A stretch of DNA of 45,826 bases from a virus: positions 1-45,826 of the IMG/VR virus record IMGVR_UViG_3300045243_000032; one strand, 5' to 3'. Of this stretch, positions 1 through 45,826 are shown in pieces. A program made the translations under genes and the position numbers. Each line of letters opens with the position of its first letter. Position 1 is the first letter of the stretch. The notes beneath the pieces were generated by a model, which did no database searches, was not told the DNA's origin, and saw only the letters and a list, made by a program, of their open reading frames with translations.

Positions 1-27
1 CTTGAAGTAGCCTCTTTGCCCCATTTT
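1..27. repeat. 27-bp direct terminal repeat, left copy
   Basis: The first 27 bases are identical to 45800..45826. Joining the ends through this overlap keeps a small leftward gene in frame, so the molecule is best read as circular, or circularly permuted. A repeat this short is more likely an assembly overlap than a biological terminal redundancy. Confidence 0.9.
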
Positions 28-140
28 AGCTCAAGGAGCGGCAAGACATCTTGCAAGAGATCGCGCAGATGCTTGATCTCGGCCCGCTGAGCCAAGATTT
101 GCTCTTTTGCCTCCGCCAGTGAGATGGGCCAGTCGCTCAT
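1..140 (-). CDS. small coiled-coil protein spanning the contig junction (N-terminal part)
   Basis: ATG at 140 overlaps the stop of the upstream gene (ATGA). The frame is open to base 1, and when the ends are joined it continues through 45799 to a TGA at 45748-45750, giving 63 residues. The protein starts MSDWPISLAEAKEQIL, is largely charged and helical, and ends AALAKGEGK. That ending resembles the AAIAKAEG ending of its neighbours, so it is a member of a local paralogous family. The 20 bases at its start are nearly the same as those before the gene at 609. Function unknown. Confidence 0.7.
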   Translation of the reverse strand, partial: MSDWPISLAEAKEQILAQRAEIKHLRDLLQDVLPLLELKWGKEATS

Positions 141-295
141 GTTGGTTGCCTTGTACGCTCTAGAGCGGCAGAAACTCCCTTATACATCCACCTAACCTGA
201 TCCAATTGGATTTCCAATCGCTCGATCTCGGCTGTCAGCCGCTCGATCTCGGTGCGCAACCTCAGCACTTCGTCAACCGTATCATCCTGTCTCAT
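137..295 (-). CDS. small coiled-coil protein, paralogous family
   Basis: A 52-residue protein starting MRQDDTVDEV. The ATG at 295 overlaps the upstream stop as ATGA. Most of it is one predicted coiled coil with the repeated element EIERL (two copies). It lacks the AIAKAEG tail seen in its neighbours but ends RQPT, like the GRPT end of the gene before it. It lies in a chain of translationally coupled leftward genes. An in-frame extension upstream to 382 exists but would overlap the neighbour and has no supporting start. Function unknown. Confidence 0.65.
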   Translation of the reverse strand: MRQDDTVDEVLRLRTEIERLTAEIERLEIQLDQVRWMYKGVSAALERTRQPT

Positions 296-609
296 GTTGG
301 TCGCCCCTCCGCTTTGGCGATGGCGGCGCGGGCCATTTCTGCCGCCCTTGATAAGCCACCCGTATCGTGAAAGCAGTCGCATCGTTCAAAGACCGCGCCG
401 AAGTCTAAGATCGCATCGAGTTCACGCAACGCCGCCAGCAACTCGTCGCGCTGGCCGGTCAGCTGCTCGATCTCGGCCCGCGCCTCTTGCAACAGTGTGC
501 GCAATGTCGTGGCGCTCAAAGCGCACTCGCGCAGCCGCTCAATCTCGCAGCGCTGGCTTTCGATAAGCTCGCGCATCACATCGTCGTCAGTCAGTGCCGC
601 CGGGCTCAT
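292..609 (-). CDS. coiled-coil protein, paralogous family
   Basis: A 105-residue protein, helical and rich in Glu, Arg and Leu. It has the segment QRDELLAALRE in the middle and AAIAKAEGRPT at the C-terminus. Both blocks recur in the protein at 45578-45751, and the DNA is identical over 23 bp (430-452 versus 45665-45687) and 22 bp (306-327 versus 45589-45610), which shows a fairly recent duplication. The longer central part contains CDCFHDTGG, absent from the paralogue. Function unknown; proteins with an ERDELLAAL segment are common in phage accessory regions. Confidence 0.7.
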   Translation of the reverse strand: MSPAALTDDDVMRELIESQRCEIERLRECALSATTLRTLLQEARAEIEQLTGQRDELLAALRELDAILDFGAVFERCDCFHDTGGLSRAAEMARAAIAKAEGRPT

Positions 610-692
610 GTCGGTCGCCTTGTAGGTAGACGGGATTTTGGGGTGTAAGTCATTGATTTTGTTAGGGTGAGGCCCGACCCCTCAACGTGCCT

Positions 693-959
693 CTATGAGT
701 TCCCATCGGTTCGCCTAAGCATATATTGTTTAAGAGGATCAAGGCGTTGCTCTCTTGTTGCGTCCGCCGTTGTTCGCTCTGGTTTCGCGCTGACCACTGG
801 CGGATGGCATGTAGGCAGGCATGTCGCCGGAACCAGGGGAAAGCCGAAAGAGCGGTCCACGGTGATCTTGCCCGACTTGACCAGTTTCCAAAAAGTGGTC
901 CGCCCGATGCCGAGCATGCGTCGGAATTCTTCTGGGCGATAGTGTGTCCGCTCAACCAT
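693..959 (-). CDS. HTH DNA-binding protein, AlpA/excisionase-like
   Basis: An 88-residue protein. The N-terminal half (YRPEEFRRMLGIGRTTFWKL, then a short wing containing GKITVDR) fits the winged helix-turn-helix of AlpA/MerR-type excisionases and small phage regulators. The C-terminal half is uninformative. The SD-like AAGGA lies about 8 bases before the ATG and overlaps the stop of the upstream gene. With no integrase in the genome, a regulatory role is as likely as excision. The 83 bases that follow (610-692) hold no recognised gene. Confidence 0.65.
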   Translation of the reverse strand: MVERTHYRPEEFRRMLGIGRTTFWKLVKSGKITVDRSFGFPLVPATCLPTCHPPVVSAKPERTTADATREQRLDPLKQYMLRRTDGNS

Positions 960-968
960 TGGGATTCC

Positions 969-1112
969 TTACGGGCGTTCCGTCGAACTTACGCCAACCT
1001 TGTAAGCCCCGCTTTCGGGGTCTGATCCCACGGTGACGGTTGCGAATGCGTGGCCGCCGCACCGTTCGAACGCGGCGTGTTTGGTCGTGGCGCTGAACTC
1101 GGCGCGCTTCAT
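969..1112 (-). CDS. short protein resembling the N-terminus of an HNH endonuclease
   Basis: A 47-residue ORF whose ATG (1112) overlaps the upstream stop as ATGA. The start, MKRAEFSATTKHAAFERCGG, looks like the leading helix of phage HNH endonucleases (pattern EFS..TK..AFERC.G). The zinc-binding CxxC, the His and the Asn of the nuclease fold that should follow are missing, and it ends after a short Val/Gly-rich tail. It may be a truncated remnant or a repurposed domain. The resemblance is from memory. Confidence 0.55.
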   Translation of the reverse strand: MKRAEFSATTKHAAFERCGGHAFATVTVGSDPESGAYKVGVSSTERP

Positions 1113-1684
1113 GCCGTCTCTCGCCATGCGAGATACCGCGACCAAAGCTTATCCCATGCGTCGCCAGCCGGCGTGCCCCATACGATCTCGCTGCGCGATT
1201 TGACACCGCACATCAGCCGCACTTGTTCGGCGGCCTCCTCTTGGCTGCAACCATTGGGAAGGCCGCCGTTAATGAACCTCCGAAACAGCGGATCAGCGCA
1301 CGCCATTCCGGCTTGTTTCGCGAGGCGCTTGTCAGGATTGCGCGACGATTGGTGAATAATCGCCGACATTTCTGGCGTCACAACCCCATCTCCGATGCCT
1401 TCCCGCGGATCGCCCCGAGCCGCAGGTGGATGCGACTCGGGGCCGCCCCTTTCGACGTGCGAAGACTTTTCCGTTGCGACTGTAGCGGGCTCCTCTGTTG
1501 GGCCTGATTTGAGCCGTGCGATGCCGCACCACACGGATTTAGACGGATCAGGCATCCCGCCTAAAACCTGATAAGCCAGCCCCTCGCCCTCTAACGGAAC
1601 CTCAAAGACGATCTGCACTACCTTGCGCCCCTTGATGATGCGCCAGTCGGAATAGGTGGCTTGAAAGGCGGCGGCGGCGGTCAT
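1109..1684 (-). CDS. conserved phage hypothetical protein (DNA-metabolism neighbourhood)
   Basis: 191 residues from the ATG at 1684, which overlaps the stop of the 30-residue gene before it (TAATG). The N-terminal segment with DWRIIKGRKVVQIVFEVP followed by WCGIARL is a block often found in proteobacterial phage proteins of unknown function. It is followed by a Pro/Glu-rich linker and a helical C-terminal part containing RLAKQAG, FRRFI and SRSEIVWG. In my experience such proteins lie next to recombination genes; here a putative annealing protein is three genes upstream. No catalytic motif is visible. Confidence 0.65.
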   Translation of the reverse strand: MTAAAAFQATYSDWRIIKGRKVVQIVFEVPLEGEGLAYQVLGGMPDPSKSVWCGIARLKSGPTEEPATVATEKSSHVERGGPESHPPAARGDPREGIGDGVVTPEMSAIIHQSSRNPDKRLAKQAGMACADPLFRRFINGGLPNGCSQEEAAEQVRLMCGVKSRSEIVWGTPAGDAWDKLWSRYLAWRETA

Positions 1685-1776
1685 TAGGGTAATCGTCCTA
1701 GGGCAAGCCAAATGACAAGGACGACGAAAACCGCAAAACTAAAACTTAGGAGCAGCGCCATGATTACCTCGGTCAT
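1684..1776 (-). CDS. 30-residue single-pass membrane peptide
   Basis: A tiny ORF starting MTEVIMALLL. About 22 of its 30 residues form a hydrophobic segment that ends in GRLP. A GGAG lies about 10 bases before the ATG, and the ATG overlaps the stop of the upstream gene as ATGA, so it fits the coupled chain. A longer reading from 1881 exists but overlaps the neighbour. Function unknown. Confidence 0.55.
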   Translation of the reverse strand: MTEVIMALLLSFSFAVFVVLVIWLALGRLP

Positions 1777-1928
1777 GATTGGCGCTCCGCGTTGATAATC
1801 GCCATTGTCACAGCGACCAGCGTTCGAGCCGGAATAGTGATCTGGCCGCTCATAACGCGCACGGTTGTTTGCACTTGCCACAATGCCGCAAGCATGCTGG
1901 CAACAGTGTCGCGTTCCTTGTCGGTCAT
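1773..1928 (-). CDS. small hypothetical protein
   Basis: 51 residues starting MTDKERDTVASMLAAL, with an ATGA overlap on the upstream gene at 1925-1928. It appears helical throughout with no motif that I recognise. The longer open frame back to 2132 lies wholly inside the upstream gene and is not credible. Confidence 0.55.
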   Translation of the reverse strand: MTDKERDTVASMLAALWQVQTTVRVMSGQITIPARTLVAVTMAIINAERQS

Positions 1929-2851
1929 TTGTATACCGTCGTCTCGACTTTCATCGTATCGAGCTCTAGGCTCTTTTCTATCATCAGCGCTTCGCCTGCC
2001 TCGCGCTCCTCGTCCGTTATCGGTTTCTTCCATAACGCAACAAGCCCGCTCATTTCGGCCAATCCCTCGCGATTGCGGACTAGGCCGAGGCCGGTGCGGA
2101 TCATGCTGAGATATTCGGAGTCGTCTTCCCATACGACTTGATTGTCGGCCGTGTGCTTGGCCTCTTGCTGTTGCAAGTCAACCAGCATTTCCTGATGCTG
2201 TAGGCGCAGGATGTCCTGCCAATCCTCGGGCAGAACCTTGATGCGATCTAGGTTGAGATTCCACCAATCCCGCGCGATCTCGCGAGAAGGAAGCTCGCGG
2301 ATTTCAACTTGAAGCTTTGAATAAATCCCGCGCGCGTCTTTCTTTGGCAGCGTTGTTGGGCCGCCGATGGCGTTCCGGGGCGGCTCGATCTCCGCCGTCA
2401 TTTCCTCGGCGGGCGTAGCCGCGTAACCGGCAAGCTCCGCAACCCAACCAAAGGCGTTGCGGAGTGCCTTGCCGGCCGCGCGCGTTTGTGCCATGGACAT
2501 CAGGGAATTCCAGTCCCGGTCTTTCCAGTTTCTTTCTGACCGTAAGCAAATCGCCTCGGCCGCTGCGATTACGTCGCCCTTGCAGTAGACCATTGCTCTG
2601 GCGTGGTAGCCGCTAGGCTTGCCGTCATGCTCGATTAGCTTTGTCCATTCAGTGCCGGCGGTCGCGCCAAAGAAGCTTGCGAGCGTTTGCCAGTCGCCAT
2701 ATTCGAGATACTTCTTGCCGCCGATGATTACCTGTTTCTTTTTGCTATCGACGCGCTGCATGAGTGCGCGCGCCGCTCGGCCCGCCCATTCGAGTTGCGC
2801 CTCGGGGTTATCCTCGCGGCTGACGACGGCGGGGAGTTTTTGCGCGCTCAT
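1925..2851 (-). CDS. putative single-strand annealing / recombination protein
   Basis: 308 residues. The start MSAQKLPAVV at 2851 is chosen because it forms an ATGA overlap with the upstream gene and has a G-rich SD; an ATG 12 bases earlier has none. The core contains LEYGDWQTLASFFG, then RNWKDRDWNSLMSMAQTRAA, then GKALRNAFGWVAELAGY and TPAEEM. The pattern MAQTRA..KALR....WV..LAGY..TPAEEM is seen in phage proteins of the RecT/Erf/Rad52-like functional class. If correct it would anneal single-stranded DNA during replication or recombination. The assignment is from pattern memory; no exonuclease partner was found nearby. Confidence 0.5.
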   Translation of the reverse strand: MSAQKLPAVVSREDNPEAQLEWAGRAARALMQRVDSKKKQVIIGGKKYLEYGDWQTLASFFGATAGTEWTKLIEHDGKPSGYHARAMVYCKGDVIAAAEAICLRSERNWKDRDWNSLMSMAQTRAAGKALRNAFGWVAELAGYAATPAEEMTAEIEPPRNAIGGPTTLPKKDARGIYSKLQVEIRELPSREIARDWWNLNLDRIKVLPEDWQDILRLQHQEMLVDLQQQEAKHTADNQVVWEDDSEYLSMIRTGLGLVRNREGLAEMSGLVALWKKPITDEEREAGEALMIEKSLELDTMKVETTVYK

Positions 2852-3024
2852 TTCTGCCCCCATTCATCGATCAGCTTGTTGAGGTCGTCGCGGACTTTCT
2901 CTAACGAGAGCCGCTGTGCTGGGCGGTAGCTGGGCGACACTTGCCGCTGCACACCAAGGACGTTCTCAACCTCGCATTCCATCGTGTAAAGCGAGTGTTC
3001 GAACCACAGATCGGCGTCGTTCAC
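2848..3024 (-). CDS. small hypothetical protein, GTG start
   Basis: 58 residues reading MNDADLWFEHSLYTMECEVE at the start and ending LNKLIDEWGQK. The GTG at 3024 overlaps the stop of the upstream gene (GTGA) and its own stop overlaps the annealing-protein start (ATGA), so it fills the gap between them exactly. It is acidic and helical; function unknown. Confidence 0.6.
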   Translation of the reverse strand: MNDADLWFEHSLYTMECEVENVLGVQRQVSPSYRPAQRLSLEKVRDDLNKLIDEWGQK

Positions 3025-3278
3025 GTGATCTCCTCCTCTACAATCTCCAAATTCCGAATGAGCGTTTGCCAGATCGTTCCGTCGTCGTCGTCATAAACGG
3101 TCGAGATTGACTTCGGGTCGATGTAGGCGCCCGGCGTCGGAGCGACGATGGTTGCGAGCTCGTCCGTGCGCGTGTTGCGAACGCGGGTGCCGAGAGGAAA
3201 TGCCGGCTCCGTCACAGACGGTTCGTCGGCCGGCGCGGCGCCCCGCGGGGGTTTTTCGGTAAGTAGAAGCTTGCTCAT
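3021..3278 (-). CDS. small hypothetical protein
   Basis: 85 residues from MSKLLLTEKP. The C-terminal part reads like a small beta domain (TRVRNTRTDELATIVAP, then YDDDDGTIWQTLIRNLEIV), perhaps SH3- or KOW-like, but this is a guess. The ATG at 3278 overlaps the upstream stop as ATGA. A longer frame to 3419 would overlap two coupled small genes. Confidence 0.6.
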   Translation of the reverse strand: MSKLLLTEKPPRGAAPADEPSVTEPAFPLGTRVRNTRTDELATIVAPTPGAYIDPKSISTVYDDDDGTIWQTLIRNLEIVEEEIT

Positions 3279-3364
3279 GGTGTCATCCATTGGATGAATG
3301 CGAAGATGGCGGCCCACATCAGGAGCGAGACCAGCAGCGAGTCGATGTGTGTCCACTGGTTCAC
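3275..3364 (-). CDS. 29-residue membrane peptide, GTG start
   Basis: MNQWTHIDSLLVSLLMWAAI followed by FAFIQWMTP: one hydrophobic helix flanked by polar ends. The GTG at 3364 overlaps the stop of the preceding 34-residue ORF (GTGA) and its stop overlaps the next start (ATGA). The same frame can be extended to an ATG at 3478, but that start has no SD and would overlap the better-supported ORF below. Confidence 0.5.
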   Translation of the reverse strand: MNQWTHIDSLLVSLLMWAAIFAFIQWMTP

Positions 3365-3465
3365 AGGCACACCGTGATGCAGCCGTATTGGTCGCAAGTG
3401 GAGACACAGGAAGCCGCAAGAGCGGGCGTCCAAGTGAGGATCAGCTGCTGTAGAAAGATCAACAT
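3361..3465 (-). CDS. 34-residue peptide with signal-like N-terminus and four cysteines
   Basis: The first gene of the leftward unit. A strong SD (GGAGGG) sits 6 bases before the ATG. The sequence MLIFLQQLILTWTPALAASC begins with a hydrophobic signal-like stretch ending in ALAA-S-C; four cysteines follow in 15 residues. It could be an exported peptide, or a lipoprotein if the Cys is modified. It is coupled by GTGA to the 29-residue membrane peptide. No family recognised. Confidence 0.5.
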   Translation of the reverse strand: MLIFLQQLILTWTPALAASCVSTCDQYGCITVCL

Positions 3466-3504
3466 TGCTTCCCTCCATCTGATGGGAAGCATCCTTTCAT
3501 ATTT

Positions 3505-3520
3505 CTTGAAGGCCGTCAAG
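3505..3520. promoter_or_regulatory. candidate operator dyad upstream of the leftward unit
   Basis: CTTGAAGGCCGTCAAG is a 16-bp dyad with one mismatched pair, about 40 bases upstream of the first leftward gene. On the minus strand it contains TTGACG, a plausible -35 box, but the sequence 17 bases further is only a weak -10, so the promoter itself is not established. The surrounding 3480-3656 region is AT-rich for this genome and holds no supported gene. Confidence 0.35.
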
Positions 3521-3570
3521 AGCTATTTCAAAAAAAATGAATGCTGCGCCGCGCCCATCCAAAAAAAGCA

Positions 3571-3585
3571 TGGCCAAAATGGCCA
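3571..3585. promoter_or_regulatory. palindrome in the divergent control region
   Basis: TGGCCAAAATGGCCA is a short palindrome made of two TGGCCA half-sites, in the AT-rich spacer between the leftward unit (start 3465) and the rightward gene at 3657. It could be a regulator site. On the plus strand a TTGCAA (3587-3592) follows, with only a poor -10 17 bases downstream. Confidence 0.3.
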
Positions 3586-3656
3586 GTTGCAAATTATTTG
3601 AATGCTGTGATAGTTTGCGCCTATTGCGGCTTACACAGACCTGAACAGGGACAAAA

Positions 3657-3863
3657 ATGCGGGTAAAAAGAATAGCTTGGGGGCTGGTTATCCAGCTTGA
3701 GGAAGACTTGACCAGGGAAGAGGCGCAGGGAGTAATCGAGGAAATGCGGCGAAGGATCGACGATCTTTATGAGGAAAGGGCGAGGCCGGCCCTAGCGGTG
3801 CTCTCGACGATGGGGGCCACCTTCGCGGAAGAGGCCGAGACGTTCAGCAAAATCGTAGGTTAG
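3657..3863 (+). CDS. small helical protein opposite the repressor
   Basis: 68 residues, MRVKRIAWGLVIQLEEDLTR onward, with a long charged helix containing EEMRRRIDDLYEERARP. A weak SD (CAGGGAC) lies about 7 bases upstream. Its last 72 bases overlap the 3' end of the repressor gene on the other strand. Function unknown; its position suggests an early regulator. Confidence 0.5.
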   Translation: MRVKRIAWGLVIQLEEDLTREEAQGVIEEMRRRIDDLYEERARPALAVLSTMGATFAEEAETFSKIVG

Positions 3864-4100
3864 CCCTTCCGGCCGACCTCTATAAAGCCAATCAAGCGAA
3901 ACGCCCGGAATGCGCTGCACGATTTGTAGCGCAACATCGAGGCTTAACCGCTTGCCGGCTAGGAAGTTATGCCATCTTGGCTGTTTGATGCCGAGGCGCT
4001 TCGCCATGCGGGCGGAGGCGCCGTAGCTTTCGCCCTCGATCTTCGCCTGTAACAGGCGGAGGCGATCGGCCACACTCTGTACTGGCACGGTACCGCTCAC
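3792..4100 (-). CDS. phage repressor-like HTH protein
   Basis: 102 residues from a GTG at 4100; internal GTG codons could also serve as starts. Residues about 24-60 (SYGASARMAKRLGIKQPRWH, then NFLAGKRLSLDVALQI) fit a Cro/C1-type helix-turn-helix, and WLYRGRPEGL follows at about 71. There is no peptidase domain, so it is a short repressor rather than a LexA/CI type. It faces the rightward Cro-like gene at 4225 across a 124-base intergenic region, the usual layout of a genetic switch. The upstream SD is weak. Confidence 0.7.
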   Translation of the reverse strand: MSGTVPVQSVADRLRLLQAKIEGESYGASARMAKRLGIKQPRWHNFLAGKRLSLDVALQIVQRIPGVSLDWLYRGRPEGLTYDFAERLGLFREGGPHRREHR

Positions 4101-4179
4101 GGCCCGGAACCGTTATCACATTTGCCATTGCAACGCTAGGATTTAGCAAGCACGTTGCGGTTGCGCTCGTTCACATCAA

Positions 4180-4216
4180 ATGAAGTGTTGACGTTTCATA
4201 TATTTTGAACTATAGC
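4180..4216 (+). promoter_or_regulatory. rightward early promoter with overlapping dyad
   Basis: TTGACG (4188-4193), a 17-base spacer and TATAGC (4211-4216) form a good sigma70-type promoter. The start codon ATG at 4225 begins only 8 bases after the -10 box, so the transcript should be leaderless or nearly so, as for lambda cI from PRM. An imperfect dyad, ATGAAGTGTTGACGTTTCAT (4180-4199), covers the -35 box and is a candidate operator. Confidence 0.6.
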
Positions 4217-4224
4217 TTTTGCCA

Positions 4225-4440
4225 ATGGCAAAGCGAAATTATCTCACGACGGCGGATCAGGTAATCGAAGCGCTTGGGGGAGGCCGAGCTCTGATGGAGC
4301 TAGTCGGCGTGAAGCCGACCGCACTCTGTAACTGGCGTAATGTCGGCTCGTTTCCCCCTCGGTACATGACGATCATGATGGACCGCCTTGCGGGGCGCGG
4401 GCTTACCGCGCGGGCCTCGCTATGGCGGCAGGTAGAATAA
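4225..4440 (+). CDS. YdaS/Cro-like HTH regulator
   Basis: 71 residues starting MAKRNYLTTADQVIEALGGG. The pattern VIEALGG..ALMELVGV...ALCNWRNVG.FPPR is that of YdaS-type Cro-like proteins, in which the second helix recognises DNA. The ATG at 4225 is preferred to the in-frame TTG at 4219 because the promoter places the transcript start at or next to it. It is divergent from the repressor at 4100 and is the first gene of the rightward early unit. Confidence 0.7.
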   Translation: MAKRNYLTTADQVIEALGGGRALMELVGVKPTALCNWRNVGSFPPRYMTIMMDRLAGRGLTARASLWRQVE

Positions 4441-4462
4441 AATTCTCCACTTGGTTTAGGAC

Positions 4463-4479
4463 GTAGAAAAACCTTCTAC
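4463..4479 (+). repeat. small inverted repeat before the DnaA-like gene
   Basis: GTAGAA and TTCTAC pair around a 5-base loop, directly upstream of the SD AAAGGAGAGGG of the gene at 4494. In RNA it would form a 6-bp hairpin close to the ribosome site. It may be a regulatory element or protein site; no T-run follows, so it is not a terminator. Confidence 0.35.
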
Positions 4480-4493
4480 AAAGGAGAGGGAAA

Positions 4494-5027
4494 ATGGAAG
4501 ATCAGTTGCGTCTCGCCGTCGCTCGCGCCCGCATGGGGAAGTTCGAGCCGCCGCCTCAACCGCTAGACTACTCCGAAGTCGATAGGGCGATGGCCGAGCT
4601 AGACCGGCGCATCAGGACCGTTGAGGCGACATTGGCGGCAATCCGACGTTCTGAGAATGTCAAGATCGCCAATCTTTCCTTCCCCCCGGTTCCCAATGCC
4701 GACCCGGTTGTGTTCCCGCGATTGCCGGGCGCGACCGTGGGCGCCATTAAAAAACTCGTCTGCGAGGTTTATCACATCACGCTGGACGAGCTCGAGGGGC
4801 ATATCCGCCAAAAGCATTTGGCGTGGCCGCGCCACATAGCGCTCTACCTCTGCACCAAATTTACCAGGGTATCATCTCCTGCGCTCGGCCGCCTTTTCAA
4901 CGGCCGCGACCATAGCACCGTCATCCATTCCCGCGACGTGGTGCGCAAGGCCCGCGAGACGGATGCCGCGCTAGACGGACAGGTCTCGCACCTAGAGACG
5001 AGGATACAGGCGGGGATCGAGAAATGA
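4494..5027 (+). CDS. DnaA domain IV-like DNA-binding protein
   Basis: 177 residues with a strong SD (GGAGAGGG). Residues about 85-150 match the DnaA C-terminal DNA-binding domain: VYHITLDELEG, RQKHLAWPRHIALYL, then LGRLFNGRDHSTVIHSRDVV, which contains the DnaA signature GRDHSTV. The N-terminal 55 residues are a charged coil. There is no AAA+ ATPase domain, so it cannot be a full initiator. It may bind DnaA boxes to recruit or block the host initiation machinery. It heads a replication-like cluster with a DUF1376 protein. Confidence 0.8.
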   Translation: MEDQLRLAVARARMGKFEPPPQPLDYSEVDRAMAELDRRIRTVEATLAAIRRSENVKIANLSFPPVPNADPVVFPRLPGATVGAIKKLVCEVYHITLDELEGHIRQKHLAWPRHIALYLCTKFTRVSSPALGRLFNGRDHSTVIHSRDVVRKARETDAALDGQVSHLETRIQAGIEK

Positions 5028-5323
5028 CTGACTTTCACGACATTCCGTTGGAAGTGTCCAGCCTTTTCAATGACTTGGCGACCAAGCTCCGCAATGACGG
5101 CTGGGAGCACTATTCAGCCGACGCGATCCTGCATCGCATCCGCTGGCATTTCCAGATTGAGCGCGGCCGTCGCGACTTCAAATGCAATAACAATTGGACG
5201 GCGGTGCTTGCTCGGTGGTGGCTTGAACGCCATCCGCAGCACGCCGGCTTCTTTGAGTTGCGCGCGCTTGCTACAGAGAGAAAGTCGGCCGGTTTCTTGC
5301 CACAGCAAGAGGCAGCCGAATGA
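5024..5323 (+). CDS. conserved phage hypothetical protein
   Basis: 99 residues; the ATG overlaps the DnaA-like stop (ATGA). The core ILHRIRWHFQIERG..DFKCNNNWTAVLARWWLERHP and FFELRAL is a block I associate with small phage proteins next to replication genes. No catalytic residues are evident. It is coupled to the DUF1376 gene by another ATGA overlap. Confidence 0.7.
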   Translation: MTDFHDIPLEVSSLFNDLATKLRNDGWEHYSADAILHRIRWHFQIERGRRDFKCNNNWTAVLARWWLERHPQHAGFFELRALATERKSAGFLPQQEAAE

Positions 5324-5754
5324 AGTGGTATAAGCGCAGTCCCGTCCACTTCCGCGACGCCACGCGATCGATGTCCTTGGAACTCAGGGGCGCCTACAGC
5401 GACCTTCTGGACGCCCTATACGACCGCGACGGCCTATTCCCCGACAACGACCGCCTCCTTGCCGAGCTATGGGAAGTCAACATCCAACGGGCCGGCCGCC
5501 TGAAGCGCGACCTCATTCTCAGGGGCAAAATCCACGTTCTCGCCGGTCAACTCCTTAACCACCGAGTGACGGCCGAGGTAGAAAGTTGGAGAAATCTTCG
5601 AACTTCTCGCCAACTTGGAGGCAAAAACAACTGGAAAATCAATGGCCGCCTCCCTGGTAATAAGAATATAGATATAAGCAAGAAGGAGTTCGACAAGGAC
5701 GTTGCAAATTTAGCACAGTACAGAGAGAGGCTAGAAGGGAAGGTGCAACAGTGA
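5320..5754 (+). CDS. DUF1376 (YdaU-like) protein
   Basis: 144 residues, coupled by ATGA to the gene before. The N-terminal 90 residues carry the DUF1376 pattern: WYKRSPVHFRDATRSMSLEL, then GAYSDLLDALYDRDGLFPD and the closing LLNHRVTAEVE. Proteins of this family (YdaU in Rac prophage) sit in replication-initiation modules of phages. The C-terminal part is short, Lys/Asn-rich and noticeably more AT-rich, and lacks the extra HTH region that longer members carry. Confidence 0.75.
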   Translation: MKWYKRSPVHFRDATRSMSLELRGAYSDLLDALYDRDGLFPDNDRLLAELWEVNIQRAGRLKRDLILRGKIHVLAGQLLNHRVTAEVESWRNLRTSRQLGGKNNWKINGRLPGNKNIDISKKEFDKDVANLAQYRERLEGKVQQ

Positions 5755-5906
5755 CGTTTATGTCAATCCACGACCTGTTGGGGCTGCGCGACTACTACTT
5801 TTATCGGAGAGCGCAAACCCCCGAAAATATCGAACGAACGGAAAAGATCGACCGGGTGCTGGATCGCATAGTCGATGAATCGAAGATTCGGGAGCCCTCG
5901 AAATGA
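5751..5906 (+). CDS. small hypothetical protein, GTG start
   Basis: 51 residues, MTFMSIHDLLGLRDYYFYRR at the start, helical and charged. The GTG overlaps the DUF1376 stop (GTGA), and the stop overlaps the next ATG (ATGA). An internal ATG at 5760 could also start. Function unknown. Confidence 0.55.
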   Translation: MTFMSIHDLLGLRDYYFYRRAQTPENIERTEKIDRVLDRIVDESKIREPSK

Positions 5907-5998
5907 AGCGCTGCCCCCGCTGCGGCGTCATCGTTCAAGTCGATCGCCCAAACAGGTGCCTCGACAAGAATTGCCCTGAACCTGTGGAGGTAAAGTGA
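5903..5998 (+). CDS. 31-residue zinc-ribbon peptide
   Basis: MKRCPRCGVIVQ at the start and RCLDKNCPEPVEVK at the end give two cysteine pairs (CPRC and CLDKNC), as in a minimal zinc ribbon. It is coupled by ATGA to the gene before and by TGATG to the gene after. A nucleic-acid or protein-binding role is likely for such a fold, but nothing more can be said. Confidence 0.55.
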   Translation: MKRCPRCGVIVQVDRPNRCLDKNCPEPVEVK

Positions 5999-6198
5999 TG
6001 TGCAAGGGACAAAAAGCGGAAGAAACCTGCAAGGAAAAGCGGAAATCGTTGGCTCGTGCCTCTCGGGAAGACATCAAGGGCCTAATCAAAGAGGCCGTTC
6101 GCGAACTCCTTGAGGAGGAACGGCGCGCTAGTCGCGGAGAGCCACGCTATCCTCCGATCCAGCGCGCGCCTTGGCAATTTGAAATGCCTGAGCTGTAG
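5998..6198 (+). CDS. small charged hypothetical protein
   Basis: 66 residues starting MCKGQKAEETCKEKRKSLAR. A GGAGG SD lies 10 bases before the ATG at 5998, favouring it over the GTG at 5995. The central helix (REDIKGLIKEAVRELLEEER) is amphipathic; the end is Pro-rich. Function unknown. Confidence 0.6.
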   Translation: MCKGQKAEETCKEKRKSLARASREDIKGLIKEAVRELLEEERRASRGEPRYPPIQRAPWQFEMPEL

Positions 6199-6241
6199 TA
6201 GCAAAATCTTCTATTGAAACCTCAAAACGGAGAATAATCTT

Positions 6242-6496
6242 ATGTTAGCACGGCCTGAAATCGGCTCTAAGGAGCATATTCTTCTATGGTTGGCCTCAAG
6301 AGACCCGGATGAGGAATACGACTGGGACGAATGGCGCGTCTGCGCTCGTGGACAATACTGTTTCGAGCACTTCGGCGAACACGCCAACTGGCCTCAGTTC
6401 AGCTTGTCAGCTCCGGTGCATCAGATGGATTACTACGCCCAACACCACCGGACGTTCGGCGCGCTGTATGAGGTGATGCGCAAGCAATGGGCCTAG
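6242..6496 (+). CDS. hypothetical protein
   Basis: 84 residues, acidic and rich in Trp, His and Tyr (DPDEEYDWDEWRVCARGQYC). A CGGAG motif lies about 12 bases before the ATG. The 43-base gap before it is the largest in this early block. No family recognised. Confidence 0.6.
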   Translation: MLARPEIGSKEHILLWLASRDPDEEYDWDEWRVCARGQYCFEHFGEHANWPQFSLSAPVHQMDYYAQHHRTFGALYEVMRKQWA

Positions 6497-6684
6497 ACAT
6501 GGGCTGGTTCGAACATCGCCATCACTGGTACCGCACCTCAGACATGCAGAAGGTGTTTCGTCCAGGGGACGGCGGCCGGCCTGTACTCGGCTATTTTATT
6601 GAACAGTGTACTTGCGGAGCAGTTCGGACCGTTGAGATCGCTGCCGAGCGGCCCCCCGTAATCCGCTGCACCGAGGCAGAATGA
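6487..6684 (+). CDS. small hypothetical protein with CxC motif
   Basis: 65 residues, MGLDMGWFEHRHHWYRTSDM onward, with CTCGAVRTVEIAAERPP. Histidine- and cysteine-rich, so metal binding is possible. The start overlaps the previous gene by 10 bases; an in-frame ATG at 6499 avoids the overlap. Confidence 0.55.
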   Translation: MGLDMGWFEHRHHWYRTSDMQKVFRPGDGGRPVLGYFIEQCTCGAVRTVEIAAERPPVIRCTEAE

Positions 6685-7184
6685 GCGTAGACATCCTCGA
6701 GGTCGAAGACCGGATTTTGCTGGCCTGCCGCACGATCCGAGCGCTCCCCGACCGCGAACGCAAGTATTTTGCATTGCACAACTGCTGGCCTGAAATGGCC
6801 GCGCTAGTGGAGGAAGCCTATGGTTATACAGAAGTCGCCCTGCCTAAGTTCCGCCCAAGCCCGGCAGATGTTAGCGATTGCTTGGTGGCTCTCGCGTGGG
6901 CAAGAGGCATTCCCCGCAGAGCTTGGCGCCTGGTTTGGTGGCGGTCCTTTGGGGTCGATACACCGAGGGGATTCAGCGGCATGTCGTTCCGGCACATGGC
7001 AATCCGAGTTGGGCGCTCCGACGAGACGGTGCGGCGCTGGTACAGGGACGCGATCCTAGGAATATGGGCGGAGGCTAATCGTCTACCGATTGTGGACGTG
7101 GGAGAAAAATCTTCTATACAGCGTGTGGCAAATGTGGCAGATTTCACAAATTCCCCGATAAGATGGGCGAGCCGCGTCCGATAA
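6681..7184 (+). CDS. DUF6362-like protein
   Basis: 167 residues, ATGA overlap with the gene before. The pattern WPEMAALVEEAYGY, RPSPADVSDCLVALAWARG, RLVWWRSFGVDTP, SFRHMAIRVGRSDETVRRWY and RDAILGIWAEANR fits the DUF6362 family common in alphaproteobacterial phages. The SFRHMAIRVGRSDETVRRWY part reads as a helix-turn-helix, so DNA binding is likely. The last 20 residues overlap the next gene. Confidence 0.65.
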   Translation: MSVDILEVEDRILLACRTIRALPDRERKYFALHNCWPEMAALVEEAYGYTEVALPKFRPSPADVSDCLVALAWARGIPRRAWRLVWWRSFGVDTPRGFSGMSFRHMAIRVGRSDETVRRWYRDAILGIWAEANRLPIVDVGEKSSIQRVANVADFTNSPIRWASRVR

Positions 7185-7345
7185 CCCCGTGGGCGGGGTG
7201 GCTGCGAGATCGCGCCTACAATGACGCGCGCCGCGAACATGCGTGGCGCTTGCGCACGGAGGGCAAAACATTCCGTGAGATTGGCGAAAGGCTCGGCGTG
7301 TCGATCGAGCAAGCGCGCCGAATGGCGAGCCGGGCGGCCCGATAA
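7163..7345 (+). CDS. small HTH protein
   Basis: 60 residues; the C-terminal half (GKTFREIGERLGVSIEQARR) is a clear sigma-region-4-like helix-turn-helix. It overlaps the preceding gene by 22 bases. It may regulate early or late transcription. No partner domain. Confidence 0.6.
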   Translation: MGEPRPITPWAGWLRDRAYNDARREHAWRLRTEGKTFREIGERLGVSIEQARRMASRAAR

Positions 7346-7479
7346 TGCAACACGATTGGCACGTGAAGCAATGGCGCTGGTGGCGGATGGCTCAGTGGGA
7401 GGAGGCGCGCCTGAGGTGGGACGAGGAAGATGCCGCCGAGCAAGCGCGTTTGCGTATAATTAGGCAATATACGCACTAG
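7345..7479 (+). CDS. 44-residue Trp-rich peptide
   Basis: MQHDWHVKQWRWWRMAQWEE and a charged helix follow; six Trp in 44 residues. The ATG overlaps the stop of the HTH gene (TAATG). Such Trp/Arg-rich short ORFs are frequent in alphaproteobacterial phages. Function unknown. Confidence 0.5.
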   Translation: MQHDWHVKQWRWWRMAQWEEARLRWDEEDAAEQARLRIIRQYTH

Positions 7480-7485
7480 CGGACC

Positions 7486-8160
7486 ATGAGCGTCCTAACC
7501 TACCAGCAACGCGCAGAACATTGGGAGTGGTGTCGTGACCACATCGATCGGCAATGCATCTGGCGAGCAACACCTGAATTTCCCTCAATTCCGGGCAAGG
7601 CCGCCGGCGCCCGCTACATCTGGCAATTCTATCTCCGGAGAGGAACCTTCCATGCTGATTTTAGCCGCCGCCTTGGGCTGCTTTTTTGGGATCATTTCGC
7701 TCCTGTGTTTGCTCAGCAGCCGTTCCAAATCGCGGCCTGTGTTCCCTCCGGACCGCCCATCGCCGTTTCCATACAGTCAGTGGCAAGGTCGCTTGGAATA
7801 AACATCAATGCCTTCCTTGTCCGACGATCGCCCAAAGCCTTTGGGGTTGATAACTGGTTCGACGGCCGTATGCTGCCCAACCTGCCGGTGCTCTTGGTCG
7901 ATGATATCGCGGCGAGCGCGCCTTTCCTTCTTCTCGCCGCTGCACGTGTGCGACAGAAGTTGCGATTGCCACTCCATTTCAACTATTTTTGCATCGTCAA
8001 TAAGGTTGGTCGCGGATTCGACAGAGCAAGCCAACACACCGAAAACTACCCTCCCGGCGAACTGGTGGCGCTGTATACGATGAACGATTTCTGCAAGTCG
8101 GTTGAGCAGTATCGCGACCGCTACGGCGACGAGCCGAAATGGGCAGGGATCGTGAAGTGA
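7486..8160 (+). CDS. orotate phosphoribosyltransferase-like protein, degenerate PRPP loop
   Basis: 224 residues with a PRTase fold signature, paralogous to the protein at 8361-9020. Shared blocks are HWEWCRDHIDRQCIWR near the N-terminus, IWQFYL, and the strand PVLLVDDIAAS at about 134-144. In active PRTases the VDD is followed by a Gly/Thr-rich loop (VxDDxxxxGxT) that binds PRPP. Here it is IAASAPFLLL, with no Gly or Thr, and ACVPSGPP replaces the usual GxExxG element. Catalysis is therefore doubtful; a binding role or dimerisation with its neighbour is possible. No strong SD was seen. Confidence 0.7.
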   Translation: MSVLTYQQRAEHWEWCRDHIDRQCIWRATPEFPSIPGKAAGARYIWQFYLRRGTFHADFSRRLGLLFWDHFAPVFAQQPFQIAACVPSGPPIAVSIQSVARSLGININAFLVRRSPKAFGVDNWFDGRMLPNLPVLLVDDIAASAPFLLLAAARVRQKLRLPLHFNYFCIVNKVGRGFDRASQHTENYPPGELVALYTMNDFCKSVEQYRDRYGDEPKWAGIVK

Positions 8161-8288
8161 TCGAGCGGTATGCCCATTGTTGGTGGATTCACATCGGCAA
8201 GTATGTCCTGCGCGTCGGCAAGCCGTGGGGCCATCCGTATCGCCATGCGTGGCGCCCGGTGCTTTCGTTTTGGCGGCACTATCAATGA
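8157..8288 (+). CDS. 43-residue basic aromatic peptide, GTG start
   Basis: MIERYAHCWWIHIGKYVLRV at the start, ending SFWRHYQ. The GTG overlaps the previous stop (GTGA) and its own stop overlaps the next ATG (ATGA). Rich in Trp, His and Arg. No family recognised. Confidence 0.5.
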   Translation: MIERYAHCWWIHIGKYVLRVGKPWGHPYRHAWRPVLSFWRHYQ

Positions 8289-8368
8289 TGTGGCTGTGGA
8301 CGCTCACAGGTCTGTTGCTGATGCTGGTCGTGTATTTAGAATTCACGCGAGTTGGCGCCGATGGATGA
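8285..8368 (+). CDS. 27-residue membrane peptide
   Basis: MMWLWTLTGLLLMLVVYLEF then TRVGADG: one hydrophobic helix with a short polar tail. The start is coupled by ATGA and the end overlaps the next gene by 8 bases (ATGGATGA). Placed between the two PRTase-like genes; function unknown. Confidence 0.5.
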   Translation: MMWLWTLTGLLLMLVVYLEFTRVGADG

Positions 8369-9020
8369 CGATCTTCGGAAGGAGTGGTTGCGCAAGGTCA
8401 ATAGCCCGAACGATTGGGAGTGGTGCCGCGTTTTCATCGATCACTATTGCATCTTCCGCTCCCCGCCGAATGAGTTCGTTCTAAGCGGGGCAGAGGGGAA
8501 CGTACAGGCATGGCAGTTTTATCTCCCGATCGCGGTACTCAATCCCGAGTTTGCGCAGCGCGTCTCGCGGCTATTCTGGGAGTGGTACGAGCCCCAGTGG
8601 TATGGATTGGACGGGCCGCCGTTTCAGTTATGCGGATGCGAGAGCGGCGGCTCGCTACTAGTGAGCGTACTACAGGCGTATGCCCCGCTTGCGGTGTCGG
8701 CGTTCATGATAAAGAAGGCTGCCAAATCGTACGGCTTGGGCAACCGGTTAGAGGGGATTGTTGATCCCGAGCTCCCCGTGCTGCTGGTCGATGACGTGAT
8801 CGGCAGCGGCAAGACCATGCGAGCGCAATGGCATCGCCTTGAGGAATTCGGGCTCAAACCCATGGGTTGCTTTGCCGTTGCAGCGTGCAAGGACGCGGCT
8901 CACCTTGGTCAAAAGCACAATCCGCATACGCTTTACAAGCCGTCCGACTTCGCCCGACTACACACGGAATACATGCGCAAATACGCCCGCGAACCGCAAT
9001 TCATGGGAACCGTGATATGA
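8361..9020 (+). CDS. orotate phosphoribosyltransferase-like protein
   Basis: 219 residues from the ATG at 8361, which overlaps the preceding small gene by 8 bases; a TTG nine bases earlier is less likely. VLLVDDVIGSGKTM at about 140-153 is the canonical type I PRTase PRPP-binding motif, and GCESGG at about 92-97 fits the OPRT substrate loop. N-terminal DWEWCRVFIDHYCIFR and WQFYL are shared with the degenerate paralogue at 7486-8160. It may transfer a phosphoribosyl group to or from a base in nucleotide salvage. The true substrate cannot be read from sequence. Confidence 0.75.
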   Translation: MDDDLRKEWLRKVNSPNDWEWCRVFIDHYCIFRSPPNEFVLSGAEGNVQAWQFYLPIAVLNPEFAQRVSRLFWEWYEPQWYGLDGPPFQLCGCESGGSLLVSVLQAYAPLAVSAFMIKKAAKSYGLGNRLEGIVDPELPVLLVDDVIGSGKTMRAQWHRLEEFGLKPMGCFAVAACKDAAHLGQKHNPHTLYKPSDFARLHTEYMRKYAREPQFMGTVI

Positions 9021-9070
9021 GCATGATGCCACCATACGATTGGCGCGATGGTTGGGGCACTCGGCCATGA
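9017..9070 (+). CDS. possible 17-residue coupled ORF
   Basis: An ORF of 17 codons (MSMMPPYDWRDGWGTRP) whose ATG overlaps the PRTase stop (ATGA) and whose stop overlaps the next ATG (ATGA). The perfect coupling is the only support; it may just carry ribosomes to the next gene. Confidence 0.3.
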   Translation: MSMMPPYDWRDGWGTRP

Positions 9071-9513
9071 CCGAAGCTGGCGGATACGACGAAGACAGCG
9101 TGCCGACTGGCGGCTCTGGCGCGCCCGATGAGGGCGACACCGGCGGCAAGGCCGATCAGCAAACCGCGCACTATCGCCGTGGCATGCCCGTCAAGAGTTG
9201 CGGCGTGTGCATGATGTTTACCAAAGAGGGCGACGGCAACGACGGCGGCTGCACGAAAGTTGACGGCACGATCAGCCCCTACGGCTTGTGCGATTACTAC
9301 GCCGAGGCGGCCAATCCGTTCGGCCCGACGCTCGGCCCGCAAGAGCGCGCCGTAGTCGATGAAATGAGCCAGAGCGGCCCCGATCAGTCGCGGTTTGCGT
9401 CCATGGGCGGTGGCGGGTCGCCCGCTCCCATGCCGGCGCCTCCCTCGGCCGAGCAGGCGCCTCCGGTAGCTGGCGGCCCGCCACGCATGCGCATCGGCAG
9501 ACAAGCATATTAA
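9067..9513 (+). CDS. Cys-rich HiPIP-like protein with C-terminal IGRQAY tag
   Basis: 148 residues. The N-terminal 35 are acidic and Gly-rich. The core has Cys45-x2-Cys48-x13-Cys62-x12-Cys75 within GMPVKSCGVCMMF and GTISPYGLCDYY, close to the cysteine spacing of high-potential iron-sulfur proteins, so it could bind an Fe-S cluster or zinc. A Pro/Gly-rich linker follows, and the last residues are MRIGRQAY, an ending shared with the proteins at 9683 and 10943. It lies at the border between early and structural genes, so a virion or assembly role is possible. Confidence 0.65.
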   Translation: MTEAGGYDEDSVPTGGSGAPDEGDTGGKADQQTAHYRRGMPVKSCGVCMMFTKEGDGNDGGCTKVDGTISPYGLCDYYAEAANPFGPTLGPQERAVVDEMSQSGPDQSRFASMGGGGSPAPMPAPPSAEQAPPVAGGPPRMRIGRQAY

Positions 9514-9530
9514 GTTCCCAAGCAGCAAGT

Positions 9531-9567
9531 CCCCCGGCCGGGATCGCAAATGATCCCGGTCCGGGGG
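9531..9567 (+). terminator. very stable hairpin, no T-tract
   Basis: A 15-base and a 16-base arm (9531-9545 and 9552-9567) pair around the loop GCAAAT with a single bulged base, giving a GC-rich stem of about 15 bp. It lies 17 bases after the stop of the gene at 9067. No run of T follows, so it may be an RNA-stability or processing element rather than a Rho-independent terminator. A second hairpin (GGCGAC/GTCGCC, 9616-9636) is in the same 169-base gap; nothing else is recognisable there. Confidence 0.5.
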
Positions 9568-9682
9568 CATCGAATAGGTGTTGGATGCGTCCGTTCACCC
9601 CCAACGACGGCTTTTGGCGACGTCTTCTTTGTCGCCTGATAGTCGCGCGCGGTATGTATCGCTTGCGACGGAAAAGGAAAAC

Positions 9683-10015
9683 ATGGGCTCGCTCCTAGAC
9701 TTGCTCGGCGGCTCTGGCGGACAAGCACCGCAGGGGCAACCGGGGATCAATCAGAACATGCTGAAAATGGGCATGGGCATGATGCAGCCCGGCGCGCAGG
9801 GAAGCCCATGGGGAGCGATGCCGCAGCAAATGCCGCAGCAAACTCCGCAACCTCCGCAACCTCCGCAATATCAGCCGCCATGCCGGCCGCCAATGCAGAA
9901 CATTCCCGGCATGCCGCAAGGCGTTCCGGGCATGCCCGGCGCCCCCGGCGGCCCCGGAATGCTCGGTATGAGCAATCCGCCCGTTCCGCTCTCGATCGGA
10001 AGGCAAGCCTACTGA
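9683..10015 (+). CDS. Pro/Gln/Met-rich protein with C-terminal IGRQAY tag
   Basis: 110 residues from the ATG at 9683, with an AAGGAAA SD. A short N-terminal region (MGSLLDLLGGSGG) is followed by low-complexity sequence rich in Pro, Gln, Gly and Met (QQMPQQTPQPPQPP, GMPGAPGGPG). It ends SIGRQAY. A longer in-frame reading from 9578 runs through the hairpin region and is rejected. Probably disordered; perhaps a virion component. Confidence 0.65.
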   Translation: MGSLLDLLGGSGGQAPQGQPGINQNMLKMGMGMMQPGAQGSPWGAMPQQMPQQTPQPPQPPQYQPPCRPPMQNIPGMPQGVPGMPGAPGGPGMLGMSNPPVPLSIGRQAY

Positions 10016-10476
10016 TGACCGAGCCGCGAACGTCTTGGTATTGGCTGGGATTTCTCAGCACAGGCCAAACCGATGCGCAATGGGTAAGCGATATCGGCGG
10101 ACAGACGGATATGTCCTATCCTTTACCCCTAGGAACAGACGTTCCCCGTCAATGCTATTTGCGCCATGTGTGGGTCGGATACGGGCTCGGTGCCGAGCCG
10201 ACCGGGCCTACTGAGCTATACGTTCTCCTTGATCCGGGCGGTGCCTTCTACAAGACCGGCAAGCCCCCAGGCGCAGAGGCCGGCGGTAAGAAATTGCAGT
10301 GCTCGGCCCTCGCCTACCACTGCGAAAACAACGGCATCCAACACATGCGCCATTATCAAATTGAGCCGGCGGTTTTCTTTAACCGTGATGCCAAGGATAA
10401 ACTTTGGTTCGGGCTCGATGGGGCTGATCCAATCGGATGGGGATGGCTCAATTTAAGTTGGACCTTAACCTACTAA
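10015..10476 (+). CDS. hypothetical protein, possibly structural
   Basis: 153 residues, starting MTEPRTSWYWLGFLSTGQTD with a TGATG overlap on the previous gene. Composition (many aromatic, Gly and beta-prone stretches such as KLWFGLDGADPIGWGWLNLS) suggests a compact beta-rich domain. No family recognised. It sits among the IGRQAY-tagged proteins but ends TLTY instead. Confidence 0.6.
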   Translation: MTEPRTSWYWLGFLSTGQTDAQWVSDIGGQTDMSYPLPLGTDVPRQCYLRHVWVGYGLGAEPTGPTELYVLLDPGGAFYKTGKPPGAEAGGKKLQCSALAYHCENNGIQHMRHYQIEPAVFFNRDAKDKLWFGLDGADPIGWGWLNLSWTLTY

Positions 10477-10485
10477 AGGCGTGAC

Positions 10486-10656
10486 ATGTTGGACTATCTG
10501 GAACGATTTGAGCGCGCGGATGCGATTGTGTCCAAAGACGGCACGAAAAAGTGGTGGTCGCATCGGCTCGGTCGCTATGTGACGGAGACGGAAACCAATG
10601 ACCGAGAAACCGAAGCCCTACAACCCCGACGACGACGATTGGTGGATTATCCCTGA
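10486..10656 (+). CDS. small hypothetical protein
   Basis: 56 residues, MLDYLERFERADAIVSKDGT onward, with KKWWSHRLGRYVTETETND. The last 20 codons overlap the start of another small frame at 10598, so one of the two ends is probably wrong. The first 40 residues look like genuine coding sequence. Confidence 0.45.
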   Translation: MLDYLERFERADAIVSKDGTKKWWSHRLGRYVTETETNDRETEALQPRRRRLVDYP

Positions 10657-10684
10657 AACCCAGAAGGAGAAAAGTTATGGCTGA
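10598..10684 (+). CDS. 28-residue acidic peptide
   Basis: MTEKPKPYNPDDDDWWIIPE and a short polar tail. It overlaps the end of the 56-residue gene and the first bases of the next (ATGGCTGA). Short acidic and aromatic ORFs of this kind do occur in phages. Support is composition and position only. Confidence 0.35.
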   Translation: MTEKPKPYNPDDDDWWIIPETQKEKSYG

Positions 10685-10946
10685 GGATCACTATGCCGAG
10701 GTTGAGGCAGCGGTGGACAAAGAGGTCCAGAAGGGCCATGCCGCCGGGAAGCACGATATCCCAGAGGTTCTAGCCATGCTCAGGGAGTTCGTGCAAAAAG
10801 CCCACGAAGCGGGTCAACGCGATCTGCCGTGGGTCGTGAAGGCTGTCGCGCTCCTTGAGAAGCTTGACCCGCAGCCTAAGCCGGCGCCGGACCCCAATCC
10901 CAAGGCGGAAGCCAAGGCGAAAGCCGAGGCGGAAGCCAAGCCATGA
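10677..10946 (+). CDS. hypothetical helical protein with Pro/Ala/Lys tail
   Basis: 89 residues with a good SD (AAGGAG). Two helical stretches (EVQKGHAAGKHDIPEVLAML and EFVQKAHEAGQRDLPWVVKA) look like a weak internal duplication built around K/A-H-x-A-G. The tail is made of repeats of EAKAKAE. Coupled by ATGA to the next gene. Confidence 0.6.
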   Translation: MAEDHYAEVEAAVDKEVQKGHAAGKHDIPEVLAMLREFVQKAHEAGQRDLPWVVKAVALLEKLDPQPKPAPDPNPKAEAKAKAEAEAKP

Positions 10947-11128
10947 AATCGATGGCCCCCGGCGGAGGCGGCCGCTTCCAAAAGCTCAAGGGCGAGCTCG
11001 CCTCTGAGCCCGGCGTCCGTAACCCCGGCGCGCTCGCGGCCTACATCGGCCGGAAGAAATACGGCGCGAAGAAAATGGGCGCTTGGTCCGCTCAGGGCCG
11101 CATGCGGATCGGGCGGCAAGCATACTGA
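10943..11128 (+). CDS. small basic Gly-rich protein with C-terminal IGRQAY tag
   Basis: 61 residues: MKSMAPGGGGRFQKLKGELA, then PGALAAYIGRKKYGAKKMG, and the ending MRIGRQAY. The block GGGGRF.KLK....P.ALAAYIGRKKYG is familiar from small phage proteins beside structural genes; no function is known to me. Coupled by ATGA upstream and by TGATG to the giant gene downstream. Confidence 0.65.
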   Translation: MKSMAPGGGGRFQKLKGELASEPGVRNPGALAAYIGRKKYGAKKMGAWSAQGRMRIGRQAY

Positions 11129-14100
11129 TGGACACCGGCGAACTACCGTTTGGGCCGTTCCAAACGGGCCAAAGTTGGCGGTCGCCTGACGAATGGAAGC
11201 CGATAAGACAGATCTGCGCGTATGGTGGCGGCGATGGCGGTGGTGGGGGCGGTGGCGGCGGTGGTGACAGCGGTGAAGGCGGCGGCGGCTCGGGCGGTGG
11301 GGCAGCGGGGGGCGGTGGTGGTGGTGCCGGTGCAGGCGGAGGCGGTGGTGCAGGTGCAGAAGGCGGAGGCGGCGCGGCTGGCGCAGGCGGTTCGGCAGGC
11401 GCCGGCGGCACCGAAGGAGGGGCGTCGGAAAGCGGTTCGGAAGGCGGCGCATCAGAAAGTGGCTCGGGAGGCGCAGAGGCAGGTGCAGGAGGTGCAAGTG
11501 AAGGTGGTGGCTCAGAAGGCGGCACTTCCGGCGCAGAAGCCGGCGGGAGCGCAGGTGCTGCCGCGGCGGCAGGCGCGGAAGGCGCTGGCGCTGCTGCTGC
11601 GGGCGCTGCTGCTGCGGCTGGCGCTGCCGCGGCGGCAGGATCAGGATCAGGATTTGGAGGCGGCACAGGTGCCGGCCAATCCGGCGCCGAGGGCCAAGGA
11701 CAATCCGGCCAAGGCCAAGCGGGGCAAGAGGGCCAAGGCACACAAGGTTTTGGCAGTTTCAGCGCCGCGCCCGCGAGCCCGGAAGGGCCAGAAGCGGCTT
11801 CGCCGGGATCGATCTCGCCATCAAGCCCGGATGTAGCGGCCGCCTCTACAGTCGGCGCGGCGAACCAAGCGGCATCTTTCGGAGCATCGTTCGGTGCTCC
11901 GGGCATGGGCCAACAAGGGCCGCCCGGTGTAGAGGGAATGCCGGCGGGGCAGACGGGGCCAGCGAATGCCGCTGGATTTGGTTTAAGCGCCGCGCAACCC
12001 GGAGCGCAGCAAGGTCCAGCGGCAGGCTTAGGCCCCGGCAACGCCGCGGGTATTGGTCTCAGCGCTGCACAGCCGGGAGCGCAACAAGGCCCATCGGCTT
12101 TTGGCCCATCGTCGCAGCAAGGTCCATCGCAATCGCCCGGCGCCTTTGGGCTAGGCGCGGGCTGGACCGGCAGCCAACAAGCGGCTCAGAGTTCGCTTGC
12201 CGGCGTTGGCCTGTCGCCGGGCATCGCCGCCTCCCCAATAGGGGCGCAGGCAGTCGCCGCTGCGGTCGCCGCCAACCCGGAAGCGGCCGCGCTCGCAAGC
12301 ACAGGATCGCTCACCGCGGCTGCACAGGCGGCCTTTGGCGCGGCTCCCGAGTTTGGCGCGACGCTAGGACCGAGCGCGTTTGACGTCGCCTCCATATCTG
12401 ATCCAACTCTCGGGACAACCTTCCAGCGCGACACGAATGCGGGGCAAGAGGCCGCAGCCGAGCGATCCTCGGGGGACACAAGCGCAGGCGGCGTCCTTCA
12501 AGGAATGGGCGCACTAGCACAGGCACAGGGAAATGACCAAACAAGATCGGCTATTAGTTCGGTTGGCCCGAATGTGGAAGGGTCGCCAGAAACCTACGGC
12601 GCTTTCGCTCCAAATGCAGGCGCAACAGCAGGCGATAGCGGAGGGTTTACTGAAAGCCTCCTCGCTAACCAGTGGGGCGGACAGCCAAGCCAAACTGGCG
12701 AGCAATACGCCGCGAACGTAGCAGGGCCGACCGCTTCGGATATGTTCGGGACATTCAATCCGAACAACCAAAATCCGAACGATCAATCGCGATACGGCGG
12801 CCCCGGCTCGCAACTCGCGAACGCCGCGAGCGGCCCCGAAACTGCTGAGATCACTACGCCGGCACAGCAAGAGGCCGCGGCCAAAGAGAGCGCGGCACCG
12901 ATCGAGCTCCCCCCCGTCACTGTGACGTCGGAGCCCGAGACGCCCGTAACTGGCGGCCAAGAGGGCACGGACAAGACAGAAAGCGCGGGCAAGACAGAGG
13001 GGGCGCCAGCGGCAACGCCGGCCTCCGTGACTGATGAGGAAAAGACGACAACGGCGCAGGAGGAAGGCGGCAAAAGCCTCCTCGACTACGTAAACCCGGT
13101 GCCTCCTGCGGAGGCGCGCGGCAAGGGCGATAGCGCCTTCCGGCAATCGGTCGAACGTGCAGCCCGCGAAGGGCTGTCTGCTACGGCGGACAATCCGAAA
13201 ATCACCGTGTATGACGGTTCCGGCGGTCGGATGGAGGGACCGAACAAGGACGCTTACGGCCAACCGCTCAACAGAACCGAAGACGTGATCGCCGGCAAGG
13301 CTCCGTATATCACCGTCGCGAGCGAGAAAGGCCCCGATGGCAAACCACTCTTGCGGTCGGGAACCGTTGACGTTTACGACCGAAAGACGGGACAGAATTA
13401 TACCCTGCCGTTTCAGACCCGCGACACTGGCAGCGCCTTCCCGCCCGGCACGACGCATGCTTATGATTTCGCGGTAAACAACCGCAACGAAGGGCGCTTC
13501 ACTTTCACCAATCCGCGTACTGAAGGAACGATCCAGACTGCCGGTGCACAGCGGCCGCCGGGCGACATCCCCACGCAGGCCGCCTCGGTTGTCACTCCTA
13601 GTCAGATTCCGGGTCTTGAGAATTATCGGCCGGGCGCAACCGATCGGTATGGCAATCTCGTTTTTACTAATCAGCCGACCACGGAAAAGGGTGCCACAAC
13701 TCGTGGAACGCTGACATTCGGCGATGTTAAGGTGCCGTATACTTCGGGGGGTAGCAGAAAGGGTGACGCGCCCGATGGAATTTTCCCGATACATGTTATC
13801 GGGCATGGTGGCACCGGCGAAAAATCGGGCCTTCCGGCGCAATATGATCCGATTGCGAGAGTCGGCGATCGCAGCGGGAACATGTACGATAGGAGTATTG
13901 GGCAGAACCGTAGCGCGATCGAAATCCATGCAATTCCGCCCGGCGATAAGACGACCGCCGGATGCATCGGAATTCCAGGGGGAGTGAACGGTCCTTATGC
14001 GGACCTAAAAAACGCGATTGTTGCGGCGCAGGGGCGCGGTGAGCAGCTTTACCTTATTCAAGAGAACCGCAGTATTCAGATCGTCACCGCGCCGCAACTC

Positions 14101-16422
14101 CAAGCGATGGCGGGCGGTCAGGGCACGGCGACGGCGGCCTATGAGCCGCCCACGTCGCCCTATCAAGCCGGCGAAATGCGGGGCGGTCAGGGCGTTTACA
14201 ACGCGCCCGAAGTCACCCCCGGCTGGCCCGGTTTGAGCGGAATAGGGGGCGCATATTCCGCTCAAGGGCAATTCCCCGCCGGTCCCGAGTTCCCGTCGCC
14301 ATTTGGCGCAGGTTGGCTTGCAGACCGCCAAATGGCAGGAAGGGGCGGCGAGTTCCCGCCCGGCCCGGCATTCCCGCCGACGATCGAGCAAGGCGAGCCC
14401 GGCCCGGCGAGCCCGAAAGGCGATGTCACGCAAGGGCCACCGCTTGAAGACATCGGCATCAACGATCCGCTCGAAAACGCCATAATTCAGTCGGGGCAGA
14501 GCATTCCGCCCGAGACGTGGCAGAGCGCATTAGACGCGATGCAACCCGCCCCTAACTGGAACGTTGGCGAGCAGCGGCAGGGCGTCGCCGGCAACTTTCC
14601 TGAAGGCCCGCTGATCCAAGCCCCCGGCCCTCCGGCCGAGACGCTACAGGGTTATCCTAGCGTTGCCGTCGAACGCGCCGGCCAACTGCCCTCGGCCATG
14701 GCCGAGCCTAGCGATACGTTTGGCGACCGCTTCGGCGGTGGCCTCGCGCAAGGCGCGATCAACATGGAGCAGCCGAGCCCCGATCAAAGCAGGGGCGACA
14801 CGTTTGGCGACCGTTTCGGTAATCTTCCGCCGGCTCAGGAACAGGCTCCCGGACCGCCGCTTGACCTCGCCCCGCCAAGCCCCGGACCAGGGCTAGAGCC
14901 GGGCCAAATCCTACAAAGCGGTCAGGAAGGACCGGGCGTCCAGACGCCAGACACGTTCGCCGATCGGTTTGGCAATCTGCCCCCTGCGGCCGAACAGACA
15001 CAACCTCCAACGGAGCCGCCACCGGCAGCACAACCTCCAACGGATAACGCCCCGTTCACGCCCCCGGACCTTGTGGCCGGTCCGAAGCCTCCGGGCGCAG
15101 CCCCGCCGCCCTCGGCGACCGACAGGGACCGGGCCGTTCAGATTTTCGACAAGGCCGGCGCTGCGGCGCAAGCCAAGATGTCCGCCGCAGACCGTCAGCA
15201 ATCGGAAAAGTACGCCAAGGGCGTCACCGATCAGATGAAGCAAGACCTTATGACCGGCAAACTCTCGCCAGAGGAGTTCATGGCGAAATCTGCGAACAAC
15301 GTCGGCGTCTACTTTATGGGGATCAAAATCAACGTAACCCCCGAAGACATCAAGTCAAATGCCGCCGACAAACTCGCGGGGTTTTCCAAAGACGTGCAGG
15401 CGGGGCGCGCAGAGTTCACGCAGGGGAAGGCCAACGACGCGGCCACGCAAAACGCATTCGTCCAATCGGTCGAGAAGTTCAATGCCGCAATGGGCGAATT
15501 CGAGACGAAAATGGGGGCGAGCGCAAGCGTGCAAGAGAGGGCCGGGGTGCCCCTAGCTGTTAACGAGCCCTCGCAGGGGCCGATGACCGTTATCCCCGGC
15601 ATTCCCTCCGTTCCGAATCCAGAGGCTTATCCGCCCGGCATTCACGAAATGCAAACTCCGCAAACTCCGCAAACTCCGCAAGTTCCGCCGTCCGCCATAC
15701 CAACGGCGCCCGGCGGTGGCGCGCCTGTTGCTGGTCCGGCCCCTCCTGCTGGCGCGGGCGCGCCTAACAATTTCGGCGGCGTTCCGGCTCCGTTCACTAG
15801 CGAAACGGCGTCCCCGGCATATGGTAGTGGTGTGTCTGCGCCAGTGCCGCCCGCGCAGGTTGCGCAGAGGTATCCGCAACAGGTCCGCCAAATCGCCATG
15901 CGCTTCCGTGTAGACCTCGCAACGGCCGCAGCCATCTTGGCTCAATCGCTTGCCGGTGCCCCAACTCCCCACGCCGCTATGGCTCAAGGCGGCCACGCCC
16001 GGTCGGGTGAGCCCATCCTTGTGGGCGAACGCGGCCCGGAGGTTATCGTCCCAAATGCCCCGAGCACCGTGATACCGGGCGACCCGCGCGAATTCGAGCG
16101 CATGTACGGGCAGATGCAAAACGCGCCGCAATTCGATCTCCGCGCCGCGCCGCCCGGTTTCTCTCCGCAACCCGCAGCATGGGATCGATGGCTCGCCGAT
16201 CTGCCGGAAAGCTCCAACGTCGTGGACCTGCGCACGCCAGAGCAAAAGGCGGAGGATAACAATAAGTGGCGCCTCACTTGGGATCCGACGCTAACGCGGC
16301 CGGCTCCGAAGCCCCTCAAGCAATTTCCGCCCGTGGTCGCACCCCCGCCAGCGCAGTCAACCCTTCCCGCTTGGCTGCAAGATCAGCAGAGCCAATGGAC
16401 GAAAGCAAAGGGCGGCCGCTAG
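11128..16422 (+). CDS. giant low-complexity virion-type protein with L,D-transpeptidase-like core
   Basis: 1764 residues from the ATG at 11128 (TGATG overlap); an in-frame start 45 bases earlier is not needed. After 30 normal residues comes a Gly-rich then Ala/Gly/Gln-rich region to about residue 450. At about 860-970 a globular part has IHVIGHGG (His889, His893), IEIHAI (His934) and TTAGCIGIPGG (Cys946), similar to the catalytic His and S-x-GC motif of YkuD/Tlde1-like L,D-transpeptidases. Three DTF[GA]DRFG repeats lie at 1196, 1224 and 1275, and a helical part at about 1350-1470. Near 1632 is LVGERGPEVIVP, typical of tail tape-measure C-termini. Probably an ejected or peptidoglycan-active virion protein. 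Confidence 0.75.
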   Translation: MDTGELPFGPFQTGQSWRSPDEWKPIRQICAYGGGDGGGGGGGGGGDSGEGGGGSGGGAAGGGGGGAGAGGGGGAGAEGGGGAAGAGGSAGAGGTEGGASESGSEGGASESGSGGAEAGAGGASEGGGSEGGTSGAEAGGSAGAAAAAGAEGAGAAAAGAAAAAGAAAAAGSGSGFGGGTGAGQSGAEGQGQSGQGQAGQEGQGTQGFGSFSAAPASPEGPEAASPGSISPSSPDVAAASTVGAANQAASFGASFGAPGMGQQGPPGVEGMPAGQTGPANAAGFGLSAAQPGAQQGPAAGLGPGNAAGIGLSAAQPGAQQGPSAFGPSSQQGPSQSPGAFGLGAGWTGSQQAAQSSLAGVGLSPGIAASPIGAQAVAAAVAANPEAAALASTGSLTAAAQAAFGAAPEFGATLGPSAFDVASISDPTLGTTFQRDTNAGQEAAAERSSGDTSAGGVLQGMGALAQAQGNDQTRSAISSVGPNVEGSPETYGAFAPNAGATAGDSGGFTESLLANQWGGQPSQTGEQYAANVAGPTASDMFGTFNPNNQNPNDQSRYGGPGSQLANAASGPETAEITTPAQQEAAAKESAAPIELPPVTVTSEPETPVTGGQEGTDKTESAGKTEGAPAATPASVTDEEKTTTAQEEGGKSLLDYVNPVPPAEARGKGDSAFRQSVERAAREGLSATADNPKITVYDGSGGRMEGPNKDAYGQPLNRTEDVIAGKAPYITVASEKGPDGKPLLRSGTVDVYDRKTGQNYTLPFQTRDTGSAFPPGTTHAYDFAVNNRNEGRFTFTNPRTEGTIQTAGAQRPPGDIPTQAASVVTPSQIPGLENYRPGATDRYGNLVFTNQPTTEKGATTRGTLTFGDVKVPYTSGGSRKGDAPDGIFPIHVIGHGGTGEKSGLPAQYDPIARVGDRSGNMYDRSIGQNRSAIEIHAIPPGDKTTAGCIGIPGGVNGPYADLKNAIVAAQGRGEQLYLIQENRSIQIVTAPQLQAMAGGQGTATAAYEPPTSPYQAGEMRGGQGVYNAPEVTPGWPGLSGIGGAYSAQGQFPAGPEFPSPFGAGWLADRQMAGRGGEFPPGPAFPPTIEQGEPGPASPKGDVTQGPPLEDIGINDPLENAIIQSGQSIPPETWQSALDAMQPAPNWNVGEQRQGVAGNFPEGPLIQAPGPPAETLQGYPSVAVERAGQLPSAMAEPSDTFGDRFGGGLAQGAINMEQPSPDQSRGDTFGDRFGNLPPAQEQAPGPPLDLAPPSPGPGLEPGQILQSGQEGPGVQTPDTFADRFGNLPPAAEQTQPPTEPPPAAQPPTDNAPFTPPDLVAGPKPPGAAPPPSATDRDRAVQIFDKAGAAAQAKMSAADRQQSEKYAKGVTDQMKQDLMTGKLSPEEFMAKSANNVGVYFMGIKINVTPEDIKSNAADKLAGFSKDVQAGRAEFTQGKANDAATQNAFVQSVEKFNAAMGEFETKMGASASVQERAGVPLAVNEPSQGPMTVIPGIPSVPNPEAYPPGIHEMQTPQTPQTPQVPPSAIPTAPGGGAPVAGPAPPAGAGAPNNFGGVPAPFTSETASPAYGSGVSAPVPPAQVAQRYPQQVRQIAMRFRVDLATAAAILAQSLAGAPTPHAAMAQGGHARSGEPILVGERGPEVIVPNAPSTVIPGDPREFERMYGQMQNAPQFDLRAAPPGFSPQPAAWDRWLADLPESSNVVDLRTPEQKAEDNNKWRLTWDPTLTRPAPKPLKQFPPVVAPPPAQSTLPAWLQDQQSQWTKAKGGR

Positions 16423-16704
16423 ATGGCAAAGACACCCCTCCAAATCGCATCCCTCGCGCGCTCGCACGCTGAAAGCGCGATCAGGACACTTGCTGCGATT
16501 ATGCACGAGCCGCGGGCGCCGTGGGCGTGCCGCGTGATGGCGGCGGAGGCATTGCTTGACCGAGGTTTCGGCAAAGCGCCGCTCACGATCCAAGGCGAAA
16601 TCGAGCATCGATACGTTATTGAGGTTCCCGCAGAATTGACGCGCGAGCAATGGATCAAGGAATACTCGACGCCGCTGATCGAGAACAACCCAGCTACACC
16701 GTAG
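16423..16704 (+). CDS. putative terminase small subunit
   Basis: 93 residues starting directly after the stop of the giant gene. The sequence IASLARSHAESAIRTLAAIM followed by PWACRVMAAEALLDRGFGKA is the pattern of small proteins next to large terminases; they bind packaging-site DNA through a helical N-terminus. The last 55 bases overlap the terminase large subunit gene. The family call rests on pattern and position. Confidence 0.65.
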   Translation: MAKTPLQIASLARSHAESAIRTLAAIMHEPRAPWACRVMAAEALLDRGFGKAPLTIQGEIEHRYVIEVPAELTREQWIKEYSTPLIENNPATP

Positions 16705-18125
16705 GCTGGTCCGCGCGCGGAAATCCCGCGCAACTCGCCCTTCTAAAGTGCCCCATATTCGAAGTGTTCTTTGGCGGCGCGCGTGGCGGCGGCAAAACCG
16801 ACGGCATGCTCGGCGAGTGGGTTAAGCACGCCGATCGCTATGGCGAGAACGCCATCGGGTTGATGCTACGGCGCACGCGCACAGAGCTTGTCGAGACGAT
16901 CGAGCGGTCGCGCGTAATATATGCGCCGATGGGATGGAAGTACCATGAAACCGACAAGATGTGGCGGGCTACCAACGGTGCCCGACTTCGCTTCGCTTAC
17001 TTGGAAAGAGACGCTGACGCAGAGCTATATCAAGGGCACAGCTACACTCGACTCTACGTCGAGGAGATTGGGAATTTCCCTAATCCGGCACCTATCTTCA
17101 AGCTTATGGCAACTCTGCGTTCTGGCGCTGGCGTGCCTGTGGGTTTTCGCGCTACTGGTAATCCTGGCGGACCAGGCCATCAGTGGGTTAAGGCACGATA
17201 CATCGACCCTGCGCCGCTCGGCAACAGAGTAATTCGCGACAACGACACACACCTTGAACGGGTCTATATCCCATCCAAGGTCGATAACAACTCCGCGCAC
17301 ATCGACGTTGAAAACTACAAACGGCAACTCCGCGCGAGCGGAAGCAAAGAGCTTGTTGCCGCGTGGCTCGACGGCGATTGGAACGTAACGCTAGGAGCAT
17401 TCTTTGACTGTTGGAACACCAAGCGACACGTTGTGCGCCCGTTTGAAGTGCCCAAAGATTGGTTGCGCTTTCGCTCGATGGATTGGGGCTCAGCTTCGCC
17501 TTTCTCCGTTGGATGGTGGGCCGTCGTTCAAGATGACTTTGCAACGGATGCTCGAACGCTGCCCCGTGGCTGCATCGTACGCTATCGAGAGTGGTACGGA
17601 TGCAAGCCCGGACAACCAAATACCGGGATAAAGCTTCACGCCGAGGCTGTAGGCGAGAGCATCGCCGCTAGGGAAAAGAAGGATGACAAAATCTCATACG
17701 GAGTGCTTGATCCTTCCGCTTTCGCCGAGGATGGCGGCCCCTCCATCGCCGAACGTCTCGCCCGAGGATCAGGCAACAAAGTCCACTTCCGCCGCGCGGA
17801 TAACACGCGGGTTGCGCGAGTGGGAGCAATCGGGGGATGGGACCAGTTTCGCGCGCGCCTTGTGGGAGACGTGGCCGATCGACCAATGATCGTCGCGTTT
17901 TCGACGTGCATTGACTCGATCCGTACTATCCCGTTCCTGCAACACGATCCCGACAAGCCCGAAGACCTGATGACCGACAGCGAAGACCACGCTGCGGATG
18001 ACTGGCGATATGCCTGCATGTCGCGGCCGTATGTGCCGACCCGACCTGAACCAAAACCCAGCAGCGTGACCGGCTACAAGCGGGTGCGCGACACTGCAAC
18101 GCCCGGAGATTGGAAGACGTATTAA
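16650..18125 (+). CDS. terL: terminase large subunit
   Basis: 491 residues. The packaging ATPase has a Walker A motif GGARGGGKT (42-50), a Walker B LYVEE (135-139) and a coupling segment GNPGG (170-174). The nuclease domain has the acidic residues of a RNase H fold: SMDWGSASPF (Asp278), GVLDPSAF (Asp354) and HAADDWRY (Asp450/451). It translocates and cuts phage DNA at the portal. The start at 16650 lies inside the small-subunit gene; the sequence before Walker A (WSARGNPAQLALL) is of normal length for the family, so no later start is needed. Confidence 0.95.
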   Translation: MDQGILDAADREQPSYTVGWSARGNPAQLALLKCPIFEVFFGGARGGGKTDGMLGEWVKHADRYGENAIGLMLRRTRTELVETIERSRVIYAPMGWKYHETDKMWRATNGARLRFAYLERDADAELYQGHSYTRLYVEEIGNFPNPAPIFKLMATLRSGAGVPVGFRATGNPGGPGHQWVKARYIDPAPLGNRVIRDNDTHLERVYIPSKVDNNSAHIDVENYKRQLRASGSKELVAAWLDGDWNVTLGAFFDCWNTKRHVVRPFEVPKDWLRFRSMDWGSASPFSVGWWAVVQDDFATDARTLPRGCIVRYREWYGCKPGQPNTGIKLHAEAVGESIAAREKKDDKISYGVLDPSAFAEDGGPSIAERLARGSGNKVHFRRADNTRVARVGAIGGWDQFRARLVGDVADRPMIVAFSTCIDSIRTIPFLQHDPDKPEDLMTDSEDHAADDWRYACMSRPYVPTRPEPKPSSVTGYKRVRDTATPGDWKTY

Positions 18126-20344
18126 TGGCGACCACAAACGGCACTGGCTATAGCCAGCAAAGTAACAGCGATGTCAACGGCCCCCCGGTATCCGGCGGGG
18201 CCGTTGATGCTGATACGGGCGGCGAAGATGGTGCATGGACGCTGGAACAGTGCGTCGATTCCTACCTCACCTATCTGATGAGCAAGCGTGCGGAGATCGA
18301 CGAGCAGCAACAGGCTCGGCGCTATCGGCATGGTTCTCACTGGACGGCCGAGCAAATCAAGATTTTAAACGATCGCAAGCAACCCGTCGTCACCTCTAAC
18401 CGGATCGGCCGCAAGATCGACGGCATTGTCGGCTTGGTCGAAAAGCTACGCCAAGACCCGAAAGCGTATCCGCGCACGCCGGAGCATCAGGAGGGCGCCG
18501 ACTTGGCGACCGCCGCGCTGCGCTATGTGATGGATGTCAACCGCTGGCCACACCAAAAGGCGATGGTTGCGGAGAAAGCGGCCGTTGACGGCATCGGCGG
18601 CATCGAGCTCGACCTAAAGGAAATGCCCCCGGCACAGGGCGACGATAACCCGATGGCGAACAACGGGAAGCCCGACTATGACGTTGTATTCCGAGTAGTC
18701 GATAACGACGGCTTTTTTTACGACCCGCGCAGCTACGCCAACGATTTCGAGGATGCCCGCTACCAAGGAGTCGGCAAGTGGGTCGATCAGGAAATGCTCA
18801 AGGAAATGCTGCCGGACAAGGCAGACGAGATCGACAGCGACGCATCGAGCCAAAACGCTAGCTACTTATCGACCGACTCCGACCGTGACATTCGGTGGTT
18901 CCAGAGCAATCCAAGCGGCAAGATCAAACAGGTCCGGCTGATTGATGTTTGGTATAAGAGCAAGGGCAAATGGCGGTGGTCGCTATTCACGCGCGCGGCA
19001 ATCTTGAAGCAAGGCGAATCTCCGTTCTACGACGACGAAGATAAGCAAATCTGCCGATATCAAATGTTCTCCGCGCAGGTTGACCACGAAGGCGATCGAT
19101 ACGGCTTCCCGCGCAACTTGATGTCAGCGCAGGACGAGATCAACCAACGCCGATCGAAGGCGCTACATCTTAACAATAGCCGCCGCATCCGCGCGACGCG
19201 CGCCGCGATTGCCGACGATGACGTGGAAGCTCTGCGCCGCGAGGCCGCACGGTCGGACGGCATAATCGTCTCGAACACATCCATTGAAGAAATTCAATTT
19301 GATGACTCGGCCAAGCAAGCTCAGATGATGGCCGAGATTGAATTCCTAAAAGATGCCAAAGCCGAAATCGAGAACTTCGGGCCTAATCCAGCGTTGCTCG
19401 GCAACGCGGGCATGGGGGAAAGTTCGGGCAAGGCCATCGCATTGATGCAGCAAGCCGGGGTCGCCGAACTTGGCCCCTACATGCTCAACCTGCGCGCATG
19501 GACATTGCGGGTTTACCGCGCGCTATTCAACGCGGTGCAAAAGTATTGGACGAACGAGCGGTGGATCAGGGTTACGGACAATCAGGGCGTGGAACAATAC
19601 GTCAAGATCAACGCGACGCAGTTTCACCCGGAAACTGGCATGCCCACGATGGTCAACGTCATCGGCGAGCTCGACGTTGATATCATTCTGGACGAAGGCC
19701 CCGACACGATCACGATGATGGCCGACACCTATGAGGCGATCAGCCAAGCGCTTCCCTCCGTCGCCAAGATACTGTCGCCCCCGCAAGCGCAGGCGGTCAT
19801 GGAAGTGCTGATCGAGACGAGCCCGTTGCCAGCCGATGTCAAAAAGAAATTCCGCGATGCCGGCCAGCAGCAACCGCAGCAAGGACCGTCACCGGAAGAA
19901 ATGAAGGCGCAGGCCGAGGTAGCGATACTGCAACAGAAAAACCAGGGGCAGCTACAATTGAAGCGCGAGAGCGCGCAGATCGACGCCCAAACCAAGCAAT
20001 CAGACGCCGCAGCCGAAATACAGATCGCGCGCGAGAAGGCCCAAAACGAAATGGAAATTGAGAAAATGAAGGCCACGAACCAGATGGAAATAGAGCGCCA
20101 TAAAGGGCTTGAGGGCGCGAATATAAAATCTCAGTTGGCCTTGCACGAAGCAAGTCTACAGCCCCCGCCGGAGCCCGAACCTGCGCCCAAGGCGGCCGAA
20201 CCGACACCCCCGCCGCCTGCGCCGCCGCCCGATCATACGCCCGCCATTCTTGAACTCATTAAGCACTTAGGCAGTCAGAAACGGCCAACCGGCCTACAGC
20301 GCACCGGAAGCGGGATGCGCGTTGTTTATGATGGGGAGGGCTGA
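18125..20344 (+). CDS. portal protein, P22-like
   Basis: 739 residues from the ATG overlapping the terminase stop (TAATG). The N-terminal part (HWTAEQIKILNDRKQPVVTS, then RIGRKIDGIVG) and central part (DNDGFFYDPRSYANDFEDAR, MFSAQVDHEGDRYGFPRNLM) are characteristic of the large portals of podoviruses related to P22. Residues about 585-690 form a long Gln/Lys/Glu coiled coil followed by a Pro-rich stretch, a barrel or tail-like extension. It forms the dodecameric DNA entry ring and contacts terminase and adaptor. Confidence 0.9.
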   Translation: MATTNGTGYSQQSNSDVNGPPVSGGAVDADTGGEDGAWTLEQCVDSYLTYLMSKRAEIDEQQQARRYRHGSHWTAEQIKILNDRKQPVVTSNRIGRKIDGIVGLVEKLRQDPKAYPRTPEHQEGADLATAALRYVMDVNRWPHQKAMVAEKAAVDGIGGIELDLKEMPPAQGDDNPMANNGKPDYDVVFRVVDNDGFFYDPRSYANDFEDARYQGVGKWVDQEMLKEMLPDKADEIDSDASSQNASYLSTDSDRDIRWFQSNPSGKIKQVRLIDVWYKSKGKWRWSLFTRAAILKQGESPFYDDEDKQICRYQMFSAQVDHEGDRYGFPRNLMSAQDEINQRRSKALHLNNSRRIRATRAAIADDDVEALRREAARSDGIIVSNTSIEEIQFDDSAKQAQMMAEIEFLKDAKAEIENFGPNPALLGNAGMGESSGKAIALMQQAGVAELGPYMLNLRAWTLRVYRALFNAVQKYWTNERWIRVTDNQGVEQYVKINATQFHPETGMPTMVNVIGELDVDIILDEGPDTITMMADTYEAISQALPSVAKILSPPQAQAVMEVLIETSPLPADVKKKFRDAGQQQPQQGPSPEEMKAQAEVAILQQKNQGQLQLKRESAQIDAQTKQSDAAAEIQIAREKAQNEMEIEKMKATNQMEIERHKGLEGANIKSQLALHEASLQPPPEPEPAPKAAEPTPPPPAPPPDHTPAILELIKHLGSQKRPTGLQRTGSGMRVVYDGEG

Positions 20345-20727
20345 TGGCATTCCAGAAAGGCGTTCTAACCCGGAACGCGGAACTAAACGCGATTGCGACG
20401 CAACTTGGCGCGACGGCTACCCTGAAAGCGTTTTCGGGAGCGGAGGCCGCCAACTGTGGCGCAGCCGATCCCGCCGGCACGCTGTTGACCATCACGCTGC
20501 CCGCGAGCCCCTTTGCCGCTGCCGCGGCGGGGGTAATGGCGAAGGCCGGCACATGGTCGGGCTCAGCATCGGCCGGTGGCACAATCGCATCATGGCGCAT
20601 CTATGACAGTAGCGCGGTTTGCCAGCATCAGGGCAACACAACGGACATGACGTTTGATAATACCAATGTGGCAAACGCGCAGGTCGTCACGGTCAATAGC
20701 TTCAGTATCACGGCCGGCAACCCATAG
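20344..20727 (+). CDS. putative virion surface protein
   Basis: 127 residues, TGATG overlap with portal. After a helical start (MAFQKGVLTRNAELNAIATQ) the rest is Ala/Gly/Thr/Ser-rich beta sequence (TWSGSASAGGTIASWRIYDS). Probably a small decoration or fibre-associated domain, judged from composition and position only. Confidence 0.6.
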   Translation: MAFQKGVLTRNAELNAIATQLGATATLKAFSGAEAANCGAADPAGTLLTITLPASPFAAAAAGVMAKAGTWSGSASAGGTIASWRIYDSSAVCQHQGNTTDMTFDNTNVANAQVVTVNSFSITAGNP

Positions 20728-20735
20728 GAGCTGCG

Positions 20736-21311
20736 ATGAGCGTCGGTTATTGGGAAACACTTATCACGCAATCGAAGGATGGCCCGACGCTGACCGCGGG
20801 AACGCGCGCCAGCTGTATCGATGCCACGGCAAAATATACGCTAGCGCCAAACCGACTCAAGGTCGGCGACATCTTGCGCATCAGGGCGTCCGGCCGGCTT
20901 TCGTCGGCCGTGACGACGCCCGGAAATAGTAGCTGGGATTTGGCGGCGGGCGCCGTGGGCATCAAGATTTTTGACACGCTGCCACTGCTCGGCAACATCG
21001 TGGTGCAAACTACTGTGCCATGGTGGCTTGAGGCCGAGGGCATCGTGCGCGCCATCGGCTCGGGTACCTCGGCCAACATTTTCTGGGGCGGCCTTGTCGC
21101 ATCGACGGCGTTCTTGAACGTCGCTGCTGTGGCAACCGGCCCCTACGCTGGTGTCGTCACGGTGCCTTTCAATACCGCTCCGGTAACAGGTACGGGCTTT
21201 GATAGCACCATCGCCAACATCATCGACTTCTGTTTTACGCAAACGACAGCGACCGCCTCTCAAATCTGCCACAACTATTCACTGTCGCTGATGACAAGCT
21301 CAGGCTTCTAA
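20736..21311 (+). CDS. putative virion protein
   Basis: 191 residues with an AGGAG SD. Beta-rich with many Thr/Ala/Gly: LKVGDILRIRASGRLSSAVT, TVPWWLEAEGIVRAIGSGTS. This looks like a phage head or tail surface domain of the sort found next to fibre genes. No family recognised with certainty. Confidence 0.6.
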   Translation: MSVGYWETLITQSKDGPTLTAGTRASCIDATAKYTLAPNRLKVGDILRIRASGRLSSAVTTPGNSSWDLAAGAVGIKIFDTLPLLGNIVVQTTVPWWLEAEGIVRAIGSGTSANIFWGGLVASTAFLNVAAVATGPYAGVVTVPFNTAPVTGTGFDSTIANIIDFCFTQTTATASQICHNYSLSLMTSSGF

Positions 21312-21312
21312 T

Positions 21313-23223
21313 GTGTCAACTGCTGCCGATAATTTTCTTGCGAGAGTAACCGGAGCAAGCGCTGGGCTTTCGTTCGCCTACCGGCAATTTTTAGATACCT
21401 TAACGACTAAAGGGCTGTTCAATTCGGACGGCACATCGTCGTTTTTCGATTGGCTTCACGTCTACTCGTCGCAAGACAGTGCGACCGCGCTGCTCAATCT
21501 CGTTTCGTCAAGTTTCAACGGAACGCTGCATGGCTGCACGTTCACGACCAATGTTGGATTTACCGGCGTCGATAGTAGCACGACCAACTACATCGACACC
21601 GGCTTCGATCCGACGATGGGGACGCCAAAGTACACCCAGAACTCGGCCCATATTTCGATTTGGAGCAACACTAGCGCCGCCTCTACCGCCGGTGGCGGGG
21701 ACGCGATCGGTTCTTTCAACTCGGGGTTTACTGAAGACGTTCAGATCATTTGCCGATATTCCGATGGCAATGCTTACTGGCGAGTTAACGATGGCGGAAG
21801 CGGCGGTATCGCAAACGCCGATGGAAAAGGATTTTATCTAGGAAACCGATCGGGCGCGAGCGCGCAACAGGGCTATAAGAACGCGATCGATCAGGGCGTT
21901 GTTGCGGTCGCTTCGGTCACGCCGACAAACGCGCCCTTTTTTGTTTTGGCAACAAATCGCCAAAGCATCCCCGGCCCCGGAAACGGCGCCGGCATTCAAG
22001 CCCGAATGGCAAGCGCCGGGGCAAGCCTAACCTCGACGCAAGTAACAGACTTTTACAATGCTCTGGTCGCCTTCTTTGCGTTGGCGGATGCTGGGTTTCC
22101 CAGCGGCGCCCCCGAGCAGCGTCGGCGTCTTCCCTTCCGCGGCCCTCGGCGCGGCCCTCTGGCTCGTCGGGGCTTCCTCGAAACGCCGACAACGCCGGTT
22201 CCTGATCCGCCGGTGTTTCAGACCGAGCAGCGGCGCCGGCGTCCGGGTGGTTGGAGCCCTCGCCGCGGGCCGCTAACGGGCCGCAGCTACGTCGAGATCG
22301 GCCAGCCCCCGACCGCGGCAGTTGGCATCAACGCCAGTGCTGCGCTTGTGCAGGCCGACGCGACCCTCTCCGCAGCGGCGACCGTTACGGTCGGGGCTTC
22401 GGCGACACTAACGCAGGCAAACGCTACGCTCTCCGCGGCGGCGACACTCGCAATCGCTGCCAATGCCTCGCTCACGCAGGCCAACGCCACTCTAGCGGCG
22501 ACCGCTGGCGTGAAGGTAGGGGCAAGCGCCGCGCTCACGCAGGCCGACGCGACGCTCTCGGCGGCTGCAACGCTACCGATCGGCGCCTCGGCCGCTCTCA
22601 CGCAGGCCAACGCCACGCTGGTCGCGGCGGCAACGCTGCCGATCGCCGGCAACGCTGGCCTCACGCAGGCCAACGCGACGCTCACCGCAACCGCGGTGGC
22701 TGCTATCGCGGCCTCGGCCGGCTTGACGCAAGCCGACGCGACGCTGGCCGCGACCGCGCAGACGCTTGCTACCATCAATGCCGACGCCGCCCTAGTGCAG
22801 GCCGACTCAACACTGAGTGCGGATGCCTCGGTTGCCGACGCCCCGGTCGTGGTTCCGCCCGTCCTTGGCGGCATCAGCGGCTCCGGTGCTGGCAGGCGGG
22901 TTAGCGCTCGTTACCGCCCTATTACGCTCCGGGCCAAGCGCCTCAAAAAGAAGCTCGAAACGCTAGAGGAATTGCTAGCCGATCTGCGCCTTGAGGCCGA
23001 TACCCCTTGGGTTGCGGCCTTTCCCGAGGTGGCGCCGCCCATCCGCGAATATGTCGCCGAAGCGCGGCAATTGGTGGCCGAGATTAACGCGGCACGCGCA
23101 CAGGCGCAGGCCGCAGCCGAGGATCGCGCCTACGCGGAGATGGCTGCGCAAGCTAAGGCGCTACAGCAAGAGTTAGAAGATGAGGAAGAATTGATCGCGG
23201 CAACGTTGATCCTCCTGCACTGA
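21313..23223 (+). CDS. fibre-like protein with LamG-like head and eight 21-residue repeats
   Basis: 636 residues, GTG start directly after the previous stop. Residues 1-255 resemble phage concanavalin/LamG-type domains (FDWLHVYSSQDSATALLNLV, then GFTGVDSSTTNYIDTGFDP). Residues about 265-330 contain two copies of an Arg-rich segment EQRRR..P.RGPRRGPL..R. Residues about 336-505 are eight tandem repeats with consensus ATLxIGASAALTQANATLSA. The end is a charged coiled coil (KRLKKKLETLEELLADLRLE, then EARQLVAEINAARAQAQ). The layout suggests a virion adhesion or fibre protein with a repetitive shaft and a helical anchor. Confidence 0.7.
   Translation: MSTAADNFLARVTGASAGLSFAYRQFLDTLTTKGLFNSDGTSSFFDWLHVYSSQDSATALLNLVSSSFNGTLHGCTFTTNVGFTGVDSSTTNYIDTGFDPTMGTPKYTQNSAHISIWSNTSAASTAGGGDAIGSFNSGFTEDVQIICRYSDGNAYWRVNDGGSGGIANADGKGFYLGNRSGASAQQGYKNAIDQGVVAVASVTPTNAPFFVLATNRQSIPGPGNGAGIQARMASAGASLTSTQVTDFYNALVAFFALADAGFPSGAPEQRRRLPFRGPRRGPLARRGFLETPTTPVPDPPVFQTEQRRRRPGGWSPRRGPLTGRSYVEIGQPPTAAVGINASAALVQADATLSAAATVTVGASATLTQANATLSAAATLAIAANASLTQANATLAATAGVKVGASAALTQADATLSAAATLPIGASAALTQANATLVAAATLPIAGNAGLTQANATLTATAVAAIAASAGLTQADATLAATAQTLATINADAALVQADSTLSADASVADAPVVVPPVLGGISGSGAGRRVSARYRPITLRAKRLKKKLETLEELLADLRLEADTPWVAAFPEVAPPIREYVAEARQLVAEINAARAQAQAAAEDRAYAEMAAQAKALQQELEDEEELIAATLILLH
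22318..22821 (+). repeat. eight tandem coding repeats of 63 bp
   Basis: The repeats inside the fibre gene have a period of 63 bases (21 codons). Copies differ at many third positions while keeping L-x-QA-[ND]-A-T-L, so they are old or under protein selection. The last unit is slightly longer. They are coding and in frame, not CRISPR. Confidence 0.8.
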
Positions 23224-23238
23224 CGAAGGGACTATTCA

Positions 23239-24213
23239 ATGAGCACGACCTCCAAAATTGCCTTTACCGAAGGTTCGGGCAAAAACGGGGCGACTTATTC
23301 GATCTCGGAAGACGCCGTAACCAAAGAGATCGCGCGCGTTACGCTCAACAGCGGAACCGGCACCGAGATTAGCACGCTTCCCGTCAGCCTCACTAGCACG
23401 ACCATCACAGGAACCATCGCCGCTACTCAAAGCGGCGCATGGAACATAACCAACGCCGGCACATTTGCGGTGCAAGCCGCTCAATCCGGCACATGGACCG
23501 CTAAGATACTCGACAGCGGTGGCACGTCGATTACGACGGGCGCTGGCGCATCGGACGCGCATACGCTGCGCGTCACGATGGACACGGGGCAAGTAAGCTC
23601 GCTTGGGCAAGCCGTAATGGCTTCCTCGGCCCCCGTCGCCGTCGCGAGCAATCAGTCATGGCCGACAGGCATGTCGCCGCGTGCCTTTCAGGTGGCGTTC
23701 GCCACCTTGACGCGGCCGGCGAATGTGACCGCCTACACGGCTGGCGACAGCATATCGGACAACGCGACGGCCGGTTCTGTGACGGCGCTTGTGTCCGGCA
23801 ACATTGCGGACACGAACGACGACCCGCTCACGCTTACCGAAATCCTAATCGACAGCACAGACACCGGCCTCGCCGGCAAAAGGATACGGGCATACGTATA
23901 TCGCTCTAATCCGACAGCATCGACCGGCGTCGGCGGCGGCGACAACGCGGCGTTCTCCAACAAGAAAGCCGGCTATATCGGCAGCTTTGCGGGTACGCTG
24001 GAAACCGGCTTTAGCGACGGCACGGTCGGGCGGCTCGTTCCGACCTTCAACAATACCAACGGCGATCCCGCTGGATCGTTCATCGTTACGCTCCCGGTAA
24101 GCGCCGCAAAGACGCTTTACGTTCAATATCAAGCCGTGGATGCTTTCACGCCATCCGCCAATAGCACGACCATCATTGGCACGATCAGAGGATTTCAGGG
24201 CCGTGCTTCCTAG
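23239..24213 (+). CDS. putative virion/tail-associated protein
   Basis: 324 residues with a GAAGG SD. The N-terminal 150 residues are Thr/Ser/Gly-rich with repeated TQSGAWNI and AQSGTWTAKI motifs, seen in phage tail proteins. The C-terminal 180 residues look like a beta-sandwich (NVTAYTAGDSISDNATAG, then TLTEILIDSTDTGLAGKRIR). Located between fibre genes, so probably part of the receptor-binding apparatus or a decoration. Confidence 0.65.
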   Translation: MSTTSKIAFTEGSGKNGATYSISEDAVTKEIARVTLNSGTGTEISTLPVSLTSTTITGTIAATQSGAWNITNAGTFAVQAAQSGTWTAKILDSGGTSITTGAGASDAHTLRVTMDTGQVSSLGQAVMASSAPVAVASNQSWPTGMSPRAFQVAFATLTRPANVTAYTAGDSISDNATAGSVTALVSGNIADTNDDPLTLTEILIDSTDTGLAGKRIRAYVYRSNPTASTGVGGGDNAAFSNKKAGYIGSFAGTLETGFSDGTVGRLVPTFNNTNGDPAGSFIVTLPVSAAKTLYVQYQAVDAFTPSANSTTIIGTIRGFQGRAS

Positions 24214-24826
24214 TGCACCCTTTTTGCTTGTCAGGCGACCAAAGTTGGCGGCGACCGCGGGAGCAACTTGGGACCCGGCCACCAAAACAGCGAATGTCAG
24301 TCTATCGGGGGGCAATCTCGTCGCGACCTCTACTGCCGCTTCCCGCCAAGATGTGAGGGGGACAGCTGGGCACGCTTCTGGAAAATATTACGCCGAATTC
24401 ACGCTGACAACTCTTGCCGGGACAAATACAGGTATTGGCGTAGTAAACAACTCATTTCCGATTGATGGCAGCACTTACCCAGGCGCCGACACAAACAGTT
24501 CTGGATGTTTCAACAATGGCAATATTATTTTCAATAACGTCGTTCAATTTTCCAATCCCTCTTTTGGGCAAGGAATAATTGTTGGAATGGCCGTGGATGC
24601 TGGCCTAAGCAAGGTATGGTATCAGCTATCCGCCGGTTGGGGCAGTGGATGGAATAACAATGTGGGCGAAGACCCCGCTACAAACGGCGGCGGCGTTGTC
24701 ATCACAGGTGGCGGCACATTTTTCCCCGCGCTGGACATGGAATCAACAGATAACGGCGATGTATGGACAGCAAACTTTGCTGGTCCTTATACCCTTACCG
24801 TGCCCTCTGGCTTTGGGAATTGGTGA
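24203..24826 (+). CDS. SPRY/lectin-like virion protein
   Basis: 207 residues from the GTG at 24203, overlapping the previous stop; an open frame further upstream is inside the previous gene. GATWDPATKTANVSLSGGN and GKYYAEFTLTTLAGTNTGIG are typical of SPRY-like beta-sandwich domains in phage fibres, followed by GIIVGMAVDAGLSKVWYQLS. Such domains bind host surface ligands or other virion proteins. The Asn-rich composition differs from the earlier genes. Confidence 0.65.
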   Translation: MLPSAPFLLVRRPKLAATAGATWDPATKTANVSLSGGNLVATSTAASRQDVRGTAGHASGKYYAEFTLTTLAGTNTGIGVVNNSFPIDGSTYPGADTNSSGCFNNGNIIFNNVVQFSNPSFGQGIIVGMAVDAGLSKVWYQLSAGWGSGWNNNVGEDPATNGGGVVITGGGTFFPALDMESTDNGDVWTANFAGPYTLTVPSGFGNW

Positions 24827-24830
24827 CGAC

Positions 24831-26732
24831 ATGGCCGACACTAAACTTTCAGCGCTGTCGCAAGGTACGCTCCCCGATCTTTATTATGGGGATGACCAAA
24901 GCGGCAACTCAAAGAAGTTTAAGCAGTTACGGGTTTTCAACGTATTAGATTATGGTGCTGATCCTACATTCACCAATGATAGCGCGGCGGCTATCAACAA
25001 CGCCATTGCCGACATGTATGCGACGGCCCTTCACGGGGCCACCGTTTACGTACCTTACGGCCATTACAAGGTATTGAGTCCCATATCCTTAGCAGGCTCA
25101 AGCGGTTTTACCGGCCGCGTACAGGGCGCGGGAATGAACTCAACGATTATTGAAGCTCCTAATGGGGCGATCCCTAAAGATTTCGCCATGGTCGGTAACT
25201 TTGGCAATAACATGGTTCAGGAAATTTGCGACCTGAATATCGTAAACGGAAGTCAGACGATCGGAAGCGGCGCGCTAGTCTATTGCGAGGAAGTCGCCAG
25301 CCTGCGCAACGTTTCCCTTTCTGGAATGGTCAGCTTGATCTGCTGGTCAACGAACATGTCAATGACGGGGCTTCATACTGACAGCCCCATATTGACCGGT
25401 TCCGTTGGAATAGCAGGCGGGGGCTTTGGCTTAAATGGCTGGCGAACCGCGGGCGGCCATGAATATGCGATGATGGTGGCTGGAACCGGAGGTGGCTTTG
25501 CCACTAACATGACGGTTGAGGAATGTCCTAATGGCGCGATACTAGGTTATCGAATGTATTGTGCGACTGACTGCACGATCTCCGGGGGCGTGTTAACCGT
25601 GGGCGGCTCGATTTATCCAAACGACCCCGGAAGCAACCCCTTTAGTGTTGGTAGCCAAATCATAGCAACCGGCATCCCTGCCGCAACGATTGTAACTATT
25701 TCCAGTTTCGGAACGGGCGACGGAAGTGGCACGGGAACGTATAATTTAAGCGGCGCTGGCGGAATAACTCTCAGCACACCTCAGGCAATAACCAGTCGCA
25801 TTTCTGCACCGCTTAGCGGTTTCAAGTTTGGTGAGTACAATACTGAGGGCGTCGGCGTTGGGGTCAATCTCAATAAAGTAAGTTGCTGCACTATTGGTCC
25901 GCTCACATTGACCGGCACTATCAATGAGGCAGCGAGTACCGCGGGCGGCTCTAAAACCACAACGTCATCCTGTGCGATGTTCATACAGAATGCCGCTGAT
26001 AGTGTAATTGAATGTATAAATGCGGGAGTAAATTGTGCCCAGGCATGTATCTTATTCTCCAACAGTTTATTCGCCAAAGACCTCACGATTCAAAGCTGTC
26101 AAAGTAACTTCACATCTAACGCGGTGACAGGCACAACTGCTTTCATCGACAATGGGGCCGGCGCTGGAAGCCCAAGCGGGGTCGCTGGACATATCCTCAC
26201 GGTCAAGGCGGCCCTAACAAATACGATCGGCATCGGCGGCTACGTTACGGGCGCTGGCGTTGGAACGAATCCCGCCCCATTGATCGATAGCCAAGTGGGC
26301 TTTCCCTCAGGAACATATCAAGCAAATGGCGGCGGCGCCAATACGCAGTACGTTCTCAAAAACACTGACGGCAGTTCACCAAGTCTGAATATCACAGGAG
26401 TAGCCTTCACCATCAATCACGGTGTTGCTTGGGGAGTGCGGGGAACAGGTACGGGAGGAATAACAGGCGACCTCACGACGATGGACGGCAATATGAAGGC
26501 GGGGATACAAATTCTAAACAGCAATAATCCTTCGGGGCCGAATTTGAGCATGCATTTTAGCAATCTGCCGGGACAATCAGGCGTCCAACTGACGTTCGCG
26601 ATAGAAGGTATGCAATACGACATCGTTGATGCCAACACAACGACTTTCGGCGCGACCGTCTCTAGCGGTGGCGGCTCTAGCCATGTCCGCGTTCGATACA
26701 ACGGAACTAACTGGACGGTATGCGGGGCATAA
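24831..26732 (+). CDS. tail spike, pectate-lyase-type beta-helix
   Basis: 633 residues from MADTKLSALSQG. Residues about 36-90 (FNVLDYGADPTFTNDSAAAI, then TVYVPYGHYKVLSPISL) are the entry of a pectate lyase 3 / GH28-like right-handed beta-helix, the usual fold of podovirus tail spikes that bind or cleave surface polysaccharide. A Gly/Thr-rich insertion lies at about 245-320. The C-terminal 100 residues look like a trimerisation or carbohydrate-binding region. Catalytic residues cannot be assigned. The gene is richer in A and T than its neighbours. The short N-terminus (KLSALSQGTLPDLYYGDDQ) is a typical virion-attachment segment. Confidence 0.8.
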   Translation: MADTKLSALSQGTLPDLYYGDDQSGNSKKFKQLRVFNVLDYGADPTFTNDSAAAINNAIADMYATALHGATVYVPYGHYKVLSPISLAGSSGFTGRVQGAGMNSTIIEAPNGAIPKDFAMVGNFGNNMVQEICDLNIVNGSQTIGSGALVYCEEVASLRNVSLSGMVSLICWSTNMSMTGLHTDSPILTGSVGIAGGGFGLNGWRTAGGHEYAMMVAGTGGGFATNMTVEECPNGAILGYRMYCATDCTISGGVLTVGGSIYPNDPGSNPFSVGSQIIATGIPAATIVTISSFGTGDGSGTGTYNLSGAGGITLSTPQAITSRISAPLSGFKFGEYNTEGVGVGVNLNKVSCCTIGPLTLTGTINEAASTAGGSKTTTSSCAMFIQNAADSVIECINAGVNCAQACILFSNSLFAKDLTIQSCQSNFTSNAVTGTTAFIDNGAGAGSPSGVAGHILTVKAALTNTIGIGGYVTGAGVGTNPAPLIDSQVGFPSGTYQANGGGANTQYVLKNTDGSSPSLNITGVAFTINHGVAWGVRGTGTGGITGDLTTMDGNMKAGIQILNSNNPSGPNLSMHFSNLPGQSGVQLTFAIEGMQYDIVDANTTTFGATVSSGGGSSHVRVRYNGTNWTVCGA

Positions 26733-26921
26733 ATGGCTAATCTGCTTTTGCTCGAAGATGGTTCCAGCTATTTGCTGCTTGAGGATAACGCATCCAAACT
26801 TATTTTGGACGCGGCACCTGTGACGGGCGTGCCCCTCGGTCTGCTTTTCCGGCTTCGCCTTCATGCTAGTTTCCTTCTAGGCTTTGTCTGCCTCGATGCC
26901 TTTTGCTCTTGGGTTTCGTGA
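26733..26921 (+). CDS. small fibre-associated protein
   Basis: 62 residues: two near-repeats, LLLLEDGSSYLLLED and NASKLILDAAPV, a pattern seen in short phage proteins next to fibre genes, then a hydrophobic end (GLLFRLRLHASFLLGFVCLD). The ATG follows the spike stop directly. Function unknown. Confidence 0.55.
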   Translation: MANLLLLEDGSSYLLLEDNASKLILDAAPVTGVPLGLLFRLRLHASFLLGFVCLDAFCSWVS

Positions 26922-27169
26922 TGACCGCTGGCGCCGCGATTGGGTTTCTCAATTATACCTATTCGGACGGCGGCGCGTCACCGGGCGCGGGGGCGGGGAA
27001 CGCGATCGGCTTTCTGTACTATACCTATTCAGGCGGGGGGAGCGTAACGCCACCGCCGCCGCCAACGCCGACACCTACACCGCCGCCGCCTCCGCATCAC
27101 CCTAGGAAGCGCATCCCGCATTATGGCTTTCTAGACTACCCCTACCGGCGGTTTCCAAGGAACCGCTAA
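26921..27169 (+). CDS. hypothetical protein with Pro-rich linker
   Basis: 82 residues with TGATG overlap. Two copies of the motif AIGFLNYTYSDGG / AIGFLYYTYSGGG are followed by a Pro/Thr-rich linker and a third related motif (HYGFLDYPYRRF). A short repeat protein, perhaps virion-attached. Confidence 0.55.
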   Translation: MTAGAAIGFLNYTYSDGGASPGAGAGNAIGFLYYTYSGGGSVTPPPPPTPTPTPPPPPHHPRKRIPHYGFLDYPYRRFPRNR

Positions 27170-27280
27170 CGCATCTGCGAAGCCGCATCCGGGCGGCGGA
27201 TTAGTAGCCTCTCATTCGCTGTGGTGAGGGCGATCCTGCGGCGACGTAGGGTTATACGCTGCCCGGAAACAATTTCGTCA

Positions 27281-27323
27281 CCGGCCACGATACGGCCGGG
27301 CGTCCGCCGTGCGCTCTCACGGC
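27281..27323 (+). other. two adjacent hairpins in the gap before the scaffold gene
   Basis: The 222-base gap 27170-27391 has no supported ORF. It contains CCGGCC/GGCCGG with a 7-base loop (27281-27299) and GCCGTG/CACGGC with a 6-base loop (27306-27323). No T-run follows. They may be a Rho-type or processing site, or a leader structure for the scaffold and capsid mRNA. No convincing promoter was seen. Confidence 0.4.
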
Positions 27324-27391
27324 GCTATCCGCATCGTTCAAGCGACATTGGACGTTTCGTAAGTCGCCACGACACGGCGAAAGGATGAGCC

Positions 27392-28390
27392 ATGGTTGAC
27401 GAAAACAGTGCTGTACCTACCGAAAGTGCCGACGAAGTAGTCGTCACCGATCAAGACCTTTACGACCATGCGATGAGTAACGAGCCCTCCTCGCCGCCGA
27501 CACCGGAGGCGCCCCCCGCGCAAGCGGAGAGCACACCGGCGGAGGCAACGGGGCAGGCCCGCGATGACAAAGGCCGGTTCGCGGCGAAAGACGTTGAAGC
27601 CGCCCGCGACCAAGCCAAGGCCGCACAAGCCGCCGCGCCACAGCCGCAGCCGCAAGCGCAAGCGCCGCAAGCGCCCAAGCCGCAGCCGCAGCCCAAGGCG
27701 GAGGACCATCGCGTACCGTTGCGGGAATTGCTGACTGAGCGGGCCGAGCGTCAAAAGCTCGAAACGCAAGTCCAGCAGTTGACGGAAGCTTTCAACTACC
27801 TCCGCCAGAACGGGCAGATGCCGCAGCAAGGCGCGCCGCAAGGCCAGCCGCAGCCGCCGCCAGCCTCGAATCCGCAACAGTTGTTCGAACAGCCCGACCA
27901 ATATCTGCAACAGAACGTCATCACTCCCCTGCAATCGTGGGGAGCACAAGAAATGATGAAGATTAAAGAAGGCATCTCTCGCGACTACGCCAACGACAAG
28001 TACGGCGAAAAAGTCGTGAATGACGCTTTTGAAGCCATGAAAAAGGTTCGTTACTCGCCGGATGGCAACTTTGCCTACCAGCAAATCATGGCATCGGGCA
28101 ATCCCTATAAGTCGCTGGTCGAATGGCACAAGAAACAACGCGCGCATGAAGCAATCGGGGCCGATCCTGATGCTTGGTTGAAACAGAAGCAAACGGAATG
28201 GCTCAACGATCCCGCCGCGCAGAAAGCCATGGTCGAACTCATACGTAGGCAGCAAACGTCAGCCCCCGCGGCTCAGCCGCCCAATGTCAGCTTGCCGCCC
28301 TCGCTGTCTTCCATTCCGGCCGCATCGGCCCGCGTGGAACCGCTCGGCGACCTGTCTGATGCGAGTTTGTTTGCGCACGCAATGAAATAA
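27392..28390 (+). CDS. scaffolding protein
   Basis: 332 residues. An acidic N-terminus (TESADEVVVTDQDLYDHAMS), a Pro/Gln/Ala-rich linker, then helical segments (LTERAERQKLETQVQQLTEA; ISRDYANDKYGEKVVNDAFE; NPYKSLVEWHKKQRAHEA). No globular enzyme motif. This composition, size and position directly before the capsid gene are those of podovirus scaffolding proteins, which guide procapsid assembly through a helical C-terminus. SD AAAGGA. Confidence 0.8.
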   Translation: MVDENSAVPTESADEVVVTDQDLYDHAMSNEPSSPPTPEAPPAQAESTPAEATGQARDDKGRFAAKDVEAARDQAKAAQAAAPQPQPQAQAPQAPKPQPQPKAEDHRVPLRELLTERAERQKLETQVQQLTEAFNYLRQNGQMPQQGAPQGQPQPPPASNPQQLFEQPDQYLQQNVITPLQSWGAQEMMKIKEGISRDYANDKYGEKVVNDAFEAMKKVRYSPDGNFAYQQIMASGNPYKSLVEWHKKQRAHEAIGADPDAWLKQKQTEWLNDPAAQKAMVELIRRQQTSAPAAQPPNVSLPPSLSSIPAASARVEPLGDLSDASLFAHAMK

Positions 28391-28416
28391 CCCCGGCCGT
28401 TTTCCTGATCTGAACG

Positions 28417-28438
28417 CCCGCCGCAAGGCGGGTTTTTT
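28417..28438 (+). terminator. Rho-independent terminator between scaffold and capsid genes
   Basis: CCCGCC-GCAA-GGCGGG followed by six T. The stem is perfect. It lies 26 bases after the scaffold stop and 36 bases before the capsid start, so capsid transcription must read through it or begin upstream at a site that bypasses it. Partial termination here could set the scaffold-to-capsid ratio. Confidence 0.85.
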
Positions 28439-28474
28439 ATTGGGCGACGGCCATCACCAAAAGGAGCTACGGCA

Positions 28475-29638
28475 ATGGCCGTCTCAGTAATCCAGACCAA
28501 CAATAAACTGATCAAGTTCACGCAACAGATCGGGCGTGAATTTGTTCGCGAGAACATGTTCTCGCCCTATCAGGGTGAGGCCCTTAACGCCATCATCCGC
28601 ATTCGTAATGAGTTGAAGTCCGGCGGCGAGCAGATGAATATTCCGCTCGTCACGCGCTTGCAGGGTGCTGGCGTTTCCACCGGTACGCTGGTCGGAAACG
28701 AAGAATCGATCGACGACTACGGCATGCGCATATGGCTCGAATGGGCTCGCCACGCCGTCACCACGACCAAAGCCGAGAGGCAGAAGGACTCCGCTGATAC
28801 CTTCGGCGAGGCGAAGCCGCTTCTCAGCGATTGGGCCAATGAGTTGCGGCGTGACGAGACGATCGCCGCATTCATGGCGCTTCCCTCGGAGTCGCAGCCG
28901 TCAGCGGGTGTGCGGGTCAATGGTATTCAGTACGACCTTGCCACTACCGCGCAGCTTAATACGTGGCGTACCGATAACGTCGATCGTATCCTGTACGGTG
29001 CGGCAACCTCGAACTCGGCAACCGACCACGCCACGTCGTTGCTTAACGTGGACACGACCGCTGACAAGTTCACGGCCGCGAACCTCTCGCTCCTCAAGCG
29101 CATGGCGGTCAATGCTCTGCCGCACATTCGTCCCTACCGGACGGATGATGGTTACGAGTATTACGTCGCCTTCGCTGGCGTGAATCCGTTCCGTGATCTC
29201 AAGCTCGATCTTGCGACCACCAATAAGGACGCACGACCGCGCGAACAGTCCGGCCCGTACGGCGCGACCAAAAATCCGTTGTTCCAAGACGGCGATCAGA
29301 TTTACGACGGCGTGATCGTCAGAATGATCCCGGAAATCTCTCGGTTCGTGTCGAACGTGTGGACCTCTCTGAAAACGGCCGGCGCATCGAGCGCTCGCGT
29401 TGAGCCCGTTTTCCTCTGCGGTCAGCAAGCCTTGTCGTTCGCGATCGGACAGATGCCTAAGCCGACGTTCCGCGCCGAAGATGATTACGGATTCATCACC
29501 GGCACGGGCATCGAGATGGCCTACGGCATCGGGAAAAACTTCAAGAAAATGAAGTATCCGCAACTCTCGACGCAAACCACTAGCTCACTCATTCAGTGGG
29601 GCGTCGTGACCGGGTTCTACGCTTCGGCGTCCGACTAA
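28475..29638 (+). CDS. major capsid protein, N4-gp56/DUF4043 family
   Basis: 387 residues with an AAGGAG SD. The N-terminus (QQIGREFVRENMFSPYQGEA), the P-domain-like segment NIPLVTRLQGAGVSTGTLVG and IDDYGMRIWLEWARHAVTTT fit the N4-gp56 family of HK97-fold capsid proteins. Further supporting blocks are RPYRTDDGYEYYVAFAGVNP and the C-terminal SLIQWGVVTGFY. It forms the icosahedral shell, assembled with the scaffold encoded upstream. Confidence 0.9.
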   Translation: MAVSVIQTNNKLIKFTQQIGREFVRENMFSPYQGEALNAIIRIRNELKSGGEQMNIPLVTRLQGAGVSTGTLVGNEESIDDYGMRIWLEWARHAVTTTKAERQKDSADTFGEAKPLLSDWANELRRDETIAAFMALPSESQPSAGVRVNGIQYDLATTAQLNTWRTDNVDRILYGAATSNSATDHATSLLNVDTTADKFTAANLSLLKRMAVNALPHIRPYRTDDGYEYYVAFAGVNPFRDLKLDLATTNKDARPREQSGPYGATKNPLFQDGDQIYDGVIVRMIPEISRFVSNVWTSLKTAGASSARVEPVFLCGQQALSFAIGQMPKPTFRAEDDYGFITGTGIEMAYGIGKNFKKMKYPQLSTQTTSSLIQWGVVTGFYASASD

Positions 29639-29666
29639 TCCGATCCAGAACGAAAGGACTAACACA

Positions 29667-30116
29667 ATGGTTTCCTCACTCAACAGTGCGCAAACTGCTC
29701 GTGATCCGTTTGAACAAAACGTGATTATCAAGCGGTTTACCGTCAACTTCAACGATGCCGGCATCGCAACCGGCGTTGTTAGAGGGGTGGTTCCGCAAGG
29801 CGCCATCCTCATCGGAACGGATGTTCTGCTGAACGTCACGTTCAACGCCAACTCGACCAACATCTTTACCGTTGGTTCGAACTCGACGCAGTTGGACAAC
29901 GTGGTCGCAGACGCGAACGTCACGGAAGGCACGGCCGGTTTGTATCAAGATATCAAGCCGACCGGCACCGCTCTTGGCGTTCTTACTGCCGATCTGCCTC
30001 TTACCGCTAAGTACGCTCAGACTGGCGGCACCGTTGCCACCCAGGGCCAAGCCGTCGTCATCGTTAAGTACGTGACCGGCGGCGGCGTTAGCGGCGGCAT
30101 CGGCGTCGATAACTAA
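29667..30116 (+). CDS. capsid-associated decoration-like protein
   Basis: 149 residues, SD AAAGGA. Beta-rich: QNVIIKRFTVNFNDAGIATG, VVPQGAILIGTDVLLNVTFN, then QGQAVVIVKYVTGG near the end. Its size, fold type and position directly after the capsid gene suggest a decoration or cement protein. It is enclosed with the capsid gene between two terminators. Confidence 0.65.
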   Translation: MVSSLNSAQTARDPFEQNVIIKRFTVNFNDAGIATGVVRGVVPQGAILIGTDVLLNVTFNANSTNIFTVGSNSTQLDNVVADANVTEGTAGLYQDIKPTGTALGVLTADLPLTAKYAQTGGTVATQGQAVVIVKYVTGGGVSGGIGVDN

Positions 30117-30145
30117 CTAGCGTCAAAAGCTATCAACGTGCAGAC

Positions 30146-30175
30146 GGCGGGGCGCAAATGCCCCGCCTTTTCCTT
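30146..30175 (+). terminator. Rho-independent terminator after the capsid cassette
   Basis: GGCGGGGC-GCAAAT-GCCCCGCC forms a perfect 8-bp stem followed by TTTTCCTTTT. It lies 29 bases after the decoration-like gene and ends the high-expression capsid cassette. The next gene starts 11 bases further with a GGAGG SD, so some read-through is needed. Confidence 0.85.
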
Positions 30176-30186
30176 TTGGAGGGCTA

Positions 30187-31518
30187 ATGCCTGACTATCG
30201 CAAAGTGTTTCTCGCGCTACCGAGTAAGAGCGGGCGCACTCGTCTCGAAACGACAGCCTCGCTCTTGCGGGATTGTAGCGAGTTGAGCTTGTACGGTTGG
30301 GGCTTCCTGATCCGGGGGCATGTGGGGGATAGTTTCGTGCAGCGGGCGCGAAACCTGCTTATCGGCATGTTTCTCGAAACCGACTGCACAGACCTGTTTT
30401 TCATCGACGACGATATCGGATGGCCGCCGGGCGCGCTGGCGCGAATGCTGCGGCACCCGGTTGACATCGTGGGCGCGACCTATCGAGTCAAGACCGACGA
30501 CAACGTGCGATATCCGATGCGGGAATTGGACTACAAAAACCCGCATCGGAAGCGGATGGAACTAAACCCTGAAAACAACCTGATCGAGGTTGATGCGGTG
30601 CCCGGCGGCTTCCTGCGAATGTCGCGGGCCGCTGTGGAACGGCTAGTCGAGAGCCGCAAAGATACTTGGTTCCGCGACAACGGGATCGTCGCTTACAATC
30701 TGTGCGATGTCATCCTATTGCCCGAGCGCACCGGCTATGAGGGAGAGGATTATACGTTCTGCAAAAACATCCGCGCGGCAGGCATGCAAGTGTGGCTCGA
30801 TCCGCATTTGCGGATGTCGCATGTCGGAGAACAGGTTTTCGAGGGCTGTCTCTGGGATGACTTGCAATCGACGCGACCGCAGAACACCGCGCAGCGTATC
30901 AAGGAAGCGCTACGCCGCGAGGATGGCGGCTTGCCTCCCTATCTGCCGGCCAAGGCACAGCAAAGCGCAATAGAGTTGAAGTGGCTCACATCTAAGATGG
31001 CGGGGGCCGAGAAAATCCTAGAAGTGGGCTCCTGCATCGGCGAATCCCTCAAGGTGTTCGCCAAGCACGCCATAAAGGGCGCCAAGCTACGGTCGATCGA
31101 CCTTGGCGTCGTGGGGCTTAACGGCGACTTTGAAACAGCGGGCTTGCTGCGCAAGGCGATCGAAGACTTGAAAAAACAAGGTTTCGACGCTGACGTGATG
31201 ATTGCCAATAGCCGATCGCCCGAAGCGGTCAAATGGGCCGAGGAAAACGGCCCCTATGATTTCGTCTACATCGACGGCGATCACAGCTATGAGGGCGTGA
31301 AAGCAGACTTTAAGAATTACGGGCCGCTCGGCGATCTTGTTGGCTTCCATGACATCGGCCACGCCGCGCACGACGTGAATAGGTTTTGGCAGGAGTTGAA
31401 GGCCAAGGACTATCAGACGGAGGAAATGATCGCCTCGGATCAGGGGACTGGGTTGGTATATTTTCCCCGCCTAGAGCCGAAGGCGGCGCATGCATTAGTG
31501 ACGGGGGCCTTTGTATGA
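30187..31518 (+). CDS. glycosyltransferase-methyltransferase fusion
   Basis: 443 residues. Residues 1-230 resemble a GT-A glycosyltransferase: LFFIDDDIGWPPGAL (DDD at 74-76, the metal/sugar-nucleotide site), DIVGATYRVK, VDAVPGGFLRMSRAAVE and EGEDYTFCKNIRAAG. Residues about 270-430 form a class I methyltransferase of the Methyltransf_24 type: ILEVGSCIGES (SAM loop, 277-287), FVYIDGDHSYEGVKADF (359-375) and GFHDI (386-390). It may build and cap a glycan on virion or host surface, but no acceptor can be inferred. It follows the capsid cassette and is coupled by ATGA to a second glycosyltransferase. Confidence 0.8.
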   Translation: MPDYRKVFLALPSKSGRTRLETTASLLRDCSELSLYGWGFLIRGHVGDSFVQRARNLLIGMFLETDCTDLFFIDDDIGWPPGALARMLRHPVDIVGATYRVKTDDNVRYPMRELDYKNPHRKRMELNPENNLIEVDAVPGGFLRMSRAAVERLVESRKDTWFRDNGIVAYNLCDVILLPERTGYEGEDYTFCKNIRAAGMQVWLDPHLRMSHVGEQVFEGCLWDDLQSTRPQNTAQRIKEALRREDGGLPPYLPAKAQQSAIELKWLTSKMAGAEKILEVGSCIGESLKVFAKHAIKGAKLRSIDLGVVGLNGDFETAGLLRKAIEDLKKQGFDADVMIANSRSPEAVKWAEENGPYDFVYIDGDHSYEGVKADFKNYGPLGDLVGFHDIGHAAHDVNRFWQELKAKDYQTEEMIASDQGTGLVYFPRLEPKAAHALVTGAFV

Positions 31519-32360
31519 GGCTTTCCATATCGCTCGCCACGCGCGGCCGCCCGGACCTCCTCATTCCGACGCTGCGCACGACGCTTGCCAATATGGAGTT
31601 GGAAAGCACGCGGCTAGTGGTCTGTATCGACGAAGGCGATGATGTGAAAAGGGACTACGACTTTGATTATCTCGGCGATCTGCCGGATGACAACCGCCTT
31701 ATCTATAGTGTCTTGCCCCAAGAGGACAGCCTCGGCGAGAAATACAACCGCGTGCTGCGCCTTGCGCCGGCCGACGTGTATCTCGTCATGGTCGATTACG
31801 CGCCGTACGTCACGCCGGGATTTGATCGCAAGATACTCCAAGCCGCTGAAATCTTCCCCGACGACATCGGCATCATCTACAACGATCTGGCGAATATCAA
31901 CTTCCCGCAGATGAATGCCGTTACCGGCCGGCTCGCTCAGCTTATGGGCGGCATATACCCGCCGTGGTTCCCGTATTGGTTCGTCGATCACTGGCTAGAC
32001 GACATCGGCCGCATGATCGGCCGCATTACCTATGTGGATGCCAAGGTAGATACAACGCGCCGGCCCGGTACGCGCAACCTGCGGGAACCGGCATTCTGGG
32101 CGACGCTATACGACGCGCTCAAACCGGAGCGGAGGGCCATCGCGGGCTACGTCCTTGACAGGTTGTGGGGCTCGAAATCCCACAAGGACATGCTGCGCAG
32201 CGCGTGGCCGCTGATCGAACAGCGCTCCGACAGGATCAACGACCTTGTGCGCGCGCAGGGCAACATTATGGGCGTTCCCTCTGATGCGCGCTACCGGCGC
32301 ATTAAAGAGCGGGCCGTTGTGAAACTGCATGAATCGCTCGACAGGTTAGAGGCTGCATAA
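31515..32360 (+). CDS. glycosyltransferase family 2-like protein
   Basis: 281 residues from MRLSISLATRGRPDLL, a typical GT2 start (first beta strand with SLATRGRP). The nucleotide-binding strand is RLVVCIDEGDD. At the expected DxD site the sequence is VYLVMVDYAPYVTPGFDR, with a single Asp instead of the usual acidic cluster, so metal binding or activity may be altered. Coupled by ATGA to the GT-methyltransferase; an upstream extension to 31386 lies within that gene and is rejected. Confidence 0.75.
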   Translation: MRLSISLATRGRPDLLIPTLRTTLANMELESTRLVVCIDEGDDVKRDYDFDYLGDLPDDNRLIYSVLPQEDSLGEKYNRVLRLAPADVYLVMVDYAPYVTPGFDRKILQAAEIFPDDIGIIYNDLANINFPQMNAVTGRLAQLMGGIYPPWFPYWFVDHWLDDIGRMIGRITYVDAKVDTTRRPGTRNLREPAFWATLYDALKPERRAIAGYVLDRLWGSKSHKDMLRSAWPLIEQRSDRINDLVRAQGNIMGVPSDARYRRIKERAVVKLHESLDRLEAA

Positions 32361-32984
32361 ATGACAATCTCAACCAACGCCGAACTCAAGTCGCAGCTAA
32401 ATACCTATATGTTCCATCAGCGGTTCGTCGCGCAATACGACAACGCCATCCTGAAATTCGAGCGTGTGTGCAATCGCAAGCTTCGCACGCGGCAGATGGA
32501 AGCTTCCACCACGCTCACAACCACGGACGGCGCAACCTCGATCCCGTCCGATTATCTCAAGTGGCGCGCCGTGCAATGGTCCGGGAAGACGCCCTATATC
32601 GATCTGGACTATGTGCACCCGCGATACTTTCAATCGACGTTTGCGGGGATCGATCCCGGCAACCCGCGCATTTTCACGATCGAGGGATCAACGATCAAGG
32701 TCGCTCCCGAAGACGACACGGCGGGCGCCATTGTCTTCAAATACTATCAAAAGCTCCCGACCATCACCGGAAGCGACACCGGCTCGAATTGGTTGCTGAC
32801 CGAGTATCCGGACGCATACGAAAACGGCGCCCTAGTCCATCTGTACGCGCTCGCGCGAAATCGCGAGCTTGCAGAACTCTATAAGGCTTGGCGTGATGAA
32901 TTGCTCGCCGAAGTCATCCAACTCTCGGCACTGACGGCCAGTCCGTCATCCGTGCTAGTGCGCCAATCCGGGGAGTGGTTTTGA
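32361..32984 (+). CDS. head-tail adaptor protein (P22 gp4-type role)
   Basis: 207 residues starting MTISTNAELKSQLNTYMFHQ directly after the previous stop. ILKFERVCNRKLRTRQMEA followed by SIPSDYLKWRAVQWSG is the pattern of adaptor proteins that attach below the portal ring in P22-like and other podoviruses. The C-terminal helices contain ALVHLYALARNRELAELYKA. It would close the portal and dock the tail hub encoded two genes downstream. Confidence 0.75.
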   Translation: MTISTNAELKSQLNTYMFHQRFVAQYDNAILKFERVCNRKLRTRQMEASTTLTTTDGATSIPSDYLKWRAVQWSGKTPYIDLDYVHPRYFQSTFAGIDPGNPRIFTIEGSTIKVAPEDDTAGAIVFKYYQKLPTITGSDTGSNWLLTEYPDAYENGALVHLYALARNRELAELYKAWRDELLAEVIQLSALTASPSSVLVRQSGEWF

Positions 32985-33268
32985 TGGAAAACGGACACTT
33001 GCCCATGTTCGACATTTACAAAGACGGCGTGAAGCTCGGCGCGATCCCGCTATCGGAGAAAACGCAAGCGCTTCTCGATGAGGGGGAATGGATCACCATC
33101 CTTTATCACACGCCGCGAATGCTCCAAGACCAGCTAGGGACCAGCCACGGGGCTTTCGCGATTCGTAAGGAAGACGATCAGATCGTGACGACTAGCCCCG
33201 ATAAGCTTGCTGAATATATTCGGCTACAGGCCGCGATCGGTGCGGCGAAGCGGGCCGCTGATGCCTAA
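32984..33268 (+). CDS. hypothetical protein of the tail connector region
   Basis: 94 residues; TGATG overlap at 32984 chosen over an in-frame start 9 bases earlier. Sequence MENGHLPMFDIYKDGVKLGA, then ALLDEGEWITILYHTPRML. Its place between adaptor and tail hub suggests a connector-associated role; no family recognised. Confidence 0.6.
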   Translation: MENGHLPMFDIYKDGVKLGAIPLSEKTQALLDEGEWITILYHTPRMLQDQLGTSHGAFAIRKEDDQIVTTSPDKLAEYIRLQAAIGAAKRAADA

Positions 33269-34751
33269 TTTCGCTCCCGTTCCGTTCGGCGAATGGCGGC
33301 CGGACATCGCAAGCCTTGACAGTCAGTTTGCGACGGAAGCGGAGAACGTCTTGCCGGGCGCGGTTTCGTACAAGCCGATCCCATCGCCGATTGCGTGGAT
33401 CACTGTGGCCCTCCCCGCACAGTGTGTGGGGCTTTTCTCCGCGCGCAAATTGGATGGCTCTTGGCGCACGTATGCCGGGACACGGACAAAACTGTATGAG
33501 TACGATCCCGCCACGACCGCGTGGGTTGACATAAGCCGCGCGGTAGGCGGTGCGTACAACGTATCAGCCGTGGGCGATCTGTGGTCTTTCACTCAATTCG
33601 GAAGCCACCTTATCGCCGTCCAGATCGGAGACGTGCCGCAGACTGTGAGCATCGAGGCGGCGGTAGGCACGGCATTTACAGCGCTTGGCGGCTCGCCCCC
33701 GACCGCGCGCACCGTTGCGACGGTCGGGGATTTCGTCGTGCTCGGCGGCCTTAGCTCGAATTCGCGCATGATCCAATGGAGCGCGATTAACGACAGCACC
33801 GGATGGACGGTCGGAACCAATCTTTCCGACTCTCAGGAATTCCCTGATGGCGGCCCCGTGATGGGCGTTTCGGGCGGTGAACTCGGCTATGTCGTGCAGG
33901 ACCGAACCATTCGGTTGATGCAATTCCTGCCCCAAGACTCGACGGTCATCTTCTCGTTCTCGCGCGCGCTACAGCAGCGCGGAGGCATTTCGCCCTACGG
34001 CTTTACGACGGTCGGAAACACTCTCTATTTCAATTCTGAGGATGGGTTTTATGCGTTGCTCGGGCAACAAGTGTTCCCGATCGGGCAAGACAAGGTAAAC
34101 GACTGGTTTATCGCTAATTCCGACCCGGCCCGGCGCGGCTTTCTGCAATGTGTGAGCGCGATCAAGCCTTATGTGTTTTGGGCATACTACAAATCGGCGG
34201 CCTCGCAGACTTACGACGGGATCATTCTATTCGATTGGTCGCTGCAAAAATGGTCGCGCGGTTCGATCGCAGTACAGGCATGGGCCGTTGTGGCAAGCAT
34301 CGGATTGGACTTGGATACTACGGGCACCGAAACGGGCGACAATCTCCTAGACTCGACAGCGCGAAGTTTGGACAGCCCGGCCTATGTTGGGGGCCGACCA
34401 ATTGTAAGCCTCATCGACGCGAGCGGTCTTTTATCGGGGCTTCAAGGCCCGAACCTGCAAGCCACGCTCGAGACCGCGGAGGTGCATCCCATCCCCGGCT
34501 ATCGCGCATTTGTTTCGGAAGTCGAGCCGTTGTGCGATGCCGTTGGCGGTCAGATCGCTGTTGCGACGCGAGAGACGCTTCAGGAAAGCCCCGTATGGGG
34601 CATGCCGATCAACTTGGAATCGACGGGCTGGGCGAGCGTCTACACTGACGCGCGCTTGCAGCGCTTCCGCTACATCGCGCCGGCAGCGGCGACGTGGACG
34701 CATGCGCAGGGCGTCAATATCAGCCCGCAACAAAGCGGCGCCGTCGCATGA
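33261..34751 (+). CDS. tail hub / DNA stabilisation protein (P22 gp10-like)
   Basis: 496 residues from MPNFAPVPFGEWRPDIASLD, overlapping the preceding stop by 8 bases. It contains repeated beta-propeller-like blades: SFTQFGSHLIAVQIGDVPQT, TVGDFVVLGGLSSNSRMIQW, GELGYVVQDRTIRLMQFLP and TTVGNTLYFNSEDGFYALLG. This is the architecture of the P22 gp10 hub that closes the portal channel and carries spikes. The C-terminal 100 residues are a separate beta domain. Confidence 0.75.
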   Translation: MPNFAPVPFGEWRPDIASLDSQFATEAENVLPGAVSYKPIPSPIAWITVALPAQCVGLFSARKLDGSWRTYAGTRTKLYEYDPATTAWVDISRAVGGAYNVSAVGDLWSFTQFGSHLIAVQIGDVPQTVSIEAAVGTAFTALGGSPPTARTVATVGDFVVLGGLSSNSRMIQWSAINDSTGWTVGTNLSDSQEFPDGGPVMGVSGGELGYVVQDRTIRLMQFLPQDSTVIFSFSRALQQRGGISPYGFTTVGNTLYFNSEDGFYALLGQQVFPIGQDKVNDWFIANSDPARRGFLQCVSAIKPYVFWAYYKSAASQTYDGIILFDWSLQKWSRGSIAVQAWAVVASIGLDLDTTGTETGDNLLDSTARSLDSPAYVGGRPIVSLIDASGLLSGLQGPNLQATLETAEVHPIPGYRAFVSEVEPLCDAVGGQIAVATRETLQESPVWGMPINLESTGWASVYTDARLQRFRYIAPAAATWTHAQGVNISPQQSGAVA

Positions 34752-35557
34752 TCGGCGACCCGCCAGTCGGTCCTATTGTTCCGCCATTTCGGCGGGATTT
34801 TGATTCCGCGCGCGACCCGTATGCGGCGCGCGTTGCGCTCGGTCTTGGCGATACCTTGGCCGACGCGACTACGCTTGCCGCCGATGTCGCCACGCGCATC
34901 AAGACGGTTACAAAACAGGTTTTCGTTGCGTCCGGCACATACACGCCGACCTCGGGGATGAAATTCTGCATCATCGAGTGCATTGGCGGCGGCGGCGGCG
35001 GTGGTGGTTGCGGCGACAGTAGCTTGGGATTCACAATTTCCGCTGGCGGCGGGGGATCTGGCGGCTATTCCAAACTTTTGGCGAACGCGGCCGCTATTGG
35101 AGCAAGCAAAACCGTCACGATCGGCACCGCCGGGACAGTTGGTTCAAGTAGCGGCGGGAACGGTGGCGCGGGAAGCGCAACCAGCGTCGGAACATTGTGC
35201 ATTGCTAACGGCGGCGGTGGCGGCGGCGGAACAACTAGCGGCCTCAAGGGCGGCGCTGGCGCGGTTATTGCGGGCGGCGCGGGGGACGCCATTGCTGGCG
35301 GAATGCCCGGCACTGGCGGAATGCTAATCGTGGCGGATATGGGCGCCTGCGGCGGCAATGGCGGATCAAGCGCATTCGGAGGGGGCGGGCTGGGGGGCGG
35401 CGTTGGAATATCATCCAGCGCGAGTCAGGTTGGCGGGGCCGCGACTGCATACGGGTCTGGCGGTGGCGGAGCGGTAGGAAACAATACGGCTACTGGCCGC
35501 GCTGGCGGTGCCGCTTCTGCCGGCGTTGTCATCATCACGGAATTCCTAACTTCATAA
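34748..35557 (+). CDS. tail fibre protein with Gly-rich receptor-binding domain
   Basis: 269 residues, ATGA overlap with the hub gene. A short N-terminal region (PPVGPIVPPFRRDFDSARDP) is followed by a segment TYTPTSGMKFCIIECIGGGG and a Gly-rich domain of about 160 residues, ending AGGAASAGVVIITEFLTS. Such Gly-rich domains fold as polyglycine-II-type sandwiches in phage adhesins. The ending is shared in outline with the next gene. Confidence 0.75.
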   Translation: MIGDPPVGPIVPPFRRDFDSARDPYAARVALGLGDTLADATTLAADVATRIKTVTKQVFVASGTYTPTSGMKFCIIECIGGGGGGGGCGDSSLGFTISAGGGGSGGYSKLLANAAAIGASKTVTIGTAGTVGSSSGGNGGAGSATSVGTLCIANGGGGGGGTTSGLKGGAGAVIAGGAGDAIAGGMPGTGGMLIVADMGACGGNGGSSAFGGGGLGGGVGISSSASQVGGAATAYGSGGGGAVGNNTATGRAGGAASAGVVIITEFLTS

Positions 35558-35566
35558 GGGAAACCC

Positions 35567-36619
35567 ATGCCCGGCGAAAACATTCAAGACTGGTCAACGA
35601 CAGCGGCCAGTAACGCGACGGCTGACTCGTCAATAAATTGGGCCGAGGGACAGACGCGCGCGAGCGTAAACAATTCCGCGCGCTCGGAAATGGCAGCGAT
35701 CGCCAAGTGGCGCAATTACTCTAACGGCTCGATTACGACCGGAGGTTCGGCCAACGCGCAGACCGTCACTACTCCCGTAGTCTTTACGAGTGTCCCGACG
35801 AACCTGCTGTTGACCGTCAAAATCGGATTCACAAATACCACGACGGCCACTCTCAACGTGGACGGCATTGGGGCCGTCACTATCAAATATGCGAATGGCA
35901 ATCCGCTGGTCGCGGGCGCGCTCACGGCCGGATACTACGCACAATTTCTCTATGACGGCACGAATTGGATTTTGCTTTCTAGCGGCGGCGGCCCTCTCGC
36001 GTCGCTTCCAACTAAGCAGGTTTTCACCGGCAGCGGGACGAGCGGGACTTATACGCTCCCGGCGAACGTCCGGTGGATTCGGGTGCGGGCGGTCGGCTCT
36101 GGCGGCGGCGGTGGTGCCGGTGTTGCAGGAAGCGACGGGGCGAATACGACGTTTGGCGGCTCTATCATTGCCGGCGGAGGGAAGGGCGGCGCCGCGGGCG
36201 GCCTCGGCCTTCCCGGTGGCGGCGTTGGCGGTACGGCCGCCGGCGGTTCGATCAACATACCCGGCGGCGGAGGCCAATCGGGAACGGCGGCTGATAATAG
36301 CGCCTCCGCGGGCGTTGGGGGTGCAGGAGGCAATAGCGCCTTTGGGGGCGGCGGCCGGGCGACTTATGGGGCGGGACAAGCCGGCGCGACGAATAGCGGC
36401 GGCGGCGGCGCCGGCGGCGCTTCAGTCGGCGGAACGGAGGCGGCGGGCGGCGGCGGCGGCGGGGCGGGGGGCTACGTTGAGGACATCATCACCTCGCCCG
36501 CAACGACCTATGCCTACGCGATCGGCGCAGTCGGCGCGGGCAAGGCGGCACTCGGCAACGTATTCGCCAGCGCGGCCGGCGGCGCGGGGATTATCATAGT
36601 TGAGGAGTTTTACTCCTAG
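35567..36619 (+). CDS. tail fibre protein with Gly-rich receptor-binding domain
   Basis: 350 residues. N-terminal 140 residues: NIQDWSTTAASNATADSSIN, EGQTRASVNNSARSEMAAIA and a beta region with TATLNVDGIGAVTIKYANG, a layout common in alphaproteobacterial phage fibres. Residues about 150-350 are Gly-rich (TYTLPANVRWIRVRAVGSGG to AAGGAGIIIVEEFYS), related to the gene before. The two are probably paralogous adhesin tips; they could be alternative or co-assembled. Confidence 0.75.
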   Translation: MPGENIQDWSTTAASNATADSSINWAEGQTRASVNNSARSEMAAIAKWRNYSNGSITTGGSANAQTVTTPVVFTSVPTNLLLTVKIGFTNTTTATLNVDGIGAVTIKYANGNPLVAGALTAGYYAQFLYDGTNWILLSSGGGPLASLPTKQVFTGSGTSGTYTLPANVRWIRVRAVGSGGGGGAGVAGSDGANTTFGGSIIAGGGKGGAAGGLGLPGGGVGGTAAGGSINIPGGGGQSGTAADNSASAGVGGAGGNSAFGGGGRATYGAGQAGATNSGGGGAGGASVGGTEAAGGGGGGAGGYVEDIITSPATTYAYAIGAVGAGKAALGNVFASAAGGAGIIIVEEFYS

Positions 36620-37047
36620 TGCAATTCGTTCCGATCCCGAGGGATGGCGAGGCGATAGGAAAAACCGCCCCGCTATGGATGCCGTTTGCAGACAAGCTTT
36701 CACGGCTATCGAGACGAAAGGGCGGCGAACCGCTTGCCAACATCGTCGCCCTAATCAGAAATTTGGAAGTTCAAATCGCCTTGATTTGGGACGAGGGAGC
36801 AAAGAGGCCACGTGCCCTGATCGGCTGGCACTATATACAATCCGGCGACGAAGTTGTCGCTGAGATACGGTGGACAACGGGCGACGAGATGATGCACTGG
36901 CGCGATCTTATCTCCGACCTTGAGCGCTATCTAAAGCAACACGCTCACTGCACCATATCGCGTCTAATCGTGCGGCCCGGCTGGCGCGATTTTCTAAAAA
37001 GGCATCACTACAAAATGACGCACTTAGTTATGGAAAAAAGGTTATAG
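36619..37047 (+). CDS. hypothetical protein, possibly GNAT-like
   Basis: 142 residues from a GTG that overlaps the previous TAG. The C-terminal part (HWRDLISDLERYLKQHAHCT, then LIVRPGWRDFLKRHHYKMTH) resembles phage proteins with a possible acetyltransferase-like fold between fibre and ejection genes. No acetyl-CoA loop can be identified with certainty, so the activity is not claimed. Confidence 0.55.
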   Translation: MQFVPIPRDGEAIGKTAPLWMPFADKLSRLSRRKGGEPLANIVALIRNLEVQIALIWDEGAKRPRALIGWHYIQSGDEVVAEIRWTTGDEMMHWRDLISDLERYLKQHAHCTISRLIVRPGWRDFLKRHHYKMTHLVMEKRL

Positions 37048-37050
37048 GCT

Positions 37051-38154
37051 ATGGGCGGAACATCAACCCCGACTCCTCAGTCGCTTAACACGCAGACACA
37101 GGTTCAAACCAAAGAACCATGGGCGCCTGCGCAGCCGTACCTTAGCGACATCTTCGGGAAGGCGAGCCAACTTCAACAGCAAGGCTACCAGCAATGGCCC
37201 GGCAACCTTGTCGCGCCGATCAATGACTATCAAATGGGCGGGGCCTCGCAAACGGCCGCGCTCGCGAACTCCGACATTGCCAGCGGTGGCCCTCCCGGCG
37301 TGCAAGGTGCCATCGACTACGGCAACAGCATGTTTGCGAGCCATGGGCTCAACCCGAACGACTATCAGTCGCTTTCCCAGCTTGGCGATATCTATAACAA
37401 TTACGGCGAACTCTACAATAACGAATCCAAAGAGCCGGCCGACACTTATCGGCAAGTCATCAGCAACGCGAGCGGGCAGAACAATCCTTATTTGCAGTCA
37501 GAGCTTGACGCCCAAAACCGGCTGATCGGCAATCAAGTCAACGCTGCGATGAGCGGCGCGGGCCGTTATGGCTCGGGCGCGCACACCGATGTCATGACGC
37601 GCGCGCTCTCGGAAACCGACGCGCCGATCTTGGCGCAGGACTACCAAAACCGGCAACAGTTGCTCGGCCAAGGCGCGCAGGGATTGTCAAACGTCGTCGG
37701 CCAGCGAGCGGGCTTGTTGGGCGGCCAGCAAAGCGCAACCGGCGCTCAACAGAGCATTTACGACACGGGCCAAAACCGCGTCGGCCAATGGGCGTCGATG
37801 CTCCCCAGTCTCGACGCCGCCCGCTATCAGCCTATGCAAGAGTTGCAAAGCGCGGGCGACTACTTGTCGGGCCTGAATAACCAGCAGCTACAGCCGCAAA
37901 TCCAGCAATGGAACATGGTGCAGAACCAAGCGCCTTGGGACTACCTCAACAATCAAGCCAACATCCTGAATTCCGCGAGCGGCTACGGCACGACGACGGG
38001 AAATAGTTCCTCGCAACTGTCCGGCTATGCGCCGCCGACCGCGCAGCGGGTCGCTGGCGGCGCGATTGCGGGCGCGGGCCTCGGCTCGGCGTTCGGTGCG
38101 TTCGGCGCTCCCGTGGGCGCTGCGGCTGGCGGCCTCCTCGGCTTGCTGCACTAA
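37051..38154 (+). CDS. DNA ejection / internal virion protein 1
   Basis: 367 residues, Gln/Asn/Ser-rich. EPWAPAQPYLSDIFGKASQL at the start, the conserved-looking AAMSGAGRYGSGAHTDVMTR in the middle, and a Gly/Ala zipper at the C-terminus (GAIAGAGLGSAFGAFGAPVG). These features are typical of podovirus proteins ejected with DNA and able to insert into membrane. First of three consecutive genes of this kind. Confidence 0.7.
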   Translation: MGGTSTPTPQSLNTQTQVQTKEPWAPAQPYLSDIFGKASQLQQQGYQQWPGNLVAPINDYQMGGASQTAALANSDIASGGPPGVQGAIDYGNSMFASHGLNPNDYQSLSQLGDIYNNYGELYNNESKEPADTYRQVISNASGQNNPYLQSELDAQNRLIGNQVNAAMSGAGRYGSGAHTDVMTRALSETDAPILAQDYQNRQQLLGQGAQGLSNVVGQRAGLLGGQQSATGAQQSIYDTGQNRVGQWASMLPSLDAARYQPMQELQSAGDYLSGLNNQQLQPQIQQWNMVQNQAPWDYLNNQANILNSASGYGTTTGNSSSQLSGYAPPTAQRVAGGAIAGAGLGSAFGAFGAPVGAAAGGLLGLLH

Positions 38155-38164
38155 CAGGTGACAC

Positions 38165-39502
38165 ATGGCTGGACTTATGGACATGTTTAGCGGTGCCGAT
38201 AGTGAAGGCCAGTACCCCGGCCTTGCGGGCACTCGCAATTCCCTCATTGGGCTCGGCCTCGGCCTAATGTCACGGCCCGGATGGGGGGGCGCCCTCGGCG
38301 GCTTTGAAGCCGGCGCGCGCACGGATGCGACCAACATGCACGCATCGCAGCAAGCGCGCCAGCACGCGGCAACGCTCGCGCAGCACCGCGCGGACCAAGC
38401 GCGGCAGGCGGACCAATTCAATCGGTCGTTCGATTTGCAAAAGCAGCAATTCGAACGCGGCGAGCAACCAAAGCCGCAGATTCATTTCGCGACGGAAGAA
38501 AACGATGATGGCGAGAAAACATCGGTGCCCTATCTATTCCTCCCCGGCAAGGGCGGCGATTACTCATTCAAAAGGCTTTCCCCCGAGGCGGCCGGCAACC
38601 TTGGGCCGGCCCTCGGCGGCCAACCGCAAGGGGCGCCTCCGCCCATGGCGCCGCCCCCCATGACAAAAGTGCCTTACCTCAATGGGCCTGGCCCCACTAC
38701 CCCGCAATTCGCGGAACCGCAACCACAGCCGACTAATATCTGGGGAGACCCAGTACAGCCACAGCAGGGCGGACAGCCCCAACAGAGCGGCCCGCCAAGC
38801 CCCTATGTCGCCCCCGAGGGAATGCAAGGGGCGCAAAAAAAGGCTTACAAAAAGATCGTTGCCGAAAAAACCGCGGGCGCAATCGTCAACAATCAAGAGG
38901 ATGCAATTAAAAGCGCCAAGGCGGCGGCCGAGCTAAAGCCGGCCCTTGATGAAATGACGACCTCATATGAGGACTTAATTAAGAAGGGGGGCATCGGTCC
39001 GATCGTTGGGGCCGGACCGGATTATGGACCGCGTAAAGCGGCGGCGATCTTCCACACGGAAAACGAAGACCTGCGCCAGCGATACGATACCGCCGTCGCG
39101 AAGGTGAAGGCGCTTGTGACCGCAGCGCAGAATAAAGGCGAGGGAACGGTATCTAACTATGAACGCATGATGTACGCACAGCAGTTCCCGCAGCTAACGG
39201 CGAGCAACCCCGCATCTCAATTGCCATTCCTCAAACAACTCCAACAAACAACCGCGGCCGCTATTGAAGCCGGGAGGGGAAGCGCCTTGGGGGCGGCGCC
39301 CGGCGGCGACAATATGATGTATCCCCGGCCGCCTATCGTGCAGGATCAGGCGACTTCCCCTGTCGGCGTCGCGCCCCAGGGCAAGTCGTATCCGACACCA
39401 AGCAAGGGCGCAATCAACCGCCTGCGCGCGATGGGCGACCGCGAAATCTTTGATCAGTACTACGGCCCCGGTGCGGCAGATAAGGCGCTAGGAGCGCGCT
39501 AG
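38165..39502 (+). CDS. DNA ejection / internal virion protein 2
   Basis: 445 residues with an AGGTGA SD. A Gly-rich N-terminal hydrophobic stretch (NSLIGLGLGLMSRPGWGGAL), a helical Gln/Arg coil (QARQHAATLAQHRADQARQA), a Pro/Gln linker, and a helical domain (GMQGAQKKAYKKIVAEKTAG; NEDLRQRYDTAVAKVKALVT). Size and place fit the second internal protein. No enzyme motif seen. Confidence 0.7.
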   Translation: MAGLMDMFSGADSEGQYPGLAGTRNSLIGLGLGLMSRPGWGGALGGFEAGARTDATNMHASQQARQHAATLAQHRADQARQADQFNRSFDLQKQQFERGEQPKPQIHFATEENDDGEKTSVPYLFLPGKGGDYSFKRLSPEAAGNLGPALGGQPQGAPPPMAPPPMTKVPYLNGPGPTTPQFAEPQPQPTNIWGDPVQPQQGGQPQQSGPPSPYVAPEGMQGAQKKAYKKIVAEKTAGAIVNNQEDAIKSAKAAAELKPALDEMTTSYEDLIKKGGIGPIVGAGPDYGPRKAAAIFHTENEDLRQRYDTAVAKVKALVTAAQNKGEGTVSNYERMMYAQQFPQLTASNPASQLPFLKQLQQTTAAAIEAGRGSALGAAPGGDNMMYPRPPIVQDQATSPVGVAPQGKSYPTPSKGAINRLRAMGDREIFDQYYGPGAADKALGAR

Positions 39503-40630
39503 ATGGCAAACCCTTACGCGCAGTTTGATTCCGGCGACAACCCTTACGCCAAGTTCGACTCTGGGGACAATCCCTATGCCAAGGAGCGGCCGACCTCCTA
39601 CCTCGGCCCGATCGCCGGTGCTGGCGAGCTCGGGGCGCGCGGGATCAATGCTATTGCGCAAATGCTTCCCGAGGGCGTCCGCCCTGCACCGCGCGCGCCG
39701 CAGCCGTTGCCCGCTGGCAAGCTTCCATTTGTCGGCGAGCCGTCAAACCGGGGGCTGGCAGAGGCCGCCGAGCGAGTAGGGAAGCTCCCGGCGGAAGCCT
39801 ATGCCGGCAAGATCGATCCGACGAGCGACCAAGGAATTCAACGCGCTTGGGAGGCCGCGCAACTTTTGACGCCCGGATCGCCCGGTATGGCTGTAGCCCG
39901 GCGCCCCGCGGCGACCTCACCGGCGCCCGCCTCAAGTGAGATCATAGGCAAGGGCGGTACGGGCTATGAAGCGGTCGCGACCGACGTGGGCCGTTCGCTT
40001 GTTGACAAGTTCAAGGAGTCGAAAGGAGACCGAGGCGCACGCTCGGCGGTCGAAGGTGAGATCGAGCAAATATCGCCGGGCGCAAGCTCGACGCTCAAGA
40101 CGGCCGAGAAAAACTATGCCATCGGCAAGGGGGCAGAAGAATTTGAAGGCAATATACAGAACGCGCAACAATCTGCGCGCAGCGAAGGCGCGCGCGAAGG
40201 AACCGGAATCCGCGGAGTGGTGCGGAGAGAATTCAAGGAACCGCTTCCGTCGTATGTAACCCCCGAAGTGCGGGAAGCCGCACAGAATGTCACCAATCCC
40301 GGCATAGGCCCGCGAGCGCTGCAAGTTATGGCCGCCGGCGATCCTACGCGCGGGCTGGGAAAGTACCTCGGCGCCGCTTCCGTCATTCCGCATATGGCGG
40401 TTTCTCCGGGGAGTGGGGCGCTGCAAGCGTTGGCAATGGCCGGCGGCTACGGGGCCGGTCGCTGGTATGACAGTATCATTCGCAATAGGGCTGAGAAGCT
40501 ATCCGACCTAATGCGCGGGCAGGCGCCGGCCTCTATTGCGGCGAGGCAACATACGCCCGCGCAAAACTTCCGACCGTCAGTGCGCGGCGATCTCTCGCCG
40601 CTGATGTCTCTCTACCCGTTCCAACAATAG
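39503..40630 (+). CDS. DNA ejection / internal virion protein 3
   Basis: 375 residues starting directly after the previous stop. Three N-terminal repeats NPYA[QK]FDSGD are like the NPFDQFD motif found at the start of many podovirus internal proteins. The rest is helical and Ala/Gly-rich with YEAVATDVGRSLVDKFKESK in the middle and a possible membrane-active Ala/Gly segment near the C-terminus (SGALQALAMAGGYGAGRWYD). Lacks a transglycosylase domain that longer relatives carry. Confidence 0.7.
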   Translation: MANPYAQFDSGDNPYAKFDSGDNPYAKERPTSYLGPIAGAGELGARGINAIAQMLPEGVRPAPRAPQPLPAGKLPFVGEPSNRGLAEAAERVGKLPAEAYAGKIDPTSDQGIQRAWEAAQLLTPGSPGMAVARRPAATSPAPASSEIIGKGGTGYEAVATDVGRSLVDKFKESKGDRGARSAVEGEIEQISPGASSTLKTAEKNYAIGKGAEEFEGNIQNAQQSARSEGAREGTGIRGVVRREFKEPLPSYVTPEVREAAQNVTNPGIGPRALQVMAAGDPTRGLGKYLGAASVIPHMAVSPGSGALQALAMAGGYGAGRWYDSIIRNRAEKLSDLMRGQAPASIAARQHTPAQNFRPSVRGDLSPLMSLYPFQQ

Positions 40631-40637
40631 AGGTTCC

Positions 40638-41087
40638 ATGAAAGCAATCATTTACGTCCTCGCTGCGATTGCAGTGGGGATCGCCCTCCTATGGGCGGTC
40701 ACGGCGCTTGCACAGCACAACCACGACGCTGGGCACAATGACTATCGCGATTGGGCGAGCCAAAAGACCGGCAACTGTTGCAATGAAAGGGATTGCGGAG
40801 AACTTGCGCCGGATGAATGGCGCGAAACGCCGGACGGAACCGAGGTAAAGCTCAAGGATCGCTATTACGGCACTGAGGGCCGATGGGGGGACGGCAGATA
40901 TTCCCACGTCATCGAGCGCAACCGCGAAGTATGGTGCCCGATTAAACCGGAGCACCGTGTTTTGCCGGGGACGGCGCGCTCCCCCAATTACGACGCGCCG
41001 CACCTATGCGCCCGACAGTATTCGGCCAGCGCGCATGAAGACCCTTGTGAGCGCATACGTTGCTTCATGGGGAAGCCTGAATCATGA
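40638..41087 (+). CDS. secreted Cys-rich protein
   Basis: 149 residues. A clear signal peptide (MKAIIYVLAAIAVGIALLWA, then VTALAQ) is followed by HNHDAGHNDYRDWASQKTGN and CCNERDCG, with further cysteines near the end (PHLCARQYS, CERIRCFMG). I recall proteins with a HD..HSDY..W.SQ..GNCCNE.DC pattern from Bradyrhizobium-like genomes and prophages, which supports an alphaproteobacterial host. It is exported and disulfide-rich; function unknown. Coupled by ATGA to the endolysin. Confidence 0.7.
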   Translation: MKAIIYVLAAIAVGIALLWAVTALAQHNHDAGHNDYRDWASQKTGNCCNERDCGELAPDEWRETPDGTEVKLKDRYYGTEGRWGDGRYSHVIERNREVWCPIKPEHRVLPGTARSPNYDAPHLCARQYSASAHEDPCERIRCFMGKPES

Positions 41088-42541
41088 CCGACGCGCCTTG
41101 GCTTCCGATAGCCGAGAAATATGTTGGCTTCCACGAGACCGGCAATAATCAGGGAATCGAGCATTTCATCCAACTTGCCGGCACCGGATCGCTCGGCGAT
41201 CCATGGTGCGCGATATTCGTCAACGCATGCCTGAAAGAGGCGGGCTTTCCAGGTTCGGGCTCGCCGGCCGCGCGCTCGTTTGAGAACCATCCGAATTTCA
41301 CCCAGCTTACCGGGCCAGTCGCCGGCTGCATCGTCACGCGCTGGCGAACGTCGATCAGCTCGGGGCTAGGGCACGTCTATTTCTATCTCGGTACGGATGC
41401 CGATGGCACCTATCGCGCGCTCGCCGGCAATGAGAACGATCAGGTTCTCGAATACAACGAAGACCCGCGCTATGTAACCGGCTTTTGGTTTCCGAAGGCC
41501 GCGCAAGTGCAGCCGTCGCCCGCCCCCGCGCCCGTTTCGGATGCGCGCTTTCTACCGTGCCTCGCCGTGGTTCTCAAATGGGAGGGCGGAAACGACGACG
41601 ATCCCCGCGACCCTGGCGGCCGTACTTCGCGCGGCATCTTGCAACGTGAGTGGGATGTTTGGCGCACGACACATCCGGGTTTGCCTAGCGACGTGTGGCA
41701 GGCCCCACAAGATCAGGTCGTCGCGATCTATAAGCAAAAGTATTGGGACGCGATGCTATGCGCTCAGATGCCGGCCGGCGTCGATCTTGCCGCGTTCGAT
41801 TTTGGCGTGAACTCTGGCATTAGCCGCTCGGCAAAATTTCTGCAAGCGATCGTCGGCACTACGCAGGATGATGAGATCGGCCCCGATACGATCGCGGCGA
41901 CGGTCAAATCTGATCCAGCATCAACCATCCACCAGCTATGCGACAAGCGCCTCGCCTTCCTTCAAGGACTCGGCACCTGGCCGACATTCGGTAAGGGCTG
42001 GTCAAATCGCGTTGCCGATGTCCGCGCGCAAGCGCTTGCGGCCGTTGGGAGCGCCCCCACGCCACAACCAACCCCGGAGCCTCCGCCCGTGATAACCACA
42101 TTGCCCGCCCCCATCCCGACGCAGCAAGGCCCGACTATCGACGGCGCAACCGTCGCTGCATTGCTTCAGCAAAATATGGAGCTGTTGCGCGAACTCAGAG
42201 AAGCAAGGCAGGCCATTAAGCCACCACCACCCATACCAGCAGGTTCAACCATGGGCGCATCCTTCGCTCTACTCCTACCGTGGCTCACTACCGTACTTCC
42301 GCAAATCGGCGTCGCGCTCTTGCCTGTCGTGACGGCGCTCACCGCCGGCGGCATCAAGACGCCAGTACCCGGCGCGGTCTTGGGGCCACTTGTAGGCCCT
42401 GAAGCGACCACCACCGGGATGACTGTCGGCGCTACCATCGTGAGTACGGTCGGCATCGGCATTTTCAACTGGATCAAAACGAAGTGGTTCACGCCGCCGC
42501 CTCCTGCACCCGCAACCGCAACTGATGGAAAGATGTCATGA
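41084..42541 (+). CDS. trimodular endolysin with membrane domain
   Basis: 485 residues. Residues 1-140 are a CHAP-like amidase/peptidase (TIGR02594 type): DPWCAIFVNACLKEAG with Cys42 and GHVYFYLG with His97. Residues about 150-320 are a GH108 muramidase: AVVLKWEGGNDDDPRDPGGR (catalytic Glu167), TSRGILQREW and DFGVNSGISRSAKFLQAIVG. After a Pro-rich linker, residues about 390-468 are strongly hydrophobic and end FNWIKTKWFTPP, close to the end of the holin-like protein at 43081. It would cut both peptide and glycan bonds of peptidoglycan and be anchored in or delivered through the inner membrane. Confidence 0.85.
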   Translation: MTDAPWLPIAEKYVGFHETGNNQGIEHFIQLAGTGSLGDPWCAIFVNACLKEAGFPGSGSPAARSFENHPNFTQLTGPVAGCIVTRWRTSISSGLGHVYFYLGTDADGTYRALAGNENDQVLEYNEDPRYVTGFWFPKAAQVQPSPAPAPVSDARFLPCLAVVLKWEGGNDDDPRDPGGRTSRGILQREWDVWRTTHPGLPSDVWQAPQDQVVAIYKQKYWDAMLCAQMPAGVDLAAFDFGVNSGISRSAKFLQAIVGTTQDDEIGPDTIAATVKSDPASTIHQLCDKRLAFLQGLGTWPTFGKGWSNRVADVRAQALAAVGSAPTPQPTPEPPPVITTLPAPIPTQQGPTIDGATVAALLQQNMELLRELREARQAIKPPPPIPAGSTMGASFALLLPWLTTVLPQIGVALLPVVTALTAGGIKTPVPGAVLGPLVGPEATTTGMTVGATIVSTVGIGIFNWIKTKWFTPPPPAPATATDGKMS

Positions 42542-42864
42542 ACGAGACCGGCAAAGTTACCGCCCATGATGGGCTGCATTTGCGTCAATATCCCAATGAC
42601 AAATCAAAAATTCTCTACACGCTCGCTCACGACGCGGTGGTGAAAATCGAGCGCAAAGATGGCAACTGGTATTCCGTCAGAACCGCATGGGGTGAACGCG
42701 GCTATCTCTATAGCAAATTTGTCGCCGTGATACCGGCTGGGCCAGAACCGGCGCCGTCGCCTCCGCTCTTGCCGGCTCGTCCGATCAAATACACGCCCCT
42801 GTTTATCGTCGCCGGCATTGTGGCCGCCGTCATGTGGCTGTATTCGTGCGGCGTTCCTCAATGA
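42538..42864 (+). CDS. SH3b-TM protein
   Basis: 108 residues, ATGA overlap with endolysin. Residues about 6-65 (VTAHDGLHLRQYPNDKSKIL, then RKDGNWYSVRTAWGERGYLY) are a bacterial SH3 domain that binds peptidoglycan or proteins. A Pro linker and one transmembrane helix (YTPLFIVAGIVAAVMWLYS) follow. Topology suggests the SH3b faces the periplasm or cytosol close to the endolysin; perhaps a lysis regulator. Confidence 0.7.
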   Translation: MNETGKVTAHDGLHLRQYPNDKSKILYTLAHDAVVKIERKDGNWYSVRTAWGERGYLYSKFVAVIPAGPEPAPSPPLLPARPIKYTPLFIVAGIVAAVMWLYSCGVPQ

Positions 42865-43088
42865 GGTGGATTTGGCTCGCATGGTTGCTTGTTGCCGTCG
42901 TTGGGGGTTTCTCGGTTCTAGAATACTACGCATATACCCACGACACGACAACGCTGTCGCGCTTTGTGTGGGAGATCAGCGAGCGGTTTCCGCCGTTTCC
43001 GTTTCTCATTGGCTTTATCGTAGGCTTCCTTTCCTGCCACTTTTGGTGGGGCGGGATTGTTTCCTTTGAAAAGGTGAAACATGACTGA
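42861..43088 (+). CDS. two-TM small membrane protein, holin candidate
   Basis: 75 residues from the ATG at 42861 (ATGA overlap). Two hydrophobic helices, MRWIWLAWLLVAVVGGFSVL and FPFLIGFIVGFLSCHFWWGG, are joined by a polar loop with DTTTLSRFVWEISERFPP, and a charged end follows. Familiar from alphaproteobacterial phage lysis cassettes. Holin or anti-holin role is inferred from topology and position. Confidence 0.6.
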   Translation: MRWIWLAWLLVAVVGGFSVLEYYAYTHDTTTLSRFVWEISERFPPFPFLIGFIVGFLSCHFWWGGIVSFEKVKHD

Positions 43089-43338
43089 ACTAGTCCGCGT
43101 CAAAACCAAATCCGCATGGCTCTCAAAAATCAACTGGACGCAAGCAATCGGCATCGCTGCATCCGCGTTGGTCTTTGCGACCGGCGGTAAGGTGGATATT
43201 CCCCTCGAACTTCAGGCCCAAGTTGTGCTCGGTATTCAGGCGGTGCAAGCCGTAGCAACTTGGGTGCTCAAAACGTGGTTTACGCCCACGGTGACGCCGG
43301 CCTCGGCTACCGCGGCGAAGACGATCACGCTGGATTAG
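43081..43338 (+). CDS. holin-like protein
   Basis: 85 residues, 8-base overlap with the previous gene. One or two hydrophobic stretches (NWTQAIGIAASALVFATGG; VVLGIQAVQAVATWVLKTWF) and a Thr/Ala-rich tail. The LKTWFTPTVTPASATAAKT end is much like KTKWFTPPPPAPATAT of the endolysin, suggesting common origin. Probable holin or holin-like pore component. Confidence 0.65.
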   Translation: MTELVRVKTKSAWLSKINWTQAIGIAASALVFATGGKVDIPLELQAQVVLGIQAVQAVATWVLKTWFTPTVTPASATAAKTITLD

Positions 43339-43340
43339 CT

Positions 43341-43742
43341 ATGACCACCGAACAAGATCGCCGCGCCGATAATGGCGCCATGACCGTGCGCGAGGTCTAC
43401 GCGATCTTGCGCGAGCGCACCACCGCGGTCGATAAGCGCTTTGAAATGCAGGAGCGCGCAGTCCAGAACGCATTTGATGCGGCCAAGGACGCCGTGGACA
43501 AGGCTGAGACCGCGAGCGAGAAACGGTTCGATGCCGTCAATGAGTTTCGCGGGCAGCAACGCGATCTGATCGCGACGTTTCTTCCGCGCAACGAGTACGC
43601 CGTCCAATTTGAGAGCGTGGTGAAGCGCGTCACCACGATGGAGACCGCCTACGCCAATCTGCAAGGGCGCATGTGGGCGGTGAGCGCGCTATTCGCGATT
43701 GCCACGTTGGTCGTCGCGGTTGGCGTGCGGTTTATCCACTAA
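43341..43742 (+). CDS. coiled-coil protein with C-terminal TM helix
   Basis: 133 residues from the ATG at 43341; an upstream extension to 43260 lies inside the previous gene. A long coil (AVDKRFEMQERAVQNAFDAA, then KDAVDKAETASEKRFDAVNE) and one C-terminal transmembrane segment (MWAVSALFAIATLVVAVGVR). This DUF7201-like layout is frequent in lysis modules next to holins; a spanin-like or holin-partner role is possible. Confidence 0.65.
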   Translation: MTTEQDRRADNGAMTVREVYAILRERTTAVDKRFEMQERAVQNAFDAAKDAVDKAETASEKRFDAVNEFRGQQRDLIATFLPRNEYAVQFESVVKRVTTMETAYANLQGRMWAVSALFAIATLVVAVGVRFIH

Positions 43743-43756
43743 CATAGGAGGCTACC

Positions 43757-43927
43757 ATGTCGATAGGACTACTGTTTTGGGTGCTGATGGTGCTGTGGTT
43801 CTTCTCGTGGCTCGGCACCCGATGGGGCGGTCTCACCGGCCCCTACGTCTACGCCAGCGAACTTTTGTTCTTTGTGCTGCTGTTTCTGCTGGGGTGGCAC
43901 GCATTCGGGTTTGTGATCCACGCTTAG
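43757..43927 (+). CDS. 56-residue two-TM membrane protein
   Basis: SD AGGAGG is 7 bases before the ATG. The sequence is almost wholly hydrophobic: MSIGLLFWVLMVLWFFSWLG, a short turn RWGGLTGPYVYA, then LLFFVLLFLLGWHAFGFVIH. A further holin-like or membrane accessory protein of the lysis block. Function not established. Confidence 0.65.
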   Translation: MSIGLLFWVLMVLWFFSWLGTRWGGLTGPYVYASELLFFVLLFLLGWHAFGFVIHA

Positions 43928-43928
43928 T

Positions 43929-45032
43929 ATGACAAGAGCATGCGCGCCTGACCATGAAGTAGCGCACTCTATTCGAACTATCGGACTTGAGGCAACGGCC
44001 AACCTTTACGGAATTTCAGTCAGGAATATACATAAGCGGCGACGCAACATTGAGGCGCGCTTAGGGGAGCCGGTGCGTTCCCCGCTCCGACGCGGTGGAC
44101 AACCCGATATAGAGGCCGGCCGCGTCTTTCTCGAAATCGCCAACGGCGTCGCCATCAGCGCGTCGGATATGCACTATTGGCCCGGCGAGCCGACCTTGAT
44201 GCACCGCGCGCTAGTCCACATAATCAGGAAGCTCGCGCCCGATCTCGTCGTCGTCAACGGCGACGTGGTTGACATGGGAACGGTATCCCGTTTCCCGCCG
44301 CTCGGCTGGGATCGGTTGCCGACCGTGCAAGAGGAAATCGAGGTTGCCCAAGAGCGGCTACACGAGCTCGCGATGGCGGCGGGGCGCGCGCACAAAATCT
44401 GGACTTGCGGGAACCACGATAGCCGGTTCGAACGGCGCCTAATCGAGAAGGCGCCCGAATATGCCAAAGTACAGGGCATGCATTTGAAAGATCACTTTCC
44501 GCTTTGGGAGCCCGCATGGGATGTGTTTGTCAACGATGCCGCCCCGCACCCCGGCGACCGCGTTGTCTTTAAGCATCGTTTCAAAGGCGGCGTCCATCAT
44601 GCTTACAACGACACGCTGCACAGCGGTCGCACGATCGTTACCGGCGACAAGCACGCGGCGCAGGTAACTCAATTCACGGACTTCAACGGTACGCGATGGG
44701 GCGTTGACAACGGTTGCATCGCGCACCCCTCACACCGAGCATTCGCCTACGGAGAAAACAGTCCGCGTAACTGGCGCGATTCTTTCGCTGTACTCTCGTT
44801 CGTTGACGGGCGGCTGATGCCTCCCGAGCTCGTTTTCCGCTGGTCTGAAAATTCATTCGTCTTTCGTGGAGAAATTATCACCATGCGCGACGACACACAG
44901 CCCGCACAATCCGGCCGATCGATGCCAGAGCCCACACCCGGCGATGACGAAGACGATTATGAGGGAAAGCGCCCTCGCCGACGCTGGCGAGCCGCTAAGC
45001 GTCGCGAGGCGAAGCGCGAACGCAAGCGCTAG
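43929..45032 (+). CDS. metallophosphoesterase with N-terminal HTH
   Basis: 367 residues. Residues about 12-45 (IGLEATANLYGISVRNIHKR) look like a helix-turn-helix. Residues about 75-300 have the calcineurin-like metal motifs: SDMHYWPG (D80, H82), VNGDVVDMG (G111-D112), TCGNHDSR (GNHD 161-164), FKHRF (H216) and TGDKHAAQ (GDKH 239-242). The C-terminal 45 residues are acidic then strongly basic (RRRWRAAKRREAKRERKR). It hydrolyses a phosphoester, perhaps on DNA given the terminal basic and HTH parts. Last rightward gene; its stop overlaps the end of a leftward gene. Confidence 0.8.
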   Translation: MTRACAPDHEVAHSIRTIGLEATANLYGISVRNIHKRRRNIEARLGEPVRSPLRRGGQPDIEAGRVFLEIANGVAISASDMHYWPGEPTLMHRALVHIIRKLAPDLVVVNGDVVDMGTVSRFPPLGWDRLPTVQEEIEVAQERLHELAMAAGRAHKIWTCGNHDSRFERRLIEKAPEYAKVQGMHLKDHFPLWEPAWDVFVNDAAPHPGDRVVFKHRFKGGVHHAYNDTLHSGRTIVTGDKHAAQVTQFTDFNGTRWGVDNGCIAHPSHRAFAYGENSPRNWRDSFAVLSFVDGRLMPPELVFRWSENSFVFRGEIITMRDDTQPAQSGRSMPEPTPGDDEDDYEGKRPRRRWRAAKRREAKRERKR

Positions 45033-45271
45033 AAGCCCGTCCCTCCCGCGCCATCGTCTATTCCGTAGAAGCCCGCCCCTCCCGCGCTATCGTCTATTCC
45101 GCGACCGCTAGGCATCGGCGGCTCACCCTCCCCGTGCCATTCCATAATAACCGCCCATTGGCCGTGGGGCGTCCCTAGCAGCCCTCCGCACGGCTTCGCC
45201 CTCCGCCATCCTACGCGCTCGAATCTCCCCTCATCCTCAATCCTCACGAACGCCAAATAGTAGCATTCCAT
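45029..45271 (-). CDS. small protein with C-terminal 12-residue repeat
   Basis: 80 residues from MECYYLAFVRIEDEGRFERV, last gene of the leftward unit. An AAGGCGG lies about 9 bases before the ATG at 45271. The end holds two copies of GIDD[SG]AGG[AT]GF, encoded by a 36-bp tandem repeat. A longer start at 45343 is possible but without SD. The start shares the palindrome CCATGG with a plus-strand ORF, so one of the two may be spurious. Confidence 0.5.
   Translation of the reverse strand: MECYYLAFVRIEDEGRFERVGWRRAKPCGGLLGTPHGQWAVIMEWHGEGEPPMPSGRGIDDSAGGAGFYGIDDGAGGTGF
45030..45101. repeat. 36-bp tandem repeat, two copies
   Basis: The unit TAGAAGCCCG... (45030-45065) is repeated at 45066-45101 with two mismatches. 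On the minus strand it encodes the duplicated 12-residue end of the gene at 45271. It lies exactly at the convergence of the two transcription units; no T-rich terminator is seen there. Confidence 0.8.
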
Positions 45272-45452
45272 GGACAAGCCCCGCCTTGTGAAGTGCCTCG
45301 CCGTCCGCTTAATAGGCTCCGACCATCTTCCCGAAATCAGCATTACCGCTGACGACCATCGGGTCTATTCTCTCACCGCAAGGCAACTCCGACTGCTCGT
45401 CAAGTGCGGGATGGAGGTTCTGTCACGGCTTGACGACAGACGCGCGCTCTAG
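45270..45452 (+). CDS. possible antisense 60-residue protein
   Basis: MDKPRLVKCLAVRLIGSDHL followed by PEISITADDHRVYSLTARQL and a final helix. Composition is protein-like with about 70% GC at third positions. It has no SD, runs against the leftward unit, overlaps the 3' end of the zinc-ribbon gene by 30 bases, and shares its start region with the minus-strand gene at 45271. Kept as an alternative. Confidence 0.35.
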   Translation: MDKPRLVKCLAVRLIGSDHLPEISITADDHRVYSLTARQLRLLVKCGMEVLSRLDDRRAL

Positions 45453-45581
45453 GGCGCGGTCACACTTGGGACACCGCAGTCTATCCTTGACAATTAGCTG
45501 TCCGGTCCATCCAACCCAGCCGCAAGGGCACTTCACATCCCGCGCTAGGTGCTCGTCTTTCCATTCGAAGGGCTCGCTCAT
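45423..45581 (-). CDS. 52-residue zinc-ribbon protein
   Basis: MSEPFEWKDEHLARDVKCPC then GWVGWTGQLIVKDRLRCPKC: two cysteine pairs (CPC and CPKC) make a zinc ribbon. The ATG overlaps the preceding stop (ATGA). In phages such small ribbons are often accessory proteins acting on host or phage nucleic acid complexes; nothing more specific can be said. Confidence 0.6.
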   Translation of the reverse strand: MSEPFEWKDEHLARDVKCPCGWVGWTGQLIVKDRLRCPKCDRALERASVVKP

Positions 45582-45751
45582 TTCCCGCCCTCCGCTTTGG
45601 CGATGGCGGCCGTTACCCGCTTGTGCAGAAGCTTCGGCAATCTGTATTCCGCAACGTCTTTCAGCGCCGCCAGCAACTCGTCGCGCTCGGCGCGCAGCCG
45701 CCCATTTTCAGCCAAAAGTTCAATCTTAGTTGGAAGTGTGTACTGGCTCAT
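45578..45751 (-). CDS. 57-residue coiled-coil protein, paralogous family
   Basis: MSQYTLPTKIELLAENGRLR, then ERDELLAALKDVAE and the ending TAAIAKAEGGK. Both blocks and the DNA behind them match the gene at 292-609. ATGA overlaps on both sides join it to the junction-spanning gene and the zinc-ribbon gene. Function unknown. Confidence 0.65.
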   Translation of the reverse strand: MSQYTLPTKIELLAENGRLRAERDELLAALKDVAEYRLPKLLHKRVTAAIAKAEGGK

Positions 45752-45826
45752 TTCCCCTCCCCCTTGGCGAGGGCGGCGCGGATTTCTCCGATAATGCTCC
45801 TTGAAGTAGCCTCTTTGCCCCATTTT
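45748..45826 (-). CDS. C-terminal part of the junction-spanning small protein
   Basis: Continuation of the gene that starts at 140. Through the 27-bp overlap the frame runs on as ATSRSIIGEIRAALAKGEGK and stops at 45748-45750. Its TGA overlaps the ATG of the next gene (ATGA), which supports the circular join. Confidence 0.7.
   Translation of the reverse strand, partial: KWGKEATSRSIIGEIRAALAKGEGK
45800..45826. repeat. 27-bp direct terminal repeat, right copy
   Basis: Identical to 1..27. See the left copy. Confidence 0.9.

Follow-up and report, generated by a model that had tools for sequence, protein, structure and literature searches.

A C-terminal hexapeptide common to three unrelated, neighboring phage proteins, and a parallel ending in a distantly related phage group

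Three unrelated proteins encoded side by side in the genome of an uncultured phage end exactly in the hexapeptide IGRQAY. The DNA analyzed, hereafter called the window, spans 45,826 bases of viral sequence and encodes a terminase large subunit (16650-18125), a P22-like portal protein (18110-20344), and a major head protein (28475-29638), all on the plus strand. We give a probability of about 50% to the reading that IGRQAY is a docking tag, through which one partner gathers the carriers during head assembly and brings them to the virion, and that a different ending, common to neighboring proteins in another phage group, is alike in purpose.

The three copies of IGRQAY lie at 9493-9510, 9995-10012, and 11108-11125 on the plus strand and are directly followed by the stop codons TAA, TGA, and TGA, respectively. 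A degenerate pattern search over the whole record returned these three forward matches and none in reverse, which confirms the exact endings described in an earlier note on this DNA. Among the 42 predicted genes, 2.9e-10 triples with a common terminal 6-mer would be expected by chance, and the first and third proteins (9067-9513 and 10943-11128) share as many as nine residues, RMRIGRQAY. The copies are encoded by ATC GGC AGA CAA GCA TAT, ATC GGA AGG CAA GCC TAC, and ATC GGG CGG CAA GCA TAC. Pairwise, these 18-base ends differ by 4, 4, and 3 synonymous changes and by no non-synonymous change, while about 22-26% of random substitutions in them would be expected to be silent. The ending is conserved at the protein level and is not a copied piece of DNA, as the note had also held; the codon differences rule out DNA-level duplication as its sole explanation. 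When the last nine residues were removed, the three bodies showed low-complexity similarity only (Gly/Pro runs; best E = 0.03). Full-length homology was therefore rejected, in line with the earlier view that the carriers are unrelated.

The first carrier (9067-9513, plus strand) is an acidic protein of 148 amino acids, with a HiPIP-like Cys4 domain, a Pro/Ala/Gly-rich linker, and the ending RMRIGRQAY. It had been described as Cys-rich, which is accurate as to the cysteines and incomplete as to the rest, since they form the pattern CGVC-x13-C-x12-C ahead of the linker. The Pfam family HIPIP matched below threshold (E 0.069, and E 0.016 for the homologue in phage locus L109), and single-sequence searches found no relatives. 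We call the body HiPIP-like because of a profile, A4, made from four sequences (the window protein and its phage relatives), which recovers HiPIP-like cellular proteins with Tat signals: it found small cellular proteins in 17 of 392 Bradyrhizobium-family genomes (E 1e-3 to 3e-6), and most of those inspected combined a twin-arginine-like leader with the HiPIP cysteine pattern. By sequence, the body thus appears to resemble the high-potential iron-sulfur proteins (HiPIPs). Unlike the cellular matches, the window protein, which starts MTEAGGYDEDS, has no twin-arginine (Tat) signal. HiPIP-like Cys4 phage proteins without an export signal were seen in the window (9067-9513), L109 (13108-13470), L175 (7236-7535), and L187 (2708-3031).

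The second carrier (9683-10015, plus strand) has 110 amino acids, is rich in Pro, Gly, Gln, and Met over nearly its whole length, is probably unstructured, and ends in PLSIGRQAY; it matched no family. Because of this composition, and of the Pro/Ala/Gly linker in the first carrier, two of the three tags probably terminate flexible chains. The third carrier (10943-11128, plus strand) is a basic (pI 11) protein of 61 amino acids of the form GGRF..ALAAYIGRKKYG.., ending in RMRIGRQAY. AlphaFold2 models it as three helices, with the last residues dropping to a pLDDT of 40, and a Foldseek search with the model gave no useful match. It belongs to a widespread phage family with 242 matched relatives, of which the best 80 were kept, and ALAAYIGRKKYG is a near-invariant motif in an alignment of 43 members. 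The sampled relatives stop a few residues past the third helix and lack IGRQAY, so that the hexapeptide is an addition here, a module attached to a member of at least one widespread family.

The third tagged gene overlaps both of its neighbors, and the tagged genes form a tight cluster just upstream of the terminase and portal genes. Its stop codon overlaps the start codon of a gene for a 1764-amino-acid, low-complexity protein (11128-16422, plus strand), and the two genes are therefore probably in a common operon. The body of the 1764-amino-acid protein is extremely rich in Gly, Ala, Gln, and Pro, and it had no match in Pfam, PHROG, or PDB sequence searches. We take its residues ~890-950 (HAIPPGDKTTAGCIGIPGG) to recall L,D-transpeptidases, and its motif LVGERGPEVIVP presumably recalls tape-measure proteins. 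A putative scaffold, assigned by position (27392-28390), ends in LFAHAMK and does not carry the tag. For the product of 10015-10476, a single-sequence search found no relatives; no RNA families were found around the tagged locus and no tRNAs in the window. Adjacent genes at 7486-8160 and 8352-9020 encode proteins with similar starts (EWCRDHID and EWCRVFID) and similar ends, which are probably paralogues; the second matches a phosphoribosyltransferase domain.

The idea that related phages carry endings of the form [IV]G[RK]QAY was not borne out, either in the relatives of the 61-amino-acid protein or in wider scans. The TGA-terminated form of the tag pattern occurred in 15 viral contigs, in 3 of which an ORF of at least 25 amino acids ended there; these matches were chance-like and revealed no plausible shared setting. 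None of the 392 Bradyrhizobium-family genomes contained IGRQAY (the search of the window with the same pattern served as a positive control), and tblastn of the tagged proteins against cultured phages found no relatives. As a common ending, IGRQAY was found in one genome only, that of the window. Its absence as a shared ending from the other phages searched means that it is no conserved family signature, and a widely conserved phage tag was rejected on the same scans.

A parallel group of phages has a common ending of its own. It comprises L109 and some 60 loci from metagenomes or prophages, in which as many as five neighboring, unrelated proteins end in about 20 residues of the form LAKxGxISxKxMxK. 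The terminase of L109 is 51% identical to that of the window, and the group is only distantly related to the window phage. In L109 itself, the HiPIP-like homologue and four unrelated neighbors all end in LxKxGxISxKxM-like tails. These tails were first noticed by eye; an unbiased tail search over the loci fetched until then picked out L109 and the window, and its remaining clusters were compositional, mostly of Arg/Pro/Ser-rich ORFs. A profile of a 446-amino-acid carrier of the group led to 67 loci, across which a tail HMM gave 171 coding-strand matches that reached 14 bits or more, and 0 such matches on the opposite strand; in 96 comparison loci with 6,366 ORFs, its scores stayed at or below 8.8 bits. 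Because the seeds of the HMM came from the same loci, its matches arise partly by construction and the counts serve as description. Independent evidence comes from the unbiased detection of L109 and from the strand and locus controls, which show specificity. After removal of duplicate loci, 154 tagged ORFs remained in 63 loci, falling into eight groups of mutually dissimilar bodies, and 47 of the 63 loci had 2-5 different tagged bodies. Of the 14 loci showing both terminase and portal, 11 had all their tagged genes between the two, and in 38 of 38 loci with a portal only the tagged genes stood upstream of it. One member of the group is a prophage in Bradyrhizobium sp. YR681 (L227), which encodes two or more tagged proteins and whose contig is apparently identical with viral locus L173.

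The 446-amino-acid carrier is predicted to have an ATP-grasp, GAR-synthetase-like fold (AlphaFold2 pLDDT 88.7; Foldseek E 2e-17). Its tail was modeled, in a single predicted model, as two short helices around a GxIS turn, whose G, I, and S do not vary across 26 sequences. The gene (13571-14911 in L109, with relatives in L160-L226) stands directly upstream of the portal gene in about 50 loci, and the protein had no match among cultured phages.

The two groups meet in the HiPIP-like protein, which ends in the L109-group tail in five loci, plus L230, and in IGRQAY in the window. One body with the ending of either group argues for an exchangeable docking tag and a common partner; nothing else speaks as strongly for endings that are interchangeable modules common to a set of proteins. 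The interpretation in the earlier note is thus supported in part, as to an appended module with a counterpart in a parallel group. Its expected [IV]G[RK]QAY pattern in relatives is not supported, and the receptors that it proposed (an assembly factor, a protease, the portal, or the giant protein) are candidates. Marine contigs offer a possible third case, judged from their sequences. Two neighboring proteins in each of L057 and L063 have a common 22-residue ending, RGVGxAxxGFGxAKYSDKMY, on Lys-rich proteins (3426-4094 and 4021-4695 in L063), and L065 and L045 have looser versions of it. Remote paralogy is the alternative here, as the bodies of the marine pair align weakly over much of their length (E 9e-16, a value that includes the tail and unmasked Lys-rich sequence).

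Several known systems resemble these endings in part. The capsid targeting sequence (CTS) of phage T4 is N-terminal and is processed by the prohead protease. It is short and common to diverse internal proteins, which it brings into the head (PMC3012670). IGRQAY is likewise a short sequence common to diverse phage proteins, with a putative role in virion entry, and differs in that all three copies stand at the extreme C-terminus. No protease family was matched among the window proteins scanned, which were a part of all ORFs. We take the sequence likeness of PLSIGRQAY to the cargo-loading peptides (CLPs) of encapsulins to be slight. In encapsulin systems, a short and usually C-terminal peptide is common to unrelated cargo proteins encoded beside the gene for an HK97-fold shell (PMC7355545). 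IGRQAY shares with the CLP that it is short, C-terminal, and common to several unrelated proteins. However, the scanned window proteins gave matches to no encapsulin family; the phage has its own major head protein, and binding of IGRQAY to a shell protein is putative. The scaffolding protein of P22 binds coat through its C-terminal region. That coat-binding end belongs to one protein, whereas IGRQAY belongs to three, and the putative scaffold of the window is untagged. The SHOCT domain (PF09851) is a short C-terminal module, a pair of short helices, found on many unrelated proteins (PMC3581485). It resembles the tail of the parallel group, while IGRQAY is much shorter; PF09851 matched none of 11 records (the window and ten of the parallel group) at E <= 1, and identity with SHOCT was rejected. 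Gathering unrelated proteins through one short peptide is thus a known principle; a version of it in phages that is C-terminal, lineage-specific, and exchangeable would be new. A limited search of the open-access literature found no published description of phage protein sets with a common C-terminal ending.

If IGRQAY is a docking tag, each of the three carriers would expose it at its free C-terminal end, which in two of the carriers follows a linker that is probably flexible. A common partner, probably encoded by the phage, would gather all three during head assembly, and the gathered carriers would enter or attach to the virion; in the parallel group, the predicted helical hairpin of about 20 residues would serve the same kind of purpose. 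We infer a common receptor for the tagged proteins, with the portal, the coat (the major head protein), the scaffold, or the adjacent giant protein as candidates. Incorporation into the virion is the likeliest use of the tag, a reading based on gene position and analogy: it is favored by the location of the tagged genes of both groups among the head genes, and by the way in which T4 and encapsulins load proteins through short shared peptides. The tag sequences of the two groups are unrelated, and we infer the equivalence of their roles from the shared context and the one shared protein family. Against a docking tag count the finding of IGRQAY in one genome only and the fact that relatives of the 61-amino-acid protein lack any such ending.

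Among the other readings, an enzyme rather than a virion component might recognize the ending. It could be a protease, a chaperone, or a modifying enzyme, of the host or of the phage, which degrades or matures the protein or modifies it at the C-terminal tyrosine. The tag stands exactly at the C-terminus with Tyr last, several tails of the parallel group also end in Tyr (MGEVY, RGRDY, HLGNY), and an ATP-grasp-like enzyme is among that group's tagged proteins. Yet this ATP-grasp-like protein itself bears the tail, we noticed no homologue among the predicted genes of the window, and location in the head gene block suggests a late structural role, so that we regard recognition by an enzyme as unlikely; we know of no degron pattern in IGRQAY. 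Rather unlikely, too, is that the ending is a homotypic association motif, by which the tagged proteins would bind each other in one complex with no separate receptor. The predicted hairpin of the parallel tail (one model) is reminiscent of SHOCT, for which oligomerization has been proposed, but the single published test of this did not support it (PMC3581485), and IGRQAY, six residues with low pLDDT in the 61-amino-acid model, falls short of the size of a typical self-association domain.

The tag might also mimic a motif inside the third carrier. IGRKKY (11045-11062, plus strand), a near-invariant core motif in the 43 aligned members of the 61-amino-acid family, is the best non-tag match to IGRQAY among the 12,172 hexamers of the predicted proteome, and the score of IGRQAY against this protein is equaled by 1.2% of shuffled tags. 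The resemblance is a weak hint that tag and motif may address one partner; should the other two proteins use the tag to bind the partner of IGRKKY, it would be a mimic. The match is short, however, its significance is moderate, and the tail searches turned up no tagged companions for relatives that have IGRKKY, which leaves mimicry improbable. We consider it very improbable that the ends lack a function and owe their spread to duplication or recombination at the 3' end of a gene. Copying is a plausible origin for the longer RMRIGRQAY of two carriers, but a minimum of six changes, all of them synonymous, separates the three copies, and the peptide has therefore been under selection since any copying.

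Returning to the docking tag, a more far-reaching version of it is tentative: in some tailed phages, lineage-specific, exchangeable C-terminal entry tags may load accessory proteins into the particle for delivery to the host, and lineages would differ in the tag but have at least one cargo in common. The accessory set would then comprise an iron-sulfur protein, an ATP-grasp enzyme, and small basic proteins. If the tag directs proteins into the particle, accessory cargo would be predictable from sequence, any protein that bears a common ending could be taken as a candidate for the virion or for injection, and the tag would be a C-terminal counterpart of the T4 CTS. The parallel group makes the idea testable in a laboratory strain of Bradyrhizobium that bears a prophage. 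The analysis also brought to light phage-encoded HiPIP-like and ATP-grasp-like proteins, for which the limited open-access search found no description.

Two further gene pairs of the window are worth recording. Directly after the head genes, 30187-31518 and 31545-32360 encode proteins with a methyltransferase-like C-terminal part and a weak glycosyltransferase match. The adjacent proteins encoded at 34694-35557 and 35567-36619 have similar hydrophobic endings, AGVVIITEFLTS and AGIIIVEEFYS.
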